Assembly (NCBI GenBank): GCA_913061265.1
Contig: CAJXVS010000008.1
Location: 62,001-126,000, forward strand
From: an uncultured Halobacteriovorax sp.
Lineage (GTDB): Bacteria > Bdellovibrionota > Bacteriovoracia > Bacteriovoracales > Bacteriovoracaceae
Direction: 5' to 3'
Length of the DNA: 64,000 nucleotides
This document shows positions 1 to 64,000 of the stretch, piece by piece (position 1 is the first letter of the stretch; every line of letters begins with the position of its first letter). Position numbers and translations under genes: made by a program. The notes under the pieces were generated by a model, which saw only the letters and a program-made list of their open reading frames with translations, did no database searches and was not told where the DNA came from.

Positions 1-121
1 TTGCGCCACCTGCTCCGCTTCCGATAATGACAACATCATAATGATCAACAAAGCCTTTCTTTAATAAGGCTCCATCCCAGATCTTAAAGTTCTCTGTTAA
101 AAAAGGATCTTTAAAACTCAT
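1..121 (-). CDS. GMC-family oxidoreductase, N-terminal fragment (runs off the window)
   Basis: The minus-strand frame opens with ATG at 121 and reads to the window edge (about 40 residues). It ends in a Rossmann FAD-binding start, HYDVVIIGSGAGGA, which matches the dinucleotide-binding GxGxxG fingerprint of GMC oxidoreductases. Its ATG overlaps the TGA stop of the upstream small-subunit gene as ATGA, so the two are translationally coupled. In this family a periplasmic or membrane GMC dehydrogenase subunit is commonly paired with a gluconate-2-dehydrogenase-subunit-3-like partner. The substrate cannot be told from this fragment. Confidence 0.75.
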   Translation of the reverse strand, partial: MSFKDPFLTENFKIWDGALLKKGFVDHYDVVIIGSGAGGA

Positions 122-633
122 AGTGATTCTTCCCTATCAAGCACTGGAGGACCGGGATAACCAATTGTGGGCCATGACCTCTCCATAGAGTAGTAGCTAG
201 CATTAACGAGCTCACAAAGAGCGCTATAGGCCGAGCGGTAAAGTTCTAAGTTATGATGACTCCAGCTCACTAGGAGAGCGTCAATCTCTTCAAAGCTAGC
301 TTCACTCCAGGGAGAATTTCTTCCTGTGCTCCATCTAAGAGGACGCCACTTAAAAAGAAGGAGCAACTCTCCTACCTCTCCTTGAACCGATGGACTAAGT
401 CCTTTGATGGCCGCTTCAATATTTTGAAGGACCTCAGGAATTTCATTCTGATTTAATTCAGTGCCATCTAAGATGACCGGAATAAAGGCCTTAAGTGTGG
501 CAGCGTCAGACTTATCTAAGATCTTAAACCCGGGCATTGCTTCAAAGTCTAAGGACTTACTAATTGAAAAGGCTCCGCCTAATAAAAAAGCAGCGCTAAA
601 ACCAAGCTTAAAGAACGTTCTTCTATAGATCAT
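118..633 (-). CDS. Gluconate 2-dehydrogenase subunit 3-like small subunit with Tat-type leader
   Basis: The protein has about 171 residues. The leader begins MIYRRTFFK followed by a hydrophobic stretch, a twin-arginine-like signal consistent with export of a folded cofactor-bound complex. The body (ATLKAFIPVILDGTEL, then a C-terminal GYPGPP) has the look of the small helical partner of membrane-associated GMC dehydrogenases. The stop codon overlaps the start of the downstream GMC oxidoreductase, which supports a two-subunit enzyme. I chose ATG at 633 over an in-frame TTG at 642 because the purine-rich GGA lies at better spacing before 633. The electron acceptor and substrate are unknown. Confidence 0.65.
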   Translation of the reverse strand: MIYRRTFFKLGFSAAFLLGGAFSISKSLDFEAMPGFKILDKSDAATLKAFIPVILDGTELNQNEIPEVLQNIEAAIKGLSPSVQGEVGELLLLFKWRPLRWSTGRNSPWSEASFEEIDALLVSWSHHNLELYRSAYSALCELVNASYYSMERSWPTIGYPGPPVLDREESL

Positions 634-1387
634 TTTCTTCAATCCAATAAAAAGCGGGATTGGCCTTTACTAATTCACTAATACTACAGCGTACATGTCC
701 CTTATCTGAATCTGGGTGATTTCTTCTTTGATGAACCTCTGGGCCTGTTGAAGTATTCGCATCTAGCTCTTTCCAACCAGAGAGAAGATCAACGGTTTTC
801 TTTTTCTCGTTCATTCCTACTAAGACCACATAATGCCAACCACCAGATTTATTATCTTTAGAATTAAGGCAAGCGGGAATATTATGAATCAAAGAGATGA
901 CGGGAATATCTTTTTCTAAGAGCTTCTTTAAGTGAGATATCTTTTTAGAGGATCCTGTCTTTGCCTTAAGTCTTTTAACCACTAACTTTCTAGAATCTTT
1001 TTGATTCGATTTCTCGACAAAACTTTTTAATCCTTTCACCATAAAGTTAGGAAGAGTAAAGCTTTGGTTGTAGCGCTTCTTATCTGGAGCTTTTGCTTTT
1101 GCTGGCGCTTTTTGCGTCCATGAAGCTTTATAGAATTCCTTGATCGTCTTATCTGGGTGAACACTTCCATCAAAGCTATCTTCGCTCATGATCTCAAAGT
1201 CTTTTTGTCCCTGCCAATAACTTAAGAGCATGGCCGCAGCGATAGGGCCACAGCCCTCGAAGCGTTTTACACTGCCCCCTCTAGGGTCATCAATAACTCT
1301 TTGTTCTATTGATTTTACAAAGGGGATATAACTTGAAAATGCAGAGCTTGATATAATCAAGGCTCCTAATAGGATTATGGTTTTCAT
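623..1387 (-). CDS. Exported C39-like cysteine peptidase
   Basis: The 254-residue protein starts with a signal peptide (residues 1-18, MKTIILLGALIISSSAFSS). A nucleophile motif, FEGCGPIAAAMLLSYW, places Cys46 in the context typical of the papain-like C39/C39_2 fold. The matching histidine is in GGWHYVVLVG (His185). Between them is a long Lys-rich insert. The 3' end overlaps the Tat-leader small-subunit gene by 11 bases, so it probably belongs to the same minus-strand transcript. It is likely a secreted peptidase or amidase acting in the periplasm or outside the cell. The substrate is unknown. Confidence 0.6.
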   Translation of the reverse strand: MKTIILLGALIISSSAFSSYIPFVKSIEQRVIDDPRGGSVKRFEGCGPIAAAMLLSYWQGQKDFEIMSEDSFDGSVHPDKTIKEFYKASWTQKAPAKAKAPDKKRYNQSFTLPNFMVKGLKSFVEKSNQKDSRKLVVKRLKAKTGSSKKISHLKKLLEKDIPVISLIHNIPACLNSKDNKSGGWHYVVLVGMNEKKKTVDLLSGWKELDANTSTGPEVHQRRNHPDSDKGHVRCSISELVKANPAFYWIEENDL

Positions 1388-1419
1388 AACTTTATTATGA
1401 ACAAGAGCCTATCAATTGA

Positions 1420-1911
1420 CTAGTTTTGAGAGGCTCCATCACCTTGGCGTTGACGCCTCTTCTTTCTTCGTTCGATCCGGGCCTTTCTTTTCTCTGCCTT
1501 AGACATGTTTGACCTCTTTTGTCGCCTTTTTAGTCGGCGCTCTGCCTTTCTCTTCTTCATCTTTTTGAAGCGTTTCTTTTTCTCTTCGGGTGAGAGGCCT
1601 TTGAATTTTTCAAAACGCTTTAAGAGTTTAGCTTTTTTCTCGGGACTGAGGTTTTTGAATTTTTTATGATTCTTTCTTATTCTTGTTTTTTTATCAGAAG
1701 ATAAACCATCAAATTTTTTGAACCTCTTTTGAAGCCTGTCTTTCTTCTCTTTAGGAAGCTTCTTCCATTTGCGGTAAAACTTTCTTATCTTTTGTCTCTC
1801 GCCTTTAGAGAGGTCTTTCCATTTTTTCTCACTAGCTACTTCTGCGAAACCAAGAGTAGAAACAGCAAAAAAGAGAGTTAAAAATATGATAAAGGTTTTA
1901 ATCCCTCTCAT
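1420..1911 (-). CDS. Exported DUF3106-like basic repeat protein, last gene of the sigma-factor operon
   Basis: The 163-residue protein has a signal peptide (about residues 1-23, ending GFA) and then an extremely Lys/Arg-rich mature part. It contains short repeats of the form W/F-K-x-L-s-x-e-x-r-x-k-l-x-K (WKDLSKGERQKIRKFYRKW, FKNLSPEKKAKLLKRF, FKGLSPEEKKK). This repeat is characteristic of DUF3106. In other proteobacteria DUF3106 genes sit beside ECF sigma factors, as here. It overlaps the small acidic gene upstream by four bases. The acidic partner and the basic repeat could interact, which is inference. The function is unknown. Confidence 0.65.
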   Translation of the reverse strand: MRGIKTFIIFLTLFFAVSTLGFAEVASEKKWKDLSKGERQKIRKFYRKWKKLPKEKKDRLQKRFKKFDGLSSDKKTRIRKNHKKFKNLSPEKKAKLLKRFEKFKGLSPEEKKKRFKKMKKRKAERRLKRRQKRSNMSKAEKRKARIERRKKRRQRQGDGASQN

Positions 1912-2108
1912 TTTCTCTCCTCAGTTTGAATATTAACGGCATTTTCTATTTCCATTCTATCTAAGTCCTCTAAGTCAACATCATCTTCTAATAACTCTAA
2001 GTTCGAAAAGAACTCCAGCTGCTTTAAAATCTCTTTATCCTCAGCTCCTAAGTCCTCAGCATAGCAAAAGCTTAAGCTGAGAAATAGGAGCATTAAGCCT
2101 ATCTTCAA
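1908..2108 (-). CDS. Small acidic exported protein in the sigma-factor operon
   Basis: The 66-residue protein has a signal peptide (residues 1-17, ending CYA) followed by a strongly acidic mature peptide rich in Glu, Asp and Leu (ELLEDDVDLEDLDRME). Both ends overlap its neighbours by four bases (ATGA type), tying it to the candidate anti-sigma gene upstream and the basic DUF3106-like gene downstream. The acidic LEDL-type pattern resembles the C-terminal tail of the preceding protein. I do not recognise a named family. It may be a periplasmic sensor or inhibitor partner in the sigma pathway. Confidence 0.6.
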   Translation of the reverse strand: MKIGLMLLFLSLSFCYAEDLGAEDKEILKQLEFFSNLELLEDDVDLEDLDRMEIENAVNIQTEERK

Positions 2109-2452
2109 GAAGCATCTCCAATAAGAACTTCCCAGTCCTCATCAGTTAGGTCTTCAAATTGTTCTAAATCTTCCATTAATTCCATATTAGCAAGCATGGT
2201 CTCATTCTCTACAATCTCTAAACTGGCAAAGGCATCACTTCCTAGCTCTTGGTCTTGAAATTGATAAACACCCACAATCGCCACCACTAAGACCATCGCG
2301 GCCAGCATATGCTTAACTTGAAAAGTATTAAAAAGAGAGTTCTTATCACCGAACTCCTCTTTGAAATTAGATAAGAATTCTTGTTCAGACTTCTTCCCGA
2401 ACTCATCCTTCGACACTAACTTTTCTTTTAAAATATTAAGAAATGACTTCAC
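2105..2452 (-). CDS. Single-pass membrane protein, candidate anti-sigma factor
   Basis: The 115-residue protein has a charged cytoplasmic-looking N-terminus (about 47 residues), one transmembrane segment (MLAAMVLVVAIVGVYQF, about 49-65) and an acidic tail ending EDLTDEDWEVLIGDAS. It begins within one base of the ECF sigma stop codon. Size, topology and position are those expected of a small anti-sigma factor, comparable with DUF3619-type proteins beside RpoE-like factors in other proteobacteria. No zinc-binding HxxxCxxC anti-sigma motif is visible, so regulation by this protein is inferred from context. Confidence 0.5.
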   Translation of the reverse strand: MKSFLNILKEKLVSKDEFGKKSEQEFLSNFKEEFGDKNSLFNTFQVKHMLAAMVLVVAIVGVYQFQDQELGSDAFASLEIVENETMLANMELMEDLEQFEDLTDEDWEVLIGDAS

Positions 2453-3066
2453 TACTCATCCTTTAATTGTTTCTTATACTCTTCTACAAATCTTTTTCTT
2501 GCTCTAAATAAAACTGACTTCACTGAGCTTAGGCTCTTTCCCGTCATCTCACTTATCTCTTCGTAGCTAAGCTCTGATAAACTGGCTAAGCTTAGGATTT
2601 CTTTTTGCGCTCCTGGGAGCTTATTTAAAACTGCCATGATCTCTTCGGTGCGAGCATTCTTAATCAATTGCATTTCAGCACTATCACTCTCATCTTCGAT
2701 CATAGCGATTGCATCGCGGTCATCTTCTTCTCGTGTCATATCTTCTATAAGGAGGTCTCGCTTCTTCCTTAAATAATCAAGGGCCGTATTCCGAGCGATA
2801 GTCCAAAGCCATGGCTTAAGCGCCTTTTCATCCTGAAACTGGCTCCTATGCCGGTACAGTTTAAAGAAAGCTTCCTGCGCTACTTCCTCCACAACAGACT
2901 TATCAAAGATCAAGTTACCCATATAGGTCATGACCGCTTTTCTATGCCTCTTATAAAGGTGTTCATAGGCCTTTTGATGATCCTTATCGCGAACGAGGCT
3001 CATGAGCTCTTCATCTGAAAGCTTTCCTAACATTACGAGTGAAAGACCTAAAAAGTTGCGCGACAA
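2452..3066 (-). CDS. ECF-type RNA polymerase sigma factor
   Basis: The protein has about 204 residues. Sigma region 2 is clear: YKRHRKAVMTYMGNL, then EEVAQEAFFKLYRHR and KPWLWTIARNTALDYLRK. Sigma region 4 is LPGAQKEILSLASLSELS followed by a helix-turn-helix ending SSVKSVLFRARKRF. This is a group IV (ECF, RpoE-like) sigma factor. The TTG at 3066 is preceded by AAAGG at good spacing. The ATG at 3033 (MLGKLSDEEL) is the alternative and lies closer to the conserved region. It heads a four-gene operon with the candidate anti-sigma and two exported proteins, suggesting an envelope-stress or envelope-composition regulon. Confidence 0.9.
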   Translation of the reverse strand: MSRNFLGLSLVMLGKLSDEELMSLVRDKDHQKAYEHLYKRHRKAVMTYMGNLIFDKSVVEEVAQEAFFKLYRHRSQFQDEKALKPWLWTIARNTALDYLRKKRDLLIEDMTREEDDRDAIAMIEDESDSAEMQLIKNARTEEIMAVLNKLPGAQKEILSLASLSELSYEEISEMTGKSLSSVKSVLFRARKRFVEEYKKQLKDE

Positions 3067-3198
3067 GATTATCTACCTTTAAAAACGAGTACTTATGGTT
3101 TTATTTATAAAAATGGCGAATAAACGCAACTTTTGAATCCCACCTGCCGTAAAGCTCTCAGAAGAAATGACCGCTAACCAATCAACAAAAGGAATATT

Positions 3199-3690
3199 AT
3201 GAAATTATCAACAATTCTCCTCATGGCCGCAACCCTATTTCTGAGTTTTTCCGTAAACGCTGAAGGTTCTAAAGCCGATAAAAGACAAGACCTTCAAAGA
3301 AAACGTATCAAACAAGGTGTGAGATCTGGAGAGCTGACAAAACGCGAGGCTAAGAACTTAAAGAGTGATCAAAAGAAGATTAAAAAAATAGAGAGAAGAC
3401 TTGAGAGTGATGGAAAAGTAACGAAGGCTGAAAAAAGACGCTTAAACAAGGCACAGAATAAGACTTCAAAGAAGATCTTTAAAAAGAAACATAATAAAAA
3501 AGACCGTCAAGCAAAGAAAGACAGAGTCAAGAAGGCCAAAAAGAAAAAACAAAGAATTAAGCATGCTCGTAAGAAATCTTCAGCAAAAGCAACATCGAGA
3601 ATTAATAAAGCACGCAAGAAACAAGTAGCTAAAAAGAAAAAAAGAGTTGCTCACGCAAGAAGAAAGCATAGCGCTCAAAGCAACGATTAA
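3199..3690 (+). CDS. Exported Lys/Arg-rich protein with a DGKVT-type motif
   Basis: The 163-residue protein has a signal peptide (residues 1-21, ending VNA). The mature part has the pattern IKQGVRSGELTKREAKNL ... ESDGKVTKAEKRRLNKAQN ... KKHNKK, which recurs in small exported hypothetical proteins of proteobacteria. The two 'x-G-x-L/V-T-x-x-E' segments resemble short EF-hand-like helix-loop-helix units. Beyond residue 90 it is almost pure Lys/Arg/Ala. It is divergently transcribed from the ECF sigma operon and followed by a good terminator. It could be a sigma-regulated stress protein; the function is unknown. Confidence 0.65.
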   Translation: MKLSTILLMAATLFLSFSVNAEGSKADKRQDLQRKRIKQGVRSGELTKREAKNLKSDQKKIKKIERRLESDGKVTKAEKRRLNKAQNKTSKKIFKKKHNKKDRQAKKDRVKKAKKKKQRIKHARKKSSAKATSRINKARKKQVAKKKKRVAHARRKHSAQSND

Positions 3691-3702
3691 TACTTTAGGA
3701 AT

Positions 3703-3733
3703 GCCAAGCGCTCCCTTTGCGCTTGGCTTCTTT
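3703..3733 (+). terminator. Rho-independent terminator
   Basis: A perfect 9-bp stem, GCCAAGCGC / GCGCTTGGC with a 7-nt loop, is followed by TTCTTT. It lies 13 bases after the stop of the basic exported protein. Confidence 0.85.
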
Positions 3734-3810
3734 CAGATACTTAGCTCACTACTTGAATTAAACCTCCCCTTGAAGTATTAACTAGTCCATAAACTCTCTC
3801 TGGTACTAGA

Positions 3811-4581
3811 ATGAACCTAAAATATGTTCTGTCGGCTTTTGCTCTTCTTCTTTCTCTTAATGCCGAATCAAAGAACCTTGGGCATAGACTAGGCAGTGAT
3901 TATCATAAGCACCTTCCTGAGAACTCCCTATCGGTTTTAGAGGCCTCTATCTATGGCATAGGTGGCAAAGACGCCATCATGGGAGATGACCGCTTTATCT
4001 ACTTTGAATTCGATATTCAAGAAACCTTAGATAACCAGCTTGTCCTCTTTCACGATAAAGACTTTAAGAGAATGATTCCTAACAAGGGCGTTAATAAAGC
4101 GGTGTATAAGCAGATTATTCAAAATGTCTTTGAGAGAACAGGAAAGAGGTACAAATATAAAAAACTAAGAGTAGAGCTAGTCACTCTTAAAGAGATGCAA
4201 TCACTTTATTTGAACGCAAATATTTTATATAAAGTTCCAAGCCTTGAAGAAGTCTTAAATTTTGCCATTGTTCATAAGGTAAAGAAGCCCATGGTGCTAG
4301 AAATCAAAAAACTTCACAGCAATACAGGTAGAGATAAGGCGCTTAATCTTATGCAAAATTTTAAACTTAGCTATGGGGATAACTCTGAGATTAGCTTCAC
4401 AAGATATTATGACTACCCGCTTGAACTAACTATAACTTTCCTCGCCTTTCCTAAGGCGGTTGAATATAGCTTTCCTAATGAGTCTTTAAAGAGAAGCTAC
4501 TGCAAAAGAATCCAAGAGATGGGTTTTGGTGGTATCTATAGAGCGAGAAAGCATAAATTTGATTTCTGCTCGCTCTATTAA
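3811..4581 (+). CDS. Exported glycerophosphodiester phosphodiesterase-like protein
   Basis: The 256-residue protein has a short signal peptide (about 1-19). GDPD-fold signatures follow: GHRLGSDYHKHLPENS (His25-Arg26 and Glu37-Asn38), then FEFDIQETLDNQLVLFHDKD with metal-binding Glu66/Asp68 and catalytic His81, and later VLEIKK. In the family these residues hydrolyse glycerophosphodiesters to glycerol-3-phosphate and an alcohol such as ethanolamine. Export suggests action in the periplasm or on prey lipid. No Shine-Dalgarno sequence is evident. It converges with the PLA2-like gene, with 3 bases between the stops. Confidence 0.7.
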   Translation: MNLKYVLSAFALLLSLNAESKNLGHRLGSDYHKHLPENSLSVLEASIYGIGGKDAIMGDDRFIYFEFDIQETLDNQLVLFHDKDFKRMIPNKGVNKAVYKQIIQNVFERTGKRYKYKKLRVELVTLKEMQSLYLNANILYKVPSLEEVLNFAIVHKVKKPMVLEIKKLHSNTGRDKALNLMQNFKLSYGDNSEISFTRYYDYPLELTITFLAFPKAVEYSFPNESLKRSYCKRIQEMGFGGIYRARKHKFDFCSLY

Positions 4582-4584
4582 GTA

Positions 4585-5196
4585 TTAGTACTGATCTTGA
4601 GGAAATAAAGCAGCATCTCGGTTATAGATCCTATAAACAATCTCAAGCCTTTTATCATAACTTAACATCTCAACCTCAGGTGGAAGTTTAAGCTCTACCG
4701 CCAATAGATGCCTTTGAAGTTCAAAGCGCGCTATCATATAAGAGATTTGATCAAGAGTTAAATCAGGACTTACTCTTTCAATTTCAAAGATGATGCCGTC
4801 AAATTTTTCAAAATGCATCTTCTTCTCTTCAAGGGTCATTGTTTTATAAGACCTACCGTTTTTGAAACCATAACCCCAACGCCAAGGAAGACCAGAGTTT
4901 GGAAGGCCGCCAGTTAGGACACCTAACTCCATAAGACCACCGTGAAACTCTGATGTTTCTTCAGCAACACATTGGCCTAATAAGGCATCGGCCTTAAGTT
5001 TCTCTTCTTTCTTACCACCAACCCAATAAGACATATCGTGAGTTATGCAGCAGTGAACCCATTTATTATCTTCAACTAAAGGAACACCATCAGGGTACAT
5101 AGAGCAGCCATCTGATTGAAAGCTTTGAAGCTCTTCAGAGAAAACTGAACCAGAGAGTAAAAGAGTGATCACAAAGATCATAAGTTTCTTAAGCAT
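4585..5196 (-). CDS. Exported phospholipase A2-like protein
   Basis: The protein has about 203 residues with a signal peptide ending near VFS|EE. It contains FQSDGCSMYPDG and then WVHCCITHDMSYWVGG, which has the CCxxHD arrangement of the phospholipase A2 active site (His and Asp dyad). Further Cys residues could form disulfides. I chose ATG at 5196 because AGGATCAATC precedes it; a TTG lies 15 bases upstream. Phospholipid hydrolysis is a family-level inference, and the usual PLA2 calcium loop is not obvious. It is convergent with the GDPD-like gene, so the two lipid enzymes are adjacent but not co-transcribed. Confidence 0.55.
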   Translation of the reverse strand: MLKKLMIFVITLLLSGSVFSEELQSFQSDGCSMYPDGVPLVEDNKWVHCCITHDMSYWVGGKKEEKLKADALLGQCVAEETSEFHGGLMELGVLTGGLPNSGLPWRWGYGFKNGRSYKTMTLEEKKMHFEKFDGIIFEIERVSPDLTLDQISYMIARFELQRHLLAVELKLPPEVEMLSYDKRLEIVYRIYNRDAALFPQDQY

Positions 5197-5329
5197 GATT
5201 GATCCTATCAATAGGTTTATATATCCTTATACTGACAGATTCCGGGCCCTTTAGAGAAAAAGGGGCCTTAGTAGATAGTTATTATATGTAAAAACTCTAG
5301 ACAGAGCTTATAGATTTTAGAGACTTAAC

Positions 5330-6595
5330 TTATTTGAACTCAGCCGGGTTTAAGTCTAAAAAGACCTTTCCTGACTCAACACCTTTATGAATAAGGTTAT
5401 AAACGCTAGCCGTATTGGCCCTAACTTTGGCAACATCGGAATCTTTAAACTTAAGATTGTTCTTTAGAAAGCTTACAAAGCTTGGATCACTCATCTTTTC
5501 ATTAAGAGAAGCTAGTTTATCAAAGGTCTCTTTTGAATAATGACGTATCTTTTTAAGAGCTCCGTCTTCAAGAGTTCTGTTTCTAAAAGCGATTCCACAA
5601 TCATTATCTTTTAGAAGAAGCCTCTTAACTAAACGAGCTCCTTTTGATTTCATAAGAGCTACTTGAGCTGGGTCTTCTTTCTTAAATTTCTCTTCAACTA
5701 ACTCTCCATTTTCAAAGAAGTAGTAATACTGATAAGCATTAGCATTTCCGTAACGGTCAAACTGAGACAAGATAGCGTCTATGATCAGCATGTCTGTAAA
5801 GTCTTTAAGGGCAAAGATAGAGCCTATATTTGAGAGGCTCTTAGAGAACTGTTTTGTTATTTCTCCACGCTTCTTTGCTTGCTTATAAAACTTAGTCTTT
5901 AAATAACCTGAAGTTCCTGATCCAAACATGGCTGAATAAGAAAGCTCACCTTTTGGGTTATCAAGAAGCGCTCCGAAACTTTGATCTTTTGATTCATTAA
6001 CCAACTTTGAAGAGCCGCTCTTTAATTGCTGAGTTAAAGTAACCCAGTTCTTTGGCAGCCAACCAGAGAAGCCTTTTGTCAGCTCAACTCCAAACTCTGC
6101 TTTTTTAATATGCTCCCGAAGATCGAGAGTTCTATAAACCGCTACTGGAACATTTCCAATATTAAGAAGCCTACCTATATGATAGTAACCAAGCATTGAT
6201 GGCACATAGCCACAGCTTGTTGAGACTTTAAACTTCGCTAGTTTTTTAGCAGTTGCCTTTATCTTATTCCCACACTCAGAGGCCAGAAACTGATCGCGGT
6301 CTGTTTCAGCTTTTAAGACAAAGACCTCAAGAGCTGGAGAAGTATTCTTAACTTTTGGGCAAACCGCAAGCTTAGATTTAACACCTTTATATTTGTATTG
6401 ATTTTCACTTGAATGAAAGTCCATCTTACAAAGCTTCTTTTGTTTCTTTAAGTCTTTAAGAGAATATTCTATTCCTTGATTGGTCCCGCTAATGGAAGCC
6501 ACATGACAGGCCTCTTCAAGGCCTGAAGGAGAAATGAATTCACTACCCATGAGGGGAGCAGATAATAGAGCGCTTAGGAGGATTAGATTTTTCAT
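5330..6595 (-). CDS. Exported protein with FAM20/PI-kinase-like catalytic motifs
   Basis: The 421-residue protein has a signal peptide (1-17, ending LMG). Most of it is unfamiliar, but residues 273-284 read DAILSQFDRYGN and about 328-336 LKDNDCGIA. This spacing (D-x2-N/D-R-x-x-N then a hydrophobic-D-x-D/N-x-G) recalls the catalytic loop and metal-binding Asp of HipA/FAM20/PI3K-like kinases. An upstream VAVYRTLDLREH could belong to the nucleotide-binding lobe. If so, it would be an exported kinase. It has its own promoter region and a Shine-Dalgarno sequence (GAAGG) partly inside a hairpin. The function remains unproven. Confidence 0.4.
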   Translation of the reverse strand: MKNLILLSALLSAPLMGSEFISPSGLEEACHVASISGTNQGIEYSLKDLKKQKKLCKMDFHSSENQYKYKGVKSKLAVCPKVKNTSPALEVFVLKAETDRDQFLASECGNKIKATAKKLAKFKVSTSCGYVPSMLGYYHIGRLLNIGNVPVAVYRTLDLREHIKKAEFGVELTKGFSGWLPKNWVTLTQQLKSGSSKLVNESKDQSFGALLDNPKGELSYSAMFGSGTSGYLKTKFYKQAKKRGEITKQFSKSLSNIGSIFALKDFTDMLIIDAILSQFDRYGNANAYQYYYFFENGELVEEKFKKEDPAQVALMKSKGARLVKRLLLKDNDCGIAFRNRTLEDGALKKIRHYSKETFDKLASLNEKMSDPSFVSFLKNNLKFKDSDVAKVRANTASVYNLIHKGVESGKVFLDLNPAEFK

Positions 6596-6596
6596 A

Positions 6597-6617
6597 GGGC
6601 CCTTCTAGCAAGGACCC
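6597..6617 (-). promoter_or_regulatory. Hairpin covering the ribosome binding site of the kinase-like gene
   Basis: In the minus-strand transcript GGGUCC pairs with GGGCCC across a 9-nt loop. The 3' arm overlaps the GGG of the GAAGGGCCC Shine-Dalgarno just before the ATG at 6595. It could modulate translation; this is seen from complementarity only. Confidence 0.3.
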
Positions 6618-6644
6618 TGAAAATGAGCTAGAGAGTTGTAATTA

Positions 6645-7799
6645 TTACTGTAAACCTAGCTCTTTTTGAACAATATCATGACGGCGTATGCTTAGGTGAG
6701 AATAGGGCCTTATACGCTCTGGAAGGCCTGTTTTATCGACTTTTTGCCCATTCGTAAGATATGCGTCGAAGCTCACTTTGCCGGTGTCTAAATCGATCTC
6801 AACCTGCCCGTAGCCTCTTGGAGACCTGGACCTTGTTCTTTGATCTAAGTAGCGGTTCCCATGACCTAAGCATGGCATTGAGAGCACGTTTAACGAATCC
6901 TCGAGGGCCTCGTTATTATGATGAACAACTCCCGGGTAATAAGCATGAGAGTGCCCAAAGATGGCGAGGCTAATATCCCCTTCTTTAAAGATCTGCTCTA
7001 AAGAATTTGTTCTTTTGCCTTGTTGCTCATTGGCCATGATCTCGTAGTACTTTCCTCGTCCGCTGCTTGAGTGCTTAGACTTTGAAAGAACCGGGTACAT
7101 TGGCACATGCCCAAAGGCGATCCTTGCTACTGCCCCTCTTGCTTGAGGAGTTTTAAGTTGGTTTGCAATCCAATCTCGTTGAGTCACCCCATTAACTGAT
7201 CTATCTCTTAATGAATAAGTTCTTACGTCATCCATAGAAATAAAGAAGACGTTCTTATAAAGAAAGGAATAATAAAAGGGATAGGCCTCACTAGAGATCA
7301 TAGTAACCCCGGGAATCCTAGGGCTCCAAAACGTTTTATAATAACCACGCTCTCGTTCAATATTGGCATCATGATTTCCCGGGCTAGGGGCGAAGGGAAT
7401 ACCAGAATTTAAGATCGGGTTAAGGATCTTTTGCTCAAAAGAAGTCCACATCTGATCAAAGCGAGATGCGGGAAACCTCTTTTTATAATCTTCACCACTG
7501 GTGAAATCGCCGGTTCCTAAAATAAGATCATAACCAGAATTTAAAATATGCCCCATTCCAGATGTTACGCTACTGGCGTAATTTGGGTCGCCGAGGGATC
7601 CATTCAGATCTCCTAGGACACCAATCTTAAGAAGGCCTTTAACACCTTCCACTGGTGGCGTGGAGTCGCCGGGGTTTGGAGCTGGTCTCACAATAGGTGG
7701 AGCTCCGTCAGTTGGACTGTCTTCTGCCGTATCTTCTTCCTGAGTTTCTTGGCAGCCTAATAATAAAAGTAAAAGCATAAAGCTAAGTGTGTAACGCAT
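6645..7799 (-). CDS. Lipoprotein metallophosphoesterase (calcineurin-like)
   Basis: The 384-residue protein has a lipoprotein signal, MRYTLSFMLLLLLLGC with Cys16 as lipidation site, and a Pro/Asp-rich linker. Metal-binding motifs follow: GVLGDLNGS, LGTGDFTSG, SPGNHDANIER, IAFGHVPMYP and FGHSHAYYPG, the order GD - GD - GNHD - GH - GHxH of calcineurin-like phosphoesterases. The second residue of the first motif (DLN rather than DxH) resembles purple acid-phosphatase-type members. It is probably an outer-membrane-anchored phosphatase or phosphodiesterase. A TATAAT box at 7853-7858 could serve as promoter. Confidence 0.85.
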   Translation of the reverse strand: MRYTLSFMLLLLLLGCQETQEEDTAEDSPTDGAPPIVRPAPNPGDSTPPVEGVKGLLKIGVLGDLNGSLGDPNYASSVTSGMGHILNSGYDLILGTGDFTSGEDYKKRFPASRFDQMWTSFEQKILNPILNSGIPFAPSPGNHDANIERERGYYKTFWSPRIPGVTMISSEAYPFYYSFLYKNVFFISMDDVRTYSLRDRSVNGVTQRDWIANQLKTPQARGAVARIAFGHVPMYPVLSKSKHSSSGRGKYYEIMANEQQGKRTNSLEQIFKEGDISLAIFGHSHAYYPGVVHHNNEALEDSLNVLSMPCLGHGNRYLDQRTRSRSPRGYGQVEIDLDTGKVSFDAYLTNGQKVDKTGLPERIRPYSHLSIRRHDIVQKELGLQ

Positions 7800-7852
7800 A
7801 TTTCATCCTTGAAGTTTACGTTGTGGCGTTTTTTGTTTTCGCCTTCTTAACT

Positions 7853-7858
7853 ATTATA
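7853..7858 (-). promoter_or_regulatory. Candidate -10 box for the metallophosphoesterase gene
   Basis: The minus strand reads TATAAT 53 bases before the ATG at 7799. No convincing -35 was found. The leader between them can form a GGCG...CGCC hairpin. Confidence 0.35.
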
Positions 7859-8031
7859 CCGCGAATTGATTTAGCCTTGGGAACCCTGTAACAAAAAGTT
7901 AACTTAAAAATGACATAAGTAACCGAGATAACGCTGCGAGAAAGGCATCTAAGCTGTCTAAACTTAAGACAGCGTCCGTAGTTTTTACAATGAAGTCCCT
8001 TAAAAAAGCGATTCGTTTTAAGCTATTAGTG

Positions 8032-9609
8032 ATGAAGAAATTGACCTTAATTCTAATGACTTTTGTCCTAAGTACTGCATCCTTTGCCGGTGGCCTAAGC
8101 CCCCGTGAAGTGATCTTTAAAACTGACCGTCAGGTCTACTCTTTATCTGAGGAAAAAGACCCTATAGAGAAGGCCAATAAATTAAGAAGAATCCTTAATA
8201 GCTTTACCCGCTTCATCGTTGAAAAAGGTATAAGTTATGAAAAAAAATTAAAATCAGGTAAGCCACTCTCAGGATCTGAACTTGAAGTCCTTTATAGATT
8301 TGTTCCTACTTATAGAAATATTCTTATTCAGGCTCAAATTGATTTAAAGCCTCTTAGTGAAGTTGGTACTGTAGAGGAGAGGCTTCTTTATCTTCATAAT
8401 CATTTAAAGCTTCTTCAAAGTTTAAAAACAATTCATAAGGCCTACTTTAGACCGGGAATTATGCGCGCTCAAATGCATAATGCTTTTAAGAAAGCAGAGC
8501 AAGGCTCTGTTAAACGTGACGAGCTATTAGATCTTCTTCATAAAGTTACCAGTAAAGAAAATCAAAGAGCTCTTAAGTATCTTTATAAAGAATTCTATTT
8601 AAACGGATCATCAAACTCAGAAGGCACTGACAGGCTTCATCAGTTAATCAGCGTCAATTCTCTTTCAAAGAATTTTGAAGAGGCTAAGTTTATCAATATT
8701 TGGACATACACCTTTTATGATAAGCTCGGACAATTAGGAACTGAGTTTGAGTATCTTTTGAGTAAGGGCTTTGGAAATGTTCTAGGAGAAGTAAAGTTTA
8801 GAAAGGGCTTTCTTCATAAGAACACTGAGGCCCTTCATGAGTTTAAAAGGAAGCTCATGCCTCTTGATATCATCATCGAGAGAAGTCCTTTTGCGCTAAC
8901 TGATATGACGATTCCAGGGCATTGGACTCACCCAGCGATTTGGCTAGGTACAGAAAAGCAACTTAAGAGCTTAGGTCTATGGGAACATCCTATCTTTAAA
9001 CCTTATCAAAAGATGATTAGCGCCGGAAGAAATGTCCTTGAGGCCCTGCGCCCAGGAGTTCAGATCAATCCACTTTCAAGTTATTTCAATACTGATGAAA
9101 TCCTCCTTATGCGAGTTCCGAATGTTTTAAAAGACAGACAAAGAACGCTCGCCGTATACGAAAGGGCCCTTGGTCATTATGGACAAGCTTATGACTTTAA
9201 CTTTGATTCTTCTTCAACGGATGTCATCGTTTGTAGTGAACTTATCTTTCAGGCTTTTGGGAATATCAATTGGCCAACAGATACTGTCCTAGGTCGCCAT
9301 ACAGTGACACCTGACAATATTGCTGAACTCATCTTTTATAAAGACAGCCCTGTTGATTTTGTCACCATCTTTGGAGTTAACCAGAGAAAGTCTATGTACG
9401 AATTAGATAAAGATGATGTGGCGGGATTCATGGGCTTTAGCTTAGATAAAGAAAAAAGCCTGATAGAAGATCAGGCCATCTATAAAAAGTCTGTTACGAA
9501 GTGTGATATTAAAACTTCTAGAGTTCGCGTCGGAAGCAGAAGAATGAAATCACTTCAGATCAACGACTGTGATGAAGTCCTTATCCCCGCCGTCTATACC
9601 GGGAACTAA
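8032..9609 (+). CDS. Exported YiiX-like (permuted NlpC/P60) hydrolase
   Basis: The protein has about 525 residues from ATG 8032 with a signal peptide (KKLTLILMTFVLSTASFAG). An ATG at 7990 would add 14 charged residues before the signal, and a TACAAT box overlaps 7990, so 8032 is preferred. The catalytic half is C-terminal: MTIPGHWTHPAIWLG supplies the His and DVIVCSELIFQAF the Cys. This His-before-Cys order is that of the circularly permuted papain fold of YiiX/YebB. The N-terminal 300 residues are helical and unassigned. It is likely a periplasmic or secreted amidase/peptidase acting on lipid or peptidoglycan-linked bonds. Confidence 0.65.
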   Translation: MKKLTLILMTFVLSTASFAGGLSPREVIFKTDRQVYSLSEEKDPIEKANKLRRILNSFTRFIVEKGISYEKKLKSGKPLSGSELEVLYRFVPTYRNILIQAQIDLKPLSEVGTVEERLLYLHNHLKLLQSLKTIHKAYFRPGIMRAQMHNAFKKAEQGSVKRDELLDLLHKVTSKENQRALKYLYKEFYLNGSSNSEGTDRLHQLISVNSLSKNFEEAKFINIWTYTFYDKLGQLGTEFEYLLSKGFGNVLGEVKFRKGFLHKNTEALHEFKRKLMPLDIIIERSPFALTDMTIPGHWTHPAIWLGTEKQLKSLGLWEHPIFKPYQKMISAGRNVLEALRPGVQINPLSSYFNTDEILLMRVPNVLKDRQRTLAVYERALGHYGQAYDFNFDSSSTDVIVCSELIFQAFGNINWPTDTVLGRHTVTPDNIAELIFYKDSPVDFVTIFGVNQRKSMYELDKDDVAGFMGFSLDKEKSLIEDQAIYKKSVTKCDIKTSRVRVGSRRMKSLQINDCDEVLIPAVYTGN

Positions 9610-10268
9610 GAATCAAACTTGTGAATACTGCTTACAATTCCATCATGAAGCAAGACAAAGTAGTTATCATAAACAAAGGTCTCACGATTTCCCGTTTTAT
9701 CAATAGACTTATCAAAGACTCGAAGTGGAGCTCCCCAACAAATCTTTAAATAATCAACCGGCATCCCAACAGCTAGCTTTCCTTTTTTAAGAACATGCCA
9801 GTACTTAGAATAAGTTCTCTTTGAAAAAGGATTCTTTTTAACAAAGGCTTTCGTTAAACGTCTTTTCAAGAAGTCATTATTAAAGAGGATTCTTTTATCA
9901 TAACTAGTAACGACTAACTTTAAATTTGAGACGAAGCTCTTATTCTTTTGTCTTGCCTTAAACTTAAAGACAATATTCCCCTTACAAGTGGTCTTTCTCT
10001 TTAATGAATACCAGGCCCCTACTCTATGAAGAGTACAGTCGAAGTTTTTAACTTCAACATTTTTTAAAAGAGCTCGCTCTGTTCTTTTAAAGCCAGACTC
10101 TTCAGCAAATCGCCCAGCGTACCATTTGCTGCCTAATAAAGGAGCAGCTTGGTTACCTATGGCCATATTAGTTAGGGATTCTAATCGATTCTTAATCTTT
10201 GGGGTGACTGACACCTGGTTGTTACAACCTACCATCAGCAATATCAGACTCATCCATAAAACTCTCAT
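9606..10268 (-). CDS. Lipoprotein with BamE/SmpA-like C-terminus
   Basis: The 220-residue protein has a lipoprotein leader MRVLWMSLILLMVGCNN (Cys15). The last 60 residues contain KLAVGMPVDYLKICWGAP, then RETFVYDNYFVLLHDGIV and SIHKF, which follow the 'G-M-x3-V-x3-W-G-x-P ... Y ... G-x-V' pattern of BamE/SmpA/OmlA domains. The first 150 residues are basic and unassigned. It converges with the YiiX-like gene, overlapping by four bases. A role in outer-membrane assembly cannot be claimed, as this fold is used by many lipoproteins. Confidence 0.5.
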   Translation of the reverse strand: MRVLWMSLILLMVGCNNQVSVTPKIKNRLESLTNMAIGNQAAPLLGSKWYAGRFAEESGFKRTERALLKNVEVKNFDCTLHRVGAWYSLKRKTTCKGNIVFKFKARQKNKSFVSNLKLVVTSYDKRILFNNDFLKRRLTKAFVKKNPFSKRTYSKYWHVLKKGKLAVGMPVDYLKICWGAPLRVFDKSIDKTGNRETFVYDNYFVLLHDGIVSSIHKFDS

Positions 10269-10380
10269 TCACTTACCTCCTGTAAGCTGAGCCCAAGGCT
10301 CTTTCACTTCTCTTATAGAGCAAGGAAGATGCCAAGAATTTCTACGGAATATTAGGAATTTATCTAAGGATTTTACGCCC

Positions 10381-10413
10381 TGGTGCCTTTTAGGCGTCAA
10401 CGCCTTGGCACCA
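10381..10413. repeat. Nested palindrome (stem within a stem)
   Basis: An outer inverted repeat, TGGTGCC / GGCACCA, encloses a second one, AGGCGT / ACGCCT. It lies five bases beyond the stop of the 168-aa membrane protein and is followed by TTTT on the plus strand. It may act as a terminator, but the poly-U is on the side away from that gene. Confidence 0.5.
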
Positions 10414-10417
10414 TTTT

Positions 10418-10924
10418 CTAGTTAGCTTCGCTCAATTGTCGCCAATCAAACTGAGTCACTGTCCCGCCGTCTTCTCCAACAAAGGCCACTCCAGCCACTG
10501 ATTTATGAATAGGTAGTTCTACATTCTTCTTTTTATGACTTAATTTTACGACATCTTCTTTAACCATTCTCAACATCTTAGAGTCTGAGAATGTTTGTTT
10601 TGGCGCTTTTTCTTCTTCACGTTTTTGGAACCAATCAAACTGTGCACTAAGGGTTTGCCCTAAGATGAGAACCGAAAAGATAATGGCGATTCCCATAAGT
10701 TCTGGAACCATTACTGAGCCAACTCCTAAACATATAGTAAAGAAGATGGCGTGATTGATTGAAATAGGCTCTTTAGAAGGAAGAGGCTTTGATTGCTTCT
10801 TAGCTTGCTCCGCTACTCTTTTATACTGGGCCATAGCATGAGCTTTTTCTCTACGAATCTGAATCTCGCGCCTTTTAATTTGGATAGCGTTCGCATTCTT
10901 TTTTACTTCTAGTTGTTGATTCAT
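10418..10924 (-). CDS. Membrane protein of unknown function
   Basis: The 168-residue protein begins with a charged helical segment (residues 1-50, many Lys, Arg, Glu and Gln) that could form a coiled coil. One long or two short membrane segments follow (about 55-90, AIFFTICLGVGSVMVPELMG then IAIIFSVLILGQTL). The C-terminal tail ends FVGEDGGTVTQFDWRQL. There is no signal peptide, and a clear GGGAG Shine-Dalgarno precedes the ATG. I do not recognise the family. Confidence 0.55.
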   Translation of the reverse strand: MNQQLEVKKNANAIQIKRREIQIRREKAHAMAQYKRVAEQAKKQSKPLPSKEPISINHAIFFTICLGVGSVMVPELMGIAIIFSVLILGQTLSAQFDWFQKREEEKAPKQTFSDSKMLRMVKEDVVKLSHKKKNVELPIHKSVAGVAFVGEDGGTVTQFDWRQLSEAN

Positions 10925-11140
10925 GATTTTCTCCCTTAATCCTACTTCTCTTATTACAAGTTAGGTGCCAATAATTAATGAGGAAATACAATGACTTACA
11001 ACGGTGCTTCGTGAAAAAATTATATGGCCGTCTAAAAACTATACAGATTAACCGAGAATAACGCTCAAGTCCTAAATCCTATACATTTACTGGAGCAAAT
11101 TGCTAGAATTTTTAGTTCATTTACATAAACATGGAAGATT

Positions 11141-11776
11141 ATGTCTACGATTGCAGCAGCAGGAAAGAAATTGGCCATTTGGTCTTACACAATGATGTCA
11201 CTGGTTCAAGTAAGTGCCATTGGCGGCGCCGCCGCCAAGTGGGCCCATTACTGGGGCGCTAATAGCTCGAAGATCATCACTCTAACAACGATCAACACCA
11301 CCATGACTTTTGGGACTGAATTTGTCAGTCGTTCTATTTTATCAAGCAGCCTAACGACTAATAAGAGTTATCGTTTTATCGTGGGAGAAGGACCTTGGTA
11401 TAATAATATCAACCGTCAATCTCTCATCAATATATGGATGACTTTCTTCGCCTCACTTTTAGGCGCCCCGGTTTACTTTTTTCGCCGCCGCCATGCCCGT
11501 TTTTTATTCTTCGTAGGTTTCGGCGTTTTTAATTCGGCCCTTAGTCAGGGACTTCTTGGAGTCCTTCGCGAAGGTGTCATTCTTATCAGCGCAAAAAGGC
11601 TACTTTTTGATTTTTTCTATAACGGTAGTTTGAAATTTTTTATGTTCGAATTTTACCGCAAACCTATTAAGGCCAAGACTAAGTTCTTCAGCCTTTACTG
11701 GGTTCGAGGCAAACAAGATTTACTAACAGGTGTATTTAAAAACCTTATTTTAAACCTTTTAAAGTTTAAAGGATAA
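11141..11776 (+). CDS. Polytopic membrane protein upstream of the exported AAA+ gene
   Basis: The 211-residue protein has several hydrophobic stretches (about 15-35, 105-125, 128-150 and 155-170) separated by basic loops such as FFRRRHARFLF. The C-terminus is Lys-rich and likely cytoplasmic. GGAAG precedes the ATG. It lies 15 bases before the AAA+ gene and is probably co-transcribed with it, so it may be the membrane partner of that protein. No family recognised. Confidence 0.55.
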   Translation: MSTIAAAGKKLAIWSYTMMSLVQVSAIGGAAAKWAHYWGANSSKIITLTTINTTMTFGTEFVSRSILSSSLTTNKSYRFIVGEGPWYNNINRQSLINIWMTFFASLLGAPVYFFRRRHARFLFFVGFGVFNSALSQGLLGVLREGVILISAKRLLFDFFYNGSLKFFMFEFYRKPIKAKTKFFSLYWVRGKQDLLTGVFKNLILNLLKFKG

Positions 11777-11791
11777 CAACAGGAGATAAAG

Positions 11792-14005
11792 ATGAAGTTA
11801 TTATTGATTCCATTTCTGATGCTCGCCCTTTCTTTTAATGCTTTCGCTGACAGTCGCCCTGACTTCAGAAAGCTTTCAGAGATCGCGCGTGTCATTCACT
11901 CAGAAGACGCAGCCTTCCCTACTGATAAGGGTTGGGAAAAAATCACAGGTTTAATGAACAACCTCGACATCTTTGACGAATCAGTTAAAAGAATGATGAG
12001 CACTCTTTGTTCTGATGAGCCAAACAAGTCAGTACTAGTTGTTGGTGAGCCAAGTGATACTTTTAAGTATATGTATGCCCGCCTTGCCATGATGGGACCT
12101 GAGGAAGGATGTAAGCGTCTTTCACATATGGACCTAAAGATCGCAAAGCTGCAGGGTTATATGTACGTAGGGACGACTGAGAGAAACTGGCGTGATTTTA
12201 TTGAGAAGCCAGCTTATAACAAAGACGTTGTTCTTTATATCAACAACCTCGCTCTACTTATCGGTATCGGAACTTCAATGAACCGCGATGTAGGGATTGA
12301 ATCAACTTATATCAATGCTGTTAAGACAGGGAAACTTAAGACTGTAGCCTTCCTTAATAAGTATGATTACAAAAGATTAGTTCACGGAAGACATGCTTAT
12401 GTTCTTAATGGTTTCCAAGAAACAATCAATGTCGATGATCTAAAGATGGCGCAAGTTGATAAGCTTGTAAGGTCTTACCTAACACTTAATGCTCCTCATA
12501 TTAAGATGAGTGATAAAGTGGCCAACTTTATGTACAGAAATATTCAGTACTACCAGCCAAACATCATGGAACCACAAAGAACTATGAATGTTGTTTTATC
12601 ATTGATCCGTCAGAACCCAATGAAGAGAACTCTTTTCAGAACTGAGATCAAGTCTAAGAATCCTTATGGCTCTAATGCTAAAGAAGAGATCATTATTGAT
12701 CGCCCTGATGCCAGCGCGATTCAGTTAAGCTTTGAATACTTTCAAACAGAAAAAGGAAGAGACCGTCTTAGAATCTATGACTTTCATACAAACACTCACC
12801 TTCAAGATCTAACTGGAAAATTAGGTAAGATCAAATCACAGTCTTTTGATACGAATAAGCTTCGTATGGAGTTTCTTACTGACGGATCTGTTGTAGATAA
12901 GGGATTCAAGATTGATGGTATCCTAGAGCAAAAGCTTGCGGACATCACATTAACAATTACTCAAGTACGTCAGGCCATTATGGAAATGGTTCAAGTACCA
13001 GAGTGGATTATTAAAAGAGACTACACAGTAGTTCGTGATCTTCCAGGCATGCTTGATGGTGATGTTGTCGGTATTCATATGGCGAAAAAAGCAGTGATCA
13101 AGGCCTTTAAGGTTGGTTATGTTGCAGGTCGTACAGATGAAAAACCAGCTGGTGCTCTTCTTCTTGTAGGACCTACAGGAACAGGTAAGTCTTATATAGC
13201 TAAGAAAGCCGCAGAGTTCATGGACATGAAGATCATCGTTCTTGATATGACTCAATACGCGACAGCAGAATCTTTTGATAGATTCCTCGATACCGTAGCT
13301 AACAATCTTATCCTCTACCCATATGCTGTTTATCTTTTTGAAGAAATCGACAAGGCCGATACTCGTGTTCTTGATAGACTTTTCTTTATGATGGACGAAG
13401 GGATCTTTTACGATAAGAACCAAAGACCACTCTTTGCTCGTGGCTCTATGGTGATGATGACAACTAACGCTGGTCACGACTTAATAGTACGAGAAAGAAA
13501 CAACCCTGATCTTCAAAGACTTGTTAACCTAGAACTACAAAAGTTCTACCGTCCAAGTTTTCTAAATCGTTTTGATTCTATTCCCATCTTTCTTCCTTTT
13601 TCAAAAGCTGAATTTCATCAACTAGCAACTATTATGACGATGAAAAAAGTTAAGAAAATGAAAGAGTACTTTGATTGGAATGCTACTGTTGCCCCTGAAG
13701 TTATCAAGTTTATGGGAGAGAACGGTGGATCAGATCTTTATGGGGCTCGTCCTATGGAAAGAATGGTTGAGAACGTTATCTCTGTTGGTATCTCTGAGTA
13801 TCAAATCAATAGAGGAACTATCGAATTTGGTGATAGCTTTGTTATCTCAAAGGTTCGTGGTGAGAAACTTAAGTTTAAGATCTCTGTTAACGGTCGTGGC
13901 GGTATGGACTACGAAGTTGATATGGATAATAACTCAGGTCTTATTGATCTATCGCTATTGTTCCCAGAAGTTTCAAAACTTTTTAACGACATCAGAATGT
14001 ACTAA
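11792..14005 (+). CDS. ClpB/ClpA-like AAA+ ATPase with N-terminal signal peptide and degenerate first ATPase domain
   Basis: The protein has 737 residues. Residues 1-19 (MKLLLIPFLMLALSFNAFA) look like a cleavable signal peptide. The first AAA domain is recognisable by alignment with ClpB D1, but Walker A is GEPSDTFK (85-92) instead of GEPGxGKT and Walker B is LYINNLALLIG instead of FIDExHxLxG, so it should not hydrolyse ATP. The second is intact: GPTGTGKS (460-467), Walker B LFEEID (515-520), sensor TTNAG, arginine finger FLNRFD and sensor-2 GARPMER. AGGAGAT precedes the start. A Clp-type unfoldase sent across the membrane is unexpected, since the periplasm lacks ATP. Confidence 0.8.
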   Translation: MKLLLIPFLMLALSFNAFADSRPDFRKLSEIARVIHSEDAAFPTDKGWEKITGLMNNLDIFDESVKRMMSTLCSDEPNKSVLVVGEPSDTFKYMYARLAMMGPEEGCKRLSHMDLKIAKLQGYMYVGTTERNWRDFIEKPAYNKDVVLYINNLALLIGIGTSMNRDVGIESTYINAVKTGKLKTVAFLNKYDYKRLVHGRHAYVLNGFQETINVDDLKMAQVDKLVRSYLTLNAPHIKMSDKVANFMYRNIQYYQPNIMEPQRTMNVVLSLIRQNPMKRTLFRTEIKSKNPYGSNAKEEIIIDRPDASAIQLSFEYFQTEKGRDRLRIYDFHTNTHLQDLTGKLGKIKSQSFDTNKLRMEFLTDGSVVDKGFKIDGILEQKLADITLTITQVRQAIMEMVQVPEWIIKRDYTVVRDLPGMLDGDVVGIHMAKKAVIKAFKVGYVAGRTDEKPAGALLLVGPTGTGKSYIAKKAAEFMDMKIIVLDMTQYATAESFDRFLDTVANNLILYPYAVYLFEEIDKADTRVLDRLFFMMDEGIFYDKNQRPLFARGSMVMMTTNAGHDLIVRERNNPDLQRLVNLELQKFYRPSFLNRFDSIPIFLPFSKAEFHQLATIMTMKKVKKMKEYFDWNATVAPEVIKFMGENGGSDLYGARPMERMVENVISVGISEYQINRGTIEFGDSFVISKVRGEKLKFKISVNGRGGMDYEVDMDNNSGLIDLSLLFPEVSKLFNDIRMY

Positions 14006-14015
14006 TATAAAGAAA

Positions 14016-14041
14016 GGCCCTCTTAATGAGGGTCTTTTTTT
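14016..14041 (+). terminator. Rho-independent terminator of the AAA+ operon
   Basis: A 7-bp stem (GGCCCTC / GAGGGTC, one G-U pair) with a 5-nt loop is followed by seven T. It starts 11 bases after the stop codon. Confidence 0.88.
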
Positions 14042-14082
14042 CCCATACAATTTAGGAATATACGCAGCTAATAATACTATGG

Positions 14083-14116
14083 TATAATAGTTCTATTAGC
14101 CCCATCCCATGGGGCT
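14083..14116 (+). promoter_or_regulatory. TATAAT box and leader hairpin before the 225-aa exported protein
   Basis: TATAAT is at 14083-14088, preceded by TGG (TGGTATAAT, close to an extended -10). A perfect 8-bp hairpin, AGCCCCAT / ATGGGGCT with a 3-nt loop, is at 14098-14116 in the predicted leader. The start codon at 14144 has GGAGGG before it. Confidence 0.5.
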
Positions 14117-14143
14117 CCCCACAGATGTTAATCAGGAGGGAGT

Positions 14144-14821
14144 ATGGGAAATCGGCTGGGAGTGTGCATTCTATTCTGCGGCATTTTGATGATCATCTTT
14201 GGTCCTCTAGAGTCCTTTGCCCTGACAAAATCTAGCGACTACAAAGTAAATATCGATCAAGAACAATGCCTCTTTGAGATATTACGCTCTCCTATCACTA
14301 AAGCGCGCTACCCTGATCTCTTAACTGATCAACATGACAATCAAAATTATAAGATGATCACTGAGATGGATAAGTTCTGCGCCTGTAGTATTTCAAGACG
14401 TGCTGATGAATTAAAACAGAAACAATTAGATAAGATGAGCTGGCGCTTTAGAGATCGAAAAGAAGGTCTCTCTAAAGAAGATCAATGCGCCATGACTGAA
14501 CTCTCTGATAAAACAATGGATCTTTTCTTTGAAGTCATCGTCGCTTCTCGCTTTATGAGAAATATTGAAGAGGCCCTTGATTCAAGAATGACAAAGGGAA
14601 TGCGGATCATAGCCTCTGACCTCTCCGTTCAAGATCAGATGTTCTGTATAGAATCAAAAATCCTTCAAACCTGTACTAGGATTAAGTCTCTAAGATCAAC
14701 TTATGAATGTATTGAGGAGACGACAAGTGATCCTCATAAAATGGATATCCTCTCTAATCAATGCCCGCGCTTGATAGAAAAGACCAATTACAGGATTGCT
14801 AGAGATGACTTGTCCATCTAG
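14144..14821 (+). CDS. Exported Cys-containing protein of unknown function
   Basis: The 225-residue protein has a signal peptide (about 1-26, through FGPLESFA). The mature domain has about ten Cys residues scattered in DKFCACSISRR, KEDQCAM, DQMFCIESK, LQTCTR, YECIEE and SNQCPR, which suggests disulfide bonds and a helical periplasmic or secreted protein. It has a strong Shine-Dalgarno and its own promoter. The GNAT-like gene follows after 18 bases. No family recognised. Confidence 0.6.
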   Translation: MGNRLGVCILFCGILMIIFGPLESFALTKSSDYKVNIDQEQCLFEILRSPITKARYPDLLTDQHDNQNYKMITEMDKFCACSISRRADELKQKQLDKMSWRFRDRKEGLSKEDQCAMTELSDKTMDLFFEVIVASRFMRNIEEALDSRMTKGMRIIASDLSVQDQMFCIESKILQTCTRIKSLRSTYECIEETTSDPHKMDILSNQCPRLIEKTNYRIARDDLSI

Positions 14822-14839
14822 ATGCTGCATAGTTAAAAG

Positions 14840-15253
14840 ATGAAACTAATTCCCTTATCTGCCATCGACCTTTTTAAGATTAGAGAAGTCCTCGAAGATT
14901 CCAGTAACTACCTTCGTTCTAATAATCTTCCTAATGCTGAAGACTTTACTAACCAAATTTTCTTAGAAGAAGTTCCGGGTACTCCCAAGTTTTATACTTT
15001 AGAAATCAAGGGTGAAGTCATAGGCTTTACAAAGATTAGTGACCAATTTCCCTTACCAGGATTCCTCCATATAAGACTCTTAGTCATCAAAGAAAAACAC
15101 TGCGCGAAGAAAAATGGTACCGAGCTTGTTAAGAACCTAAAGAAGATCTCAAAGAGCACTCTATGGGTTGATATAACTAAAGAAGAATTAAGCCTCCCCT
15201 TTTGGCAAAAGATTGGCTTTAAAGAAGAAGCTGGTCGCTGGGTTTTAAACTAA
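14840..15253 (+). CDS. GNAT-like acetyltransferase
   Basis: The 137-residue protein has the GNAT outline: N-terminal helix, a central strand pair (KFYTLEIKGEVIGFTKIS), strand LHIRLLVIKEKHCAKKNGTELV in the acetyl-CoA-binding region, and C-terminal LPFWQKIGFKEEAGRWVL, typical of the last two strands of GNAT proteins (FYxKxGF). The Q/RxxGxG/A loop appears only as KKNGTEL, so it is a diverged member. The substrate is unknown. It converges with the cNMP-binding gene (four-base overlap). Confidence 0.6.
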   Translation: MKLIPLSAIDLFKIREVLEDSSNYLRSNNLPNAEDFTNQIFLEEVPGTPKFYTLEIKGEVIGFTKISDQFPLPGFLHIRLLVIKEKHCAKKNGTELVKNLKKISKSTLWVDITKEELSLPFWQKIGFKEEAGRWVLN

Positions 15254-15705
15254 GCGTCTAGGATATGTGAAAATTCTAGGATGAGATTATTATTCGCCAT
15301 ATGAGAGGATAAGATCTCAATAACATTTCTATAAACCGTATTACCGGCCACTGGTTCATCTTCAACAAATTGAAAAAGATCTTCTTTGTTTAACTTCAGA
15401 ACCTCAGTAGGAAGAACCGCCTTAACATCAGCTGAGCGTTTTCTATTGGTAAATACTGCCATCTCACCGACGCAAAGCCCTGGGTTGATTAAAGCAAGAG
15501 TCTCATGATCAGAACTGATAACGGCTAGCCTACCAGAGAGAACGATAAAGATATCCTCTCCGTCCCCATTTGCTTTGAGAGCAAGCTCTTCTTCAGCAAA
15601 GGTTAGGCGAGTACAAACCCCAACAAGCCTTTCAAGATGAGAAGGAGCTAATCCTTTAAAAACTCTAACGTTCTTTATAATCTTGGCGTATTCAGCGGCT
15701 TCCAT
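15250..15705 (-). CDS. Cyclic-nucleotide-binding domain protein
   Basis: The 151-residue protein is a single cNMP-binding (CRP-like) domain. VRVFKGLAPSHLERL is the typical entry, GDGEDIFIVLSGRLAV a conserved beta-roll turn, and VGEMAVFTNRKRSADV corresponds to the phosphate-binding cassette (GE...R-S-A). There is no DNA-binding helix-turn-helix or other output domain, so it may regulate through protein contacts. Asn-Arg-Lys before RSA differs from the usual pattern but keeps the key Arg. It lies divergently upstream of the HD-domain response regulator-like gene. Confidence 0.75.
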   Translation of the reverse strand: MEAAEYAKIIKNVRVFKGLAPSHLERLVGVCTRLTFAEEELALKANGDGEDIFIVLSGRLAVISSDHETLALINPGLCVGEMAVFTNRKRSADVKAVLPTEVLKLNKEDLFQFVEDEPVAGNTVYRNVIEILSSHMANNNLILEFSHILDA

Positions 15706-15844
15706 AAGTTATCCTAGTTAAGAAATTTGTTAATTTACTTTACCAGAATACCTAGCAGCTTCAAGTATCTTTGTTTGATTCCCACGTGTTTAAGTCGGTT
15801 AAAAAGGAATAATTTTACTCTCCCACGACACTCTAAGAATAAGT

Positions 15845-15850
15845 TATAAT
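15845..15850 (+). promoter_or_regulatory. Candidate -10 box for the HD-domain gene
   Basis: TATAAT lies 25 bases before the GTG start at 15876. No clear -35 was seen. Confidence 0.4.
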
Positions 15851-15875
15851 ACAGAGGTAACATCCGGAAAATATT

Positions 15876-17237
15876 GTGAAAGTATTAGTTGTCGAAAGTA
15901 ATCCAAAGGCCATAAGCCTCCTTAGTTCTGCCCTTCGAGCAGAGTTTAACGCTGACGTACATACTGAAAAGCATGGTGTGCCTGGTACCGCCTATATTTC
16001 TGAAAACCCCCTTCTCGATTTAGTTGTCGTTAGAAATATAAATGCTTCTCCAACTAATAACGCTGAAGAGACTGCTAAGGTTATCTTAAATTTTATCTAT
16101 GATAATGAACTTAAATGTAAGGTGCTAGTTCTTGGTGAGTTTGAAGCTGCCGGCTTTGAATTTGCTCATATTCCAGATCGCTTTAAGGTAAGTGAGTTCA
16201 CTACTATAGTAAGAAAGACTTTGGGCATCTCTTTAGAAGATCTTAAAGAGATTAGACAAGGTGACTATATACCTATCGAGATTCAAAACTTTTACGTTAT
16301 GAATAAAGCCCCTTGTGATACCTATATAAAACTAGCCCGAGCTACTGGGGATCAGTACGTCAAAAGAATACATTCTGGAGATGAGTTTGATAAAGAAGGT
16401 ATTAAGAAATATGAGTCTCAAGGAGTCACAGAGCTTTATGTTCCTAAAGATCAAAAAAACCTCTTCTTAGAAGCTCAACTTAAACAATACCTCGTCTCAA
16501 TCACTGACAATAGTAAGCCAGAACCCGTCTTAGTTGAACTTAGATCTGATGCTTATGATATCAATCAAACTCTTATTAAGAACACAGGGATCACTGAACA
16601 GATGATTCTCATGAGCCAAGCTTCAGTCAAGGCCATGGTCGCTTCTGTCGCTCATAATAAAAAGTTGGGCTCTCTTCTTAAGAATATCTTAAATAATAAA
16701 GGAAGTTTTGCTTATAAACATTCATATCTTATCAGTGTCTTCGCTTCTGCTTGTATGCATAAGATGGAGTGGTCTGAAGATAAACAGTTAGAAGCGAATA
16801 TTGAAAGGATGACTTTCGCCGCCTTCTTTCACGATATCCTTTTAATAGAAGAAGTTCATATTAAGATCCGAAATAAGGTAGATCTTTATCAGGCGAAACT
16901 CGAAGGAAAAGAAAAAGAACTCGTCCTAGAACATGCCAATAAGATGGCCAGCCTAGTTCATGAAATGAAGTTTGCCCCAAGAGGAGCGGAGCAGATTATT
17001 AGAGAACACCACGGTGCAAGAAATGGAATAGGTTATAGTGAAGTCTATAGTTCAAACCTTGGGGCCATGAGCATAATGTTTATCGTGATCGAAGACTTTG
17101 TATCAAGCCTGCTTGATTTTAAAGAAAATAAACTAAGTATCAAAGAGATCATTGAAGTGATGGGAGAGCGCTACCCACTTCCTTCGTATAAAAAAGTCAT
17201 CAAGGCCTTGACTGAGTCCTTAAGCGAATCCTTCTAG
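15876..17237 (+). CDS. Receiver-like plus HD-GYP-like signalling protein
   Basis: The 453-residue protein starts with GTG. Residues 1-120 resemble a receiver domain (MKVLVVESNPKAISLLSSAL), but the phosphorylation site is not the usual D-x-x-M/L-P. A middle region (about 145-205, PCDTYIKLARATGDQYVKRI) matches the N-terminal domain seen in other HD-GYP proteins, including the one at 37381 here. The C-terminal HD domain shows HSYLISVFASACMH, AAFFHDILLI and REHHGARNGIGYS, where GYS replaces the GYP of cyclic-di-GMP phosphodiesterases. It may be a sensor or low-activity phosphodiesterase. Confidence 0.7.
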   Translation: MKVLVVESNPKAISLLSSALRAEFNADVHTEKHGVPGTAYISENPLLDLVVVRNINASPTNNAEETAKVILNFIYDNELKCKVLVLGEFEAAGFEFAHIPDRFKVSEFTTIVRKTLGISLEDLKEIRQGDYIPIEIQNFYVMNKAPCDTYIKLARATGDQYVKRIHSGDEFDKEGIKKYESQGVTELYVPKDQKNLFLEAQLKQYLVSITDNSKPEPVLVELRSDAYDINQTLIKNTGITEQMILMSQASVKAMVASVAHNKKLGSLLKNILNNKGSFAYKHSYLISVFASACMHKMEWSEDKQLEANIERMTFAAFFHDILLIEEVHIKIRNKVDLYQAKLEGKEKELVLEHANKMASLVHEMKFAPRGAEQIIREHHGARNGIGYSEVYSSNLGAMSIMFIVIEDFVSSLLDFKENKLSIKEIIEVMGERYPLPSYKKVIKALTESLSESF

Positions 17238-18019
17238 ACATCTGGCTTTCCTCTTTTATAAATAACATGAATCATCAGGCCATCACGATCATATTCTTCC
17301 CACTGACCTTCTCTTAAATTCTCTCTATACTCGCCCTTAGATTTGACACTGCCATCGGCGTAGTAAAAAATCCAGTTCCCTGCTTTTTCACTACTTACAT
17401 AAAACCCCACTGCCATGAGTGCGCCGTTTGGGTAGAAGTGTTTCCACTCTCCAATCCTTAGCTTCTTTTCTAACTCTCCCTCTAGGGCCTTAGTCCCAGA
17501 GTCATAATTTAAATGAAAAAATCCCGTTGACTCTGCACTAGAGAAGTTCTCACCATTTATAACTGAAACGCTTGGAAGACTCCATTCAAAGTCAGCAATC
17601 TGAAAGTCTTGTTGGAGGGCTCGCATAACCTTCACAAAAGTATTCCTTGCCGTATTTATTTGCGCTGCTTCTGGTTCCTTAAGATACTCTTTTTCATCTT
17701 TGTAAGAGAGCCTAGTAGTGTCATCTAGATTAGATAAGAATTCTTCTGCGTTATCGTGGGCGTATAAAGCGAAGAGAAGAGTCTGTACTCCCCCTGGAAC
17801 CGCCTCAAAAAGCTTTTGAATATCAGATCCTTCGTAACGAAAGATATAATCAAAGCTCACCATATTTGAAAGGGCCGCCATAAGATAGGTAGGGTCTTCA
17901 AGAATAGCAACTTGAACCACCTTTAAACGGGTGGCCTCACTCATTCCTTCAAGGGAACAAACGAACTTCTTAAAGCCATCAAGGCCCTTTTTCTTATGCT
18001 TATTTAGAGTGTTCACCAC
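17234..18019 (-). CDS. MORN-repeat (YwqK-type) protein
   Basis: The protein has about 261 residues. The N-terminal 150 residues are helical and unassigned. The C-terminal part carries three MORN-variant repeats: IGEWKHFYPNGALMAVGFY, AGNWIFYYADGSVKSKGEY and EGQWEEYDRDGLMIHVIY (G-x-W-x-x-Y-x-x-D/N-G). These form beta hairpins used for protein or lipid contacts. The frame starts with two GTG codons. An extended -10, TGTTATAAT, lies only three bases before the first, so translation may be leaderless from the second GTG (18016). The function is unknown. Confidence 0.65.
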   Translation of the reverse strand: MVNTLNKHKKKGLDGFKKFVCSLEGMSEATRLKVVQVAILEDPTYLMAALSNMVSFDYIFRYEGSDIQKLFEAVPGGVQTLLFALYAHDNAEEFLSNLDDTTRLSYKDEKEYLKEPEAAQINTARNTFVKVMRALQQDFQIADFEWSLPSVSVINGENFSSAESTGFFHLNYDSGTKALEGELEKKLRIGEWKHFYPNGALMAVGFYVSSEKAGNWIFYYADGSVKSKGEYRENLREGQWEEYDRDGLMIHVIYKRGKPDV

Positions 18020-18186
18020 TTAATTATAACATAGGAGCAAAAATCGAGACTCTAAAGCATTGATATTTAATCAGGATATGCATTTTCTCATAAGGGCAGC
18101 TTATAGCTCAGCATAATAAATGATTAATTGACTACTTGTGGTGATCAAGGGATTGTCCCGCCCGTTAGAACTAAACAGGAGAGCAT

Positions 18187-19281
18187 ATGAAACACATTAT
18201 CTTGGCACTTTTACTTATCTTTTCAATATCTTCAAATGCCTCTGAAAACACAGCTTATTTAGATGCTCCTTATAAAAATCTTGTTCATCCTATTGAGAGT
18301 AAGTCTAATTTTAAAAGCCTAAGCAAGTCTGACTTTCTAGAAATGCAAGCAATCATGACTCCTATCAAATCTCAAGGGAGCCGTGGAACTTGTTCGATCT
18401 TTAGCGCCATCGCTATGCTCGAATCTATGCTTCTTATGAACTATAACTTTGATAAAGAGACACTTGATCTCTCTGAAGAATGGCTTGAATACCTCATCAT
18501 GAGAAACAGAAACTCTGATGGATCAAACTCATGGTCAAACTTTAATGCTATTAGAAAGTATGGAACACCTTCGGAGTCTACCTTAAATTATATAGGTCAA
18601 ACTTGGGAAGAGAGTTTCTTAAACCCACTAGCGACAGAAAGATGTGGTGATTTAGTTGGTGGACTTAAAACTTCATGCCTTTTAGGTCATAGAAACCCAA
18701 GACTTCTAAACGCAAGTAATGAGCAACTTCTTGAAGAAGGAAGCTCACTCTACGATCCAGAATTCCTAGAGGCTAGATCTGAAGCCTTTCAGTTTCGTGA
18801 TAGCTATATCAATTTCTCTAGCACTAACTATACGGTTTATTATACTGCGGACGTGAAGAGATACCTCTCTAAAGGCTACCCTCTAACTCTTGGTATCGAA
18901 TTCTTTTACGGAGCTTGGAATCATAATAAGGCGACTGAATTTGGAATTGGAAGAGAGACCACTAACTGGAATCAGGGAATCGTAGGTTACCCTGAAAGAA
19001 ATTCAGTTGATTATAAGGTTTCAAAAGAAAATGGTGCTGGTCACTCAATCCTTATTGTTGGTTATGACGATGATAAGATCGTAACGACAAATATTAAGAT
19101 GCAAGATGGAAGCACTAAGACTTTTACCTATAAGGGTGTTTACTATTTTAAGAACAGCTGGGGTAAGGGCGGTTTTGGTCGTGACTTTGAAATCAAAGGT
19201 GAAAACTTTGATGGCTATGGCATGATCACTCAAAAGCATGCTCATGAGCATGGTTCATTTTATAGAATGCCTCTCAGATAA
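18187..19281 (+). CDS. Exported C1 papain-family cysteine peptidase
   Basis: The 364-residue protein has a signal peptide (1-18, ending SNA). The catalytic set is complete: Gln63 and Cys69 in KSQGSRGTCSIFSAIAMLE, His286 in GAGHSILIVGYDDD and Asn323 in YYFKNSWGKGGFG. The order and spacing are those of C1 peptidases. There is no recognisable inhibitory propeptide beyond about 35 residues. It is monocistronic with an AGGAGAG ribosome site and a following hairpin. It is likely secreted or periplasmic and used in protein degradation, for example of prey. Confidence 0.88.
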   Translation: MKHIILALLLIFSISSNASENTAYLDAPYKNLVHPIESKSNFKSLSKSDFLEMQAIMTPIKSQGSRGTCSIFSAIAMLESMLLMNYNFDKETLDLSEEWLEYLIMRNRNSDGSNSWSNFNAIRKYGTPSESTLNYIGQTWEESFLNPLATERCGDLVGGLKTSCLLGHRNPRLLNASNEQLLEEGSSLYDPEFLEARSEAFQFRDSYINFSSTNYTVYYTADVKRYLSKGYPLTLGIEFFYGAWNHNKATEFGIGRETTNWNQGIVGYPERNSVDYKVSKENGAGHSILIVGYDDDKIVTTNIKMQDGSTKTFTYKGVYYFKNSWGKGGFGRDFEIKGENFDGYGMITQKHAHEHGSFYRMPLR

Positions 19282-19298
19282 CGAGAGTTTTCAATACC

Positions 19299-19323
19299 AG
19301 CGTGATCACCTAGTGATCACGCT
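19299..19323 (+). terminator. Perfect hairpin after the papain-like peptidase gene
   Basis: An 11-bp perfect inverted repeat, AGCGTGATCAC / GTGATCACGCT with a 3-nt loop, is followed by TTAAATC. The U-tract is short, but the position 17 bases after the stop fits a terminator. Confidence 0.7.
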
Positions 19324-19439
19324 TTAAATCCCCTCTCCATTCCCGACTATACGCCTCAGCATTATTCTTTTTTTAAGACGAATTCTTATTAATTAACTAT
19401 CATTTAGAGATTCAAAATTTAATCTTTAGCGAGGTATCA

Positions 19440-20762
19440 ATGAGTGATTCGACCAAGGATGAGGGTAAGCTTGACCGCACCCTAGGGCCCTTTATGTTAT
19501 GGGGTCTTGGTGTTGGGTACGTTATTAGTGGAATGTACTTTGGTTGGAACTTAGGTCTTCCTGAAGGCGGAACTCTAGGCCTTGCCATTGCCACCTTCTT
19601 TATCATCATCATGTATGTCTGTTTTACTTTTAGCTACACGGAACTTGCCTGCGCTATACCTAAGGCCGGTGGTGCTTTTGAGTACTCAAGGCGTGCCTTT
19701 GGTAATCAATGGGGCTTCTTAGGTGGGATGGCCCAAAATATCGAATTCATCTTTGCCCCACCTGCTATTGCCTTCGCTATTGGAGCCTATCTCAATATTC
19801 ATATGCCAAGCATTCCGGTAAACACTATCGCCATCGTTAGTTTTATCCTCTTCACAGGGATCAATATTCTAGGTGTCCGAATAGCGGCCATGTTTGAATT
19901 AGTGATAACCATTATAGCCGTTGTTGAACTCTTGATCTTCGCCGGCGTTGCCCTGCCACACTTTGAAGCGGCCAATCTTGCTAAGAACTCTTTTCCAAAT
20001 GGTTGGGAAGGTGTCTTTCGCGCTATTCCTTTTGCTATCTGGTTCTTCCTCGCCATTGAAGGCGTCGCAAACGTTGCTGAAGAAACTGTAAACCCACAAA
20101 GAAATGTTCTTATTGGTTTTGGCTCGGCTATTCTTACTCTCGTTATCCTTTGCCTTCTCACCTTTACTTCTGCCATTGGCGTCGCAGGCTGGGAATCCAT
20201 TGTTTACGAAGCCGGCAGCACTCAGGCCTCAGACTCTCCTCTTCCATTGGCCATCAAGGCCATCGCTGGAGGAAGTGATTTTCTTTATCATCTTATTGTT
20301 TGGGTAGGACTCTTTGGTCTAGTCGCCTCTTTTCATGGAATTATTTTAGCTTCAGGCCGCGCCACTTTTGAATTTGGTAGAGTTGGTTTTGCACCTAAGA
20401 TCTTTGGTTCAACTCATTCTAAGTTTAAGACTCCGGCCGTCGCACTCTTATTTAATATGACCATAGGAATAATTGCTGTTCTCACTGATAGAACGGGAGA
20501 TATTATCACCTTGGCCTGCTTTGGAGCGCTTAGCCTTTATATCATTTCCATGTGCGCTTTCTTTAGATTAAGAGTTGATGAACCAGATTTAGAAAGACCC
20601 TTTAAGGTCTTTGCCTATCCTCTAGTTCCGGCCTTAGCGCTTTTAATTGCCAGCGTTTCTATCGTGGCCATGAGTTACTACAATCAAGGTTTGGCCCTTC
20701 TGTTTTTTGGGATCATGTTTGCTTCAAGTTTAATCTTCACCTGCTTTCATAAGGAAAAATAA
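19440..20762 (+). CDS. Ethanolamine permease-like APC transporter
   Basis: The 440-residue protein has about twelve membrane helices. It carries motifs typical of the bacterial ethanolamine permease branch of the APC superfamily: GVGYVISGMYFGWNLGL near the N-terminus, YTELACAIPKAGGAFEYSRR, IEFIFAPPAIAFAIGAYL and AIEGVANVAEETVNP. It heads a five-gene operon whose other products fit gamma-glutamylated amine degradation. The stop codon and next start share one base. GAGG precedes the ATG. An alternative substrate would be another small amino alcohol. Confidence 0.8.
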   Translation: MSDSTKDEGKLDRTLGPFMLWGLGVGYVISGMYFGWNLGLPEGGTLGLAIATFFIIIMYVCFTFSYTELACAIPKAGGAFEYSRRAFGNQWGFLGGMAQNIEFIFAPPAIAFAIGAYLNIHMPSIPVNTIAIVSFILFTGINILGVRIAAMFELVITIIAVVELLIFAGVALPHFEAANLAKNSFPNGWEGVFRAIPFAIWFFLAIEGVANVAEETVNPQRNVLIGFGSAILTLVILCLLTFTSAIGVAGWESIVYEAGSTQASDSPLPLAIKAIAGGSDFLYHLIVWVGLFGLVASFHGIILASGRATFEFGRVGFAPKIFGSTHSKFKTPAVALLFNMTIGIIAVLTDRTGDIITLACFGALSLYIISMCAFFRLRVDEPDLERPFKVFAYPLVPALALLIASVSIVAMSYYNQGLALLFFGIMFASSLIFTCFHKEK

Positions 20763-22105
20763 TGCAACTAACAAAAGAAGAAATCATAGCTAAAGTTAAA
20801 AGTTTTGGCGGAAATAAAGTAAAGCTGGCCGTCACTGATATAGATGGCATCCTTCGCGGTAAGGTCATTCATGTCGATAAATTCCTCTCTGTTCTTGAGG
20901 GCGGCTTTGGCTTTTGCAGCGTCATCTTTGGTTGGGATAGTGCGGACGCTTCTTATGATAATACGGACTATACAGGCTGGCATACAGGTTACCCTGACGC
21001 GAACGCCAAGATTGATCTTAATACCTTTAGAGAAGTGCCATGGGACGAAGAGATTCCTTTTTTCCTAGCAGACTTTGATGGGCTTCATGTTTGTCCTAGA
21101 AGCCTGCTTAAAAAAGTTAGGCAAAAGTCCTTAGACATGGGCTTCTCTCCTATCTTTGCTCAAGAATTTGAGTGGTTTAACTTTGAAGAGAATTCAAATG
21201 ATCTCAACGATGCGGATTTTCAATCACCTAATCCAATGACTAGAGGAATGTTTGGTTATTCAATTCTAAGATCAACTCAAAGAAAAGAATTCTTTAACGA
21301 TCTTTTTGATCTTATGGAAGACTTTAGAGTCACTATAGAAGGCCTGCATACTGAAACAGGACCTGGGGTCTATGAAGCGGCTATTTTATATCAAGACATC
21401 TTAGAAGCTGCTGATAGGGCCGTCTTATTTAAGGCCTCAGCAAAAGAGATCGGTCATCATCATGGGGTGATTCCGACGTTTATGGCAAAGTTCAATGAAA
21501 AACTTCCGGGTTGCTCAGGACATATTCATCAAAGCCTCTGGAAGGATGGAGTAAATGTTTTCTTTGATGAAAAAGCAAAGAATAAGATGAGTTCAACCAT
21601 GGAGAGCTATCTAGCAGGACTTTTATTAGGTCTCCCTGAGATTCTTCCCATGTACGCTCCCACTATGAATAGTTATAAGCGTCTTGTTGAGGGAATGTGG
21701 GCACCTACCACTGTGACTTGGGGGATTGATAATAGAACAACCGCCATTCGTGTTCTTCCTGGCTCTAATAAATCAACTCGCATAGAGATGAGAGTCCCGG
21801 GCTCTGATGCTAATCCTTACTTGGCCCAAGCCGCTTCCCTAGCTTGTGGTCTCTACGGAATCGAAAACAATCTAAAACTAACGAGGGCTCCCTGCACAGG
21901 AAATGGTTACGCTGATAAATCCAACGGCGTCCTTCCCGCTAATCTTTGGGAGGCCAATGAAAGGATGAGAAACTCAAAGCTCGCCAATGAAATTTTAGGC
22001 GAAGAGTTTGTAAAACATTTTTCTCAAACAAGAGAATGGGAATGGAAAGAGGCGGCTAAGGTCGTCACTGATTGGGAACTCAAAAGATATTTTGAAATCA
22101 TCTAG
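20762..22105 (+). CDS. Glutamine synthetase-like gamma-glutamylamide ligase (probable gamma-glutamylethanolamide synthetase)
   Basis: The 447-residue protein has a glutamine-synthetase fold: VTDIDGILRGKVI in the beta-grasp domain, then GLHTETGPGVYEAAILY, metal and ATP site GCSGHIHQSLWKDG, NSYKRLVEGMWAPTTVTWG and ATP-binding NRTTAIRVLPG/RIEMRVPGSDANPYL. It is shorter and more diverged than GlnA-I and lacks the adenylylation-site tail. Members such as PuuA, IpuC and Streptomyces GlnA4 ligate glutamate to amines. The neighbours (ethanolamine-type permease, alcohol and aldehyde dehydrogenases, gamma-glutamyl hydrolase) suggest ethanolamine as the amine. Ligase class is certain; substrate is inferred. 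Confidence 0.8.
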   Translation: MQLTKEEIIAKVKSFGGNKVKLAVTDIDGILRGKVIHVDKFLSVLEGGFGFCSVIFGWDSADASYDNTDYTGWHTGYPDANAKIDLNTFREVPWDEEIPFFLADFDGLHVCPRSLLKKVRQKSLDMGFSPIFAQEFEWFNFEENSNDLNDADFQSPNPMTRGMFGYSILRSTQRKEFFNDLFDLMEDFRVTIEGLHTETGPGVYEAAILYQDILEAADRAVLFKASAKEIGHHHGVIPTFMAKFNEKLPGCSGHIHQSLWKDGVNVFFDEKAKNKMSSTMESYLAGLLLGLPEILPMYAPTMNSYKRLVEGMWAPTTVTWGIDNRTTAIRVLPGSNKSTRIEMRVPGSDANPYLAQAASLACGLYGIENNLKLTRAPCTGNGYADKSNGVLPANLWEANERMRNSKLANEILGEEFVKHFSQTREWEWKEAAKVVTDWELKRYFEII

Positions 22106-22114
22106 GTAATATTT

Positions 22115-23275
22115 ATGAACTTTGAACAACGCTATACTTATAACTACCCTTGCCCTATTCGTTTTGGTCCAGGGGTTATTGACGAAGTTGGGCCTCACTT
22201 AAGAGAACAAGGCCTTAAGCGCGCTCTTATTGTCACTGACCCGGGCTTTATAAAACTTCCTCTTTATGAATCAATCATAAGTGAACTGACAAAATCTGGC
22301 CTTACATGCCTAAGTTTTTCAGACATTGATAAGAACCCTGTTAAGAAGAATGTTCTTGCAGGAGTCTCAAGCTTTCACGATCAAAAAGCAGATTGTATAG
22401 TAGGCCTTGGTGGCGGCGCTAGTATGGACGTGGCTCGAGCGGTTGCCTTAAAGGCCTATCACGAGCGAGATCTCTTTGATTTTGACGACGCTTTAGGTGG
22501 GGACAAGTATGTAACGAACGAGGTTCCCTACTTTATAACCATTCCAACAACTAGTGGAACCGGATCCGAAGTAGGCCGCTCCACTGTTATCTCTGAGGAT
22601 GAATCTCATCAAAAAAGAGTCCTCTTCTCTCCTAGGCTTATGGCAAAGATCGTCTTCGCCGACCCTGCTTTAACCATGGAATTACCAAAGTCAGTCACTG
22701 CGGCTACGGGCATGGACGCATTAACTCATAATATTGAAGCCTACCTCTCAAAAGGTTTTTCCCCCCTTTGTGATGGCGTGGCCATTGAAGGCATTAAGCT
22801 TGTTCATGAATCTCTCATCAAGGCCGCTACTAATCCTTGTCTTGAATCAAGATCAAAGATGCAGATGGCAGCTCTTATGGGGGCCACTAGTTTTCAAAAA
22901 GGCTTAGGCGTTGTTCATAGCACCGCCCACCCTCTTTCAACTGTCTTTGACACTCACCATGGTCTCGCTAATGCGGTCATGCTTCCTTATGGCGTAAAGT
23001 TTAACGAAGAAGTCTCAAAAGAGAGGATTGAATTTCTCTGTCGAGTTCTAGATCTTGGCGAGACCAGTACGAAGAGTTTTATAGACTGGATTATTGATCT
23101 TAATAAGTCTCTTGGGCTTCCTTTAAATCTTACAGAGCTTGGAGTTGATCCTTCAAAGATGGACTCTCTATGCGACCTTGCTTTAAAAGATGTTTGTCAT
23201 CTTTGTAACCCTAGAGAAGTAAGTCTAAGTGATTTTAAAAATATTTACACTAACGCTTTTGAAGGTACCCTTTGA
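22115..23275 (+). CDS. Iron-containing (group III) alcohol dehydrogenase
   Basis: The 386-residue protein is a typical group III ADH. The NAD-binding part has RFGPGVIDEVG and GLGGGASMDVARAVAL, then TIPTTSGTGSEVGRSTVIS. The metal-binding helices contain ATGMDALTHNIEAYLS, GVVHSTAHPL and DTHHGLANAVMLPY, which carry the Asp/His iron ligands. It lies nine bases after the ligase gene. In the proposed pathway it oxidises gamma-glutamylethanolamide to the aldehyde. An alcohol dehydrogenase in place of a PuuB-type amine oxidase is the main reason to favour an amino alcohol over putrescine. Confidence 0.88.
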   Translation: MNFEQRYTYNYPCPIRFGPGVIDEVGPHLREQGLKRALIVTDPGFIKLPLYESIISELTKSGLTCLSFSDIDKNPVKKNVLAGVSSFHDQKADCIVGLGGGASMDVARAVALKAYHERDLFDFDDALGGDKYVTNEVPYFITIPTTSGTGSEVGRSTVISEDESHQKRVLFSPRLMAKIVFADPALTMELPKSVTAATGMDALTHNIEAYLSKGFSPLCDGVAIEGIKLVHESLIKAATNPCLESRSKMQMAALMGATSFQKGLGVVHSTAHPLSTVFDTHHGLANAVMLPYGVKFNEEVSKERIEFLCRVLDLGETSTKSFIDWIIDLNKSLGLPLNLTELGVDPSKMDSLCDLALKDVCHLCNPREVSLSDFKNIYTNAFEGTL

Positions 23276-24018
23276 TAAAGATCGCTCTCACTCCCTGTTT
23301 TATGTACAAAGACCCAAGCCGAATCGTTTTCGGTCATAAGAGTTTAACCTATATGGAAAACGATATGGTTCGCTACCTAGCCAGAGAAGGAGTCATGCCT
23401 TATCTCCTTCCTGATCTTGAAGATAAACTTCTTCAGGCCTACTTAGAAGAAGCAGATGCCTTTGTGATTCAAGGGGGCGTTGACCTTAGTCCTGAAAGTT
23501 ATAATGAACCTTTTTTAAATATCGAGAAATGGCCCGGTGATAAGTACCGTGATGAATTTGAGTTAAAAGTTATTGATTATGCCTTTAAAGCAAAGAAGCC
23601 CATCTATGGCATTTGCCGTGGCTTCCAAGTTCTTAATGCTTACTTTGGAGGAACTCTCCATCAGGATATTCAAACAGAACTTGATACAAAAGTCGCCCAT
23701 AGAGACCCAGACCTTTACGATAAAGTGAATCATAAGATCACTCTTGAAAGTAATGGCCTTCTAAAAGCTCTTTATAAAGAAGAGGTCTTAAATGTTAATT
23801 CAGTTCATCATCAGGCCGTCAAAAAGCTTGGAGATAAACTTATAACAGATGCTAAAAGTCAGGACGACGGGATCATTGAAGCCTTTCATTATGATGGGGA
23901 TCAAGTAGTGATCGGCGTTCAATGGCACCCAGAGTTTTCCCATAGCCTTGGCGACAAGGTTTGTGACCCTAATGTGATCTATAATTACTTCTTAAAAGAA
24001 GTGGAGAAATTAAAATGA
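23272..24018 (+). CDS. Class I amidotransferase-like gamma-glutamyl hydrolase (PuuD/peptidase C26 type)
   Basis: The 248-residue protein has the nucleophile elbow YGICRGFQVLNAYFGG with Cys115 and the His219/Glu221 pair in VQWHPEF. This is the peptidase C26 arrangement shared with PuuD, which cleaves gamma-glutamyl-GABA. An early IQGGVDLSPESY is typical of this family. The start is TTG, overlapping the dehydrogenase stop as TTGA, with AAGG at proper distance. In context it would release glutamate and glycine from gamma-glutamylglycine, the last step of the route. Confidence 0.85.
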   Translation: MIKIALTPCFMYKDPSRIVFGHKSLTYMENDMVRYLAREGVMPYLLPDLEDKLLQAYLEEADAFVIQGGVDLSPESYNEPFLNIEKWPGDKYRDEFELKVIDYAFKAKKPIYGICRGFQVLNAYFGGTLHQDIQTELDTKVAHRDPDLYDKVNHKITLESNGLLKALYKEEVLNVNSVHHQAVKKLGDKLITDAKSQDDGIIEAFHYDGDQVVIGVQWHPEFSHSLGDKVCDPNVIYNYFLKEVEKLK

Positions 24019-25391
24019 GTTTAAAGATTATTAACCCGGCCACTGAAGAGCTGATTAAAGAAGTACCTACAGATACCAAAGATACCTTAAAGCATAAGTT
24101 TGATTCCTTAAGAGCGGCTCTTCCCGCTTGGAAGAAAACAAGCGTTAGAGATAGAATCCTCATGATGAGTAAGTTCGCTGATCTTCTTAGAGAAAACAAA
24201 GATAGGCTTGCTCAAATTTTAAGTGATGAGATGGGTAAACCACTAAACGAGGCCCTTGGAGAGATTAAGGCCTCAGCTGTTAAGACACAATTTTTCTTAC
24301 AAGAAAGTGAAAAGCATCTTAGAAAAGAAAAAGTGAATCACGATGGCTCTACTGAAGAGTATATTGCTTATGAACCTTTAGGAGTTATAGCCAATATTTC
24401 TGCCTGGAACTACCCCTACTTAGTGGGGGTGAACATCTTTGTTCCAGCTTTAATCTGCGGGAACGCTGTCTTTTATAAACCAAGTGAGTTCTCAACTCTT
24501 ACTGGGATTGAAATTGAAAAGCTTCTTATTGAAGCAGGCTTTCCTTCAAGCATTTTTCAATTGGCCATTGGTGCTAAGGAAGTAGGACAGGCCTTATTAG
24601 AGCTTCCTCTCGATGGATATTTCTTTACAGGCTCTTACGCCACAGGAAAACATATAGCCACGACAGTAGCGCCAAAATTAGTTCCTGTTGGTCTTGAACT
24701 AGGAGGAAAGGATCCTCTTTATGTAACAGATCAGGTCATCTCACTAAAAGAGACGGCCGAGTCTGCTCTTAGTGGCGCCTTTTATAATAATGGTCAGAGC
24801 TGCTGCTCAGTGGAGAGAATCTACGTCCATGAGAAAGTATATGATGAATTCTTAGGTCACTTTCTTGAAGCCGCTTCGAAGTTAAAGGTAGGAAATCCTA
24901 ATGAGAAAGGGATCACTCAAGGGGCCATCAGCCGCTTCGAGCATTTAAATTACTTACAAAACCAAGTCACAGACGCTACTTCTAAAGGGGCTAAACTTGA
25001 ATTAGGCGGGAAGATTATCAAGGGACCAGGTTATTTCTTTGAACCCACAGTTCTTACTAACGTGAATCATCAAATGGATGTCATGAAAGAAGAAAGCTTC
25101 GGGCCTATTATTGGTATTCAAAAAGTGGTTAACGACGAAGAGGCCATCAAGCTTATGAATGATACAGACTATGGTCTTACGGCCAGCGTTTATACTTCTA
25201 AGCGAAATAGAGGCGAAGAGATAATGGAGCAGATTGACGCTGGCACATGCTATTTAAATTGCTGTGATAGGGTCTCAGGTTATACGCCATGGTCAGGAAG
25301 AAAGAACTCAGGACTTGGAATGACTTTAAGCTTTCACGGGATCTTTACTTTTGTAAAACCAAAAGCGCTTCATTTAAGACAACAACATTAA
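24015..25391 (+). CDS. Aldehyde dehydrogenase
   Basis: The 458-residue protein is an NAD(P)-dependent aldehyde dehydrogenase. The general base is Glu228 in LELGGKDPLYV, the catalytic Cys263 in NNGQSCCSVERIY, and the conserved AWNYP and FGPI motifs are present. It overlaps the hydrolase gene as ATGA and closes the operon. In the proposed path it converts the gamma-glutamylated aldehyde to gamma-glutamylglycine. It resembles succinate-semialdehyde/PuuC-like enzymes in length. The 3' end overlaps the convergent 107-aa gene by four bases. Confidence 0.9.
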   Translation: MSLKIINPATEELIKEVPTDTKDTLKHKFDSLRAALPAWKKTSVRDRILMMSKFADLLRENKDRLAQILSDEMGKPLNEALGEIKASAVKTQFFLQESEKHLRKEKVNHDGSTEEYIAYEPLGVIANISAWNYPYLVGVNIFVPALICGNAVFYKPSEFSTLTGIEIEKLLIEAGFPSSIFQLAIGAKEVGQALLELPLDGYFFTGSYATGKHIATTVAPKLVPVGLELGGKDPLYVTDQVISLKETAESALSGAFYNNGQSCCSVERIYVHEKVYDEFLGHFLEAASKLKVGNPNEKGITQGAISRFEHLNYLQNQVTDATSKGAKLELGGKIIKGPGYFFEPTVLTNVNHQMDVMKEESFGPIIGIQKVVNDEEAIKLMNDTDYGLTASVYTSKRNRGEEIMEQIDAGTCYLNCCDRVSGYTPWSGRKNSGLGMTLSFHGIFTFVKPKALHLRQQH

Positions 25392-25708
25392 TGAGGAAGA
25401 TAGTTAACCCAGATATTAAAAAGTATGTCTCGGTTAAAGCTTAGAACATCTGAGTGATTGAGAACGCAATCGATCTCTCGAAGGACTGCTTTTCTATCTC
25501 CTCTAAAGCTAAACTTATCAAGGGCCGTATGATCTGTCGGTCCTTGAAGCCAAACATCAAAGCCTGTGACTTCAATATTTTCTTCTAAACACCAATCGAT
25601 AAAAAGCTTTGAAGTATCAGGTCTTAAGGCGAACTCTGACCCATCAGGAGAGAGCACTGCCTCTCCTGCAAAGTTATTTGGTAAGGGAGCGTTACTAAAG
25701 ACTTTCAT
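25388..25708 (-). CDS. Conserved-looking cytoplasmic protein of unknown function
   Basis: The 106-residue protein has no signal peptide or membrane segment. Start ATG 25708 forms TAATG with the stop of the upstream gene and has GGAAGAAAG before it, so it is coupled to that gene. Visible features are a mixed sequence with LRPDTSKLFIDWCLEE and FDVWLQGPTDH. No family recognised. It overlaps the aldehyde dehydrogenase stop by four bases in convergent orientation. Confidence 0.55.
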   Translation of the reverse strand: MKVFSNAPLPNNFAGEAVLSPDGSEFALRPDTSKLFIDWCLEENIEVTGFDVWLQGPTDHTALDKFSFRGDRKAVLREIDCVLNHSDVLSFNRDILFNIWVNYLPH

Positions 25709-25992
25709 TAATCTTTCTTCCCGCACTTACCACCTAACTTATCTAAGGGAGAACAATAGTCCTCTCTTTTTTCAACTTTTTTAGAAACGTCTTTTAATTT
25801 TTTTTGAGTCTTATCAACAATCTTCTTGTCGGTTTCATCATCAGCGGTCTCACACTTCTTCATCATCTTATCAAGAGGAGAGCAATAGCCTTTTCTTTTC
25901 TCAATTCTTTTCGACGCTTTTTGAAAATCAGTTTTTTGGCCCTCAGCGAAAGCTGAAGTGCAAAATAATAAGATAAGACATAGTAACTTCAT
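25708..25992 (-). CDS. Small exported protein with duplicated YCSPLDK unit
   Basis: The protein has about 94 residues from ATG 25992, which has GGAGAAT before it. The signal peptide is MKLLCLILLFCTSAFA. The mature peptide contains the same unit twice: KRIEKRKGYCSPLDKMMKKC and KKVEKREDYCSPLDKLGGKC, each with two Cys about ten residues apart, probably forming disulfides. The spacer is acidic. I do not recognise the family; the repeat suggests a small two-module periplasmic or secreted protein. Confidence 0.6.
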   Translation of the reverse strand: MKLLCLILLFCTSAFAEGQKTDFQKASKRIEKRKGYCSPLDKMMKKCETADDETDKKIVDKTQKKLKDVSKKVEKREDYCSPLDKLGGKCGKKD

Positions 25993-25994
25993 TT

Positions 25995-27020
25995 TTATTC
26001 TCCGTAAGATTTCGTCCAACTTATACCAAGACTTAGTATCTTTGAAAGCAGATCTTTATATTTTATTTTGATATGTAAGGCGCTCTGGGCCAGTTCATCA
26101 GTGGCAGAGATATCCGGGTTGGGGTTCGCCTCTAAGATATAAACCTCTCCTTCACTAGTTAGGCGAAGATCAATGCGAGCATAACCGTTTAAATTCAAAA
26201 CTTTATAAGCACGTTTACAAATACTATATATCTTTTTCTCTAACGCGGGCTCCAGTTCAGCTGGCCCTGTTTTAATGCCCTTCTTACTTCTATATTTCTT
26301 ATTAAATTTGGCTCGGCTAGAATAAAATTCCTTCTCTGGTTTTTCTACCTTTTCAAAGAAGAGCTCCCAAACGGGCATAACCTTCTGACGGTAATTTCCT
26401 AGGATGCCAACATACAATTCTCGCCCTTCAATAAATTGCTCAACTAAGGCGTCGTCTCCAAGCTTATTATTAATATACTCAACCCTCTCTTGCAGCTTTT
26501 CATCATTATGAACAACAGAGGCCTGAGAAATACCGAAGCTAGCCTCTTCGGTTAAGCATTTTACCATGAGGGGAAATTCTAAGTTTTTAGGACGTTTAAG
26601 TTTCTTATTCTTAGGAAAGACAAAAAACTTAGGCGTTGGAATTCTGTGGTAAGTTAAGATCTTCTTGGCCAAGGACTTATCTCGTGCGAGGATCAACCCT
26701 CTTGGGTTACAGCCCGTATAAGGAACTCTAAGAAGTTCTAGATAACTTACTACATTTTGATCAAAGAGCGCTTGACCATCAAACTCTTCAAGCAGGTTAT
26801 AAACGATATGGGGTTTGAACTCATCAACGGCAGATCTGATGACACTTAAATCACTATAGGCCCCAAGAACTAAGACCTCGTGCTTCATCTTCTTTAAAGT
26901 TGAGACTACATGGTATTCAGTTACCCATGGTTCAAACTCAATTTCTTCATGGGTCTTGCCCGCGTCTTCAGGTGGCACTAAGGCTTCGTGGACTAAAACT
27001 AAGATTCTAAGTTTACTCAC
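25995..27020 (-). CDS. ATP-grasp ligase, D-Ala-D-Ala ligase-like
   Basis: The 341-residue protein has an ATP-grasp fold: an N-terminal domain ending IVYNLLEEFDGQALFDQ, substrate/ATP segment LRVPYTGCNPRGLILARDK, PLMVKCLTEEASFGIS, and catalytic LVEQFIEGRELYVGIL. The metal site is NGYARIDLRL ... YILEANPNPDIS. These are the D-alanine-D-alanine ligase type motifs, but the enzyme is not a housekeeping Ddl, judging by its partner. It overlaps the zinc-peptidase gene as ATGA. The pair may ligate and trim the same peptide or modify a peptidoglycan component. The substrate is unknown. Confidence 0.8.
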   Translation of the reverse strand: MSKLRILVLVHEALVPPEDAGKTHEEIEFEPWVTEYHVVSTLKKMKHEVLVLGAYSDLSVIRSAVDEFKPHIVYNLLEEFDGQALFDQNVVSYLELLRVPYTGCNPRGLILARDKSLAKKILTYHRIPTPKFFVFPKNKKLKRPKNLEFPLMVKCLTEEASFGISQASVVHNDEKLQERVEYINNKLGDDALVEQFIEGRELYVGILGNYRQKVMPVWELFFEKVEKPEKEFYSSRAKFNKKYRSKKGIKTGPAELEPALEKKIYSICKRAYKVLNLNGYARIDLRLTSEGEVYILEANPNPDISATDELAQSALHIKIKYKDLLSKILSLGISWTKSYGE

Positions 27021-28018
27021 ATAACAATCCTATGCCTTCCCTGCCTTTTAAATCGGCTTGATTCCTCTACAAGTAGAGTGGTCAGCTTAGACTCCAGCTT
27101 CTTAACATCTCCCTTAAAGTAGAGAGTAGATCCTCGAGCCTCTTTCAAAAGGTCCTTAAGCATAGGTTCAATTTCGTATTGGTATTGACCAGTCTGGGCA
27201 GCTACGGCTCGCCTCAGCTTGTTCTTATTAGTTCTAAGAATACTCTCGCCACTAATTCCATTACCGCGGGTAAAGATCTTTTTCAGTTTCGCTCCGAAAA
27301 AGGGCCTTCCCTTGACTCTTTTGCTTATCGCCTTCCTTGCATAGTATTTTCGCAAAGTAAGCCGTGAGTCGGCAAGTGAATCGATGACTTCTTTTGATTT
27401 AACCCGGGGCATCCGTCCTTTTAGCTCTATCATAAGCTTGTTCATGTACTTAAGCTTCTCAAGTGCACCCCAGCCTTTGTACTTTTGCCGCCAGTTCTCA
27501 GTGGGAGATAACCAAACGGCGAAGGTTTCGGCCCAATCTTCTTCAGGGTGGGCCTGAGCGTAGCCCTCGCCTAAGTGGCGCACAAAGTTCTTACTATAAG
27601 GTCTATAGGAATAATCATTGGGATAAGGGATATTCAAGTCGCCGAATCTCTGTTCTCTCCCTCTTCTTCTAGAGAGTGAAAAACCATGATCGATAGCGTG
27701 TCCTGCTTCGTGACGAAGAAGCTTTAAGAAGCTTTGTATCGTGGCCCCTTCTACTTCTCCCATCATCTTTCGCTCTAGCTTAACAAGCCTTGGGTGCAGT
27801 ACAAAAAAGGGAATGGCGATGCCAGGGATTCCCTCTGGAGAGAACCACTCATCAGAGACCCAGCAGTGAGGCTTAAAGTTAAGGCCCTTACGACTGAGTT
27901 CACGTTCAAGCTGTTTAATTAAGGGAGCGCACCATGATGCCTCAAGGCTCAAACCAAGGTCAGCTAGGTTCAGATCTAGAAGCTCCTCATCTGATAAATT
28001 TTCCCAAAAGTAACTCAT
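27017..28018 (-). CDS. Putative zinc metallopeptidase coupled to the ATP-grasp ligase
   Basis: The 333-residue protein has no signal peptide. It has an HExxH site in LLRHEAGHAIDHGFSL (His103, Glu104, His107) and a downstream EEDWAETFAVWLSP whose Glu164 could be the third ligand, as in zincin families with the E-(T/S)-F-A helix. The N-terminus, LSDEELLDLNLADLGLSLE, is acidic. The C-terminal third is very basic. Its stop overlaps the start of the ATP-grasp gene. It is probably a cytoplasmic peptidase working with that ligase. Confidence 0.75.
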   Translation of the reverse strand: MSYFWENLSDEELLDLNLADLGLSLEASWCAPLIKQLERELSRKGLNFKPHCWVSDEWFSPEGIPGIAIPFFVLHPRLVKLERKMMGEVEGATIQSFLKLLRHEAGHAIDHGFSLSRRRGREQRFGDLNIPYPNDYSYRPYSKNFVRHLGEGYAQAHPEEDWAETFAVWLSPTENWRQKYKGWGALEKLKYMNKLMIELKGRMPRVKSKEVIDSLADSRLTLRKYYARKAISKRVKGRPFFGAKLKKIFTRGNGISGESILRTNKNKLRRAVAAQTGQYQYEIEPMLKDLLKEARGSTLYFKGDVKKLESKLTTLLVEESSRFKRQGRHRIVM

Positions 28019-28098
28019 ACCCGCTCCAAAGAATGGGAAAGAGTAACATGAAATTAAATTTCACTCACTAAGGAAATACTAGAGAAAGAACTTTTTAC

Positions 28099-29049
28099 CT
28101 AAGCCGTAGTCTTCTTTTCAGGATGCAGGATCCTATCAAAAACACTGATGCCTTTATCGGTAATAAAGTTCCATAAGACCGCACTCCAGCTCTGATAGGC
28201 ATGAAGATTATCGTAGAACTCAGGGGCCATTTTTCGTAATTTTGGCAGGTTATTCCATGGGATATTCATATAATCGTGGTGTTCATTATGAAAGCCCACG
28301 TTAAAAGAGAGCTTATTCAAAGGCCCATAATAGCTATAGGTCTCTTGTCCTTCTTTAGTCACATAATGCTCTTGAATCCATCTTCCCCCAACAGGGTGAG
28401 GCCCTAATCCAAAGAAAGTCGAAAAGGCTAAATAGGCTAATCCTATGGGCCCAACTGCCATATAAATAAGAACGTTGGCCAGAATCGAATAAAGGATATT
28501 TGAAAAGATCCACTTATCCATAAGCTTGATATTATCGAATCTCATAGGACGGAAGGCCTGAGAGAGTCCAAAGAAGATAACCCAAAGGAGCTTCTTAAAA
28601 CGAGAGTTACCAATAAAAGCCGCTTCTTCAACGCTCGCTATATCAGCGTCTTTACTATATTCGCCCATATGACGGTGATGAACCATATGATATTTTCTAA
28701 AGGCCAGGGCCCCCGGAAGAACTAAACAAGTATCACAAAAGATTCCCGCTAGCTTATTGACCCAAGTTCTCTTGAAGACCAAGTTATGACAGCATTCATG
28801 AATTTGAGCGAAAAGTGCGTGGCTACAAAAAGCGCCGATCATATAGGCGGCTAGGGCCACAATCCATAGGCTTTGATCCTTAAGAAGATAGGCTACAGCA
28901 ATCTGAAAGCCCGTGATCAAGGCGATAAAGAGAAGACTCCATGGGTTTTGGCCCATAAGATTCTTAACCTCGGGATACTTGGTACCGATCTCTCTTTTTC
29001 TAGAAATATGAACATTGGGTGTGTCTAATTGGATATATGAATTTCGCAT
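28099..29049 (-). CDS. Sphingolipid delta-4 desaturase-like membrane enzyme (DEGS1 type)
   Basis: The 316-residue membrane protein has an N-terminal ISRKREIGTKYPEVKNLMG segment that matches the lipid-desaturase domain of eukaryotic DEGS1. All three His boxes are present: HECCH (84-88), HMVHHRH (121-127) and HNEHH (254-258). The C-terminus, ETYSYYGPLNKLSFNVGF followed by NIPWNNLPKLRKMAPEFYDN, is strongly like DEGS1. Known members introduce the 4,5-trans double bond in dihydroceramide. Sphingolipids are known from Bacteriovorax stolpii, which supports the role. Activity is inferred, and hydroxylation is an alternative. Confidence 0.88.
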   Translation of the reverse strand: MRNSYIQLDTPNVHISRKREIGTKYPEVKNLMGQNPWSLLFIALITGFQIAVAYLLKDQSLWIVALAAYMIGAFCSHALFAQIHECCHNLVFKRTWVNKLAGIFCDTCLVLPGALAFRKYHMVHHRHMGEYSKDADIASVEEAAFIGNSRFKKLLWVIFFGLSQAFRPMRFDNIKLMDKWIFSNILYSILANVLIYMAVGPIGLAYLAFSTFFGLGPHPVGGRWIQEHYVTKEGQETYSYYGPLNKLSFNVGFHNEHHDYMNIPWNNLPKLRKMAPEFYDNLHAYQSWSAVLWNFITDKGISVFDRILHPEKKTTA

Positions 29050-29112
29050 GAGGGTTTCTATCAGGTTTAACGCTTAGAGGCAACGCGATTTCCACCGCCT
29101 GGCGCTTAAAAT

Positions 29113-29141
29113 TTGGATAAACTGCATGAATCAACTATAAT
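29113..29141 (+). promoter_or_regulatory. Sigma70-type promoter positioned for a leaderless transcript
   Basis: TTGGAT (29113-29118), a 17-bp spacer and TATAAT (29136-29141). The ATG at 29150 follows after eight bases, with no Shine-Dalgarno possible, so transcription likely starts at or next to the start codon. Confidence 0.65.
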
Positions 29142-29149
29142 TTAAGTTA

Positions 29150-30436
29150 ATGAAATCATGGATGATTCTAGCTATATTCATTGCACCAAGTCTTTGCCTT
29201 GCACAAGACAACGCCCCCCTTTCAACTCGGGTGGAAGAGCTCTTAAAAAGAAAGAATGCCAAAAAGGCTAGAGAAGCGGCCATTGTCGAAAAGATTGGTA
29301 AAGATGCCATTGTCGAAAAACTTGAAGAAGAACGACGGGGCAAGATTGAAAAATTAAAAAAAAGCAAACTAGACACCGCCATTAGAAAACGTTTTTCTCC
29401 TAAGACCCCCTTTCTCAACTTTAGGCCACTAGAGGACATGCTGACTTGGTCGAGCTCTCTTGCCTTGGCAATAGATTCTTACGAAGAGAGATCTGATACT
29501 GTCACTAAGGATTTAAAGTCTTCTCACCTCTACTTAAAAAATACCTTTGCCTATAGTTGGTCTCAAAATATTCTTATCAAATACGAAAATGTCTTAACCG
29601 TAAGTCAAAGCACTAAGAATGATAGAAGAGTTGTTAGTGGCGCCAAAGTTAATCCAGACCCTGATATCGGTAGCAGTAAGTTTGGGGATCATATTTTTGA
29701 AATCAACATGAGAGAGAAGCGAGAAATCTTTTATAATTATGATCTCGATTATTTTTTTAGGCTTATCTACCCCTTCGGTGATGCCTCGAGAAGTTATGCC
29801 TTCGGCCCTGGTGGTGAATCTGAAAGCGCCGATACAACTGCATCTCAAAAAGGAAATCTAAAAAGCTCTTTTGCCATTCAACCAAGGATTGGTTTTGACT
29901 ACTTCACTGGCCTTGAACGAAGTAGATATAATATAGGCGGAAGCGCAGGCTTTGCCATGAAAGGCAGGTATACAGTTAATAAAGGGACTGGTTTTTGGAG
30001 TTCAACTCCTAGCGGTCTTATTGTGACTACCGAGAGCTACGCCGACTTTGACCTTTGGCTTCGTTTTCAAAAAAGACCTGAAGCTTTAAAGAAATATTTT
30101 TATGGAGTAGGTCTAAACGCCTATTACTCTCTCACTCAAGAGGAAAGCTTTTTAACAACAGCTAGTGATGGTTTTAGTTGGGATCAAACAGATAAGATTC
30201 AACCCTTCTTAAAGTTAAACACAGACTTCTGGATGAAGTACATGATCAAAGAGATGGAGCATATAGAGGTTGGTCTTAAGATCTTTATTCCTTATACCAC
30301 CACAGTCAAAAGACAAATATTAGATCAAGGTGCAGATTCTGGTGGGAATAGAGTCTTCACCAATACTCAGAGCACCTTTAAAACAAAACACAGCTTACCC
30401 TTTGAACTTAGGGTTGGTTATACGAAGAGTTTTTAA
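29150..30436 (+). CDS. Probable outer-membrane beta-barrel protein
   Basis: The 428-residue protein has a signal peptide (1-19, ending CLA). A charged helical stretch (about 25-85, EELLKRKNAKKAREAAIVE) may form a coiled coil. The remainder alternates short amphipathic strands with aromatic residues (FRLIYPFGDASRSYAFG, FELRVGYTKSF), and the last residue is Phe as in outer-membrane barrels. Its start appears leaderless. No specific family recognised. The 3' end overlaps the convergent DUF1232 gene by 29 bases. Confidence 0.6.
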   Translation: MKSWMILAIFIAPSLCLAQDNAPLSTRVEELLKRKNAKKAREAAIVEKIGKDAIVEKLEEERRGKIEKLKKSKLDTAIRKRFSPKTPFLNFRPLEDMLTWSSSLALAIDSYEERSDTVTKDLKSSHLYLKNTFAYSWSQNILIKYENVLTVSQSTKNDRRVVSGAKVNPDPDIGSSKFGDHIFEINMREKREIFYNYDLDYFFRLIYPFGDASRSYAFGPGGESESADTTASQKGNLKSSFAIQPRIGFDYFTGLERSRYNIGGSAGFAMKGRYTVNKGTGFWSSTPSGLIVTTESYADFDLWLRFQKRPEALKKYFYGVGLNAYYSLTQEESFLTTASDGFSWDQTDKIQPFLKLNTDFWMKYMIKEMEHIEVGLKIFIPYTTTVKRQILDQGADSGGNRVFTNTQSTFKTKHSLPFELRVGYTKSF

Positions 30437-30809
30437 ACTTTTCTAAATCATCTTTTATAGAAGCCAGTACCCAAGTGATCAAAGCAAAGTCATCTATAAA
30501 GCCTACCCCTAAGATAAAATCCGGAATAAAATCAATAACAGAAACGAAATAGACAACACTTAGGATGCCTAACCAAAGGGACTTCCAGGGAACTTCTTTA
30601 TACTCTCCTGTGGCCCAAGCCTTTATCATCTTAAGCAGAAGCTTAAAATCTTCAAAGCTTCCCTTCATACCCGCGGCGACTTTATCTTTAAGCATAAGCT
30701 GTGAAGCAGAGCCTAATTCATTGAGAACATTTTGCGGGTTCTCTATGATCCGCCTAACCTTAGGTCCAAATTTTTTCTCTGCATAATTCTTTAACTTCTC
30801 TGTTTTCAC
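30408..30809 (-). CDS. DUF1232 (YkvA-like) membrane protein
   Basis: The 133-residue protein carries the DUF1232 core PWKSLWLGILSVVYFVSV followed by IDFIPDFILGVGFIDDFALI, with the diagnostic D-x-x-P-D ... G-x-x-D-D pattern inside hydrophobic helices. The N-terminal 80 residues form a charged helical segment. The function of the family is unknown. It is convergent with the barrel gene and divergent from the GluQ-like gene. Confidence 0.85.
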   Translation of the reverse strand: MKTEKLKNYAEKKFGPKVRRIIENPQNVLNELGSASQLMLKDKVAAGMKGSFEDFKLLLKMIKAWATGEYKEVPWKSLWLGILSVVYFVSVIDFIPDFILGVGFIDDFALITWVLASIKDDLEKFKNSSYNQP

Positions 30810-30855
30810 AGCATATTCCTTAGAAAAAGGGTTCCTTATAGTATAAGGTTGACTT

Positions 30856-31629
30856 ATGTTTCAGTCCATAAAAAGCCGAATTGCACCAACTCCAAGTGGT
30901 TATCTTCACGTTGGAAATGCCTATAATTTCTTAGTTACTCATAGAGAAGCAGTAATTAAGCGTGGCGGTGAACTCTTTCTTAGGATTGATGACTCAGACA
31001 TTGACCGATCAAAAGACGAGTATATAAGGGATATCTTTGAGAGCTTAGAGTGGCTTGGAATAAAGATAGATCACGGCCCAAAAGATCTAGTGGACTTTAA
31101 ACAAAACTTCTCTCAATCATTAAAGACATCAAGTTATTTTGAGTTTCTCAAAAAGGTTCCAAATCTTTATAACTGCACCTGCTCTAGAAGCTTTCTCAAA
31201 GAGAACTCTTGTCCTTGCATAGAGATAAGCCTTCCTTTTGAGAAACATAAGACGGCAGTTAAGATAGATTCTCCCCATGGGAGTTTTATCCTTTGGCGAA
31301 AAGAAGACCTTCCCTCTTATCACCTGACTTCTCTTTATCATGATATTGAAATGAATATTAACTTCATCGTAAGAGGCGAAGACTTAACTCAAACTTCTAT
31401 AGAACAGTTCTTTTTAGCAGAGAGTATCAAGGACCAAGTCTTTACTAAGGCCGTCTTCATGCACCACCCTTTGATTAAAGATGCGAAAGGGCAGAAGATC
31501 TCAAAAACTTCTGGTGGAAAGACTCCTTCAAGAGAGAGCCTCATCTCATTTCGTGAACAAGGAAAAAGCCCCGAGGATCTTATTCAATCCCTAGGCTTTG
31601 AATCCATGGAAGATTTCCTCTTAAAGTAG
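30856..31629 (+). CDS. gluQ: Glutamyl-Q tRNA(Asp) synthetase-like protein
   Basis: The 257-residue protein is a truncated glutamyl-tRNA synthetase with only the catalytic core. The HIGH-type motif is PTPSGYLHVGN, the KMSKS-type motif is GQKISKTSGG, and LFLRIDDSDIDRS is the conserved glutamate site. A Cys cluster (CTCSR then CPC) resembles the zinc site of GluQ/YadB. The anticodon-binding domain is absent, so it would glutamylate queuosine in tRNA(Asp) rather than charge tRNA(Glu). A shortened GltX paralog is the alternative. Confidence 0.75.
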   Translation: MFQSIKSRIAPTPSGYLHVGNAYNFLVTHREAVIKRGGELFLRIDDSDIDRSKDEYIRDIFESLEWLGIKIDHGPKDLVDFKQNFSQSLKTSSYFEFLKKVPNLYNCTCSRSFLKENSCPCIEISLPFEKHKTAVKIDSPHGSFILWRKEDLPSYHLTSLYHDIEMNINFIVRGEDLTQTSIEQFFLAESIKDQVFTKAVFMHHPLIKDAKGQKISKTSGGKTPSRESLISFREQGKSPEDLIQSLGFESMEDFLLK

Positions 31630-31829
31630 GCATTCCCAAAAAAGCCTCCTTCTCTAGATTCAAATAATGCCCCACTATAATACAAGGAGATAGCTCTAGA
31701 CATTTTCTATTTAACCCCTATTATTTGAGAGAGTTACAAACTTGTGAGGGAAGCTTTATGTTTCTGGCCTTTGCGACGATAAGAACTTAATGCAAACTAA
31801 TACTATAAGTTTCTGAAATGGAGATAAGA

Positions 31830-31934
31830 GTGAGCAACAAAGAGAAAGAGAAAGTTAAAGATAAGGTTATCTCTGTGATTCTCGTACTCGCTGTCGTCTT
31901 AGTCACTCATGGTATTTATACAAATATGATCTAA
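31830..31934 (+). CDS. Tiny single-pass membrane peptide (34 aa)
   Basis: GTG start with GGAGATAAGA before it at good spacing. The product is a charged N-terminus of about 12 residues (SNKEKEKVKDK) and one transmembrane helix (VISVILVLAVVLVTHGIY), ending at TAA 31934. Three bases separate it from the GTG start of the DUF5329 gene, so they are likely co-transcribed and translationally coupled. No known family. It could be a leader peptide for the next gene. Confidence 0.5.
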   Translation: MSNKEKEKVKDKVISVILVLAVVLVTHGIYTNMI

Positions 31935-31937
31935 GAA

Positions 31938-32312
31938 GTGTATTATATAAAGCCCCTCCTTCTTATTCTCTTTTGCCAAACACTATTCGCCGGCGCTCTC
32001 ACTGATAAACAGATGATCGAAAAGCTTCTTGTTGAAGTGGAGAACTCTGAATTGACCTTTATTAGAAATGGAAAAGAACATAGTTCAAAAGCCGCAAGAT
32101 CTCATCTTGAGTATAAGTATAAATACGTCTTAAAAGGCTTTTGGTTTTGGCAAAAAGGAAGTGCTGTAGATGTAACAACATTTATTGAAAAGATTGCCAG
32201 CGGATCTTCTACCACTGGCAAAGAGTATTTTATAAAAGATAAAACTGGTAAGCTCATCCCCACCAAAAAATGGTTAAAAGATAAGCTTATCAAGATAAAA
32301 TCTAGTCAATAG
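31938..32312 (+). CDS. Exported DUF5329 family protein
   Basis: The protein has about 124 residues. GTG start, signal peptide MYYIKPLLLILFCQTLFAGA. The mature part follows the DUF5329 pattern: IEKLLVEVENSELTFIRNGK, SKAARSHLEYKYKY, TFIEKIASGSSTTGKEYFI and KKWLKDKL. The family is periplasmic and of unknown function. It follows the 34-aa membrane peptide and converges with the 509-aa gene (overlap 11 bases). Confidence 0.8.
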   Translation: MYYIKPLLLILFCQTLFAGALTDKQMIEKLLVEVENSELTFIRNGKEHSSKAARSHLEYKYKYVLKGFWFWQKGSAVDVTTFIEKIASGSSTTGKEYFIKDKTGKLIPTKKWLKDKLIKIKSSQ

Positions 32313-33831
32313 TATCAAGGATCGCTTTTACTTCTGCTTGATCTGTATCAATAACCTTTTGCGCTTCAACCACTTCAGCCTCAGAGTAGTTTTCTTTATT
32401 TAAGATAACGTCATAGGCCTTAATGATGGGCTCTAACCGCTCCCCTCGCTCATTACTATACTCAACAATTCTCTTACCTTCTTTGATAGGTGAATCATAG
32501 CTCATCCCACCTACTTGTCTTCGGCTCGGAGTTTGAGGAATAAAGATATAATCAACTCTTTTAATGCCCTTTCTCTTATTCCATCTTTTGTTTGAGAAGT
32601 TTTTCACGAATGATTCTAGAGTTGCTCTTGGAACATAATGCTCAGGATCTCTTGTGGTCACATAACTTAGCACCCTAAGGCCTCCGATCTTACCTTCGCC
32701 TGCAGTTTTATTCGCCCACCATGAAAGCGGATTGATATAGCCTGCATTTTGAATATCGAGCATCCGGTTTCCTAGGTTATGATGAGCACCGTGGATACCA
32801 ATCTCTCTTAAAACATAATTTGAAGTAGTCGTGCAATTATATCCGGGGGTTATCTCTAAGCCTTTTTCCGTTCTCACTTTATGAAGCTCTGTCTCATAAA
32901 GATCTCTTACCTTGCGCAGGTCTTCTAGAGAAATCCCATAAGCGTAAAGAGTAAAGGTAGGACGATAGTTCTGTTGTCCTTGAATAAGATGCCCAAAATA
33001 ACTGATAAGGTCAGTGTTTCCAGCTAGCACTTCCTTTGGACCTTCAAAATAAAAGTTATATGCTTCTCCATTGATAGAAAGATCATCTCCTACAACTCCT
33101 CCACCAATAGCAAAATGCCCTGCTGAAGCTCCTGGAGAATCTCCTTGCCTACCACTAAGAGTGATAATTAAGACTCCTTCACCTGGTGTTGGGATATAAC
33201 CTTTTTTATTAAAGACGATTCCACTAAAAGGATTCACTCTTTGAGAGTTAATATTCTTAGGCATTTCTTTAAGGATAAAATTCAGTGGGTCCGCCTTAAA
33301 AGCGGCTGGAGCCGGGTAGTTATCTGGCCCTTTAACTGAGAGTAGATCTTTTTCTATAAGAGCATTTATCTTAAAGACTCCATCAACAATCTGACCTACG
33401 GCCTCTACCTCTTTATCTACAAAGCTTGCTTTACTTGATTCATCAAAGGGAATGCCATAGATAGGCTTTGTCCTTCCAAAGACGACTTCAGTTCCGTTGA
33501 TACTTAACCCACCTTCATCTCTCATTTTGAGAACGCCGACTAACTTTAAGTCTCCAGCAACAATGGTTGGAGTCTTAGAAGTGATAAAACGATCTGCTTC
33601 AATCTCTCCATCAAATTTAAGCAAATAACCTGGGCTATTTAACATTTTAGAATCAAGTGTGTACTTGAACTTATCATCCATTAGAAGAACTCGTGAGACG
33701 AGCTTCCCTTTTTCAAGGGAGCTTAAGATGACTTCCCCTTTGTCAGATTCTTCGAGTGTGCCAATAACTTCAGCGCTAAAAGCTCCAGCTGTGAGGAAAA
33801 GGCCTAGTAAGACGAGGGATGAATACTTCAT
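32302..33831 (-). CDS. Exported protein with possible permuted papain-like site
   Basis: The 509-residue protein has a signal peptide (1-19, ending FSA). The first 180 residues look like beta-rich domains. The C-terminal half has SAGHFAIGGG, then YGHL-type segments and TPGYNCTTTSNYVLREIGI. A His preceding a Cys in an N-C-T-T context is reminiscent of DUF4105/NlpC-type permuted cysteine hydrolases. This assignment is tentative. A monocistronic unit with a divergent promoter region shared with the 178-aa exported gene is likely. Confidence 0.45.
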   Translation of the reverse strand: MKYSSLVLLGLFLTAGAFSAEVIGTLEESDKGEVILSSLEKGKLVSRVLLMDDKFKYTLDSKMLNSPGYLLKFDGEIEADRFITSKTPTIVAGDLKLVGVLKMRDEGGLSINGTEVVFGRTKPIYGIPFDESSKASFVDKEVEAVGQIVDGVFKINALIEKDLLSVKGPDNYPAPAAFKADPLNFILKEMPKNINSQRVNPFSGIVFNKKGYIPTPGEGVLIITLSGRQGDSPGASAGHFAIGGGVVGDDLSINGEAYNFYFEGPKEVLAGNTDLISYFGHLIQGQQNYRPTFTLYAYGISLEDLRKVRDLYETELHKVRTEKGLEITPGYNCTTTSNYVLREIGIHGAHHNLGNRMLDIQNAGYINPLSWWANKTAGEGKIGGLRVLSYVTTRDPEHYVPRATLESFVKNFSNKRWNKRKGIKRVDYIFIPQTPSRRQVGGMSYDSPIKEGKRIVEYSNERGERLEPIIKAYDVILNKENYSEAEVVEAQKVIDTDQAEVKAILDTID

Positions 33832-34025
33832 TTAAATCTCCAGTAGTTTGAACTATCCCTTTAATAGAGCAAGAACTACTCCACAAAAAGAAGGCTAAGC
33901 ACTGGTTATGACATGACCTACTCCGTCATAAAAACAAGGCCTGTCAAGAAACTAGACGCTAGCAGGAGGAGCTTTCACTTGCTATGATTTAAGCAACTTA
34001 ATTGCTTGAAAGTTAAAGGATCGAT

Positions 34026-34562
34026 ATGAAAGCCCTCTCTATACTACTCTTACTTCTCACTCTAAGTGCCAATGCCGATGAACAATTCATTGAAGACTCT
34101 GGTCTTCAGATAAAGTCTGGTTATGGAAATACTTCTGAGCAATACTTCAGCTACGACAGAGAAGAGCTAGGAAGATCTTATAAATTTAAAAAGAATCGTT
34201 GTTACCAAGGGAAGATCAATAAATTTAAAGCAACTTTTAAGCGCCTTGAAAGTAAAGGTTTTACTTTTACAAATACAGAAACCTATATCAATAATCTTAA
34301 TGGCACAGGACAAATTGCCACCTTCTTAGTCACTTTTGTTAAAGACACCTATGAAGGAAACTGGATTGAAGACGAAACAAGCGCTCCTTTAAAAGAAGGT
34401 CCAAGGGCCAGACCAGCTGACTATTTAATCTATCGTTATGTTCATTTTGAATGTGAACTAAAGCCCCAAACCCAAGTTCTTGGTGGTGGAAGAAAATCAG
34501 GGAAGAATATTCAAAATGATTCGCTACCAGCAGTTAAGAAAACAAAATCAAAGTCTAAATAA
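34026..34562 (+). CDS. Exported protein of unknown function before an ATP-grasp gene
   Basis: The 178-residue protein has a signal peptide (1-17, ending ANA). The mature part is beta-rich with two Cys (KKNRCYQGKINKFKATFKRL and HFECELKP) that could form a disulfide. The basic tail is KKTKSKSK. AAAGGA precedes the ATG. Its TAA is immediately followed by the ATG of the ATP-grasp gene, so they are co-transcribed. No family recognised. Confidence 0.55.
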   Translation: MKALSILLLLLTLSANADEQFIEDSGLQIKSGYGNTSEQYFSYDREELGRSYKFKKNRCYQGKINKFKATFKRLESKGFTFTNTETYINNLNGTGQIATFLVTFVKDTYEGNWIEDETSAPLKEGPRARPADYLIYRYVHFECELKPQTQVLGGGRKSGKNIQNDSLPAVKKTKSKSK

Positions 34563-35393
34563 ATGAAGAAGATTGCCCTTTTAACAAAAGACAACTTAGA
34601 TAATTTTACTTGTGATGATGAGCTTCTCAAAGATCCACTAGAGAAGCTTGGTTATCAGATGGATAGTATCAGTTGGCGCGCAACTGAAGATTGGTCAAAG
34701 TACGAGGCCGTCGTCATTAGAAGCACCTGGGACTATCAAGATCACTATGAAGACTTTCTTAAAGTTCTAGAGGAGATCTCTTGTAAAACCCTCCTCCTTA
34801 ATGATCTAGAAACCGTGAAGTGGAACTCTCATAAATCTTACCTCAAAGAGTTGAAAAAAAAGGGAGTGCTAATCATCCCGACACTTTTTCATGATGAGAT
34901 TCAAGGTTTAGGTGTAGAGAAGATCTGCCAGCTTTTAGAAACAAATAAAATAATCTTTAAGCCCTATGTCGGGGCCAATTCAGATAATACCTTTCCCATT
35001 AATTTAGGAGAGCCTATGCCTCCTATTGATATTAGATCTGGGGAGTTCTTTGTTCAGGCCTTTGTCGATAATGTTCTCAGCGAGGGTGAGTTCTCCCTCT
35101 TCTTTTTTAAGGGTGACTATTCACACTGCATCCTCAAGACTCCAAAGTCAGGAGACTACAGAGTTCAAGAGGAATGGGGCGGGAATATTCAAGAAGTTAA
35201 GCCAGAGCCAGAGCTCTTAAATACTGCGACTGCCATAGTCGATTCAAAGCGGCTCTATTGTAGAGTTGACCTCGTAAGAGGGAAATCGGGCTTTGAGCTT
35301 ATGGAACTAGAAATGATTGAACCTGCCCTCTATTTTAGGATGAATAAAGATTCTGCAGAGCTTTTTGCCAAAAATTTAATAAAAAGCTTATAG
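34563..35393 (+). CDS. RimK-like ATP-grasp protein
   Basis: The 276-residue protein belongs to the ATP-grasp family, recognised from VVIRSTWDYQDHYEDFL near the N-terminus, IIFKPYVGANSDNTF for the nucleotide loop, FFVQAFVDNVLSEGEFSLFF and the metal-binding end CRVDLVRGKSGFELMELEMI ... PALYF. The final Glu and Asn-like residues coordinate magnesium. Related proteins ligate amino acids or small acids; no substrate is evident here. It is coupled to an exported protein of unknown function. Confidence 0.7.
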   Translation: MKKIALLTKDNLDNFTCDDELLKDPLEKLGYQMDSISWRATEDWSKYEAVVIRSTWDYQDHYEDFLKVLEEISCKTLLLNDLETVKWNSHKSYLKELKKKGVLIIPTLFHDEIQGLGVEKICQLLETNKIIFKPYVGANSDNTFPINLGEPMPPIDIRSGEFFVQAFVDNVLSEGEFSLFFFKGDYSHCILKTPKSGDYRVQEEWGGNIQEVKPEPELLNTATAIVDSKRLYCRVDLVRGKSGFELMELEMIEPALYFRMNKDSAELFAKNLIKSL

Positions 35394-35479
35394 ATCTTGT
35401 CCTTTACGCTCTGCTTGCATTTACCTTCCCTGTCAGGGCGTCTAAACTAAAGGCTTAAATACATAGAGAGGAAGATTCT

Positions 35480-36505
35480 TTGCAAAGACTTATAGGCTTT
35501 ATATTCTTTATCATCATATCTATCGATGCCTCTCACGCAGAACCCGTTCAAATTTCAACGTCAAAGAGTTTAAAGAAGATCATCAACTCAAACTTAGAGC
35601 CAAGTTACCTGGCTTTTGGAAATGGTCTCGACTTTACTTTAGACGGTCACAAGAAATGGACCATCTTCAATAAGGCCCTTTACGAAGGGCAGATCAATCT
35701 TCACTTGGCCGGTTTTGAAAGACTTAATAATAAAGGCTGGGACTATATGACTAAAGTCTCAGGTCAATTTCTCGTGCGGCAGACAACTGAGAAATCAGCC
35801 CCCGTGAAGACCCCTGGTTATCTACCAAGAGTGACCTTTTATCTCTGGGACAGCGTTGAGAAAAAAGAAGAGAAGCCCAATTACTGGTCACTAAGACTTA
35901 GTCATCATAGTAATGGTCAAGCGGGAGATTTCTATAACCCTAACGGGACCATTAATACTGATTCAGGAAACTTCTCAACCAATTATGTAGAGCTTTCAAG
36001 TTACAACTTCTTTGGACTAAAAGAACTCTCCGATCTAACCAGCTGGACTTGGACTCAACTCTCCTTAATATGGCACCCGGGTTTTAACAGAGATAAGAAT
36101 CTTGATGGTCAATACGAAGACCTCAAAGTCGCAGTGGCCTTTAGAACCGCTCCTTTGAAACCTTGGTTTCTTTTTAAAACTGAGTTTAAACTTTATGCCC
36201 GCCTTAGTTATGTTATTTCGGGACTCGATTATAGGGTGGCTCCTATTGATTACTCACTTCCTGATAATGTAGACGTCACACCAGTAGCACCAGTACCTGC
36301 GAAATGGCATGATCGTCTTCACTTCGAAGCAAGGGCCCTTTTTAATCTTCCTCAGTACTTTCAAAACATAAACTTCTTCGTAAAGTACGACGTTGGGCGC
36401 GACTATTATAATATCCTCTTTCGAAATAGGTTCCATAAAGTACAAATAGGACTCATCGGAAACCCCTTTGGCCAGTGGGATGCCACTCAAGTGCCTAAGC
36501 GATAA
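35480..36505 (+). CDS. Outer-membrane phospholipase A-like protein
   Basis: The 341-residue protein starts with TTG (GAGGAAG before it) and has a signal peptide ending HAEP. The sequence is a predicted barrel (FYLWDSVEK, YNFFGLKELS, FKVQIGL-type strands). The active-site motif LSHHSNGQAGDF matches the H-x-S-N-G of OMPLA (E. coli HDSNG), followed by FSTNYVEL, which can supply the Asn. The insert between them is longer than in E. coli. OMPLA hydrolyses phospholipids in the outer leaflet. A prey-directed or envelope-repair role is inferred. Confidence 0.7.
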   Translation: MQRLIGFIFFIIISIDASHAEPVQISTSKSLKKIINSNLEPSYLAFGNGLDFTLDGHKKWTIFNKALYEGQINLHLAGFERLNNKGWDYMTKVSGQFLVRQTTEKSAPVKTPGYLPRVTFYLWDSVEKKEEKPNYWSLRLSHHSNGQAGDFYNPNGTINTDSGNFSTNYVELSSYNFFGLKELSDLTSWTWTQLSLIWHPGFNRDKNLDGQYEDLKVAVAFRTAPLKPWFLFKTEFKLYARLSYVISGLDYRVAPIDYSLPDNVDVTPVAPVPAKWHDRLHFEARALFNLPQYFQNINFFVKYDVGRDYYNILFRNRFHKVQIGLIGNPFGQWDATQVPKR

Positions 36506-36639
36506 GTACCTAGAATCTGGCCTTCTTCAAGGGCCATAAAGACACCACTGCGTAAAAAAATACTTACACTTTGCCATTTGATTTGCATTGCATCCGGCAG
36601 CTTGATACGTCTAGTAATGAATCAATTTTGGAGAGAGTT

Positions 36640-37332
36640 ATGAAAACAAAAATTTTAAGTCTTATCGTATTATGTTTAGCTTTTAGTAGCTGCGGAAAAG
36701 ACAATAAATTGCCAGCAAATATGGGACCAATTGCATCTGACCCAAACGCCTTCACGACTGGTGTACTTGCTAACGGCGGTCTTCCTCAAACTAAAGATTC
36801 AATAAGCTTTAATCATAAAAAATATTTTAATTCTAATGGAGTGAACTGCTCTTATATTGTTAAGACTGATGTAGTTGTAACAAGAGCAACTGAAAGCTTT
36901 ATTCGTTTTAAGATTAAAAACCAAACCACAAGATCAGGAAGAAACTCAAGCTACTGTCCTTCAAGTCCAGGGAATATGAGAGATACTCAAATCAGATCTA
37001 TGCCGACTGATCAGTATATTGCAGAAGTAACAAAGAAGATAAACGCCAGTTTGAACCCAAGTGTTTATTGTAGTGAGAACTCAAATTGGTGCTCCTCTGC
37101 TAACTTAATTGATAAAAAAGAAGTCACAAAGCACGGTATCCCGGCCATCTATATTGAAGCAGAGTTTCAGAATAAAAATGGTCATGCTTATGTGCGTAAA
37201 AGCTATATTTCAACTAATAGCCTGCTAGAGAACGTCTTTGAGTTCGAGATGACTAATTCAAGAACTGGGGAAAGGGTTGATTTTAAAACCTTGAGACCAG
37301 GACCAAGACGTAGAAGAGATCAAAGAAACTAG
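36640..37332 (+). CDS. Lipoprotein of unknown function
   Basis: The protein has about 230 residues from ATG 36640, with GGAGAG before it. The lipoprotein leader is MKTKILSLIVLCLAFSSCGK. The mature part is rich in Ser, Asn and Lys with further Cys pairs (NCSYIV, SYCPSSPG, VYCSEN, NWCSSA) and a basic C-terminus. It probably forms a disulfide-bonded beta domain. No family recognised. Confidence 0.6.
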   Translation: MKTKILSLIVLCLAFSSCGKDNKLPANMGPIASDPNAFTTGVLANGGLPQTKDSISFNHKKYFNSNGVNCSYIVKTDVVVTRATESFIRFKIKNQTTRSGRNSSYCPSSPGNMRDTQIRSMPTDQYIAEVTKKINASLNPSVYCSENSNWCSSANLIDKKEVTKHGIPAIYIEAEFQNKNGHAYVRKSYISTNSLLENVFEFEMTNSRTGERVDFKTLRPGPRRRRDQRN

Positions 37333-37380
37333 AAATATTATCCAAAAAAATGTCATTTTCGGCTAAAATAGTAGTCGAAG

Positions 37381-38355
37381 ATGACTTATTCAAAGATCCC
37401 CATTTCTCAAATAAACCCCGACGCCATGGTGCCGGCTGACATCTATTTAAAACTTAATGATAAGTTCGTTAAGTTTAAGAACGCTGGTGAAAACTTAACA
37501 GTTGAAAAATACGATACCTTTATGAGTAAAGGGATTCAGTTCCTCTATGTCGCCGAAAAGGATTTTCCTAAGTTTGAAGCATGGCTTAATGATAAGAGCG
37601 CTCAAGAGATTGAAGCCTTCGTCACAAGAGCTGGTGAAGAAGGAAGAGAGGCTTTTAAGGACGTTAAGAAGCTTGAAGAATTTGTCTATGAAGTCTTCTC
37701 AGATCAAGAACTTAACTTAGAGAAGATAGATCAACTACAAAGCAATGTTCAAGACTTTGTGGAGAAGATGAGATCAAATTCCCAATACTCTCAAGCGCTT
37801 TCAATGATGGTGGGAAGATCAAACTCAATAGCTTCACATTCTATTGCTGTGGGTAATTTGGCCGTGTATATTTCCATGAGTCTTGGGAACGCCCATCAAT
37901 TTGCCTTAGAGAACATCTACTTGGCTGCTATCTTTCATGATTATGGAAAGATGAAGATTCCTGAAGAGATCCTTAAGAATCCCGATCATATCGACTATAC
38001 CGACCATATGTTAAATCATCCTGACAACTCAGTTCAGATCATTAGAAAGTCTAAAGGAATTCCTGAACAAGTTATTAAGATGATTCAAGAGCATCATGAA
38101 TACTGGGATGGAAGTGGTTATCCTAAAGGGCTAAAAGGCGAAAGTATCTATAAGAACTCTCCTATACTTTGCTTGGCCAATGAACTTGAAGAATACCTTC
38201 ATACTCACAAGAACCTTAGTGACGTAGAGCGCTTTCAAGGGGCCATTGAATTGGTTCAAGATGGAGGGGCTACAAAGTGGCCACCGAGTTTCTACCCTAG
38301 GATTATTGAGGCCTTAAATTTAGGCTTTATTTCTCAACGTGGTCTTGAAGACTAA
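37381..38355 (+). CDS. HD-GYP domain protein (cyclic-di-GMP phosphodiesterase type)
   Basis: The 324-residue protein has an N-terminal domain (IPISQINPDAMVPADIYLKL) of the type found before HD-GYP domains. The catalytic region contains HSIAVGNLAVYIS, AAIFHDYGKMKIP, LNHPDNSVQII and EHHEYWDGSGYPKGLKG, the full HD plus GYP set including DGSGYP. It should degrade cyclic-di-GMP. A TAAAAT box ends 11 bases before the ATG, so the leader is very short. It resembles the 453-aa protein at 15876 in both domains. Confidence 0.9.
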   Translation: MTYSKIPISQINPDAMVPADIYLKLNDKFVKFKNAGENLTVEKYDTFMSKGIQFLYVAEKDFPKFEAWLNDKSAQEIEAFVTRAGEEGREAFKDVKKLEEFVYEVFSDQELNLEKIDQLQSNVQDFVEKMRSNSQYSQALSMMVGRSNSIASHSIAVGNLAVYISMSLGNAHQFALENIYLAAIFHDYGKMKIPEEILKNPDHIDYTDHMLNHPDNSVQIIRKSKGIPEQVIKMIQEHHEYWDGSGYPKGLKGESIYKNSPILCLANELEEYLHTHKNLSDVERFQGAIELVQDGGATKWPPSFYPRIIEALNLGFISQRGLED

Positions 38356-39167
38356 AACCCCAAGCGAACTTTAGACATAGTCATGGCCAAGCGATCATCT
38401 TGGTAAGCAGCTTCGTTTATAAAAAAGGGAGTAATGCTTGAGTCTCCCTCAAAGCCTTTTACTTCTTCATCCATATTGATAAAGACCGGGTCTCCAGGAT
38501 TAAGCTCTTTAAAGTCTGATCCCTCTAGTTCAGGATGAATATACCAACCTGATTCCTTAGGAAATTCATACTCACCAAAGGACTTATAGTGCTTAATTTC
38601 TTTTAAGTCGTATCTATCTTCAAAGTCCCATTCTAAAACGGCCATGACCATTTTCTTGGTTTCAAGAATTAACTTTGCATCTAAAACATTGTTAGCGACA
38701 GGACCAACTTCGATAGTCAGCCCCGCACCTATAAGATTACTTGTATAAGGACAATCATCATTCATCCTCATGCCTTCGATAATCTTTACTTCTGGCATGA
38801 TCTTTTGAATACGCACGGCCGCTTGTCTTGTGAGCTCGTTATCATTATTTAACAGGACTGTTAGTCCCATATTTGAAGTGGTGGTATGGAGGTCTAAGAT
38901 AAAGTCATACTTTCCGGAGATCTCTGAAGTTAGCCTTGCACTTTCAGTTTCTTCGTTTCCTAACCGCGTTCCTTTTGCACCAAAGCTTCTATTAAGATCT
39001 GTATCTACAAAACGTTTCTTTTCTTTAAGCGCCATTGGATTCGCTAGGAAACAATCATATTCATGGACCGAAGAGGCCTCTTTCTTAAGCTCTAGATTCT
39101 TTATAACTTCAATACCAACCGGCTCATTTCCATGAGTTCCACCTATAATAGCGATCTTCATCTTCAT
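38352..39167 (-). CDS. Aspartoacylase/succinylglutamate desuccinylase-like deacylase
   Basis: The 271-residue protein has the zinc carboxypeptidase-fold motifs of the AspA/AstE family: IAIIGGTHGNEPVGIE (zinc His and Glu), RFVDTDLNRSFGAKG (substrate Arg/Asn), DFILDLHTTTSNMG (third zinc ligand) and LTIEVGPVANN (catalytic Glu). It most resembles aspartoacylases, which cleave N-acyl amino acids. ATG 39167 and 39161 are both possible; GGGGA precedes them. The substrate is not determined. Confidence 0.85.
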   Translation of the reverse strand: MKMKIAIIGGTHGNEPVGIEVIKNLELKKEASSVHEYDCFLANPMALKEKKRFVDTDLNRSFGAKGTRLGNEETESARLTSEISGKYDFILDLHTTTSNMGLTVLLNNDNELTRQAAVRIQKIMPEVKIIEGMRMNDDCPYTSNLIGAGLTIEVGPVANNVLDAKLILETKKMVMAVLEWDFEDRYDLKEIKHYKSFGEYEFPKESGWYIHPELEGSDFKELNPGDPVFINMDEEVKGFEGDSSITPFFINEAAYQDDRLAMTMSKVRLGF

Positions 39168-39318
39168 AACGTCCCCTTTTAAGTGAAGCCTTCATAGCAT
39201 CCTCAATAAATTTAGGGAGCTACCCTGTATATTTTCCAAGGGTTATTGCAAAGCGTCGAAAACCATGGAATGTTGCGAGAGCAGAATAAGGATTATTCAA
39301 TTAAAGGGGAATACGAAG

Positions 39319-39807
39319 ATGAAGATTAAGGTAATTTTAACGGCCCTGCTGTTATGTTCAATCTCTAATGCCATGTCAGCCGAGAAGATCCTGGCCACCA
39401 TTTACAGAACATCAGATAAAGTAAAATCTGAGTTAGTCATCAACACTGATGATAAAGCCGATATTATTAAAGTTATCTTTAAAATCTATAGTGAAGAAGG
39501 CGATCTCGCTAGAGAGGTCAATGTTACTCCTGAAGAACTTCCTGAAGGAAAAACAATTCTTACTAAGATGAGCCTCAATGTCATCGTCCTTCAATCAGAT
39601 AATGTGGCCTCTCATAATGGCGGTGACGTTACGATTAAATACCTTAAGAAGTTTAAGCTTCTAGGAAAGAATAAATATGGAAGCTTCAGGGTTCTTCTCG
39701 ATAGAGAAGGAGATGAGTGGGTTCTTAAAAAAGACGATACTATCTTTACTGAGCTTCTCGCCCATACTCATAGTAAAGGCATCACTAAGTTCACAATCAT
39801 CAAATAG
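39319..39807 (+). CDS. Small exported protein of unknown function
   Basis: The protein has about 162 residues. I chose ATG 39319 because AAAGGGGA lies eight bases before it and a signal peptide follows (MKIKVILTALLLCSISNAMS). The mature part alternates charged and hydrophobic residues (ELVINTDDKADIIKVIFKIY) as in a beta-sandwich. No family recognised. A clear terminator follows. Confidence 0.6.
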   Translation: MKIKVILTALLLCSISNAMSAEKILATIYRTSDKVKSELVINTDDKADIIKVIFKIYSEEGDLAREVNVTPEELPEGKTILTKMSLNVIVLQSDNVASHNGGDVTIKYLKKFKLLGKNKYGSFRVLLDREGDEWVLKKDDTIFTELLAHTHSKGITKFTIIK

Positions 39808-39819
39808 TAGTCATATTCA

Positions 39820-39848
39820 GGGGTAAATAAAAAACTTTACCCCTTTCT
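39820..39848 (+). terminator. Rho-independent terminator
   Basis: A perfect 8-bp stem, GGGGTAAA / TTTACCCC with an 8-nt A-rich loop, is followed by TTTCT. It lies 13 bases after the stop. Confidence 0.8.
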
Positions 39849-39871
39849 AACCCCTTAAATTTACTTAATGC

Positions 39872-39900
39872 TTGGCTAAAATGGCTTTCCTTGGGATAAT
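39872..39900 (+). promoter_or_regulatory. Promoter positioned for a leaderless transcript
   Basis: TTGGCT (39872-39877), 17-bp spacer and GATAAT (39895-39900). The ATG at 39907 follows six bases later without a ribosome binding site. Confidence 0.55.
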
Positions 39901-39906
39901 AACCCT

Positions 39907-40218
39907 ATGAAACGAGCTCTCATCCTATTTCTTTCAACACTGATGCTATCAGTAGGCGTCCTTGCTCAAGAGGACTTAAAGGCGCGCTCAAGGTCACAAA
40001 AGCGCTCCCTACCCTCTATAGATAAGAAGAAATTAAGCTCTATGAGAAAGAAGATAAAAAGAAAGAAAGTGAAGCAGCTTAAGAAAGAACGCCGAGAGGT
40101 CACCAAGGACGTGGCCAAGACGGGCAAGGTTAATAAAAAGAGAAACCAGAGAAAAAGAAGACTCGCTATCTTAAGAGCCGCTCGTAATAGGCTCAATCAA
40201 AATAACACTACTGACTAA
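39907..40218 (+). CDS. Small exported Lys/Arg-rich protein
   Basis: The 103-residue protein has a signal peptide (1-20, ending VLA). The mature part is about 45 percent Lys plus Arg (MRKKIKRKKVKQLKKERREV, KVNKKRNQRKRRLAILRAAR). It is similar in style to the exported basic proteins at 1420 and 3199 but shows no DGKVT or DUF3106 repeat. It seems leaderless. It could bind nucleic acid, peptidoglycan or LPS. The function is unknown. Confidence 0.55.
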   Translation: MKRALILFLSTLMLSVGVLAQEDLKARSRSQKRSLPSIDKKKLSSMRKKIKRKKVKQLKKERREVTKDVAKTGKVNKKRNQRKRRLAILRAARNRLNQNNTTD

Positions 40219-41812
40219 TAGAGTTCCAATCAACTTCCTTTCCAAACTTAGATAAAACAGGCCCTGCTGAGAACTCTTGCGGGAACTTTGCTCTCTTATC
40301 AAGAAGAGGCCCATATGACTTCTCTATCATCTCCTTATTATAACCTAGGGAAAACAAGACCGATGGAAAGAGCTGAAAGTGAGTTCCTTTATCATGGTTA
40401 ACTCCCTTCCATTTTTGAACGAGTTCAAAGTTTCTCTCATTAGGAAAGATTAAAAAAGGAACGAGGCCTTCTGAGAAGGCTGGTCCTTCAGTATTACAAT
40501 GAGTCTGCTGACCTTTATCAAAAAGGTTTTGACCATGATCTGAAGTATAAAAAATAAAGCTATCGTTAAGTGTGCTCTCTAGAAGTTTTTCAAAGAACCT
40601 ATTGGTATTCCAATACACCGCCATTTTATAGGAATTGATCATCGACTCTTTTTCTGGCTTTTGATTCTTTTTCATAAGGGGCTTATAACGGGGCTCCCCT
40701 ATTAGCCTATAACTTTCGGCGTAGGGAAAGTGCGCTCCTCGCTTATTGATAAAGATAAAGTTCTTTCCCTTCAATTCGGTAATTCGTTTGATCTTTGAAG
40801 CAAAAGTATAATCAAGATCAGGCTCTTCAGTTTTATCTAGCTGAACAAACTCATCAATATAGCTTCTCTCTTCTTCAGTCATAAAGTTTTGAAGTTCACC
40901 GCGCTTTAACTGAGCATCAAGATACCATGTCTTAAAGCCCGCTTGCTTAGCATACTGCCAAATAAAAGGGTTCGAACCAATCGACTCTAATTTTCCTCGA
41001 ATCCCTCCCATTCTAAAGACTGCATTACTATAGCCACTACAGTTATTTGAAGAACTCATCTTACCGAAATCAACAAAGAGCTCCCTCTTATCCCATAAAG
41101 TAGGAACTGTTCCAGTTTCTTGATCAAAGCTTAGATAATCACCACGGATAGATTCATCCATTATAAAGATAATATTTTTAGCAAGAGGTTTATCCTCTGG
41201 TTGAAAATAAGGTGCCACACGTTTTTCAATCATGCCGCGGCTTACGCTATCATAAGCATGAAGTAAGATAAAAGTTGAAACTGAAGAAAATTGATTAGGC
41301 ATCCCAACAGTTCCGTAACCGGCCTTCTTATAAGTAATAGTGCTTAGAATAAGATAAGGTAGAGGCACTAAAAAAATAAAATTCTTTATATAACTAGTTA
41401 GTCTTTGAGGAAGATTCACCGGCAGTATGGCAATTATAAAACCAAAGACTCCCCAGATAAAAGGAGTGACCAAAATCGGAAAATAATAGTCAAGGGCCTT
41501 CATCGAATGGGCGCGAGAGATCCATAAGAGTTCCATGTCCATATAATTCAGAGCATGACCACCAATACTAAAGTAACTCATTCCACAAAAGGTAGAGATT
41601 GAAATAAGAAGCCCAAAGAGGACTCTAACTCCAATACTCTTATTAAAGAAAACAACAATAAGACTAAGAAGAGATATTCCCCAGATGACGAAGAAAACAA
41701 GCATGCTAACGTAGCGCCCTCTATCCCACATATCTATTAAACGAGAGAGAAGCTCAGTGTTGGTTCCAACTATAAAGGTAATAAGCCCTAAAGCTTTTAT
41801 GATTTGTATCAT
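40208..41812 (-). CDS. Sulfatase/phosphoethanolamine transferase-like membrane protein
   Basis: The 534-residue protein has about five N-terminal membrane helices (residues 1-160), then a periplasmic alkaline-phosphatase-superfamily domain. NIIFIMDESIRGDYLS provides the metal-binding Asp/Glu and a Ser in the nucleophile position (Thr in EptA). SSSNNCSGYSNAVFRM and FIFYTSDHGQNLFDKG complete the metal site (DH). The layout is that of EptA/OpgE-type transferases. The substrate is unknown. It overlaps the Asp-box lipoprotein gene by four bases, so both belong to one transcript. Confidence 0.75.
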   Translation of the reverse strand: MIQIIKALGLITFIVGTNTELLSRLIDMWDRGRYVSMLVFFVIWGISLLSLIVVFFNKSIGVRVLFGLLISISTFCGMSYFSIGGHALNYMDMELLWISRAHSMKALDYYFPILVTPFIWGVFGFIIAILPVNLPQRLTSYIKNFIFLVPLPYLILSTITYKKAGYGTVGMPNQFSSVSTFILLHAYDSVSRGMIEKRVAPYFQPEDKPLAKNIIFIMDESIRGDYLSFDQETGTVPTLWDKRELFVDFGKMSSSNNCSGYSNAVFRMGGIRGKLESIGSNPFIWQYAKQAGFKTWYLDAQLKRGELQNFMTEEERSYIDEFVQLDKTEEPDLDYTFASKIKRITELKGKNFIFINKRGAHFPYAESYRLIGEPRYKPLMKKNQKPEKESMINSYKMAVYWNTNRFFEKLLESTLNDSFIFYTSDHGQNLFDKGQQTHCNTEGPAFSEGLVPFLIFPNERNFELVQKWKGVNHDKGTHFQLFPSVLFSLGYNKEMIEKSYGPLLDKRAKFPQEFSAGPVLSKFGKEVDWNSISQ

Positions 41813-44253
41813 CTTGGTTTAGGTCCATGCATAAGGGCGTTTCCGAAAAAAGTATAAAAGATCTTATCCGGATCATTGGGATCTAGAGTCGTGTTATAAC
41901 CATTCGCTTGAAGAGGAACATCAGCATTCTTCTTCCAGGAGTCACCCCCATCGGTAGAATAAATAAGCCCACCATCACCCCAAGTTCCCTCAATCTGCCA
42001 TCTTCCATTGAGATAGATATTATCAGGATTCTCTTGGTCTAATAAAATAGAAGTCGGGTGAGTGTACTGAATCTTTCTCTCCCAGTTTGCTCCCCTATCT
42101 GTAGACTTCCAAATACCTGTGGCCAGCCAATTAAGATTATTTTCGTAATCGGCCATCCATATAGTTGACCTATCAGAGCCTACTGAAAAATCCACGGCAA
42201 AAGCAATAGGATAATACCAAAGCTCGTAGATAGGATCCACCTCACCTGTGGGAAACTTAACAGTTCCTCGTAAGTGCTCCCAAGTATCCGATCCATTCTC
42301 TACATCTAAGAAATAGATCCCGGTTTTTTCTCTATTAGTAAACCGAGGATAATCCCCTGTGATAATAATATAAGCATTCCCATTAAGAGGATCGAGCTCA
42401 ATTTGAGGAACAATAAGATCCCCTACAGGAAGGCCCTTATTAAAGACTTCCCAAGAACTTCCTCCATCAGTGGATCTAACCATACCAGTTGACTGAGTAC
42501 CGCCGTATAAAGTGTTCCTAGCTTTATCAAAGGCCACCGCCAAATACTGACGATCAAAGGCCGTCGTCACTGGTGTTAACCTGCTCCAGTTATGGCCTCT
42601 ATCATTAGATTTATAGATTCCACCCGTAGAGCGGATCGCCTCGGCGTGCCAACCTTCAGGAAAGTCATGATGATTCCCTGAGGCTGCAAAAACAATATTA
42701 TCATCCGCGGGATCAAAGGCATGATCAAAATTACTATTATAAGCGGCTTGAGCAATCCTAAAAGTCTGCCCAGCATCTTCAGTCACGAGCCCACCAATAT
42801 CGGCCATACTGACATAGCCTAATTGCGGATTGTTTGGGTGAAACTTAAAGCGGTAGGCAGTCGTGACTTCAAGCCCAACTGATTCCCATCTCTTACCCTT
42901 AACTTTCTCTCCCGTATCAGCGTATTTCGTAAAAGGCGCTTTCCAAGTTTCTCCTCCATCAATAGAGGCGTGTAAAAAAAAGTAACCAGATCCTCCCACT
43001 TGCGTGGAATCTCTTTGATTCACGGTAAAAGACTCATAACCATCATCCCACCAACCCTGTTCAATAGCTGGTGCACTGGCCTCAATCTTAGTAAGATCCC
43101 ATGGCTCGTAAGGAGATACGTCCCAATTGTATTGAAAGAGCTTTAGATCAAAGCTCGAACCTTTATCAGTGGACTTCCATACCTTAGTTCCATATTGGCG
43201 CACCCAATAGCGTCCGCCAGTTACATAGATTGTCTTAGAATCATTCTCGGCCATCTTGATATGATCGCCGCCGTACTGATCTTTTTTTGTAAAGACTCCG
43301 TTATCAGATCCCACCCAAACATAGCCGCAATCACGGTAATTGGTGTTCATCCAATCGTCCCCCCAATCAGCGCGGTGGGCCTCTGCCCAAGAGCAGGCCT
43401 TCTTTCCATTATTATCTAAGAGAGCAAAAGTGAGTCCCTCACTATCACGTCCTCCAGTAAAACCGCGTATCTTTATCGCGGGGTCATTATAAAAAACATT
43501 CCAAGTCGCCGCTTGATCTTCACTTAGATAAACGCGGTCTTTAGTAGCGTGATAGATCCTATGACCTCCCACTTTATAATCAATAAAGCTTCCCATTGAT
43601 TCTACATTGAGAAGGTCTTCACGCTCCCAAGTAAGCCCAGCATCTTGACTCGTAAAGAGCCCTTTAGTTGTTCCGCAAAGAACTAAGTTCTCGTTAAAGC
43701 TATCTGTGCGCCAGTATTTAATAAATTCGTTATTCTTTAATTTTATATTAATTGAATCCCATGTCTTTCCGCCGTCTTCACTTCTTAAAGGAACAAGTCC
43801 CCCTGGGGCGTGAAAGAGAATATCTGGATTAGGTGAAAAGCCAACAGAGACCGCGTGGTCAATATCAGGGGAGAAAACCGCTTCAAGATGATGAACCGCT
43901 CGCCAGTTCTTTCCAAAATCAACCGAACGAAACAAGGTCCCCATATCAGTTCCAACAAACCATAAGGTACTAAAGGGACTGATCGATAGACCACTCATGG
44001 CCCCGCCGCCCCCAACTCCCGCTGGTCTATACTTTGATAGGGCAATATCACTTTCAAAAGATTTTATAGGGAAGACCTTATCTTTAAAGTCTCCACCAGT
44101 TACAGGAGGAACTGTAGGTGTTGGTGTTACGACTGGGGGATCCTCAGGCAGATCAAAGACCGAATCTCCTTCTTCACCCTCTTGAACACAAGAAGCGAAA
44201 ATAAAAAGAAAGAGAAATACCCATAGTAGCTTTTTACGTTTTAATAATTCCAT
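41809..44253 (-). CDS. Large lipoprotein with BNR/Asp-box (sortilin/sialidase-like) repeats
   Basis: The 814-residue protein has a lipoprotein leader ending LFIFASCVQ (Cys22) and a Pro/Thr linker (PPVVTPTPTVPPVTGG). The rest consists of beta-propeller repeats with Asp-box motifs (S-x-D-x-G-x-x-W): RSVDFGKNWRAV, RSEDGGKTWDSI, TSQDAGLTWERE, ASIDGGETWKAP, STDGGSSWEVF, STDRGANWERK, STDGGDSWKKN. Such propellers occur in sialidases, GH74 glucanases and VPS10-like receptors. No catalytic residues could be assigned, so it may bind rather than cut glycans or proteins. Confidence 0.85.
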   Translation of the reverse strand: MELLKRKKLLWVFLFLFIFASCVQEGEEGDSVFDLPEDPPVVTPTPTVPPVTGGDFKDKVFPIKSFESDIALSKYRPAGVGGGGAMSGLSISPFSTLWFVGTDMGTLFRSVDFGKNWRAVHHLEAVFSPDIDHAVSVGFSPNPDILFHAPGGLVPLRSEDGGKTWDSINIKLKNNEFIKYWRTDSFNENLVLCGTTKGLFTSQDAGLTWEREDLLNVESMGSFIDYKVGGHRIYHATKDRVYLSEDQAATWNVFYNDPAIKIRGFTGGRDSEGLTFALLDNNGKKACSWAEAHRADWGDDWMNTNYRDCGYVWVGSDNGVFTKKDQYGGDHIKMAENDSKTIYVTGGRYWVRQYGTKVWKSTDKGSSFDLKLFQYNWDVSPYEPWDLTKIEASAPAIEQGWWDDGYESFTVNQRDSTQVGGSGYFFLHASIDGGETWKAPFTKYADTGEKVKGKRWESVGLEVTTAYRFKFHPNNPQLGYVSMADIGGLVTEDAGQTFRIAQAAYNSNFDHAFDPADDNIVFAASGNHHDFPEGWHAEAIRSTGGIYKSNDRGHNWSRLTPVTTAFDRQYLAVAFDKARNTLYGGTQSTGMVRSTDGGSSWEVFNKGLPVGDLIVPQIELDPLNGNAYIIITGDYPRFTNREKTGIYFLDVENGSDTWEHLRGTVKFPTGEVDPIYELWYYPIAFAVDFSVGSDRSTIWMADYENNLNWLATGIWKSTDRGANWERKIQYTHPTSILLDQENPDNIYLNGRWQIEGTWGDGGLIYSTDGGDSWKKNADVPLQANGYNTTLDPNDPDKIFYTFFGNALMHGPKPR

Positions 44254-44387
44254 ATAAGCTAATCGGAATTCAAACGTTTAGAGATGACTTTGATTAAATA
44301 TTAAGGGTTTAAAGGGAAAAAATTACTCGAGATAAAACACTTTAATCGGGTAATAATAATGGAGGGAATTGATAAAGAAAAAAAAGG

Positions 44388-45219
44388 AATTTATGTAGGC
44401 CTCCATTCTTACTTTCATAAAAACTTCTTCCTACATAACCCTTTAACTTCGGATCCGCACGTTGGATTTTCTCCAGTACGGTTGCCAAGGCCGACATTTC
44501 TCTTCTAAGTTTTCCTGTCGTCTCAATCTAGTTTAAGTTCCTTCAAAACATACACCAAACTTCTACTTCAGTTTACTTAGACCCTATTAGTTTCGAACAG
44601 TCATGAAACTAAACGTCATTAAGATTAACACCCATGCTGTTTTGGTCTTAATCTGCCTCAGAGGTCCTCGCTAGAATGTAGTTATGTTGCTACATCCCTA
44701 AACACTTACAACCTCAGCCGCCTAACTTGTTTAACAATAATAAAGACTTCGTTAGCGTTTCCGTCTTTTTTACCTGAATAGGTTTGAAAGTTCCTATTCC
44801 ATTAACCAAGCTATTCCGCGCTTTCACTATTCACCCTTCTGAACATGTCGCCCTCTCTTAGACCAGAAAAAGATTCAATTAGCTGCGAATACCTAGTTCT
44901 ACGCTAATCTCTTTGTCCTTCGCACGTTTTGCCAGTGTGCTCGGAAATCTTTCTCAAGGCTCCACAGTTACCGTTAACTGCTTCATACCTCTTGGTCGCA
45001 AGGTTCACTTAATGCTACAACCTGCTCATTCGCAGACTTTAAGATTCGGTATCGTCTTAAAGTCAATCCAGATCTGCAACCGAGTCTTAAATCACTTTAA
45101 GTACTCAGAGATCCTGGCTTCCATAGTAACTAGGTGTTCTATGGGAGGGACTTGCACCCCCGTGGTGTTTAGCTAGCGTCGCCGCCCGCAAAACTCTTAA
45201 AACAAGTATCGCCCGCTAC
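44388..45219 (-). mobile_element. ORF-less group II intron (RNA only)
   Basis: Read on the minus strand, a GGGGGTGCAAGTCCCTCCC helix (near 45143-45161) matches the domain I start of bacterial group II introns. Domain V is at 44452-44483: AACCGTAC, TGGA, GAAAA loop, TCCA, AC bulge, GTGCGGATC, the expected two-stem shape with a two-base bulge. Domain VI follows as a long hairpin (TATGTAGG / CCTACATA, 44391-44438). The 5' end is placed at GTAGCGGGCG (45219), close to but not exactly GUGYG. No reverse transcriptase is encoded, so mobility would need a protein in trans, or it is a remnant. End positions are approximate. Confidence 0.7.
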
Positions 45220-45324
45220 GGGAAATAACTCCAACATTAAAATTAGATACTGCTTACGTTTTCAAAAAATTGAAGTGAATTGGTTTTAACAAAAGATTCT
45301 ATTGTGACTATAGGCCCCTGCTAA

Positions 45325-45367
45325 TATAAAAAAGAAGAGCGGCCTTTTACTCTCTACCGCTTTTCTT
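45325..45367 (-). terminator. Hairpin with U-tract on the minus strand upstream of the intron
   Basis: An 11-bp stem (AAGAAGAGCGG / CCGCTTTTCTT on plus, one wobble) with a 14-nt loop is followed on the minus strand by CTTTTTTAT. It lies about 105 bases before the intron 5' end. The rest of 45220-45488 shows nothing further that I can support. Confidence 0.55.
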
Positions 45368-45488
45368 CTACTTGGCCTTGGTACTTAATAAATGTAGTCA
45401 GTTAGTCTGCATCATCCTTAAAATTTTCTATCATCTAATTTTTATTTTTGCATATCCATAAGATTTCTAAACGTCTAAGATTTGGTCT

Positions 45489-46991
45489 ATGGACAATAAA
45501 AATACTAAAAAGCACTTCCCTTTAAGAATGTTTCTTCTACTTGTGGGAGTATTTACCCTAGTAATACTATCGGCTAATATAGCCAACGGTTATACCACCA
45601 AGGTCTTCGCCATGGGCGCTATAGCCGCCGTAATGGCCTTCTGGTGGATCTTTGAAGTCCTTCCTCTTGGAATTACCGCCCTCTTACCAATCATCGCCTA
45701 TCCCCTTATGGGGATCATGTCCTCTAAAGAGACGGCTCCTATTTATATGAGTTCTATTTTACTCCTTTTTGTTGGGGGTTTTTTCGTCGCCATCGCCATG
45801 CAGAGGTGGAACCTCCATAAAAGGATTGCTCTTACCATCATTGGTGTTTTTGGAAGTTCACCAGGAAGATTGATGGCGGGCTTTATGTGCGCCACGGGTT
45901 TTCTCTCTATGTGGATTTCTAATACTGCCTCGACTGTCATGATGGTTTCTATAGGATTGGCCATCATTAAAAGTTACGAAGAAATCGAAGGCATCTCTAA
46001 AGAGTCAGGCTACTTTGCATCCTCTCTTATGATGTCTATTGCATACTCCGCTACCATCGGAGGAATTGCCACCTTAGTCGGGACACCTCCTAATTTAGCC
46101 TTTACAAGAATCTACGCTATCAGTTTTCCTCTTGCCCCAGAGATTTCTTTTGGATCCTGGTTTCTCTTTGGAGTCCCAGCATCTTTAGTCATGGTCGCCT
46201 TCGCTTGGTTTGCTATTTGGTTTTTAAATATTAGAAATAAAGGCATTAAGGAGTTAGAACTTTCTGTCATAAAAAAAGAAAAAGAAAAATTAGGCCCGTT
46301 AAAATACGAAGAAAAATGCATCGGAATAGTTTTTGTCTCTTTGGCACTTTTATGGATTTTCAGAAAAGATCTTAACCTAGGTTTTATTCAAATCCCGGGT
46401 TGGTCAAATCTCATGACTTACCCAAAACTCTTTGACGACGGAACGGTCGCCATCTTTATGGCCATGATTCTGTTTATGATTCCCGTTAGAAATAAAAACG
46501 AGACTCATCCGTCAAAAAGAATACTCGACGAATCCGCCATAAGAGACATCCCTTGGCAGACTATCCTTCTCTTTGGAGGAGGCTTTGCCTTAGCCAAAGG
46601 AATACAAACTTCTGGGCTCTCTATGGTTATTGGGGAGCATTTTAAAGCCTTAGCTGATGTTCATCCAGCTATAACGATTACAGCTCTAACTGGCGGAATG
46701 GCCTTCTTAACCGAACTCACTAGCAATATGGCCTCAACGGAAATGCTTCTTCCCATCTTAGCCTCAATTGCTAAGGCCACAGGTCTTAACCCATTAAGTC
46801 TTATGATCCCAGCTACCTTAGCCGCCAGCTGCGCCTTTATGTTACCGGCCGCTACGGCTCCAAATGCCATCATTTTTGGAAGCCAACGAGTTAGTATAAA
46901 GACCATGGTAAAGGTTGGATTTTTTATCAATATCTTCTCCATTATAGTTATCACTCTCATGTCACTTTTTGTGATCCCCTTAATATTATGA
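45489..46991 (+). CDS. DASS-family (SLC13) sodium/dicarboxylate symporter
   Basis: The 500-residue protein has about twelve membrane helices. The two characteristic S-N-T motifs are clear: SMWISNTASTVMMVSIGLA in the first half and FLTELTSNMASTEMLLPIL in the second. GGIATLVGTPPNLAFTRIY is also typical. It imports di- or tricarboxylates or sulfate with sodium. The stop overlaps the start of the HAD hydrolase gene (ATGA). Confidence 0.9.
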   Translation: MDNKNTKKHFPLRMFLLLVGVFTLVILSANIANGYTTKVFAMGAIAAVMAFWWIFEVLPLGITALLPIIAYPLMGIMSSKETAPIYMSSILLLFVGGFFVAIAMQRWNLHKRIALTIIGVFGSSPGRLMAGFMCATGFLSMWISNTASTVMMVSIGLAIIKSYEEIEGISKESGYFASSLMMSIAYSATIGGIATLVGTPPNLAFTRIYAISFPLAPEISFGSWFLFGVPASLVMVAFAWFAIWFLNIRNKGIKELELSVIKKEKEKLGPLKYEEKCIGIVFVSLALLWIFRKDLNLGFIQIPGWSNLMTYPKLFDDGTVAIFMAMILFMIPVRNKNETHPSKRILDESAIRDIPWQTILLFGGGFALAKGIQTSGLSMVIGEHFKALADVHPAITITALTGGMAFLTELTSNMASTEMLLPILASIAKATGLNPLSLMIPATLAASCAFMLPAATAPNAIIFGSQRVSIKTMVKVGFFINIFSIIVITLMSLFVIPLIL

Positions 46992-47602
46992 AAAAACTTG
47001 AAGGCATCATCTTTGATTTAGATTCAACCTTAGTCGACGTCGACTTGGACTTTAACGCCATCAAAGATGCACTTGTTATCCCAAGAGAGATGCCTATCCT
47101 TGAACACCTCGAAACAATTGTCGATCCTACTGAGAAGGCGGAAAAAGAAAAGATTCTTCTAGAGTTTGAACTTGAAGCCGCTAGAAATTTTAAACCAATC
47201 CCGCATGTCAAAGAACTTCTAGTCCTACTAAAAGAGAAAAACATAAAGATGGGTGTTCTCACTAGAAACTGCAGCGCTGCTGCTGAGATTGAGCTAAAAG
47301 GTTTACAAGATTTCTTTGATCCTATCTTTTCAAGAGAAGATCATAAAGATTGTAAACCTCTCCCTGAAGGGGTCCTTGGGACCTGCAAGAAATGGAATGT
47401 CGATCCCTCCACCGTTATTATGACAGGAGATTTTCTCTATGATATAGAGGCCGGTAAGGCCGCAGGTAGTAAGACCATCTGGTTTAACAACCCAAAACAT
47501 CAAGGCAGAGATTTCTCAAAAGAAGCGGACTATAGCCTAAGCTCATGGGGAGAGATGATCAAAAGCTATGACGTCATCATTAATCACTTAGGCTTTCTCT
47601 AA
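46988..47602 (+). CDS. HAD-family hydrolase, phosphoglycolate phosphatase-like
   Basis: The 204-residue protein has HAD motif I GIIFDLDSTLVDVD (nucleophile Asp and acid Asp), motif II VLTRN, a Lys in KPLPEGVL, and motif IV MTGDFLYDIEAGKAAGSKT. A small helical cap lies after motif I. It likely removes phosphate from a small metabolite. It is the middle gene of a three-gene run with the transporter and YqaA. Confidence 0.85.
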   Translation: MKKLEGIIFDLDSTLVDVDLDFNAIKDALVIPREMPILEHLETIVDPTEKAEKEKILLEFELEAARNFKPIPHVKELLVLLKEKNIKMGVLTRNCSAAAEIELKGLQDFFDPIFSREDHKDCKPLPEGVLGTCKKWNVDPSTVIMTGDFLYDIEAGKAAGSKTIWFNNPKHQGRDFSKEADYSLSSWGEMIKSYDVIINHLGFL

Positions 47603-47603
47603 A

Positions 47604-48032
47604 ATGCTCACTCTCTTTCTCTCAAGCTTTCTCGCGGCAACCTTTATTCCTTTCTCATCTGAAGCTCACCTAGCTTTTCTAAAAAACCAAGGAGAAGCTC
47701 TCCCCCTCTTAGTTTTAGTAGCGACTTTAGGAAATACTCTAGGAGGAATGTTCACTTACTCTTTAGGCCGCGCCGGAAAACTTGAATGGTCTATGCGTTT
47801 CTTAAGGATTAAAAAAGAACAGATAGAAAAGGCCAAGATAAGTTTAAACCGCTACGGCGTCCTCTTAGCTTTTCTTTGTTGGCTACCTATAGTAGGAGAT
47901 GTCTTCGCCTTCGTCTTAGGCCTAACTCGGGCTCCAGCTCTACTCACGCTAATCTTCATGGCCCTAGGAAAGGCCCTTCGTTATATCGCAGTCATTTATT
48001 TTTTTGAGGAATTAATTAGAATTTTTTCTTAA
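47604..48032 (+). CDS. yqaA: YqaA-like inner-membrane protein (DedA/VTT superfamily)
   Basis: The 142-residue protein aligns over its length with E. coli YqaA. FLSSFLAATFIPFSSEAHL opens the sequence, VATLGNTLGGMFTYSLGR is the re-entrant signature, and LLAFLCWLPIVGDVFAFVLG and MALGKALRYIAVIYF close it. The superfamily includes membrane scramblase-like proteins. It starts one base after the HAD stop and overlaps the convergent lipoprotein gene. Confidence 0.85.
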   Translation: MLTLFLSSFLAATFIPFSSEAHLAFLKNQGEALPLLVLVATLGNTLGGMFTYSLGRAGKLEWSMRFLRIKKEQIEKAKISLNRYGVLLAFLCWLPIVGDVFAFVLGLTRAPALLTLIFMALGKALRYIAVIYFFEELIRIFS

Positions 48033-48348
48033 GGGAAGCTAACTCTTTGATCAAATCAATCTTTTCATATTCATAACGAGAAAGATCACTTGAGTACTTC
48101 TCAATCTCACCATCAAGATCACTCTCATCTACCGTGGCCTGCTGCTTAATCAAGAGCCTAGTTGTCATGATGGCATCATCAACCTTACGAAGCTCACGCT
48201 CCACCATATCGATCTCTTCCATAAGCCATTTCTTATGAGCGATCATCCCAGTGACATCCTTTAGGTTGTCCTTGGATAAATGCTCCGGAGTGCCTGCACA
48301 GCCTCCCAAGAACATTAAGAATATAATTATCGACATCATAAATTTCAT
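48016..48348 (-). CDS. Small coiled-coil lipoprotein
   Basis: The protein has about 110 residues. ATG 48348 gives a proper lipoprotein leader, MKFMMSIIIFLMFLGGCAGTP; the longer reading adds an unlikely N-terminus. The mature part is a heptad-like helix pair (KWLMEEIDMVERELRKVDDA and KYSSDLSRYEYEKIDLIKE) joined by an acidic loop. It is probably an envelope-anchored coiled coil of unknown function. The 3' end overlaps YqaA by 17 bases. Confidence 0.6.
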   Translation of the reverse strand: MKFMMSIIIFLMFLGGCAGTPEHLSKDNLKDVTGMIAHKKWLMEEIDMVERELRKVDDAIMTTRLLIKQQATVDESDLDGEIEKYSSDLSRYEYEKIDLIKELASLKKKF

Positions 48349-48585
48349 AAGCACGCATAAGTACCAAAGAAAGGGCCAAAAAGGCACCATCTTGTATTTA
48401 ATTCACCCTAAAACGACGCCCCAAGTCACCGTTTTCACATGGACATAAGCGATTAAATCTAATAAATTACACCTTCGTTATCTTTAACCTAGAAGGTTGC
48501 TAAGCGAATTTAAAGGCTCCTCAAGCCTGCACCGCTAGCTTTCTGTCATGGAGTCCTACTAGGAAGAACTAACGAGCATGTCTGT

Positions 48586-48670
48586 GCCCAGGTGGTGAAA
48601 TTGGTAGACACGCACGCTTGAGGGGCGTGTGCCTCACGGCGTGCTGGTTCAAGTCCAGTTCTGGGCACCA
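48586..48670 (+). tRNA. tRNA-Leu (anticodon GAG)
   Basis: An 85-nt class II tRNA. The acceptor GCCCAGG pairs with TCTGGGC; the D-arm is GTGAAATTGGTAGAC; the anticodon stem is CACGC / GCGTG with loop TTGAGGG giving GAG. A variable arm follows, then the T-arm GGTTCAAGTCC and an encoded CCA (48668-48670). Eight T right after the CCA may terminate transcription. Confidence 0.95.
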
Positions 48671-48730
48671 ATTTTTTTTCTTCCCCCCAAAAATTTATAG
48701 TTCACCTAGCTTCGTACTTCTACCGAGCTG

Positions 48731-48860
48731 GACTTGAACGGAGTTCACGACCCCAATTCAATTGTCCAGTGGACAATTGAAACTCCTTAAAAGCTATAAA
48801 AGAGTTGAACCTCAAGAAACAGAGTTTGGGGACGCAGTTCTGGAGCAAACTCCGCATACC
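48731..48860. repeat. Palindrome-containing element beside tRNA-Leu
   Basis: A perfect 12-bp inverted repeat with one central base (TTCAATTGTCCA / TGGACAATTGAA) lies at 48757-48781. It is flanked by imperfect inverted copies around GTTCACGACCCC (left) and GGGGACGCAGTTC (right). The left flank, on the minus strand, reads CCGTTCAAGTCCAGCTCGG, like a tRNA T-arm and 3' acceptor. It may be a decayed small mobile element. No gene covers 48671-48950. Confidence 0.4.
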
Positions 48861-48950
48861 ACCAAAAAAATATTTCACATTAGCAAGTGACCAGGTACCC
48901 AAAACGTTTTACCTCTGGCATAAGACAAAAAATCTTTTCCCAGGCAAACC

Positions 48951-49301
48951 ATGAAAACAACAATTCTAAGCACTATCCTCCTCATCCTAGCAATCACAGG
49001 AACTGTTCATGCAACAGCACCAACTTTCGAAGGGAGCCTAGATTGCTCATTCACAAAAAACAACTCTGAAGATCTACTTCTGATCGCTTCAATTGGAGAA
49101 GACTTTGAAGAAGAAGGAACTGAGATCTACTTTGGTTCTAACGGTGAAGTTAAAGCAGAAGTTCTCTACCTTCCCTTTCAATATGGAATTGTGGTTTCTT
49201 TAAAAATGGGAAGCCAGTTAGTAACTTCAGAAGGTGAAACCGAAGCTAGAGTAGCGTTATCCTACAAAGCTGACTCATATACTTTAGTTTGCACTGAATA
49301 A
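48951..49301 (+). CDS. Small exported protein of unknown function
   Basis: The 116-residue protein has a signal peptide (about 1-21, ending VHA). The mature part is acidic and beta-rich (EEGTEIYFGSNGEVKAEVLY), with two Cys (LDCSF near the start and the terminal LVCTE) that could form a disulfide across the domain. No family recognised. Confidence 0.55.
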   Translation: MKTTILSTILLILAITGTVHATAPTFEGSLDCSFTKNNSEDLLLIASIGEDFEEEGTEIYFGSNGEVKAEVLYLPFQYGIVVSLKMGSQLVTSEGETEARVALSYKADSYTLVCTE

Positions 49302-49470
49302 ACTAAAGTAAGATATCGGCATATTTAACAACTCATATGCCTCTTGCTAGAGGATCCCTAGTTAAGTCCTTGAAAGCACCTAACTCCATAAATGACATTC
49401 CTCCCCTAGATAATTAAACCCAAAATAAATATACTATGCCTCTCTATTACTAAGCATATTGAGGCAGACC

Positions 49471-49905
49471 ATGAGCTTAAAAGACGCAATGAAAAAAGCA
49501 GGATTTAAATCTTCTAAATCTCAAAATGAAAGGGATCTAAAGCCCACCAAGAAAGAGACCAAAGAAGAGGTTCATCAAAAAGCGCGTAATTACTGCGAGG
49601 TCTGTGAATTGATTCAACCTGATGTGGAAAGATTCAAGCATAATAATCCAACTGTCGATGCTGAGTGGATCTGCGCCGCCTGCGCTGATAAAGAGATGAT
49701 CCATGATGATTTTCGTATGACTCATCAAAGCGACTTTGCCATCAAGAAAAGATACAGAAGAGAATTTGGGCCAACTAAAGATTTCTCAAGTCATATCAAG
49801 AGAAACCCTAAAGTGAATAGAAATGCTACGGGGAATACGGCCGCACCAAAAGTGGAGAAGCCTAAGAACTTTGATGAAGATGGGGATGAGAACTTTAATT
49901 GCTAA
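49471..49905 (+). CDS. Zinc-ribbon protein of unknown function
   Basis: The protein has about 144 residues. ATG 49471 has GAGG seven bases before it. It opens MSLKDAMKKAGFKSS. Two Cys pairs, YCEVCE and ICAACADKE, lie 32 residues apart and should bind one zinc ion. The tail is basic and then acidic (DEDGDENFNC). It is a cytoplasmic protein, possibly binding nucleic acid or ribosome. No family recognised. Confidence 0.6.
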   Translation: MSLKDAMKKAGFKSSKSQNERDLKPTKKETKEEVHQKARNYCEVCELIQPDVERFKHNNPTVDAEWICAACADKEMIHDDFRMTHQSDFAIKKRYRREFGPTKDFSSHIKRNPKVNRNATGNTAAPKVEKPKNFDEDGDENFNC

Positions 49906-50101
49906 TTAAAGCCCCTTTTTTAGGCCTTTAGAATTCAACTCTTTAGGCCTTTTAAACTCATAAGTGTGGCGCCCTACATATTTATCTGACTGATATATAC
50001 CTTCCTAACTCACCCTAAACATACAAATTAAAGCTTATGCTTGAATCCTAGAGGCTTTCCCCCTTTACCCTTAAATTAACAATCTTTTGATTGGGGGGCT
50101 T

Positions 50102-51559
50102 ATGAAGATATTAACAATCATCCTTCTAGTGCTAACTTGCTCATGTGTACAAAAGCCGAAGAAGGAATTTAAAAAAGGATCAGGGGATCACCTCGAACCT
50201 TTAAGAGAACAGAACGCCGTTGGTCTGACATCTGAGAAAAATGTCTTTACCAAGAGAAATAATACTAAAGTAACGATCTGCCATAGGACAGGAAATGGAA
50301 GCTCTCATGAGATTACTGTTTCTGAATCTGCAGTGGCGGCACATATTAACCATGGCGATACTATTGGAAAATGTAAGGTCATTATTGAGCCAACGCCTAT
50401 TCCAACGCCTATTCCAACGCCAATACCTACACCAATACCTACACCAATACCTACACCAATTCCTACACCAATACCTACGCCACTACCTACGCCAATACCT
50501 ACACCAATACCTACGCCACTACCTACGCCAGAGCCGCCAGTAGTAGTCGTACCCGTTCCTGAAGTTGAACCTATTATAATTAAGAAGTATAACTTTTGTT
50601 CCATTCATAGAACCCTAGGGCCTTATATCTCTCACGATCCTTGGGTTTATACTTTAATCCCAGGGGTTACTTCAACCAAAGTATTTACTACAACCAATGA
50701 GATCACCTTTGGATTTACATTAACAAATGGAACCTTTTTTGTTCCAAGGCAGAACTCCTATTTAAATTATATTATTGTTGGGAACACGATAGGCACTTTT
50801 GATATGAATGATCTTATAGAAGAGCCGATTCCAGTAGGGCTCTCTATCCGTTCGATCTTTTATAGTTTTCATAGTGCTCGAGATATTCGTACCTATGGGC
50901 ATTTGGTTTTTGCCAACTCTTTTTTACATGATACTAAATGGAGTTCTAAGATCGTTCAAAATGCTAGTTGGAATAGAAATACAGTAGATATTCTTTTTAG
51001 CCGTTTGAGAGACTCTGATGATCCTAGGTGTGATAAGACCTATTCACCTTTAATGCTTGATCTTGCTGGGGAAGGAATAAAGCTTTCATCACCAAGCGAA
51101 GGCATGAGTTTTGATATTAATGGTGACGATATTGAAGAGAAAATATCTTGTCCAGTAAGTTCGAATACTGTCTTTCTAACACTTCCTAAAAATGGAGAGA
51201 TTCTTAACGTTGACCAGTTATTTGGAAACAACACAGTAGGACCAGACGGCAACACGTCCTCAAACGGTTTTACTGCCCTCGCCAAATATGACTTGAACCT
51301 TGATGGACTTATCAATCATGAAGATGAAGTCTTTAGTGAGCTGAGGCTTTGGGATAATTCAGATTGTAATGGTACGTCTGAGCCTACTGAGCTGAGATCA
51401 CTTTCTTCAGCTGGAATATTTGAAATCAATCTGTTGTACCAAGATATCTATCAATCAGATAAGTATGAAAATATCTCCAAACAACTCTCAAATGCCAAGT
51501 CAACGAGGGGCGATATTAAGATATTTGATGTTTGGTTTGCTGATGGTGGGAGTGACTAG
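50102..51559 (+). CDS. Lipoprotein with Pro-Thr-Pro-Ile stalk and RTX-like calcium-binding C-terminus
   Basis: The protein has about 485 residues. ATG 50102 follows GGGGGG; the leader is [17 protein letters not shown]. Residues up to about 95 include [17 protein letters not shown] and [13 protein letters not shown], a small Cys/His module seen in exported proteins. A 47-residue stalk of PTPI/PTPL units follows. The C-terminal part has [23 protein letters not shown] and [20 protein letters not shown], resembling the D-x-N-x-D-G calcium sites of RTX-type proteins. It is likely cell-surface exposed, perhaps an adhesin. Confidence 0.7.
50390..50530 (+). repeat. Tandem 12-bp repeat coding for Pro-Thr-Pro-Ile/Leu
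   Basis: Eleven full 12-bp units plus nine bases, with variants such as CCAACGCCTATT, CCTACACCAATA and CCTACGCCACTA. The unit keeps the reading frame, so copy-number change would alter only stalk length. Confidence 0.9.
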
Positions 51560-51568
51560 GACTTGTTC

Positions 51569-52615
51569 CTAGAAATCTCTATTAACACCATCATCAACTT
51601 CAAACTCAATTCGGAACTGACCATTTTTAAGGTCAGTGACGAAATCTAAGTTATAAAAGTTAATCGTGTTAGAGACTTCTTCGTAAAACCAAGCTCCCCC
51701 ATCCTCTTCAGGCCCTGGAGTGAGAAGGACGTCTTTATAAAACACCTCTAGAGTGGAAACCACTGGTCTTCTTCTAAGGAGAAGGCTTGGAAGGCCTACG
51801 AGAGACGCGATATCCTTTCCGATACGTGCTAACTCGTTTCCAAACTTAGGCACGCAGGCAGAGACTACAAAGCCTTCAGAGGCCGAAATAATCTTTTCAA
51901 ACTCACTGCCAATCCAAGGATCTCTATCGTAGTTATTACAATCTTTAAGCTGCTTATGCTTAATAGCGCCGTAGAATCTTAATTTTTTAGAACTAGAGAC
52001 ATAGCCTTTCATAGTGTTAAGAAAGTTTATGGCCTCGTAAGCATCTCCGAAGGTGCGTGACTGCTCTTCTTCATCTGAGATCATAATCACAACAAGATGG
52101 GAATCCCCTCTTTGAAAGGAGTCGGTATTCCCGCCACTAAAGCGGTCTAACATTCTCTTTAGATTATAAAAAGTATACTCATAGCCTGCGCCATTGATAC
52201 CAAGATTGCTCATGGCCCCTTGGAACTGTCTAACAACTTTATCAAAGCTAGTGGCGTCATCTTGATCGACTAAGGATGAATCAAATTTAGTTTTAAAACC
52301 GAGGAAAGGCTCTTCAGTTTTATCTGTTGAAACAATACCAACCTTCCAATCAACATAAGCTTCTTTAGCAAACTGCTCAAAGAAAAGCTTAGCATTATTA
52401 ATGACGCTATCTTGAATCGGTCTCATGCTTCCGGAGTTATCGACCACAAGAACCACATCGATTCTATTGTTCACTTGAAGGAGTGATAGTGGATAAAGAC
52501 GTTTATCTTCTTGTAGAAGAGGTGAAACAATATGGTTTAGATAAGCTGTCTCTTTGTTAAAGCAACTTGTCAGAGTTAAGAGTACGATTAAGCAATATAA
52601 AGATTTACTTAACAT
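51569..52615 (-). CDS. VWA-domain lipoprotein (CglB-like position in the Agl/Glt-like operon)
   Basis: The 348-residue protein has a lipoprotein leader (through LTLTSCFNKE). The VWA domain starts IDVVLVVDNSGSMRPIQDS with an intact MIDAS DxSxS, then VDWKVGIVSTD, and HLVVIMISDEEEQS with further metal-site residues. In Myxococcus, CglB is a VWA-domain outer-membrane lipoprotein of the gliding machine that contacts the surface. The match here is by domain and operon position, not by overall alignment. It is the last gene of the operon and overlaps the preceding one. Confidence 0.75.
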   Translation of the reverse strand: MLSKSLYCLIVLLTLTSCFNKETAYLNHIVSPLLQEDKRLYPLSLLQVNNRIDVVLVVDNSGSMRPIQDSVINNAKLFFEQFAKEAYVDWKVGIVSTDKTEEPFLGFKTKFDSSLVDQDDATSFDKVVRQFQGAMSNLGINGAGYEYTFYNLKRMLDRFSGGNTDSFQRGDSHLVVIMISDEEEQSRTFGDAYEAINFLNTMKGYVSSSKKLRFYGAIKHKQLKDCNNYDRDPWIGSEFEKIISASEGFVVSACVPKFGNELARIGKDIASLVGLPSLLLRRRPVVSTLEVFYKDVLLTPGPEEDGGAWFYEEVSNTINFYNLDFVTDLKNGQFRIEFEVDDGVNRDF

Positions 52616-54122
52616 AGAACTTTCCTTTAATGCATTGATTGATGACGTCTGCGCTCATATTAAAAAGCTCATCACCCCAAAGCATTCCGTCGTTTGGAAA
52701 AGACATTTGATTGCCTTTTAAAACGGCCGATTGATAACGGCTTACGCTATCAGATCCTGCTATTTGTTTTTGAAGACCATCACTAACAGCTTTCATTCGG
52801 CTTAAGAGTTCAATACGCACAAACCTCATCTTATAAAGAGCGGCGTCTAGAATCTTGTAGCGGTTCATCCACTGCGAGCGTGATTCTTGATTTAAGAGGT
52901 TCTTAGCATGGGCAAGTCTTAGAACTAAATCCTCGCTATAACCTGTGATCTTCCTCTTTTTAAAATACAATAATTCTTTGTTGATATTGGTTATCTGATT
53001 CTTCATCTGCCTAGTGGTTGCTGTATCACGAATGAGTTTTGGAGCCGGGCTCTTAAGCGCCGCTTCGATCTTTTTACCCCACACTTTATTAGATTTAATA
53101 AAACCATGAATTGATTTTTTGGCATCAGTGAACTGGCAAAGCATGGTGTTCCCAATAGCTGAAGCTAAAAAGATCTCTGGATAGAATTGATCACTAAAGA
53201 CAGAAAGCTTTAAGCTGGCCAGTTCTCCGGCGCTATTAGAGAAATCTCTCTTTTGAAGATGAGTCCAAAGAGATTCAGTCCTCGCCTCTAAGAAGTACTT
53301 AGAAGATTCTGGGATTAACTTATAATAAGAAAGAGATTCATCAAAGGCCTTAGCCTGATAGAGGAGCCTTCCAAGAGTGAGGTAATAAAAAGCTATATCT
53401 TCTTTATTATTATTTTTTTCAATCCAAGGCTCAATGATCTTTTTAATCAAAGTACCAGAAGCGCCGATCTTTCCTTGCTTAGCATAGGAGAGGATAGCCG
53501 AGTAAGCTAATTGAACTCTAAAGTAATCCCCCTTATCAAGCTTTCCAATCCACTTAACCGCTTTATCCCCAGACTTAAGATACTTAAGGGCCTGAAGGCT
53601 ATAGTTAGTTTGATTAGGAATGTCTTCAATCTTAGATAACTTCTCACTCATTAAAGGAGTTAGAGAAAAGCCCGTGCTTAAATAGATGCGGCTTGCATGA
53701 GGGGCCACAACTTGATCAAGGGCAAAGCCAAGCTCAGACTTTAGAAAGCCAGTGCTTGAAGAGTGTTCGATCCATTTACCAAGGAAGGCCTGGTAGTGAC
53801 CGAGTTTAAATAAGAGATAGAGTTCATTGGCGATAACAAGGTCTGATCTCTTTGAAGAGTCAATCTTCTGAAGAGCTACTAGAGCTGTTCTATAATAGTG
53901 ATCAACTGTGTTTTGAAAGTACTCATTGCTTTGATTATCAAGAGCCCCCCTTGCTTTCCAGCTACTATAAAGCTGAATTAAGAAGGCGTCGTTTAGCTTT
54001 AAAGTCTTTTGCGTTCTAAGCTTACCGCTTAAATCTATGTCTGATCCATTTTGATCTAGAAGAGTCTTTGTATTAGCAAAGGCGCTTACTGAGAATAAGA
54101 AAATTAATATGAACTTATTCAT
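52605..54122 (-). CDS. Exported TPR-like repeat protein of the motor operon
   Basis: The protein has about 505 residues. ATG 54122 lies one base after the beta-barrel stop and gives the signal peptide MNKFILIFLFSVSAFA. An earlier in-frame start would lack a signal. The sequence is helical, with TPR-like segments (YYLTLGRLLYQAKAFDESLS, FLASAIGNTMLCQFTDAKKS) through the middle. A periplasmic TPR protein (GltC) is part of the Myxococcus Glt complex; this could be its counterpart. Overlaps the VWA gene by 11 bases. Confidence 0.65.
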   Translation of the reverse strand: MNKFILIFLFSVSAFANTKTLLDQNGSDIDLSGKLRTQKTLKLNDAFLIQLYSSWKARGALDNQSNEYFQNTVDHYYRTALVALQKIDSSKRSDLVIANELYLLFKLGHYQAFLGKWIEHSSSTGFLKSELGFALDQVVAPHASRIYLSTGFSLTPLMSEKLSKIEDIPNQTNYSLQALKYLKSGDKAVKWIGKLDKGDYFRVQLAYSAILSYAKQGKIGASGTLIKKIIEPWIEKNNNKEDIAFYYLTLGRLLYQAKAFDESLSYYKLIPESSKYFLEARTESLWTHLQKRDFSNSAGELASLKLSVFSDQFYPEIFLASAIGNTMLCQFTDAKKSIHGFIKSNKVWGKKIEAALKSPAPKLIRDTATTRQMKNQITNINKELLYFKKRKITGYSEDLVLRLAHAKNLLNQESRSQWMNRYKILDAALYKMRFVRIELLSRMKAVSDGLQKQIAGSDSVSRYQSAVLKGNQMSFPNDGMLWGDELFNMSADVINQCIKGKFYVK

Positions 54123-54123
54123 C

Positions 54124-54813
54124 TTATACCCTATCACCATCACCGAATAAAAAACCAAACTCGATATATCCCATCGCATTGTATTTAAGGTTCTCGCCGC
54201 TTAGTTTAACTTGATTATAAAGTTCGTTCCGAACCCCTACTCTCATCGATCCATGCTTCTTAATCCAAAAAGCCAGGCCTAAGTCTACAAGAGCATGATT
54301 ACTTTTTCCTGAAGCTAGTTCAATTTGACCGCCTCCAAGTGAGATGTATTGATCAAAATAGACTACAGTCTCTGAAGACCATCTTAGCTTTCCGTAGATT
54401 GTATTATAAGTGGCAAAGATTTCTTGAGAGTTATAAGCGAAGTCTTGATCAGGAACGATCTTTTGATCATCTAAGAGTCTTTGACCGGCCTGGGTAAGTT
54501 TATTGCTATAATGATTATAACGAAGACCAAAAGACCATTTGCTGTTTAAGTGATAGCGGTAAGAGCCCGAGATCTGCTTAACATCAAGATGACTATCGGC
54601 AGTTAAGTTATGGGAACCTTGAATCCCAATTTCATGACGATTAATAAGACTCGAATACCTAGTGTTTACGATATAGAAGTTATCTTGAGAGAGAACAGGA
54701 GTAACCTGATCATTAGGAATATTTAGATCATCTAGTTTCTTATCTAAAGAAGTCTCAGCACCAAAGGCCTGAAGACTTAGAAATAGAGCGAAAAGCGTTA
54801 TCATTTTTTTCAT
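54124..54813 (-). CDS. Outer-membrane beta-barrel protein of the motor operon
   Basis: The 229-residue protein has a signal peptide (1-18, ending FGA). About eight amphipathic strands follow (HEIGIQGSHNL, VKQISGSYRYHL, WSFGLRYNHYS, IFATYNTIYGKLRWSSETV, SMRVGVRNEL, AMGYIEFGFLFGDG). It resembles the small outer-membrane barrel domain proteins common in delta-proteobacteria, including the GltA/GltB-type barrels of the gliding machine. It lies seven bases after the large lipoprotein gene. Confidence 0.7.
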   Translation of the reverse strand: MKKMITLFALFLSLQAFGAETSLDKKLDDLNIPNDQVTPVLSQDNFYIVNTRYSSLINRHEIGIQGSHNLTADSHLDVKQISGSYRYHLNSKWSFGLRYNHYSNKLTQAGQRLLDDQKIVPDQDFAYNSQEIFATYNTIYGKLRWSSETVVYFDQYISLGGGQIELASGKSNHALVDLGLAFWIKKHGSMRVGVRNELYNQVKLSGENLKYNAMGYIEFGFLFGDGDRV

Positions 54814-54820
54814 ATAAACC

Positions 54821-56842
54821 TCAGAACTTTCCGTTCAGTAATGTATCAAACCATTTTGCAGGGATTTCTTTATCAGCTTCTTTTGTTAAAAGATCCGCCC
54901 ACTCTGTTCCTAGTATAGAGATTCTTCCGCCATTCTTTCTAGCGCAAGACACTCCCGTCACATAAGGGTTAGTTCCTGTTTCACTTAAGCCTAGAACTCC
55001 TTTACAAATTTTATCTGGGTCGTGAAGACCACCGTTAAAGATCATAGGATCATGAGACTCTTTAGAAGCAATCTGCTTTAGCCCTACGGCATTAACAGGA
55101 GTTGCAAACTTGGAGACGGCCACAAACTTCATCTTTGAGAGTTCAGGCATATTAGGTAATTCTGAATAACGACCAATCGGAAGGAAGTCATACTCTTCTT
55201 CTAAAGTCGTTAAGAACTCAGGAGGAAGATTTCTAATAAGTGGTGAGGCCACCACAATATTCTTAATCCCTTTAATAGCGCTTAGAATTTCTGCTTGAAC
55301 TGATTTATCAAGAAGCGTGCTAGTCGTGATCACGAGAGTTTCTCTATCAGAGATATTACGCAGGTTAACTTCTTGAATCGCAGGATTCATAATATCCATG
55401 GTGCCTTTAAAAGCGCTCTTATAGAAGAGGGCCTCAGGATCACGGGTTGAATCAGCAAAGAGAAGAGTCTTATTTCTATTATTAGGAAAGACTTCAACAA
55501 TAAAACTCTCTGCTGAAGACATATTGTAATCTGACGTTGCCACAAGGTTAAATTGAAAGACACCAGATTTGTTAAACCTAAGTCTTAACTTTCCTCGTGA
55601 CCATGAAACAAATTCTCTCATCTCATTTGGAAAGATCTCGACTCTAGGAGAGAGGCTTCTATCTTCATTATCTACAACTTTAATATTTCTTGTCATAGAT
55701 TCATTAAAACCAAGATAGATAAGTTCTCCGCGGTCCCAATCATCTCTTGAGATCCCAGGGGCCGTTCTATCTCTTAGAACAATCTTGATCTCAGTTTCTT
55801 CTTCTTTACACTCATCTCTTCTATTTCCCCAAGAACCAAGAACACAGGCCTTAAATTTTAGGGTTTGAGTCGTTCCGTTATACACAGGAGGAATATCAGT
55901 CCAATAAATATTCATAACACTAGAGAAGCTATCTTCGTTCTTAACCACTTCAGTTCTAAAATTTCCAAAGCCTGGTCTTGAAGTTAGAAGAGTCATATCT
56001 GGAGAGATTTCTCTATTAAGGTCATAAGAAGCTACTTGAAAACTAACATCAAGACCTTGAGTTAGGCTTTCAGGAGCGACAACTTTTACTTCACGCCTAA
56101 CATCTTTCACAGTGAACTTATAATCAACTTCTTCGATATGATTAGCAGGATTAGAGACTATGATCTTTCCATTATAGATCTTAGAAGACTCCCCTCTTGC
56201 TCTATTCACATGAAAATAATCTGGTTTATAAGAGAGTTTGAATTGTGTTGGAGATAATTCCTCAATCTTCATGTTCGCTGGAAGGTCTTTTGTTAAGAGC
56301 TTAAAAGGTCCCTGCGGATAATCTAGATTGCTAATAGTGATCGTCTCATTGAATTGACTGTTTTCATTAACAGATGAATTTCTTGAAGATCCAATTCCAA
56401 TCGCCCTTGGAATATCAAAAACGACAAGGTTAACAGTCTTTCTTAAATACTCTTTAGGCAGGGCCGAGCTTCTTAACCAAATAGTAATAGGATAAAAACG
56501 AGCCTTGATACTGGCGTCGTTGATATCATTTCCTTGGAAGTAATTAGGAGTCCAGCTAAGCATAAAAGTCTTAGGGTCAAAGCTTGCACCTTCAGGAAGC
56601 CCATCGATCTTTACAATTGGCTCACCTGGCTCCTCAACTTCTACGCGAATTTTTAGACCAAGGTTACGTCCTTCTCTATATTCAATTTTATCTCCGACAG
56701 AGATTGCCAAGGCCGGTAGAGGCTGTTGCCCCTGAACCACTGGTTCTTGTCTATAAACCCCATCCGTTGGGTAAGGGTCTTGCTTACAACTCATAAGAGT
56801 TACAACCGAGAGGATCAACAATAAATTTATTAACTTAATCAT
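54821..56842 (-). CDS. Large lipoprotein with Ig-like repeats in the motor operon
   Basis: The 673-residue protein has a leader MIKLINLLLILSVVTLMSC. Residues 50-450 look like several cadherin/Ig-type domains with the 'L-P-x-G/N-x ... L-x-W/Y-x-P' signature (GLPEGASFDPKTFMLSWTP, DLPANMKIEELSPTQFKLSY). The last 200 residues form an alpha/beta domain (NIVVASPLIRNLPPEFLTT) of unknown kind with a possible disulfide (ICKGVL, VSCARK). It is probably outer-membrane anchored and reaches into the periplasm. Confidence 0.65.
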   Translation of the reverse strand: MIKLINLLLILSVVTLMSCKQDPYPTDGVYRQEPVVQGQQPLPALAISVGDKIEYREGRNLGLKIRVEVEEPGEPIVKIDGLPEGASFDPKTFMLSWTPNYFQGNDINDASIKARFYPITIWLRSSALPKEYLRKTVNLVVFDIPRAIGIGSSRNSSVNENSQFNETITISNLDYPQGPFKLLTKDLPANMKIEELSPTQFKLSYKPDYFHVNRARGESSKIYNGKIIVSNPANHIEEVDYKFTVKDVRREVKVVAPESLTQGLDVSFQVASYDLNREISPDMTLLTSRPGFGNFRTEVVKNEDSFSSVMNIYWTDIPPVYNGTTQTLKFKACVLGSWGNRRDECKEEETEIKIVLRDRTAPGISRDDWDRGELIYLGFNESMTRNIKVVDNEDRSLSPRVEIFPNEMREFVSWSRGKLRLRFNKSGVFQFNLVATSDYNMSSAESFIVEVFPNNRNKTLLFADSTRDPEALFYKSAFKGTMDIMNPAIQEVNLRNISDRETLVITTSTLLDKSVQAEILSAIKGIKNIVVASPLIRNLPPEFLTTLEEEYDFLPIGRYSELPNMPELSKMKFVAVSKFATPVNAVGLKQIASKESHDPMIFNGGLHDPDKICKGVLGLSETGTNPYVTGVSCARKNGGRISILGTEWADLLTKEADKEIPAKWFDTLLNGKF

Positions 56843-56854
56843 AACTTACTCTTC

Positions 56855-58060
56855 TTACTGACCAACTGGTCTAAGCATAAATGGATATTTAACTGGAACC
56901 TTTACTCCGCCCTTAGGCTTTGGAAATTGCCAAGTCATCATCTTATTCACAATACATTGCTCGGTTGGCTTATCTTTTAACGAAGTCCGTGAGACATTCG
57001 CAAAGTTAAGCATTCCTGAAGCGCCAATTTCAAAGCTCATTTGAACAAGTCCTTGAATGGTTGGTTTTGTCTTTAACTGAGTTTCATAACAGCGCCTGAC
57101 TTGGTTAAGGTACTTAGCGATAGTGGCGTTAATAGCATAACGGCTAATCCCACCTTCAAGCACAACATCAGAACTAGAGACGGCGATGGCTGAAATACCT
57201 TTTCCAGATCCTGAGGCGACACGGGTATTTCCATATCCACCCTTTCCACCACCAGAAGTTCCCTTCGTCACAAGTTTTCCGCCAAGACCGGCCACGCCAG
57301 TATTACCAACGGTAGTTTTCTTAAGTCCTTTTCCAAGATTAGTTAAAACCTCTCCGCCCGATCCAGCGTCACCACCAGGCCCAGCACCGGCCGTGGCTTT
57401 CTCTAGTTTGGTAGGAACTCCGCCCACAGCATCTTTAAGATTCTTAGATCCAACCATGCCAAGGAAACCAAGGTTTCTATTAACGGCCCTTTTTGAAACT
57501 TCAGCTTTAGTTAGAGGCTTAACTTTTATATTAGGGTTAACATTCTGCTGAACATTAACTGTTTTAACTTTCTTAATAATAGTGACGGTAATAGGTTCAA
57601 TTACTTTTTCTTCTTCAACTTCTTTTTCAGGAGATCCTTGTAAAAAATAAACTAAAGGAATCAATAAAAAGAGAAGAGCAAAAAAGACTTCTGGCAAACG
57701 CTCCATCCACGGCGCTTTGTCTACTTGATCCGTAAGAAGTGTATCAATAGAAGCTTGTCCGCCCTGGATAAGCTTAAACTTCCCATTAGGAGTCTCTAAG
57801 AGCCAACCATCATCAAGTTGAAGAGCAGAGCAGGCTTCCATACCGCCAACTAAGAAGCGGTCCTCTTCTTGGCTTAGTTTAAAAGAGCAGGCCCAATCAT
57901 TTCTTTGAAACTCAAAGCCTTGGCGTTTCTTTGATCCATATCTTTCATCGGCGCGTTTCTTACTAATAAAGCCAAACTGCTCATGAAGACCAAACTCTCC
58001 TCCTGAGACATTCTTTAAGACTTTAACTAGCTCACCTGATTCCGTTTCAATAGCAATCAT
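56855..58060 (-). CDS. AgmX/GltJ/TonB-like energy-coupling protein
   Basis: The 401-residue protein has an N-terminal cytoplasmic beta domain (about 1-120), one membrane helix (PEVFFALLFLLIPLVYFL, about 127-144), an extended periplasmic region with Gly-rich stretches (GAGPGGDAGSGGEV, GTSGGGKGGYGN), and a C-terminal TonB/AgmX-type domain: YLNQVRRCYETQLKTKP, GLVQMSFEIGASGMLNF and WQFPKPKGGVKVPVKYPF. It would link the inner-membrane TolQ/TolR-like motor to periplasmic and outer-membrane parts. Overlaps its upstream neighbour by four bases. Confidence 0.8.
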   Translation of the reverse strand: MIAIETESGELVKVLKNVSGGEFGLHEQFGFISKKRADERYGSKKRQGFEFQRNDWACSFKLSQEEDRFLVGGMEACSALQLDDGWLLETPNGKFKLIQGGQASIDTLLTDQVDKAPWMERLPEVFFALLFLLIPLVYFLQGSPEKEVEEEKVIEPITVTIIKKVKTVNVQQNVNPNIKVKPLTKAEVSKRAVNRNLGFLGMVGSKNLKDAVGGVPTKLEKATAGAGPGGDAGSGGEVLTNLGKGLKKTTVGNTGVAGLGGKLVTKGTSGGGKGGYGNTRVASGSGKGISAIAVSSSDVVLEGGISRYAINATIAKYLNQVRRCYETQLKTKPTIQGLVQMSFEIGASGMLNFANVSRTSLKDKPTEQCIVNKMMTWQFPKPKGGVKVPVKYPFMLRPVGQ

Positions 58061-58320
58061 TCGATACTCTCCCCAAGGTCATCTGCCATAACATCTGTGA
58101 AATCAGCCCTGAACTTTAAGAGTCCTGAGTCTTTCTCACCAATATTACCTGTGACCACGGCCATTTCTGGTTTCTTTCGCTCCCCTTCAATTAAAAGGGA
58201 TTCAAAATCAATCCGGCTTGAAGCTTTAAACTTCACCTTAGACTTTGTTTTATTTTCAGCTGCACTAGCGCTAAAGCTAATAATTAAAATGAGAAGCAAG
58301 ATTAATTTATTAAAGCTCAC
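58057..58320 (-). CDS. Small exported protein of the motor operon
   Basis: The 87-residue protein has a signal peptide (1-20, ending SAA). The mature part contains KFKASSRIDFESLLIEGERK and KFRADFTDVMADDLGESIE, which resemble short peptides found beside AgmX-like genes. It overlaps both neighbours. The function is unknown, but its position argues for a part of the complex. Confidence 0.6.
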   Translation of the reverse strand: MSFNKLILLLILIISFSASAAENKTKSKVKFKASSRIDFESLLIEGERKKPEMAVVTGNIGEKDSGLLKFRADFTDVMADDLGESIE

Positions 58321-61090
58321 TCGATTTCTCCTTATTCTCTAAACGCCCAGTAAAATAGGCCTGTAACCTTGGTCTCTTTGAACTTTGATAATAATTCATC
58401 AAGTTCGTTAGAGATTCTGTATTAGATGGAAACTCTAAGAGCTTCACTTTTTCTTTTTGAATAATATCTTGATCAAGAGTGGCCAAGCTTTCAACCTTTA
58501 TGACCTCTAGAGGTACAAGCTCTGAGTAATCAGAGATCCTTGTATCGAGGTTGGCCTTAATACGAACCTGATCAGCCTCATTTAATTCTATTAACTGCTC
58601 ATCAAGAAGACGGTTATAATCACTTCTTACTTTCTCAAAAGGATCACTCATATTTTGAAGTTTGATCTGAACGGCTGCCATAGTAGCTTCATCAAGATCT
58701 GGAGGAAGCGGGGTGGCCAAGATATCTTCAACAAGCTGCCCATAAGCGCGCTCTAACATATGAAGGAGATAAGTCCTGGTCTCTAGGTCGGCACCATTTA
58801 AATGCCCCTTAGCAACCTTAGCAAATCTTGCGATCCCCTTAGTTCTTTTCTTAAAACGCCAAGCACTTGCGCGCCCATAAAAGCTAATTTTTCCAATCTT
58901 AAAGAAGTCTTTTTGAACTTTCTTAAGTATTAAGCGAGACCATACCGGTCCCTGACTCTTAGATTGGCTTAGGATTAACTTCTGTGTCTTCTTATTAGGT
59001 TTAAGCTGTTCAAAGGTGGTGGCCAGTCTAAGCTTTCTCTTTAAAGACCAAGGCAGAGCGAGAGATGAACTATCAATCATCCCAGCATCTTTAAGAGTTA
59101 GGTAGATAGCGCCTTCATACTTTTCAGAGATGCTCTTATCACGCTTAATCTTTCTAACTAGTTTCTTTAGGATTCTATCGCGCTCTTTAAGATTATTATC
59201 AAGTTCATAAAGAAGAGCGATCTTTAGGTAATCAGTCGTCTCAGACTTTGAATTAAGATTGAACTTCTCTTGAAGAGCGGCAGCATCACTAAAACGCCCC
59301 ATAAGTTCATACTCAGTCATAAGAGTCTTCTTATCCCCTTCTTTTTCTAAAAGGCTAATGACCTTAGCTTGATCTTCCATCTTAATAGCCAAGACCTTTG
59401 CGTTACTACAGGACTTAGCGGGCTTAATACCAGCAAAACAAAAGTCATAAAAAGTCTTTAAAGATTCAGGACTCTCCTTCATCTTTACAGCAAGAGCAAA
59501 GCGAGCATCAATCTTAAGTTGATCCATCTGCTTATTTTCACTAACGATCTTTTTATCTTTAGAGTCTTTAGTAATCTCACTCCAAAGGGCCACTTGTTTA
59601 ACAATATTAGAGTATTCACTTCTTCCATTAAAGATATCAAGAACAAGGTTCTGAGAGAGAAGCGCCCATTTATTTAATTCAATTTTATTCTCAGGATCAT
59701 TTATTAATTTTTGAAAGAGAGGAAGCGCCTGATCATGCTTCTTTTGAGTGTAGTACTCTCTTGCTGTTACATAATGAAACTCTTTAGCTTCAACTGTATC
59801 TCCAAGGATCTTTGCGATAGCAATAGATTCAGTGATTACAATATCCGAGAGCTTAAGTTTTTGAGCAAGTGAGAGCCTAGTTTGTCTAAGCTTTCTAATA
59901 TGAGCTTCTTTATGCCCAAAGGCCCGATCTTCTTCTATCCATCTCCCAATCCTTTCAACCTTGGCCAACTCTGAAGTCTCGGCCTTAAGCCAACCTTCTT
60001 GAAGCTTCTTACGAAGATCGTCATTGGGGTAGATACTTAAATAGATATCAATTGATCTTTTAAGATAAGGATTAAGATCAGGAACTACCATGGCTTCAGA
60101 ATCTATCTGAACTAAGAAACGTCTAAAGATCTTAAGAACCTCATTCGCGTGATCTTTCTTTAAAGGAATATCTTTAGAGCCTCTTTTTTCAAGAGAGGTT
60201 AAGAAATCCCCAACTTTCTCCCACTTTCTAAAGCCATAGACTTCTTCAAGAAGCCTAACTTCAAAGTAGAGGCTCGGAGACTGATCATTTATATAAGTCA
60301 GAAGGTTTGAACCTGCTTTTCTATTTCCCGCAACATAAAAGGCTTCTGCCATCTTTTGCACAAGTACTGGTCTATTGGTTCTTTGAACTATTGTTTTAAT
60401 CGTTTCAAGCTCAGCCTCACCTTCCGTCGAATTATTAGACATAAAGAGGATAAGATCTTGAAGAGAAGATTCTCTGATCTCAGTTTCTGAAGACCACAGC
60501 GAAGCCTTCATCTCATTGATAGCGAGGTCTAACTTAGTATCTTTAAAATAAAGCCATGCCTTTCTATAATGAGCGTAGTTACAAGAGGTCAACGACTTAC
60601 AGAGACTGATAGCAATATCATAATGTTTTTCTGATCTTTTATACTTAGCGTCTTCTTCAAACCACTCCGCTAGTGCCAAGGAAGATTGCTCCTTCATTCT
60701 AGTCGGTACATTCTTATGATTTAGAACTTCAGAGTAATAGGCTTCCGCTTTCTTAAATTCTTCAAGACGGCTTAAGAGACGGGCCATCTGAAACTTTATC
60801 TTCAATTTTGTCAGCCCACTGACGTTAGTTACACTTAGGCTATGCTTATACAAGTCAAAGGCCTTAAGTCGATTACTTTTTAAGGTCTTATAATCAGCTT
60901 CGTTTCCTTCTTTAATGGAATCATCAAAGTAAAGATCGGCCAGTCTAAGAGTTAGATCAATTCGCGCCGGATCCTCTAACGAAAGAGAGTCTCGAAGCTT
61001 TTCCATTTCACTGATTAAGTACTTTGAATCGGCACTAAAGCTATTAGATGAGAAGCAAAGAAGAATGAAAAGAAGCAGTCCTTTTTTCAC
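58310..61090 (-). CDS. Large exported TPR-like protein (GltI/GltE-like) of the motor operon
   Basis: The 926-residue protein has a signal peptide (1-19, ending FSA). The sequence is almost entirely helical with TPR-type units (ALRLADLYFDDSIKEGNE region, KAEAYYSEVLNHKNVPTRMK, HYDIAISLCKSLTSCNYAHY, EFHYVTAREYYTQKKHDQAL). Its length and position just after the TolR-like genes match the large TPR proteins of glt clusters. It is expected to lie in the periplasm. One-base overlap with the TolR-like gene. Confidence 0.7.
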   Translation of the reverse strand: MKKGLLLFILLCFSSNSFSADSKYLISEMEKLRDSLSLEDPARIDLTLRLADLYFDDSIKEGNEADYKTLKSNRLKAFDLYKHSLSVTNVSGLTKLKIKFQMARLLSRLEEFKKAEAYYSEVLNHKNVPTRMKEQSSLALAEWFEEDAKYKRSEKHYDIAISLCKSLTSCNYAHYRKAWLYFKDTKLDLAINEMKASLWSSETEIRESSLQDLILFMSNNSTEGEAELETIKTIVQRTNRPVLVQKMAEAFYVAGNRKAGSNLLTYINDQSPSLYFEVRLLEEVYGFRKWEKVGDFLTSLEKRGSKDIPLKKDHANEVLKIFRRFLVQIDSEAMVVPDLNPYLKRSIDIYLSIYPNDDLRKKLQEGWLKAETSELAKVERIGRWIEEDRAFGHKEAHIRKLRQTRLSLAQKLKLSDIVITESIAIAKILGDTVEAKEFHYVTAREYYTQKKHDQALPLFQKLINDPENKIELNKWALLSQNLVLDIFNGRSEYSNIVKQVALWSEITKDSKDKKIVSENKQMDQLKIDARFALAVKMKESPESLKTFYDFCFAGIKPAKSCSNAKVLAIKMEDQAKVISLLEKEGDKKTLMTEYELMGRFSDAAALQEKFNLNSKSETTDYLKIALLYELDNNLKERDRILKKLVRKIKRDKSISEKYEGAIYLTLKDAGMIDSSSLALPWSLKRKLRLATTFEQLKPNKKTQKLILSQSKSQGPVWSRLILKKVQKDFFKIGKISFYGRASAWRFKKRTKGIARFAKVAKGHLNGADLETRTYLLHMLERAYGQLVEDILATPLPPDLDEATMAAVQIKLQNMSDPFEKVRSDYNRLLDEQLIELNEADQVRIKANLDTRISDYSELVPLEVIKVESLATLDQDIIQKEKVKLLEFPSNTESLTNLMNYYQSSKRPRLQAYFTGRLENKEKSSEL

Positions 61091-61605
61091 TATCGATGCC
61101 CTATGACCGCTAACTCAATGGATTGAAACTGACTTGTGGTCAGAATCCCCATAATAGTCGCTACGGAAGTCGATTTAATTTCTTTATCTGCTTGTAAATT
61201 AATCTCTCCAGCAAAAGGAGTGCTATGGCTCGATGCCCACTGAGACTTAATTGTATTTAGTTTATTTAAGAGATTATTTGGTTTCTTTAAGATGCTTATA
61301 GTCTTACCAACAAGTTTTTGATCCAAGTACATATTCCCATCTTTAGACAAGGCCAGAACCGGCGCTTCTTTAACAACAGAAGGAGTGATTGAATCAGGAA
61401 TCTGAATTCCCTTTGTCACCATGATCTCTGGTGAGCTTGAAAAGGTTTGAAGTAAGAAGACAACTAGCATGCTGAACATATCAACCATGGAAGTTAGCAT
61501 CAGCGTAAAGCCCATGGCCTTAATGCCCCAATGCTTCTTTCTCTTTTTATTGATAAGGTGTTTTTCAAATGCGTCAGACGCCACCAAACTTTGATTTAAG
61601 ATCAT
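61090..61605 (-). CDS. ExbD/TolR-like motor stator protein (second copy)
   Basis: The 171-residue protein has the ExbD/TolR topology: a short cytoplasmic N-terminus, one membrane helix (FTLMLTSMVDMFSMLVVFLL, about 32-52, with the conserved Asp in SMVDMFSM) and a periplasmic domain ending IMGILTTSQFQSIELAVIG. Its start overlaps the stop of the other copy by one base. Two TolR-like genes after one TolQ-like gene is the aglR-aglQ-aglS pattern of the Myxococcus gliding motor. Confidence 0.85.
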   Translation of the reverse strand: MILNQSLVASDAFEKHLINKKRKKHWGIKAMGFTLMLTSMVDMFSMLVVFLLQTFSSSPEIMVTKGIQIPDSITPSVVKEAPVLALSKDGNMYLDQKLVGKTISILKKPNNLLNKLNTIKSQWASSHSTPFAGEINLQADKEIKSTSVATIMGILTTSQFQSIELAVIGHR

Positions 61606-62087
61606 TAGTTACCCTTCGCCGTTAGAACACCGATGTTTACGATTTTATTCTTACGTAAAACATCGAGAGTCATAATCAAACTACCGTAATCGACAGTACT
61701 CTTAGGAGTCACAGTCGCAGTAGCGATTTCAATAGCTTTCTTTTTAAACACGAGAATATTGTTTTTGATTTCTGTATTAAGCTTAACCATCATGCTTTCG
61801 AAGTTCTCATCTTTGACGATAAGTCTTCGAACACGCTTAGAGCCTTTCTTAAGATCGACTCTAACTTCTTTGTCGTTCTTAAAGATAATATCTAGATCAA
61901 AGGATTCACTTTTCTGAGTTTTTGCGGCACTTCCATGACTCTGCTTAACTTCAACAGTACCGATCTCAATCCACACAGCTGTTATAAGGAGGAAACAAAC
62001 CATAGTGGAAAGTAAATCAATAAAAGGTGTCAGGTTAAGCTGAGCATCAAGCTCTTTCTTTGTACCGAGTCCAATCTTCTTACGCAT
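61605..62087 (-). CDS. ExbD/TolR-like motor stator protein (first copy)
   Basis: The 160-residue protein has the family start ELDAQLNLTPFIDLLSTMVC with the proton-path Asp in TPFIDLLST, a membrane helix (about 19-40), and a periplasmic domain with DYGSLIMTLDVLRKNKIVNI. It lies 44 bases after the TolQ-like gene. Together with the next gene it would form the stator pair that turns proton flow into movement. Confidence 0.9.
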   Translation of the reverse strand: MRKKIGLGTKKELDAQLNLTPFIDLLSTMVCFLLITAVWIEIGTVEVKQSHGSAAKTQKSESFDLDIIFKNDKEVRVDLKKGSKRVRRLIVKDENFESMMVKLNTEIKNNILVFKKKAIEIATATVTPKSTVDYGSLIMTLDVLRKNKIVNIGVLTAKGN

Positions 62088-62131
62088 AATAATCCTAGTC
62101 CTTAGATATTATCGTTCTTAAAAAATGCCTT

Positions 62132-62836
62132 CTAGTTTCTCGTCATATCCGTTTGAGATTCTGTAGAAGACTTAAGAGGAGTCATCGTTTTCTCTTCTGA
62201 ATGACTTTCAGTATAAAAAAGAAGGTCGTGATAGATCTCGCTAGCACCTTCAGTAAGCTCACTGACAATCTTCTCAGTTCTATTTTGATAAATAGCGTAG
62301 GCCACAAGAGCAGGAATCGCTGCTACAAGTCCGAAGGCCGTCGAGTTTAGGGCTTCAGAAATACCTTGAGATAAAAGGTTCGCTCTCTCAACAGGAGATG
62401 CCGCGGCAACACCAGCAAATGAGCTGATCAAACCAGTAACGGTTCCGAGTAGTCCAAAAAGTGTTGAGACGTTACCAAACATGGCAAGAAAACCAGTTCT
62501 TTTGTCATAGCTAGAAATTTCTTTTGATAATTGCTCATCCATACGGGCCTGAAGAGCATCGTCTCCTGCACCTAATGAGCGCATCTTGATTCCAACAGCT
62601 GCAACTCTACTTAAGCTAGACTTATTCTTGTCTGCTTCAGCATAATCTTTTGCTGATTTATAATCACCTTGTCCAATAAAGGTTAAGAGACTATTTCTGA
62701 ATCCTTTTGGGGCTGCTTTGTACGTAGCGTAGAGGGCATAAAATCTTTCGAAGATAAATACCACGGTTAGTACGAGAAATAACAAGATGAAATACATAAA
62801 GAATCCACCGGCCTGAAACTGTTCCACGATATTCAT
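62132..62836 (-). CDS. MotA/TolQ/ExbB-like proton channel protein (AglR type)
   Basis: The 234-residue protein has three membrane segments: FFMYFILLFLVLTVVFIFER near the N-terminus and the pair FGNVSTLFGLLGTVTGLISSF and FGLVAAIPALVAYAIYQNR, which carry the TolQ/ExbB signature (G-L-L-G-T-V-x-G, then A-x-P-A). The cytoplasmic loop is charged. A strong AAGGAGG ribosome site precedes the ATG. It is the first gene of the 11-kb operon. Confidence 0.92.
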   Translation of the reverse strand: MNIVEQFQAGGFFMYFILLFLVLTVVFIFERFYALYATYKAAPKGFRNSLLTFIGQGDYKSAKDYAEADKNKSSLSRVAAVGIKMRSLGAGDDALQARMDEQLSKEISSYDKRTGFLAMFGNVSTLFGLLGTVTGLISSFAGVAAASPVERANLLSQGISEALNSTAFGLVAAIPALVAYAIYQNRTEKIVSELTEGASEIYHDLLFYTESHSEEKTMTPLKSSTESQTDMTRN

Positions 62837-62925
62837 AGACTTTCCTCCTTAAAAGCTAATCAATAATTTGAATTTTACCTATAAACTTTTTCCTCTATGA
62901 GTGATTCTGTCAATTAAAAGTCTGC

Positions 62926-63013
62926 CTCTGTAAGGATAAGCTCCATTCTTTCTTCGTCATGCTATTGGCGCTAACGTGATTACCAGTAATTCACTGCCTT
63001 ATCCGACACAGAG
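62926..63013. ncRNA. Candidate structured RNA or regulatory leader
   Basis: In the 372-bp gap between the motor operon and the metallopeptidase gene, CTCTGT-aa-GGATAAG (62926-62940) pairs with CTTATCC-gac-ACAGAG (62998-63013). This encloses a smaller hairpin, GTGA(T)TTA-ccag-TAATTCAC (62976-62994). It could be an RNA or a cruciform operator. The strand is undetermined. Nothing else in 62837-63208 is supported. Confidence 0.35.
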
Positions 63014-63208
63014 ACTCAAGTACCACTTCTTTAAAGAATCTAGATTCATGAGCATTTGTAAGAAGATGCAAGAATGGTTTTGAATATTCAAGTCCTTAGA
63101 TTCGTCACCACTCTAACTTCATCCACCGTGACGGGCCCTCATTACAGGCTCTCCCGCTCCTAAAGCCTCCCATGGTAAGAATAGATCATTCAAAATCAGG
63201 GAGATCTC

Positions 63209-64000
63209 ATGCTTAAGTCAGCCATTCTAGCCACGACCATCTTAGTTTCTACAAGTTCAGCCTTAGCAAAGACTGAGATGAGTAAACTCGTAGAGTATGT
63301 CCAAGATAAATACGCTACACCCAATGAGTCACCAATCTTGATCTTTGATAAAGACGAAATTAACTGGCGCTTTGCCAAGGCTAAAGTCTTTGGAAAAGAG
63401 AATGAGTCAGCGAGAATCCCTGTGATTCAAGCTTATGTAAAAGAATTTACCGGAGTGGACCTTACTACTAATCATGCAAGTAACTTTGATACTTATCTAA
63501 GTATTCTCAAAAACTCAGCCGTGGCCCTTCCCTTAACAGAGGGATATTCTAGCAATAAAGCCTATAAAATCTGCGGAGTCTTTCACGCCGACGCTAATTC
63601 TAATCAAAGGCTTGAAAGTGAAAGACTGCTTGGCCTCAATATAAAGGGCGCCTACGGTGACCTTGAGTACCATCACTTAAAAGAAGGCTTAGAGTTTGAA
63701 GAGATGAAGAAGTTCTCTCTTTATCACGAACTAGGTCATTGCCTTGATAAGCGCTTTCTTCCTGAAGCTCAATCTGCTTATAACGATGCTCATAGTATTC
63801 ATGAAAGTGAATCCTTTGCAGAGACCACCGGACTTCTCTTACTTGCCAGAGAAGGAATAGATAATGTGGCACAGAGAAGAATTACCATGAGAAATATCTA
63901 CTCTCGTAAGATTGGCCAATACCTAATAGACACTCCAGGCCTTAGCTATGGTAATCCTAATGCAAAGTACGGTGGCCTCATCTATTATATGCAGCCCGTC
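63209..64000 (+). CDS. Exported HExxH zinc metallopeptidase, C-terminus beyond the window
   Basis: The frame opens with ATG 63209 (CAGGGAGA before it) and stays open for 264 codons to the window end. It has a signal peptide (MLKSAILATTILVSTSSALA). The zinc site is KFSLYHELGHCLDKRFLP with His, Glu and His of HExxH, followed by HESESFAETTGLLLLA, whose Glu is a plausible third ligand. It is probably a secreted or periplasmic peptidase of unknown family. It is divergent from the motor operon. Confidence 0.75.
   Translation, partial: MLKSAILATTILVSTSSALAKTEMSKLVEYVQDKYATPNESPILIFDKDEINWRFAKAKVFGKENESARIPVIQAYVKEFTGVDLTTNHASNFDTYLSILKNSAVALPLTEGYSSNKAYKICGVFHADANSNQRLESERLLGLNIKGAYGDLEYHHLKEGLEFEEMKKFSLYHELGHCLDKRFLPEAQSAYNDAHSIHESESFAETTGLLLLAREGIDNVAQRRITMRNIYSRKIGQYLIDTPGLSYGNPNAKYGGLIYYMQPV

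What the first reader, a model, noticed from the sequence alone, without database searches (positions are those of the whole stretch)
19440..25391. Complete gamma-glutamylation operon for ethanolamine-type amino alcohols
Five tightly coupled genes (one-base overlap, nine-base gap, TTGA and ATGA overlaps) encode an ethanolamine-type permease, glutamine-synthetase-like ligase, iron alcohol dehydrogenase, PuuD-like hydrolase and aldehyde dehydrogenase. Known parallels are the Puu route for putrescine, IpuC for isopropylamine, and GlnA4 of Streptomyces for ethanolamine. The combination predicts: ethanolamine to gamma-glutamylethanolamide, to gamma-glutamyl-aminoacetaldehyde, to gamma-glutamylglycine, to glycine plus glutamate. 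It would be independent of B12 and of EutBC microcompartments. In a predator that digests prey phosphatidylethanolamine this would be a fitting carbon and nitrogen route.
Basis: partly seen in the sequence, partly recalled or inferred. Interest (0 to 1): 0.72.

Follow-up and report, generated by a model that had tools for sequence, protein, structure and literature searches.

The report
Glutamate-tagging operon for ethanolamine breakdown
Five tightly packed genes most likely let this Bdellovibrio-like bacterium import ethanolamine (the head group of a common membrane lipid) and turn it into glycine by temporarily attaching glutamate to it; the chemistry is already known from other bacteria, but this gene set and its ligase form a separate, widespread lineage that I found no experiments on.

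Summary
In detail: five + strand genes at 19440-25391, overlapping or 9 bases apart, encode an Eat-type permease, a glutamine-synthetase (GS)-like ligase, an iron alcohol dehydrogenase, a Peptidase_C26 (PuuD-like) hydrolase and an aldehyde dehydrogenase. The permease passes NCBI's 'ethanolamine permease' cut-off and its relatives sit beside eutB/eutC. The ligase passes no curated GS or PuuA cut-off, has lost the GS flap Glu327 (Trp) and Tyr179 (Phe), and keeps its ATP, Mg and glutamate residues. The genome has no EutB and no microcompartment shell protein, and has a separate type III GS. The exact five-gene order recurs in 45 of the 80 best GS relatives, mostly Bacteroidota. The route is not new: it is reported for Chromohalobacter, Agrobacterium, Phaeobacter and Streptomyces. 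What differs is the ligase: it lies outside the clade of the Chromohalobacter enzyme (5dm3 taken as Csal_0679) and of Streptomyces-type clusters, with IpuC as the nearest characterised relative. Substrate identity therefore rests on permease and operon logic, not ligase orthology. The predator link is weak: only 22 of 129 family genomes have the ligase, and many carriers are free-living Bacteroidota.

The parts
19440..20762 (+). Eat-type APC-superfamily permease, predicted ethanolamine importer
   Evidence: TIGR00908 ethanolamine permease 457.9 bits, cut-off 381.75; 47% identical to Azospirillum Eat, which lies next to eutB-eutC; 39% homologue directly upstream of eutB in two same-family genomes; only over-cut-off copy in the genome
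20762..22105 (+). GS-like gamma-glutamyl-amine ligase, predicted ethanolamine gamma-glutamylase
   Evidence: Gln-synt_C domain; below the cut-offs of GlnA, GS III and PuuA models; flap E327->W, Y179->F, N264->P, while catalytic/glutamate residues E129, E131, E212, E220, H269, R321, R339, E357, R359 are kept
22115..23275 (+). Iron-containing alcohol dehydrogenase, predicted gamma-glutamylethanolamide dehydrogenase
   Evidence: Fe-ADH and ADH_Fe_C domains; NAD motif GGGASMD and conserved Asp/His motifs TGMDALTHN (198-206), VHSTAH (267-272), THHGLA (280-285)
23272..24018 (+). Peptidase_C26 class I amidotransferase-fold hydrolase, predicted gamma-glutamylglycine hydrolase
   Evidence: PF07722 E=7e-52; nucleophile C115 in GICRGFQ and H219/E221 in QWHPEF; best structural relatives lin1909 and PuuD; below the PuuD equivalog cut-off (84.3 of 266)
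24015..25391 (+). Aldehyde dehydrogenase, predicted gamma-glutamyl-aminoacetaldehyde dehydrogenase
   Evidence: PF00171 E=4e-128; general base E228 in GLELGGK and Cys263/264 in NGQSCC; passes no equivalog cut-off among the 25 best hits
19282..19439 (.). Intergenic region in front of the operon; about the last 70 bases conserved with two same-genus genomes, GAGG ribosome-binding-like motif; inverted repeat GCGTGATCAC-CTA-GTGATCACGC followed by TTT just after the upstream gene
   Evidence: Sequence and upstream alignment; no above-chance promoter site; no Rfam family

Best explanation
A B12-independent ethanolamine catabolic operon working by gamma-glutamylation. The Eat-type permease imports ethanolamine. 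The GS-like ligase joins it to glutamate using ATP, giving gamma-glutamylethanolamide. The Fe-ADH oxidises the free primary alcohol to the aldehyde, which the glutamyl amide keeps from reacting as a free amino-aldehyde. The ALDH oxidises this to gamma-glutamylglycine, and the C26 hydrolase releases glycine and recycles glutamate. Shown here: gene content, order, conservation, family assignments, catalytic residues, loss of GS ammonia-site residues, absence of EutB and BMC shell genes, presence of a separate type III GS. Inferred: the substrate and each reaction.
For: Permease passes the curated ethanolamine permease model, and its homologues sit beside eutB/eutC in Azospirillum and beside eutB in two same-family genomes. 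Fe-ADH plus ALDH fits a primary amino alcohol going to the acid, and no PuuB-like amine oxidase is in the operon. The ligase lacks the E327 and Y179 equivalents but keeps ATP/Mg/glutamate residues, and Trp327/Phe179 hold in all six sampled members of the wider clade. The genome has a GSIII for ammonia, no EutB, no BMC shell, a gcvP-like gene and six GDPD-domain matches. The same five genes in the same order occur in 45/80 loci and the four enzymes colinear in 53/80. The same logic is reported for other bacteria: PMC6529630 and PMC10132767, where proteins named ethanolamine gamma-glutamylase, gamma-glutamylethanolamide dehydrogenase, gamma-glutamylacetylaldehydeamide dehydrogenase and gamma-glutamylglycine amidohydrolase are induced.
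Against: The ligase is only 35% identical to 5dm3 and groups outside the well supported clade (99/98) of 5dm3 and Streptomyces-type ligases; an IpuC-annotated ligase is closer (40%). Eat-family permeases may carry other amino alcohols: a 36% homologue lies near a BMC locus on pRHL2. I found no biochemical datum for any member of this ligase clade. Fourteen of the 80 GS loci showed none of the other four genes; at least L042, L044 and L066 are not just contig ends.
Confidence: 0.75

Rival explanations
1. Same chemistry, different primary amino alcohol (for example 3-aminopropanol to beta-alanine, or L-alaninol to alanine), with ethanolamine at most a side substrate.
For: The ligase lies outside the clade of the characterised ethanolamine ligase and nearer to IpuC; permease relatives occur beside other systems, such as the BMC locus on pRHL2.
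Against: The permease scores above the ethanolamine equivalog cut-off and its closest plasmid-borne relative is linked to eutB-eutC; ethanolamine is a far commoner natural amino alcohol (general knowledge).
Confidence: 0.15
2. A Puu- or Ipu-type pathway for a diamine or alkylamine (putrescine, isopropylamine).
For: GS-like ligase plus C26 hydrolase plus ALDH resembles Puu; 40% identity to IpuC of Paenarthrobacter aurescens.
Against: Far below the gamma-glutamylputrescine synthetase cut-off (199 of 650 bits); no PuuB-like oxidase in the operon; both ipuC loci carry a cytochrome P450 and ferredoxin, absent here; an alcohol dehydrogenase would have no role for a diamine.
Confidence: 0.06
3. The GS-like protein is the cell's ammonia-assimilating glutamine synthetase and its neighbours are incidental.
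For: No type I GS passes the cut-off elsewhere in the genome.
Against: A complete 729-aa GSIII is present; the ligase has lost flap E327 and Y179; it is fixed in an operon with four catabolic genes across phyla.
Confidence: 0.03

Closest known systems
gamma-Glutamylation ethanolamine route of Chromohalobacter salexigens / Phaeobacter sp. MED193 (cited as Vetting et al. in PMC10132767; Gerlt 2016 in PMC6529630)
   Same: Ligase, alcohol dehydrogenase, aldehyde dehydrogenase and gamma-glutamylglycine hydrolase in one cluster with an ethanolamine transporter; a related Paracoccus cluster (L123) also has an Fe-ADH
   Different: TRAP transporter instead of an Eat permease; hydrolase annotated N-formylglutamate amidohydrolase in L123 instead of C26; ligase only 35% identical and in a separate clade
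Streptomyces GlnA4 cluster SCO1610-SCO1615 (PMC6529630)
   Same: GS-like gamma-glutamylethanolamide synthetase, aldehyde dehydrogenase, glutamine-amidotransferase-type gene; an ethanolamine/amino acid permease in some species
   Different: Short-chain dehydrogenase instead of Fe-ADH, own repressor EpuRI; GlnA4 itself was not available here, and an actinobacterial ligase from a similar cluster (L121) is 35% identical and outside the window clade
Legionella lytica plasmid and Photobacterium sp. GJ3 clusters (L034, L039)
   Same: GS-like ligase (46%), ALDH and Fe-ADH adjacent, plus an amidotransferase-type gene ('GMP synthase') in L034 and an Eat homologue in L039
   Different: Different gene order; ALDH about 35% and Fe-ADH about 38% identical; the L034 amidotransferase gave no match to the window C26 protein at E 1e-5; uncharacterised
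IpuC (gamma-glutamylisopropylamide synthetase), Paenarthrobacter aurescens TC1
   Same: GS-like amine ligase, Trp at the E327 position, C26-like hydrolase nearby
   Different: Linked to P450/ferredoxin, no Fe-ADH; 40% identity
EutBC/EutH microcompartment route and short Eat-EutBC operon
   Same: Eat-family permease in the short version
   Different: EutB and BMC shell absent here; no B12-dependent lyase

Membership tests
gamma-Glutamylation ethanolamine pathway | All four enzyme classes (GS-like ligase, alcohol dehydrogenase, aldehyde dehydrogenase, glutamyl-amide hydrolase) in one operon | tested here: met
gamma-Glutamylation ethanolamine pathway | Ethanolamine transporter in the cluster | tested here: met
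   TIGR00908 above cut-off; family-level, transport not assayed
Clade of the Chromohalobacter / Streptomyces-type ethanolamine ligases | Ligase falls inside that clade in a tree | tested here: not met
   Separate clade, 99/98 support for the other clade; 35% identity to 5dm3. 5dm3 = Csal_0679 is from memory. Lowers orthology, not the functional analogy
gamma-Glutamylation ethanolamine pathway | Ligase forms gamma-glutamylethanolamide | not testable with these tools
   Needs enzyme assay
Canonical glutamine synthetase (type I) | Passes the GlnA equivalog and keeps E327 and Y179 (E. coli numbering) | tested here: not met
   228 of 429 bits; W and F at these positions. The Asp50/Ser53 region is not reliably aligned
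Puu (putrescine) pathway | PuuA equivalog ligase and PuuB oxidase | tested here: not met
   199 of 650 bits; no FAD oxidase in the operon
Eut (EutBC) pathway | EutB ammonia-lyase and, for the long form, BMC shell proteins in the genome | tested here: not met
   0 hits for PF06751 and PF00936, E. coli control positive
Eat ethanolamine permease | Passes TIGR00908 | tested here: met
   457.9 against 381.75 bits

The most novel reading that the evidence does not exclude
A distinct, horizontally spread five-gene ethanolamine (or primary amino alcohol) glutamylation operon, common in Bacteroidota and scattered in Bacteriovoracaceae, whose ligase acquired ethanolamine specificity independently of the Chromohalobacter/Streptomyces ligases, from an IpuC-like stock.
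Probability: 0.4. Interest if true: 0.5.

Novelty: new variant of a known kind. Interest (0 to 1): 0.35.

Why it matters
If correct, microcompartment-free, B12-free use of ethanolamine extends to many Bacteroidota and to some Bacteriovoracaceae. It would give a concrete annotation (ligase, Fe-ADH, C26, ALDH) for genes that sequence models leave unnamed, and a cheap test of whether ethanolamine ligases arose more than once.

Tried and rejected
Promoter/terminator scan: hits no more than shuffles. Rfam: no riboswitch or other family. Type I GS in the genome: none over cut-off, a GSIII instead. Looking for a substitute transporter in relatives that lack the upstream permease (L023, L025-L028): no adjacent gene with an obvious transporter role in the ORF list, not profiled further. 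Literature on ethanolamine in Bdellovibrio/Bacteriovorax: nothing relevant among the titles and abstracts listed. A test of EutB and GS exclusivity in 59 relatives was not informative: EutB in 3, GS in 14, one genome (G038) with both. No structure was predicted, because a model would not decide amine specificity.

Full report
The five ORFs, their order and the four junctions (TAATG, 9-base gap, TTGA, ATGA) are as described. The operon is closed on the right by a convergent ORF at 25388-25726 on the minus strand, and on the left by a 158-base intergenic stretch that is partly conserved with two same-genus genomes.

Families. The permease passes TIGR00908 'ethanolamine permease' (457.9 bits, cut-off 381.75) and is the only gene in the genome to do so. 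The second gene has the GS catalytic domain but passes no GS or gamma-glutamylputrescine synthetase equivalog. The others are an iron alcohol dehydrogenase, a Peptidase_C26 hydrolase with an intact C115/H219/E221 triad, and an aldehyde dehydrogenase.

Permease context. Its homologue in Azospirillum (47%) is next to eutB and eutC. In two genomes of the same family a 39% homologue lies directly upstream of eutB. This is the strongest link to ethanolamine, and it does not depend on the ligase. A more distant homologue (36%) lies near a microcompartment locus on Rhodococcus pRHL2, so a different amino alcohol cannot be excluded.

Ligase. Aligned to E. coli GlnA (sequence checked against PDB 7w85), the metal, ATP and glutamate residues are kept, but flap Glu327 is Trp, Tyr179 is Phe and Asn264 is Pro, in all six sampled members of the wider clade. 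IpuC also has Trp at 327; 5dm3 has Phe. The region around Asp50/Ser53 has an insertion and cannot be aligned with confidence. This argues for a larger amine, not ammonia. The genome has a 729-aa type III GS for ammonia.

Conservation. In the Bdellovibrionota relatives with the ligase, ligase-FeADH-C26-ALDH is colinear wherever the contig reaches, except in the most distant (L029), where C26 and ALDH are swapped. The permease is found upstream in seven of the thirteen relatives (one of them cut by the contig end) and not in L023 and L025-L029, of which L029 is cut by the contig end. In 80 loci from other contigs, mostly Bacteroidota (Pedobacter, Chitinophaga, Flavihumibacter, Mucilaginibacter and others), 45 have the exact five-gene order and 8 more have the four enzymes; some of the rest are short contigs. 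Only 22 of 129 genomes searched in the window's own family have the ligase, so it is accessory. The family is probably Bacteriovoracaceae: a same-family genome carries the ligase on a contig of the same length as one titled Bacteriovoracaceae bacterium UBA7317.

Prior knowledge. S. coelicolor GlnA4 makes gamma-glutamylethanolamide, and the later steps were deduced (PMC6529630). Phaeobacter induces a four-enzyme set with these named steps on phosphorylethanolamine, described there as closely related to genes demonstrated to work in Chromohalobacter salexigens and Agrobacterium tumefaciens C58 (PMC10132767). A Paracoccus pantotrophus plasmid cluster has RpiR, N-formylglutamate amidohydrolase, GS-like, ALDH and Fe-ADH genes, the enzyme order reported for Phaeobacter, which makes Fe-ADH a natural candidate for the alcohol step (inference).

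What differs. In a tree of 33 ligases the window clade lies outside the clade of 5dm3 (Csal_0679 by recollection), L123 and two actinobacterial ligases (99/98), and groups with L. lytica/Photobacterium/Rhizobiaceae ligases; IpuC is next, with moderate support (88/84). The ethanolamine assignment therefore rests on permease, enzyme logic and gene order. The alcohol plus aldehyde dehydrogenase pair fits a primary amino alcohol; the Puu and Ipu alternatives lack their hallmark genes here.

Eut absence. EutB and BMC shell domains are absent from the 99.75%-complete genome, with E. coli positive as control. A gcvP-like gene (below the model's cut-off) and six GDPD-domain matches are present, so glycine use and release of head groups are plausible, but untested.

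Verdict. The new element is a separate, widespread ligase/operon lineage. The predator argument is not specific.

Noticed in passing
L123 (Paracoccus pantotrophus plasmid) 6136-14116: An ethanolamine-type glutamylation cluster lies directly in front of bhcBCD of the beta-hydroxyaspartate cycle, which consumes glycine and glyoxylate; suggests a direct coupling of ethanolamine-derived glycine to that cycle.
   Followed up: no
L032 (Rhizobium leguminosarum plasmid) 970-11702; L125 (Robbsia) 813-8356: GS-like ligase and C26 hydrolase in a shared cluster with a gene annotated 2-aminoethylphosphonate transaminase, a PLP-dependent transferase, a desaturase-family gene and a LysE exporter; substrate unclear. 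The two ligases belong to different clades.
   Followed up: no
L042, L044, L066 at 7001-8360: Close relatives of the ligase (62-66%) on long contigs without the other four genes beside them; their role is unexplained.
   Followed up: partly
window 4000-4362: A GDPD-domain (glycerophosphodiester phosphodiesterase) match in the window, a possible upstream step releasing ethanolamine from lipid head groups.
   Followed up: no
window 18187-19281: Secreted cysteine-protease-like gene (by eye, not profiled) just upstream on the same strand, separated from the operon by an inverted repeat (GCGTGATCAC-CTA-GTGATCACGC).
   Followed up: no
G038 (C17:5091-6368 and C5:15011-16351): One relative carries both EutB and the GS-like ligase operon, so the two ethanolamine routes are not strictly exclusive.
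   Followed up: no
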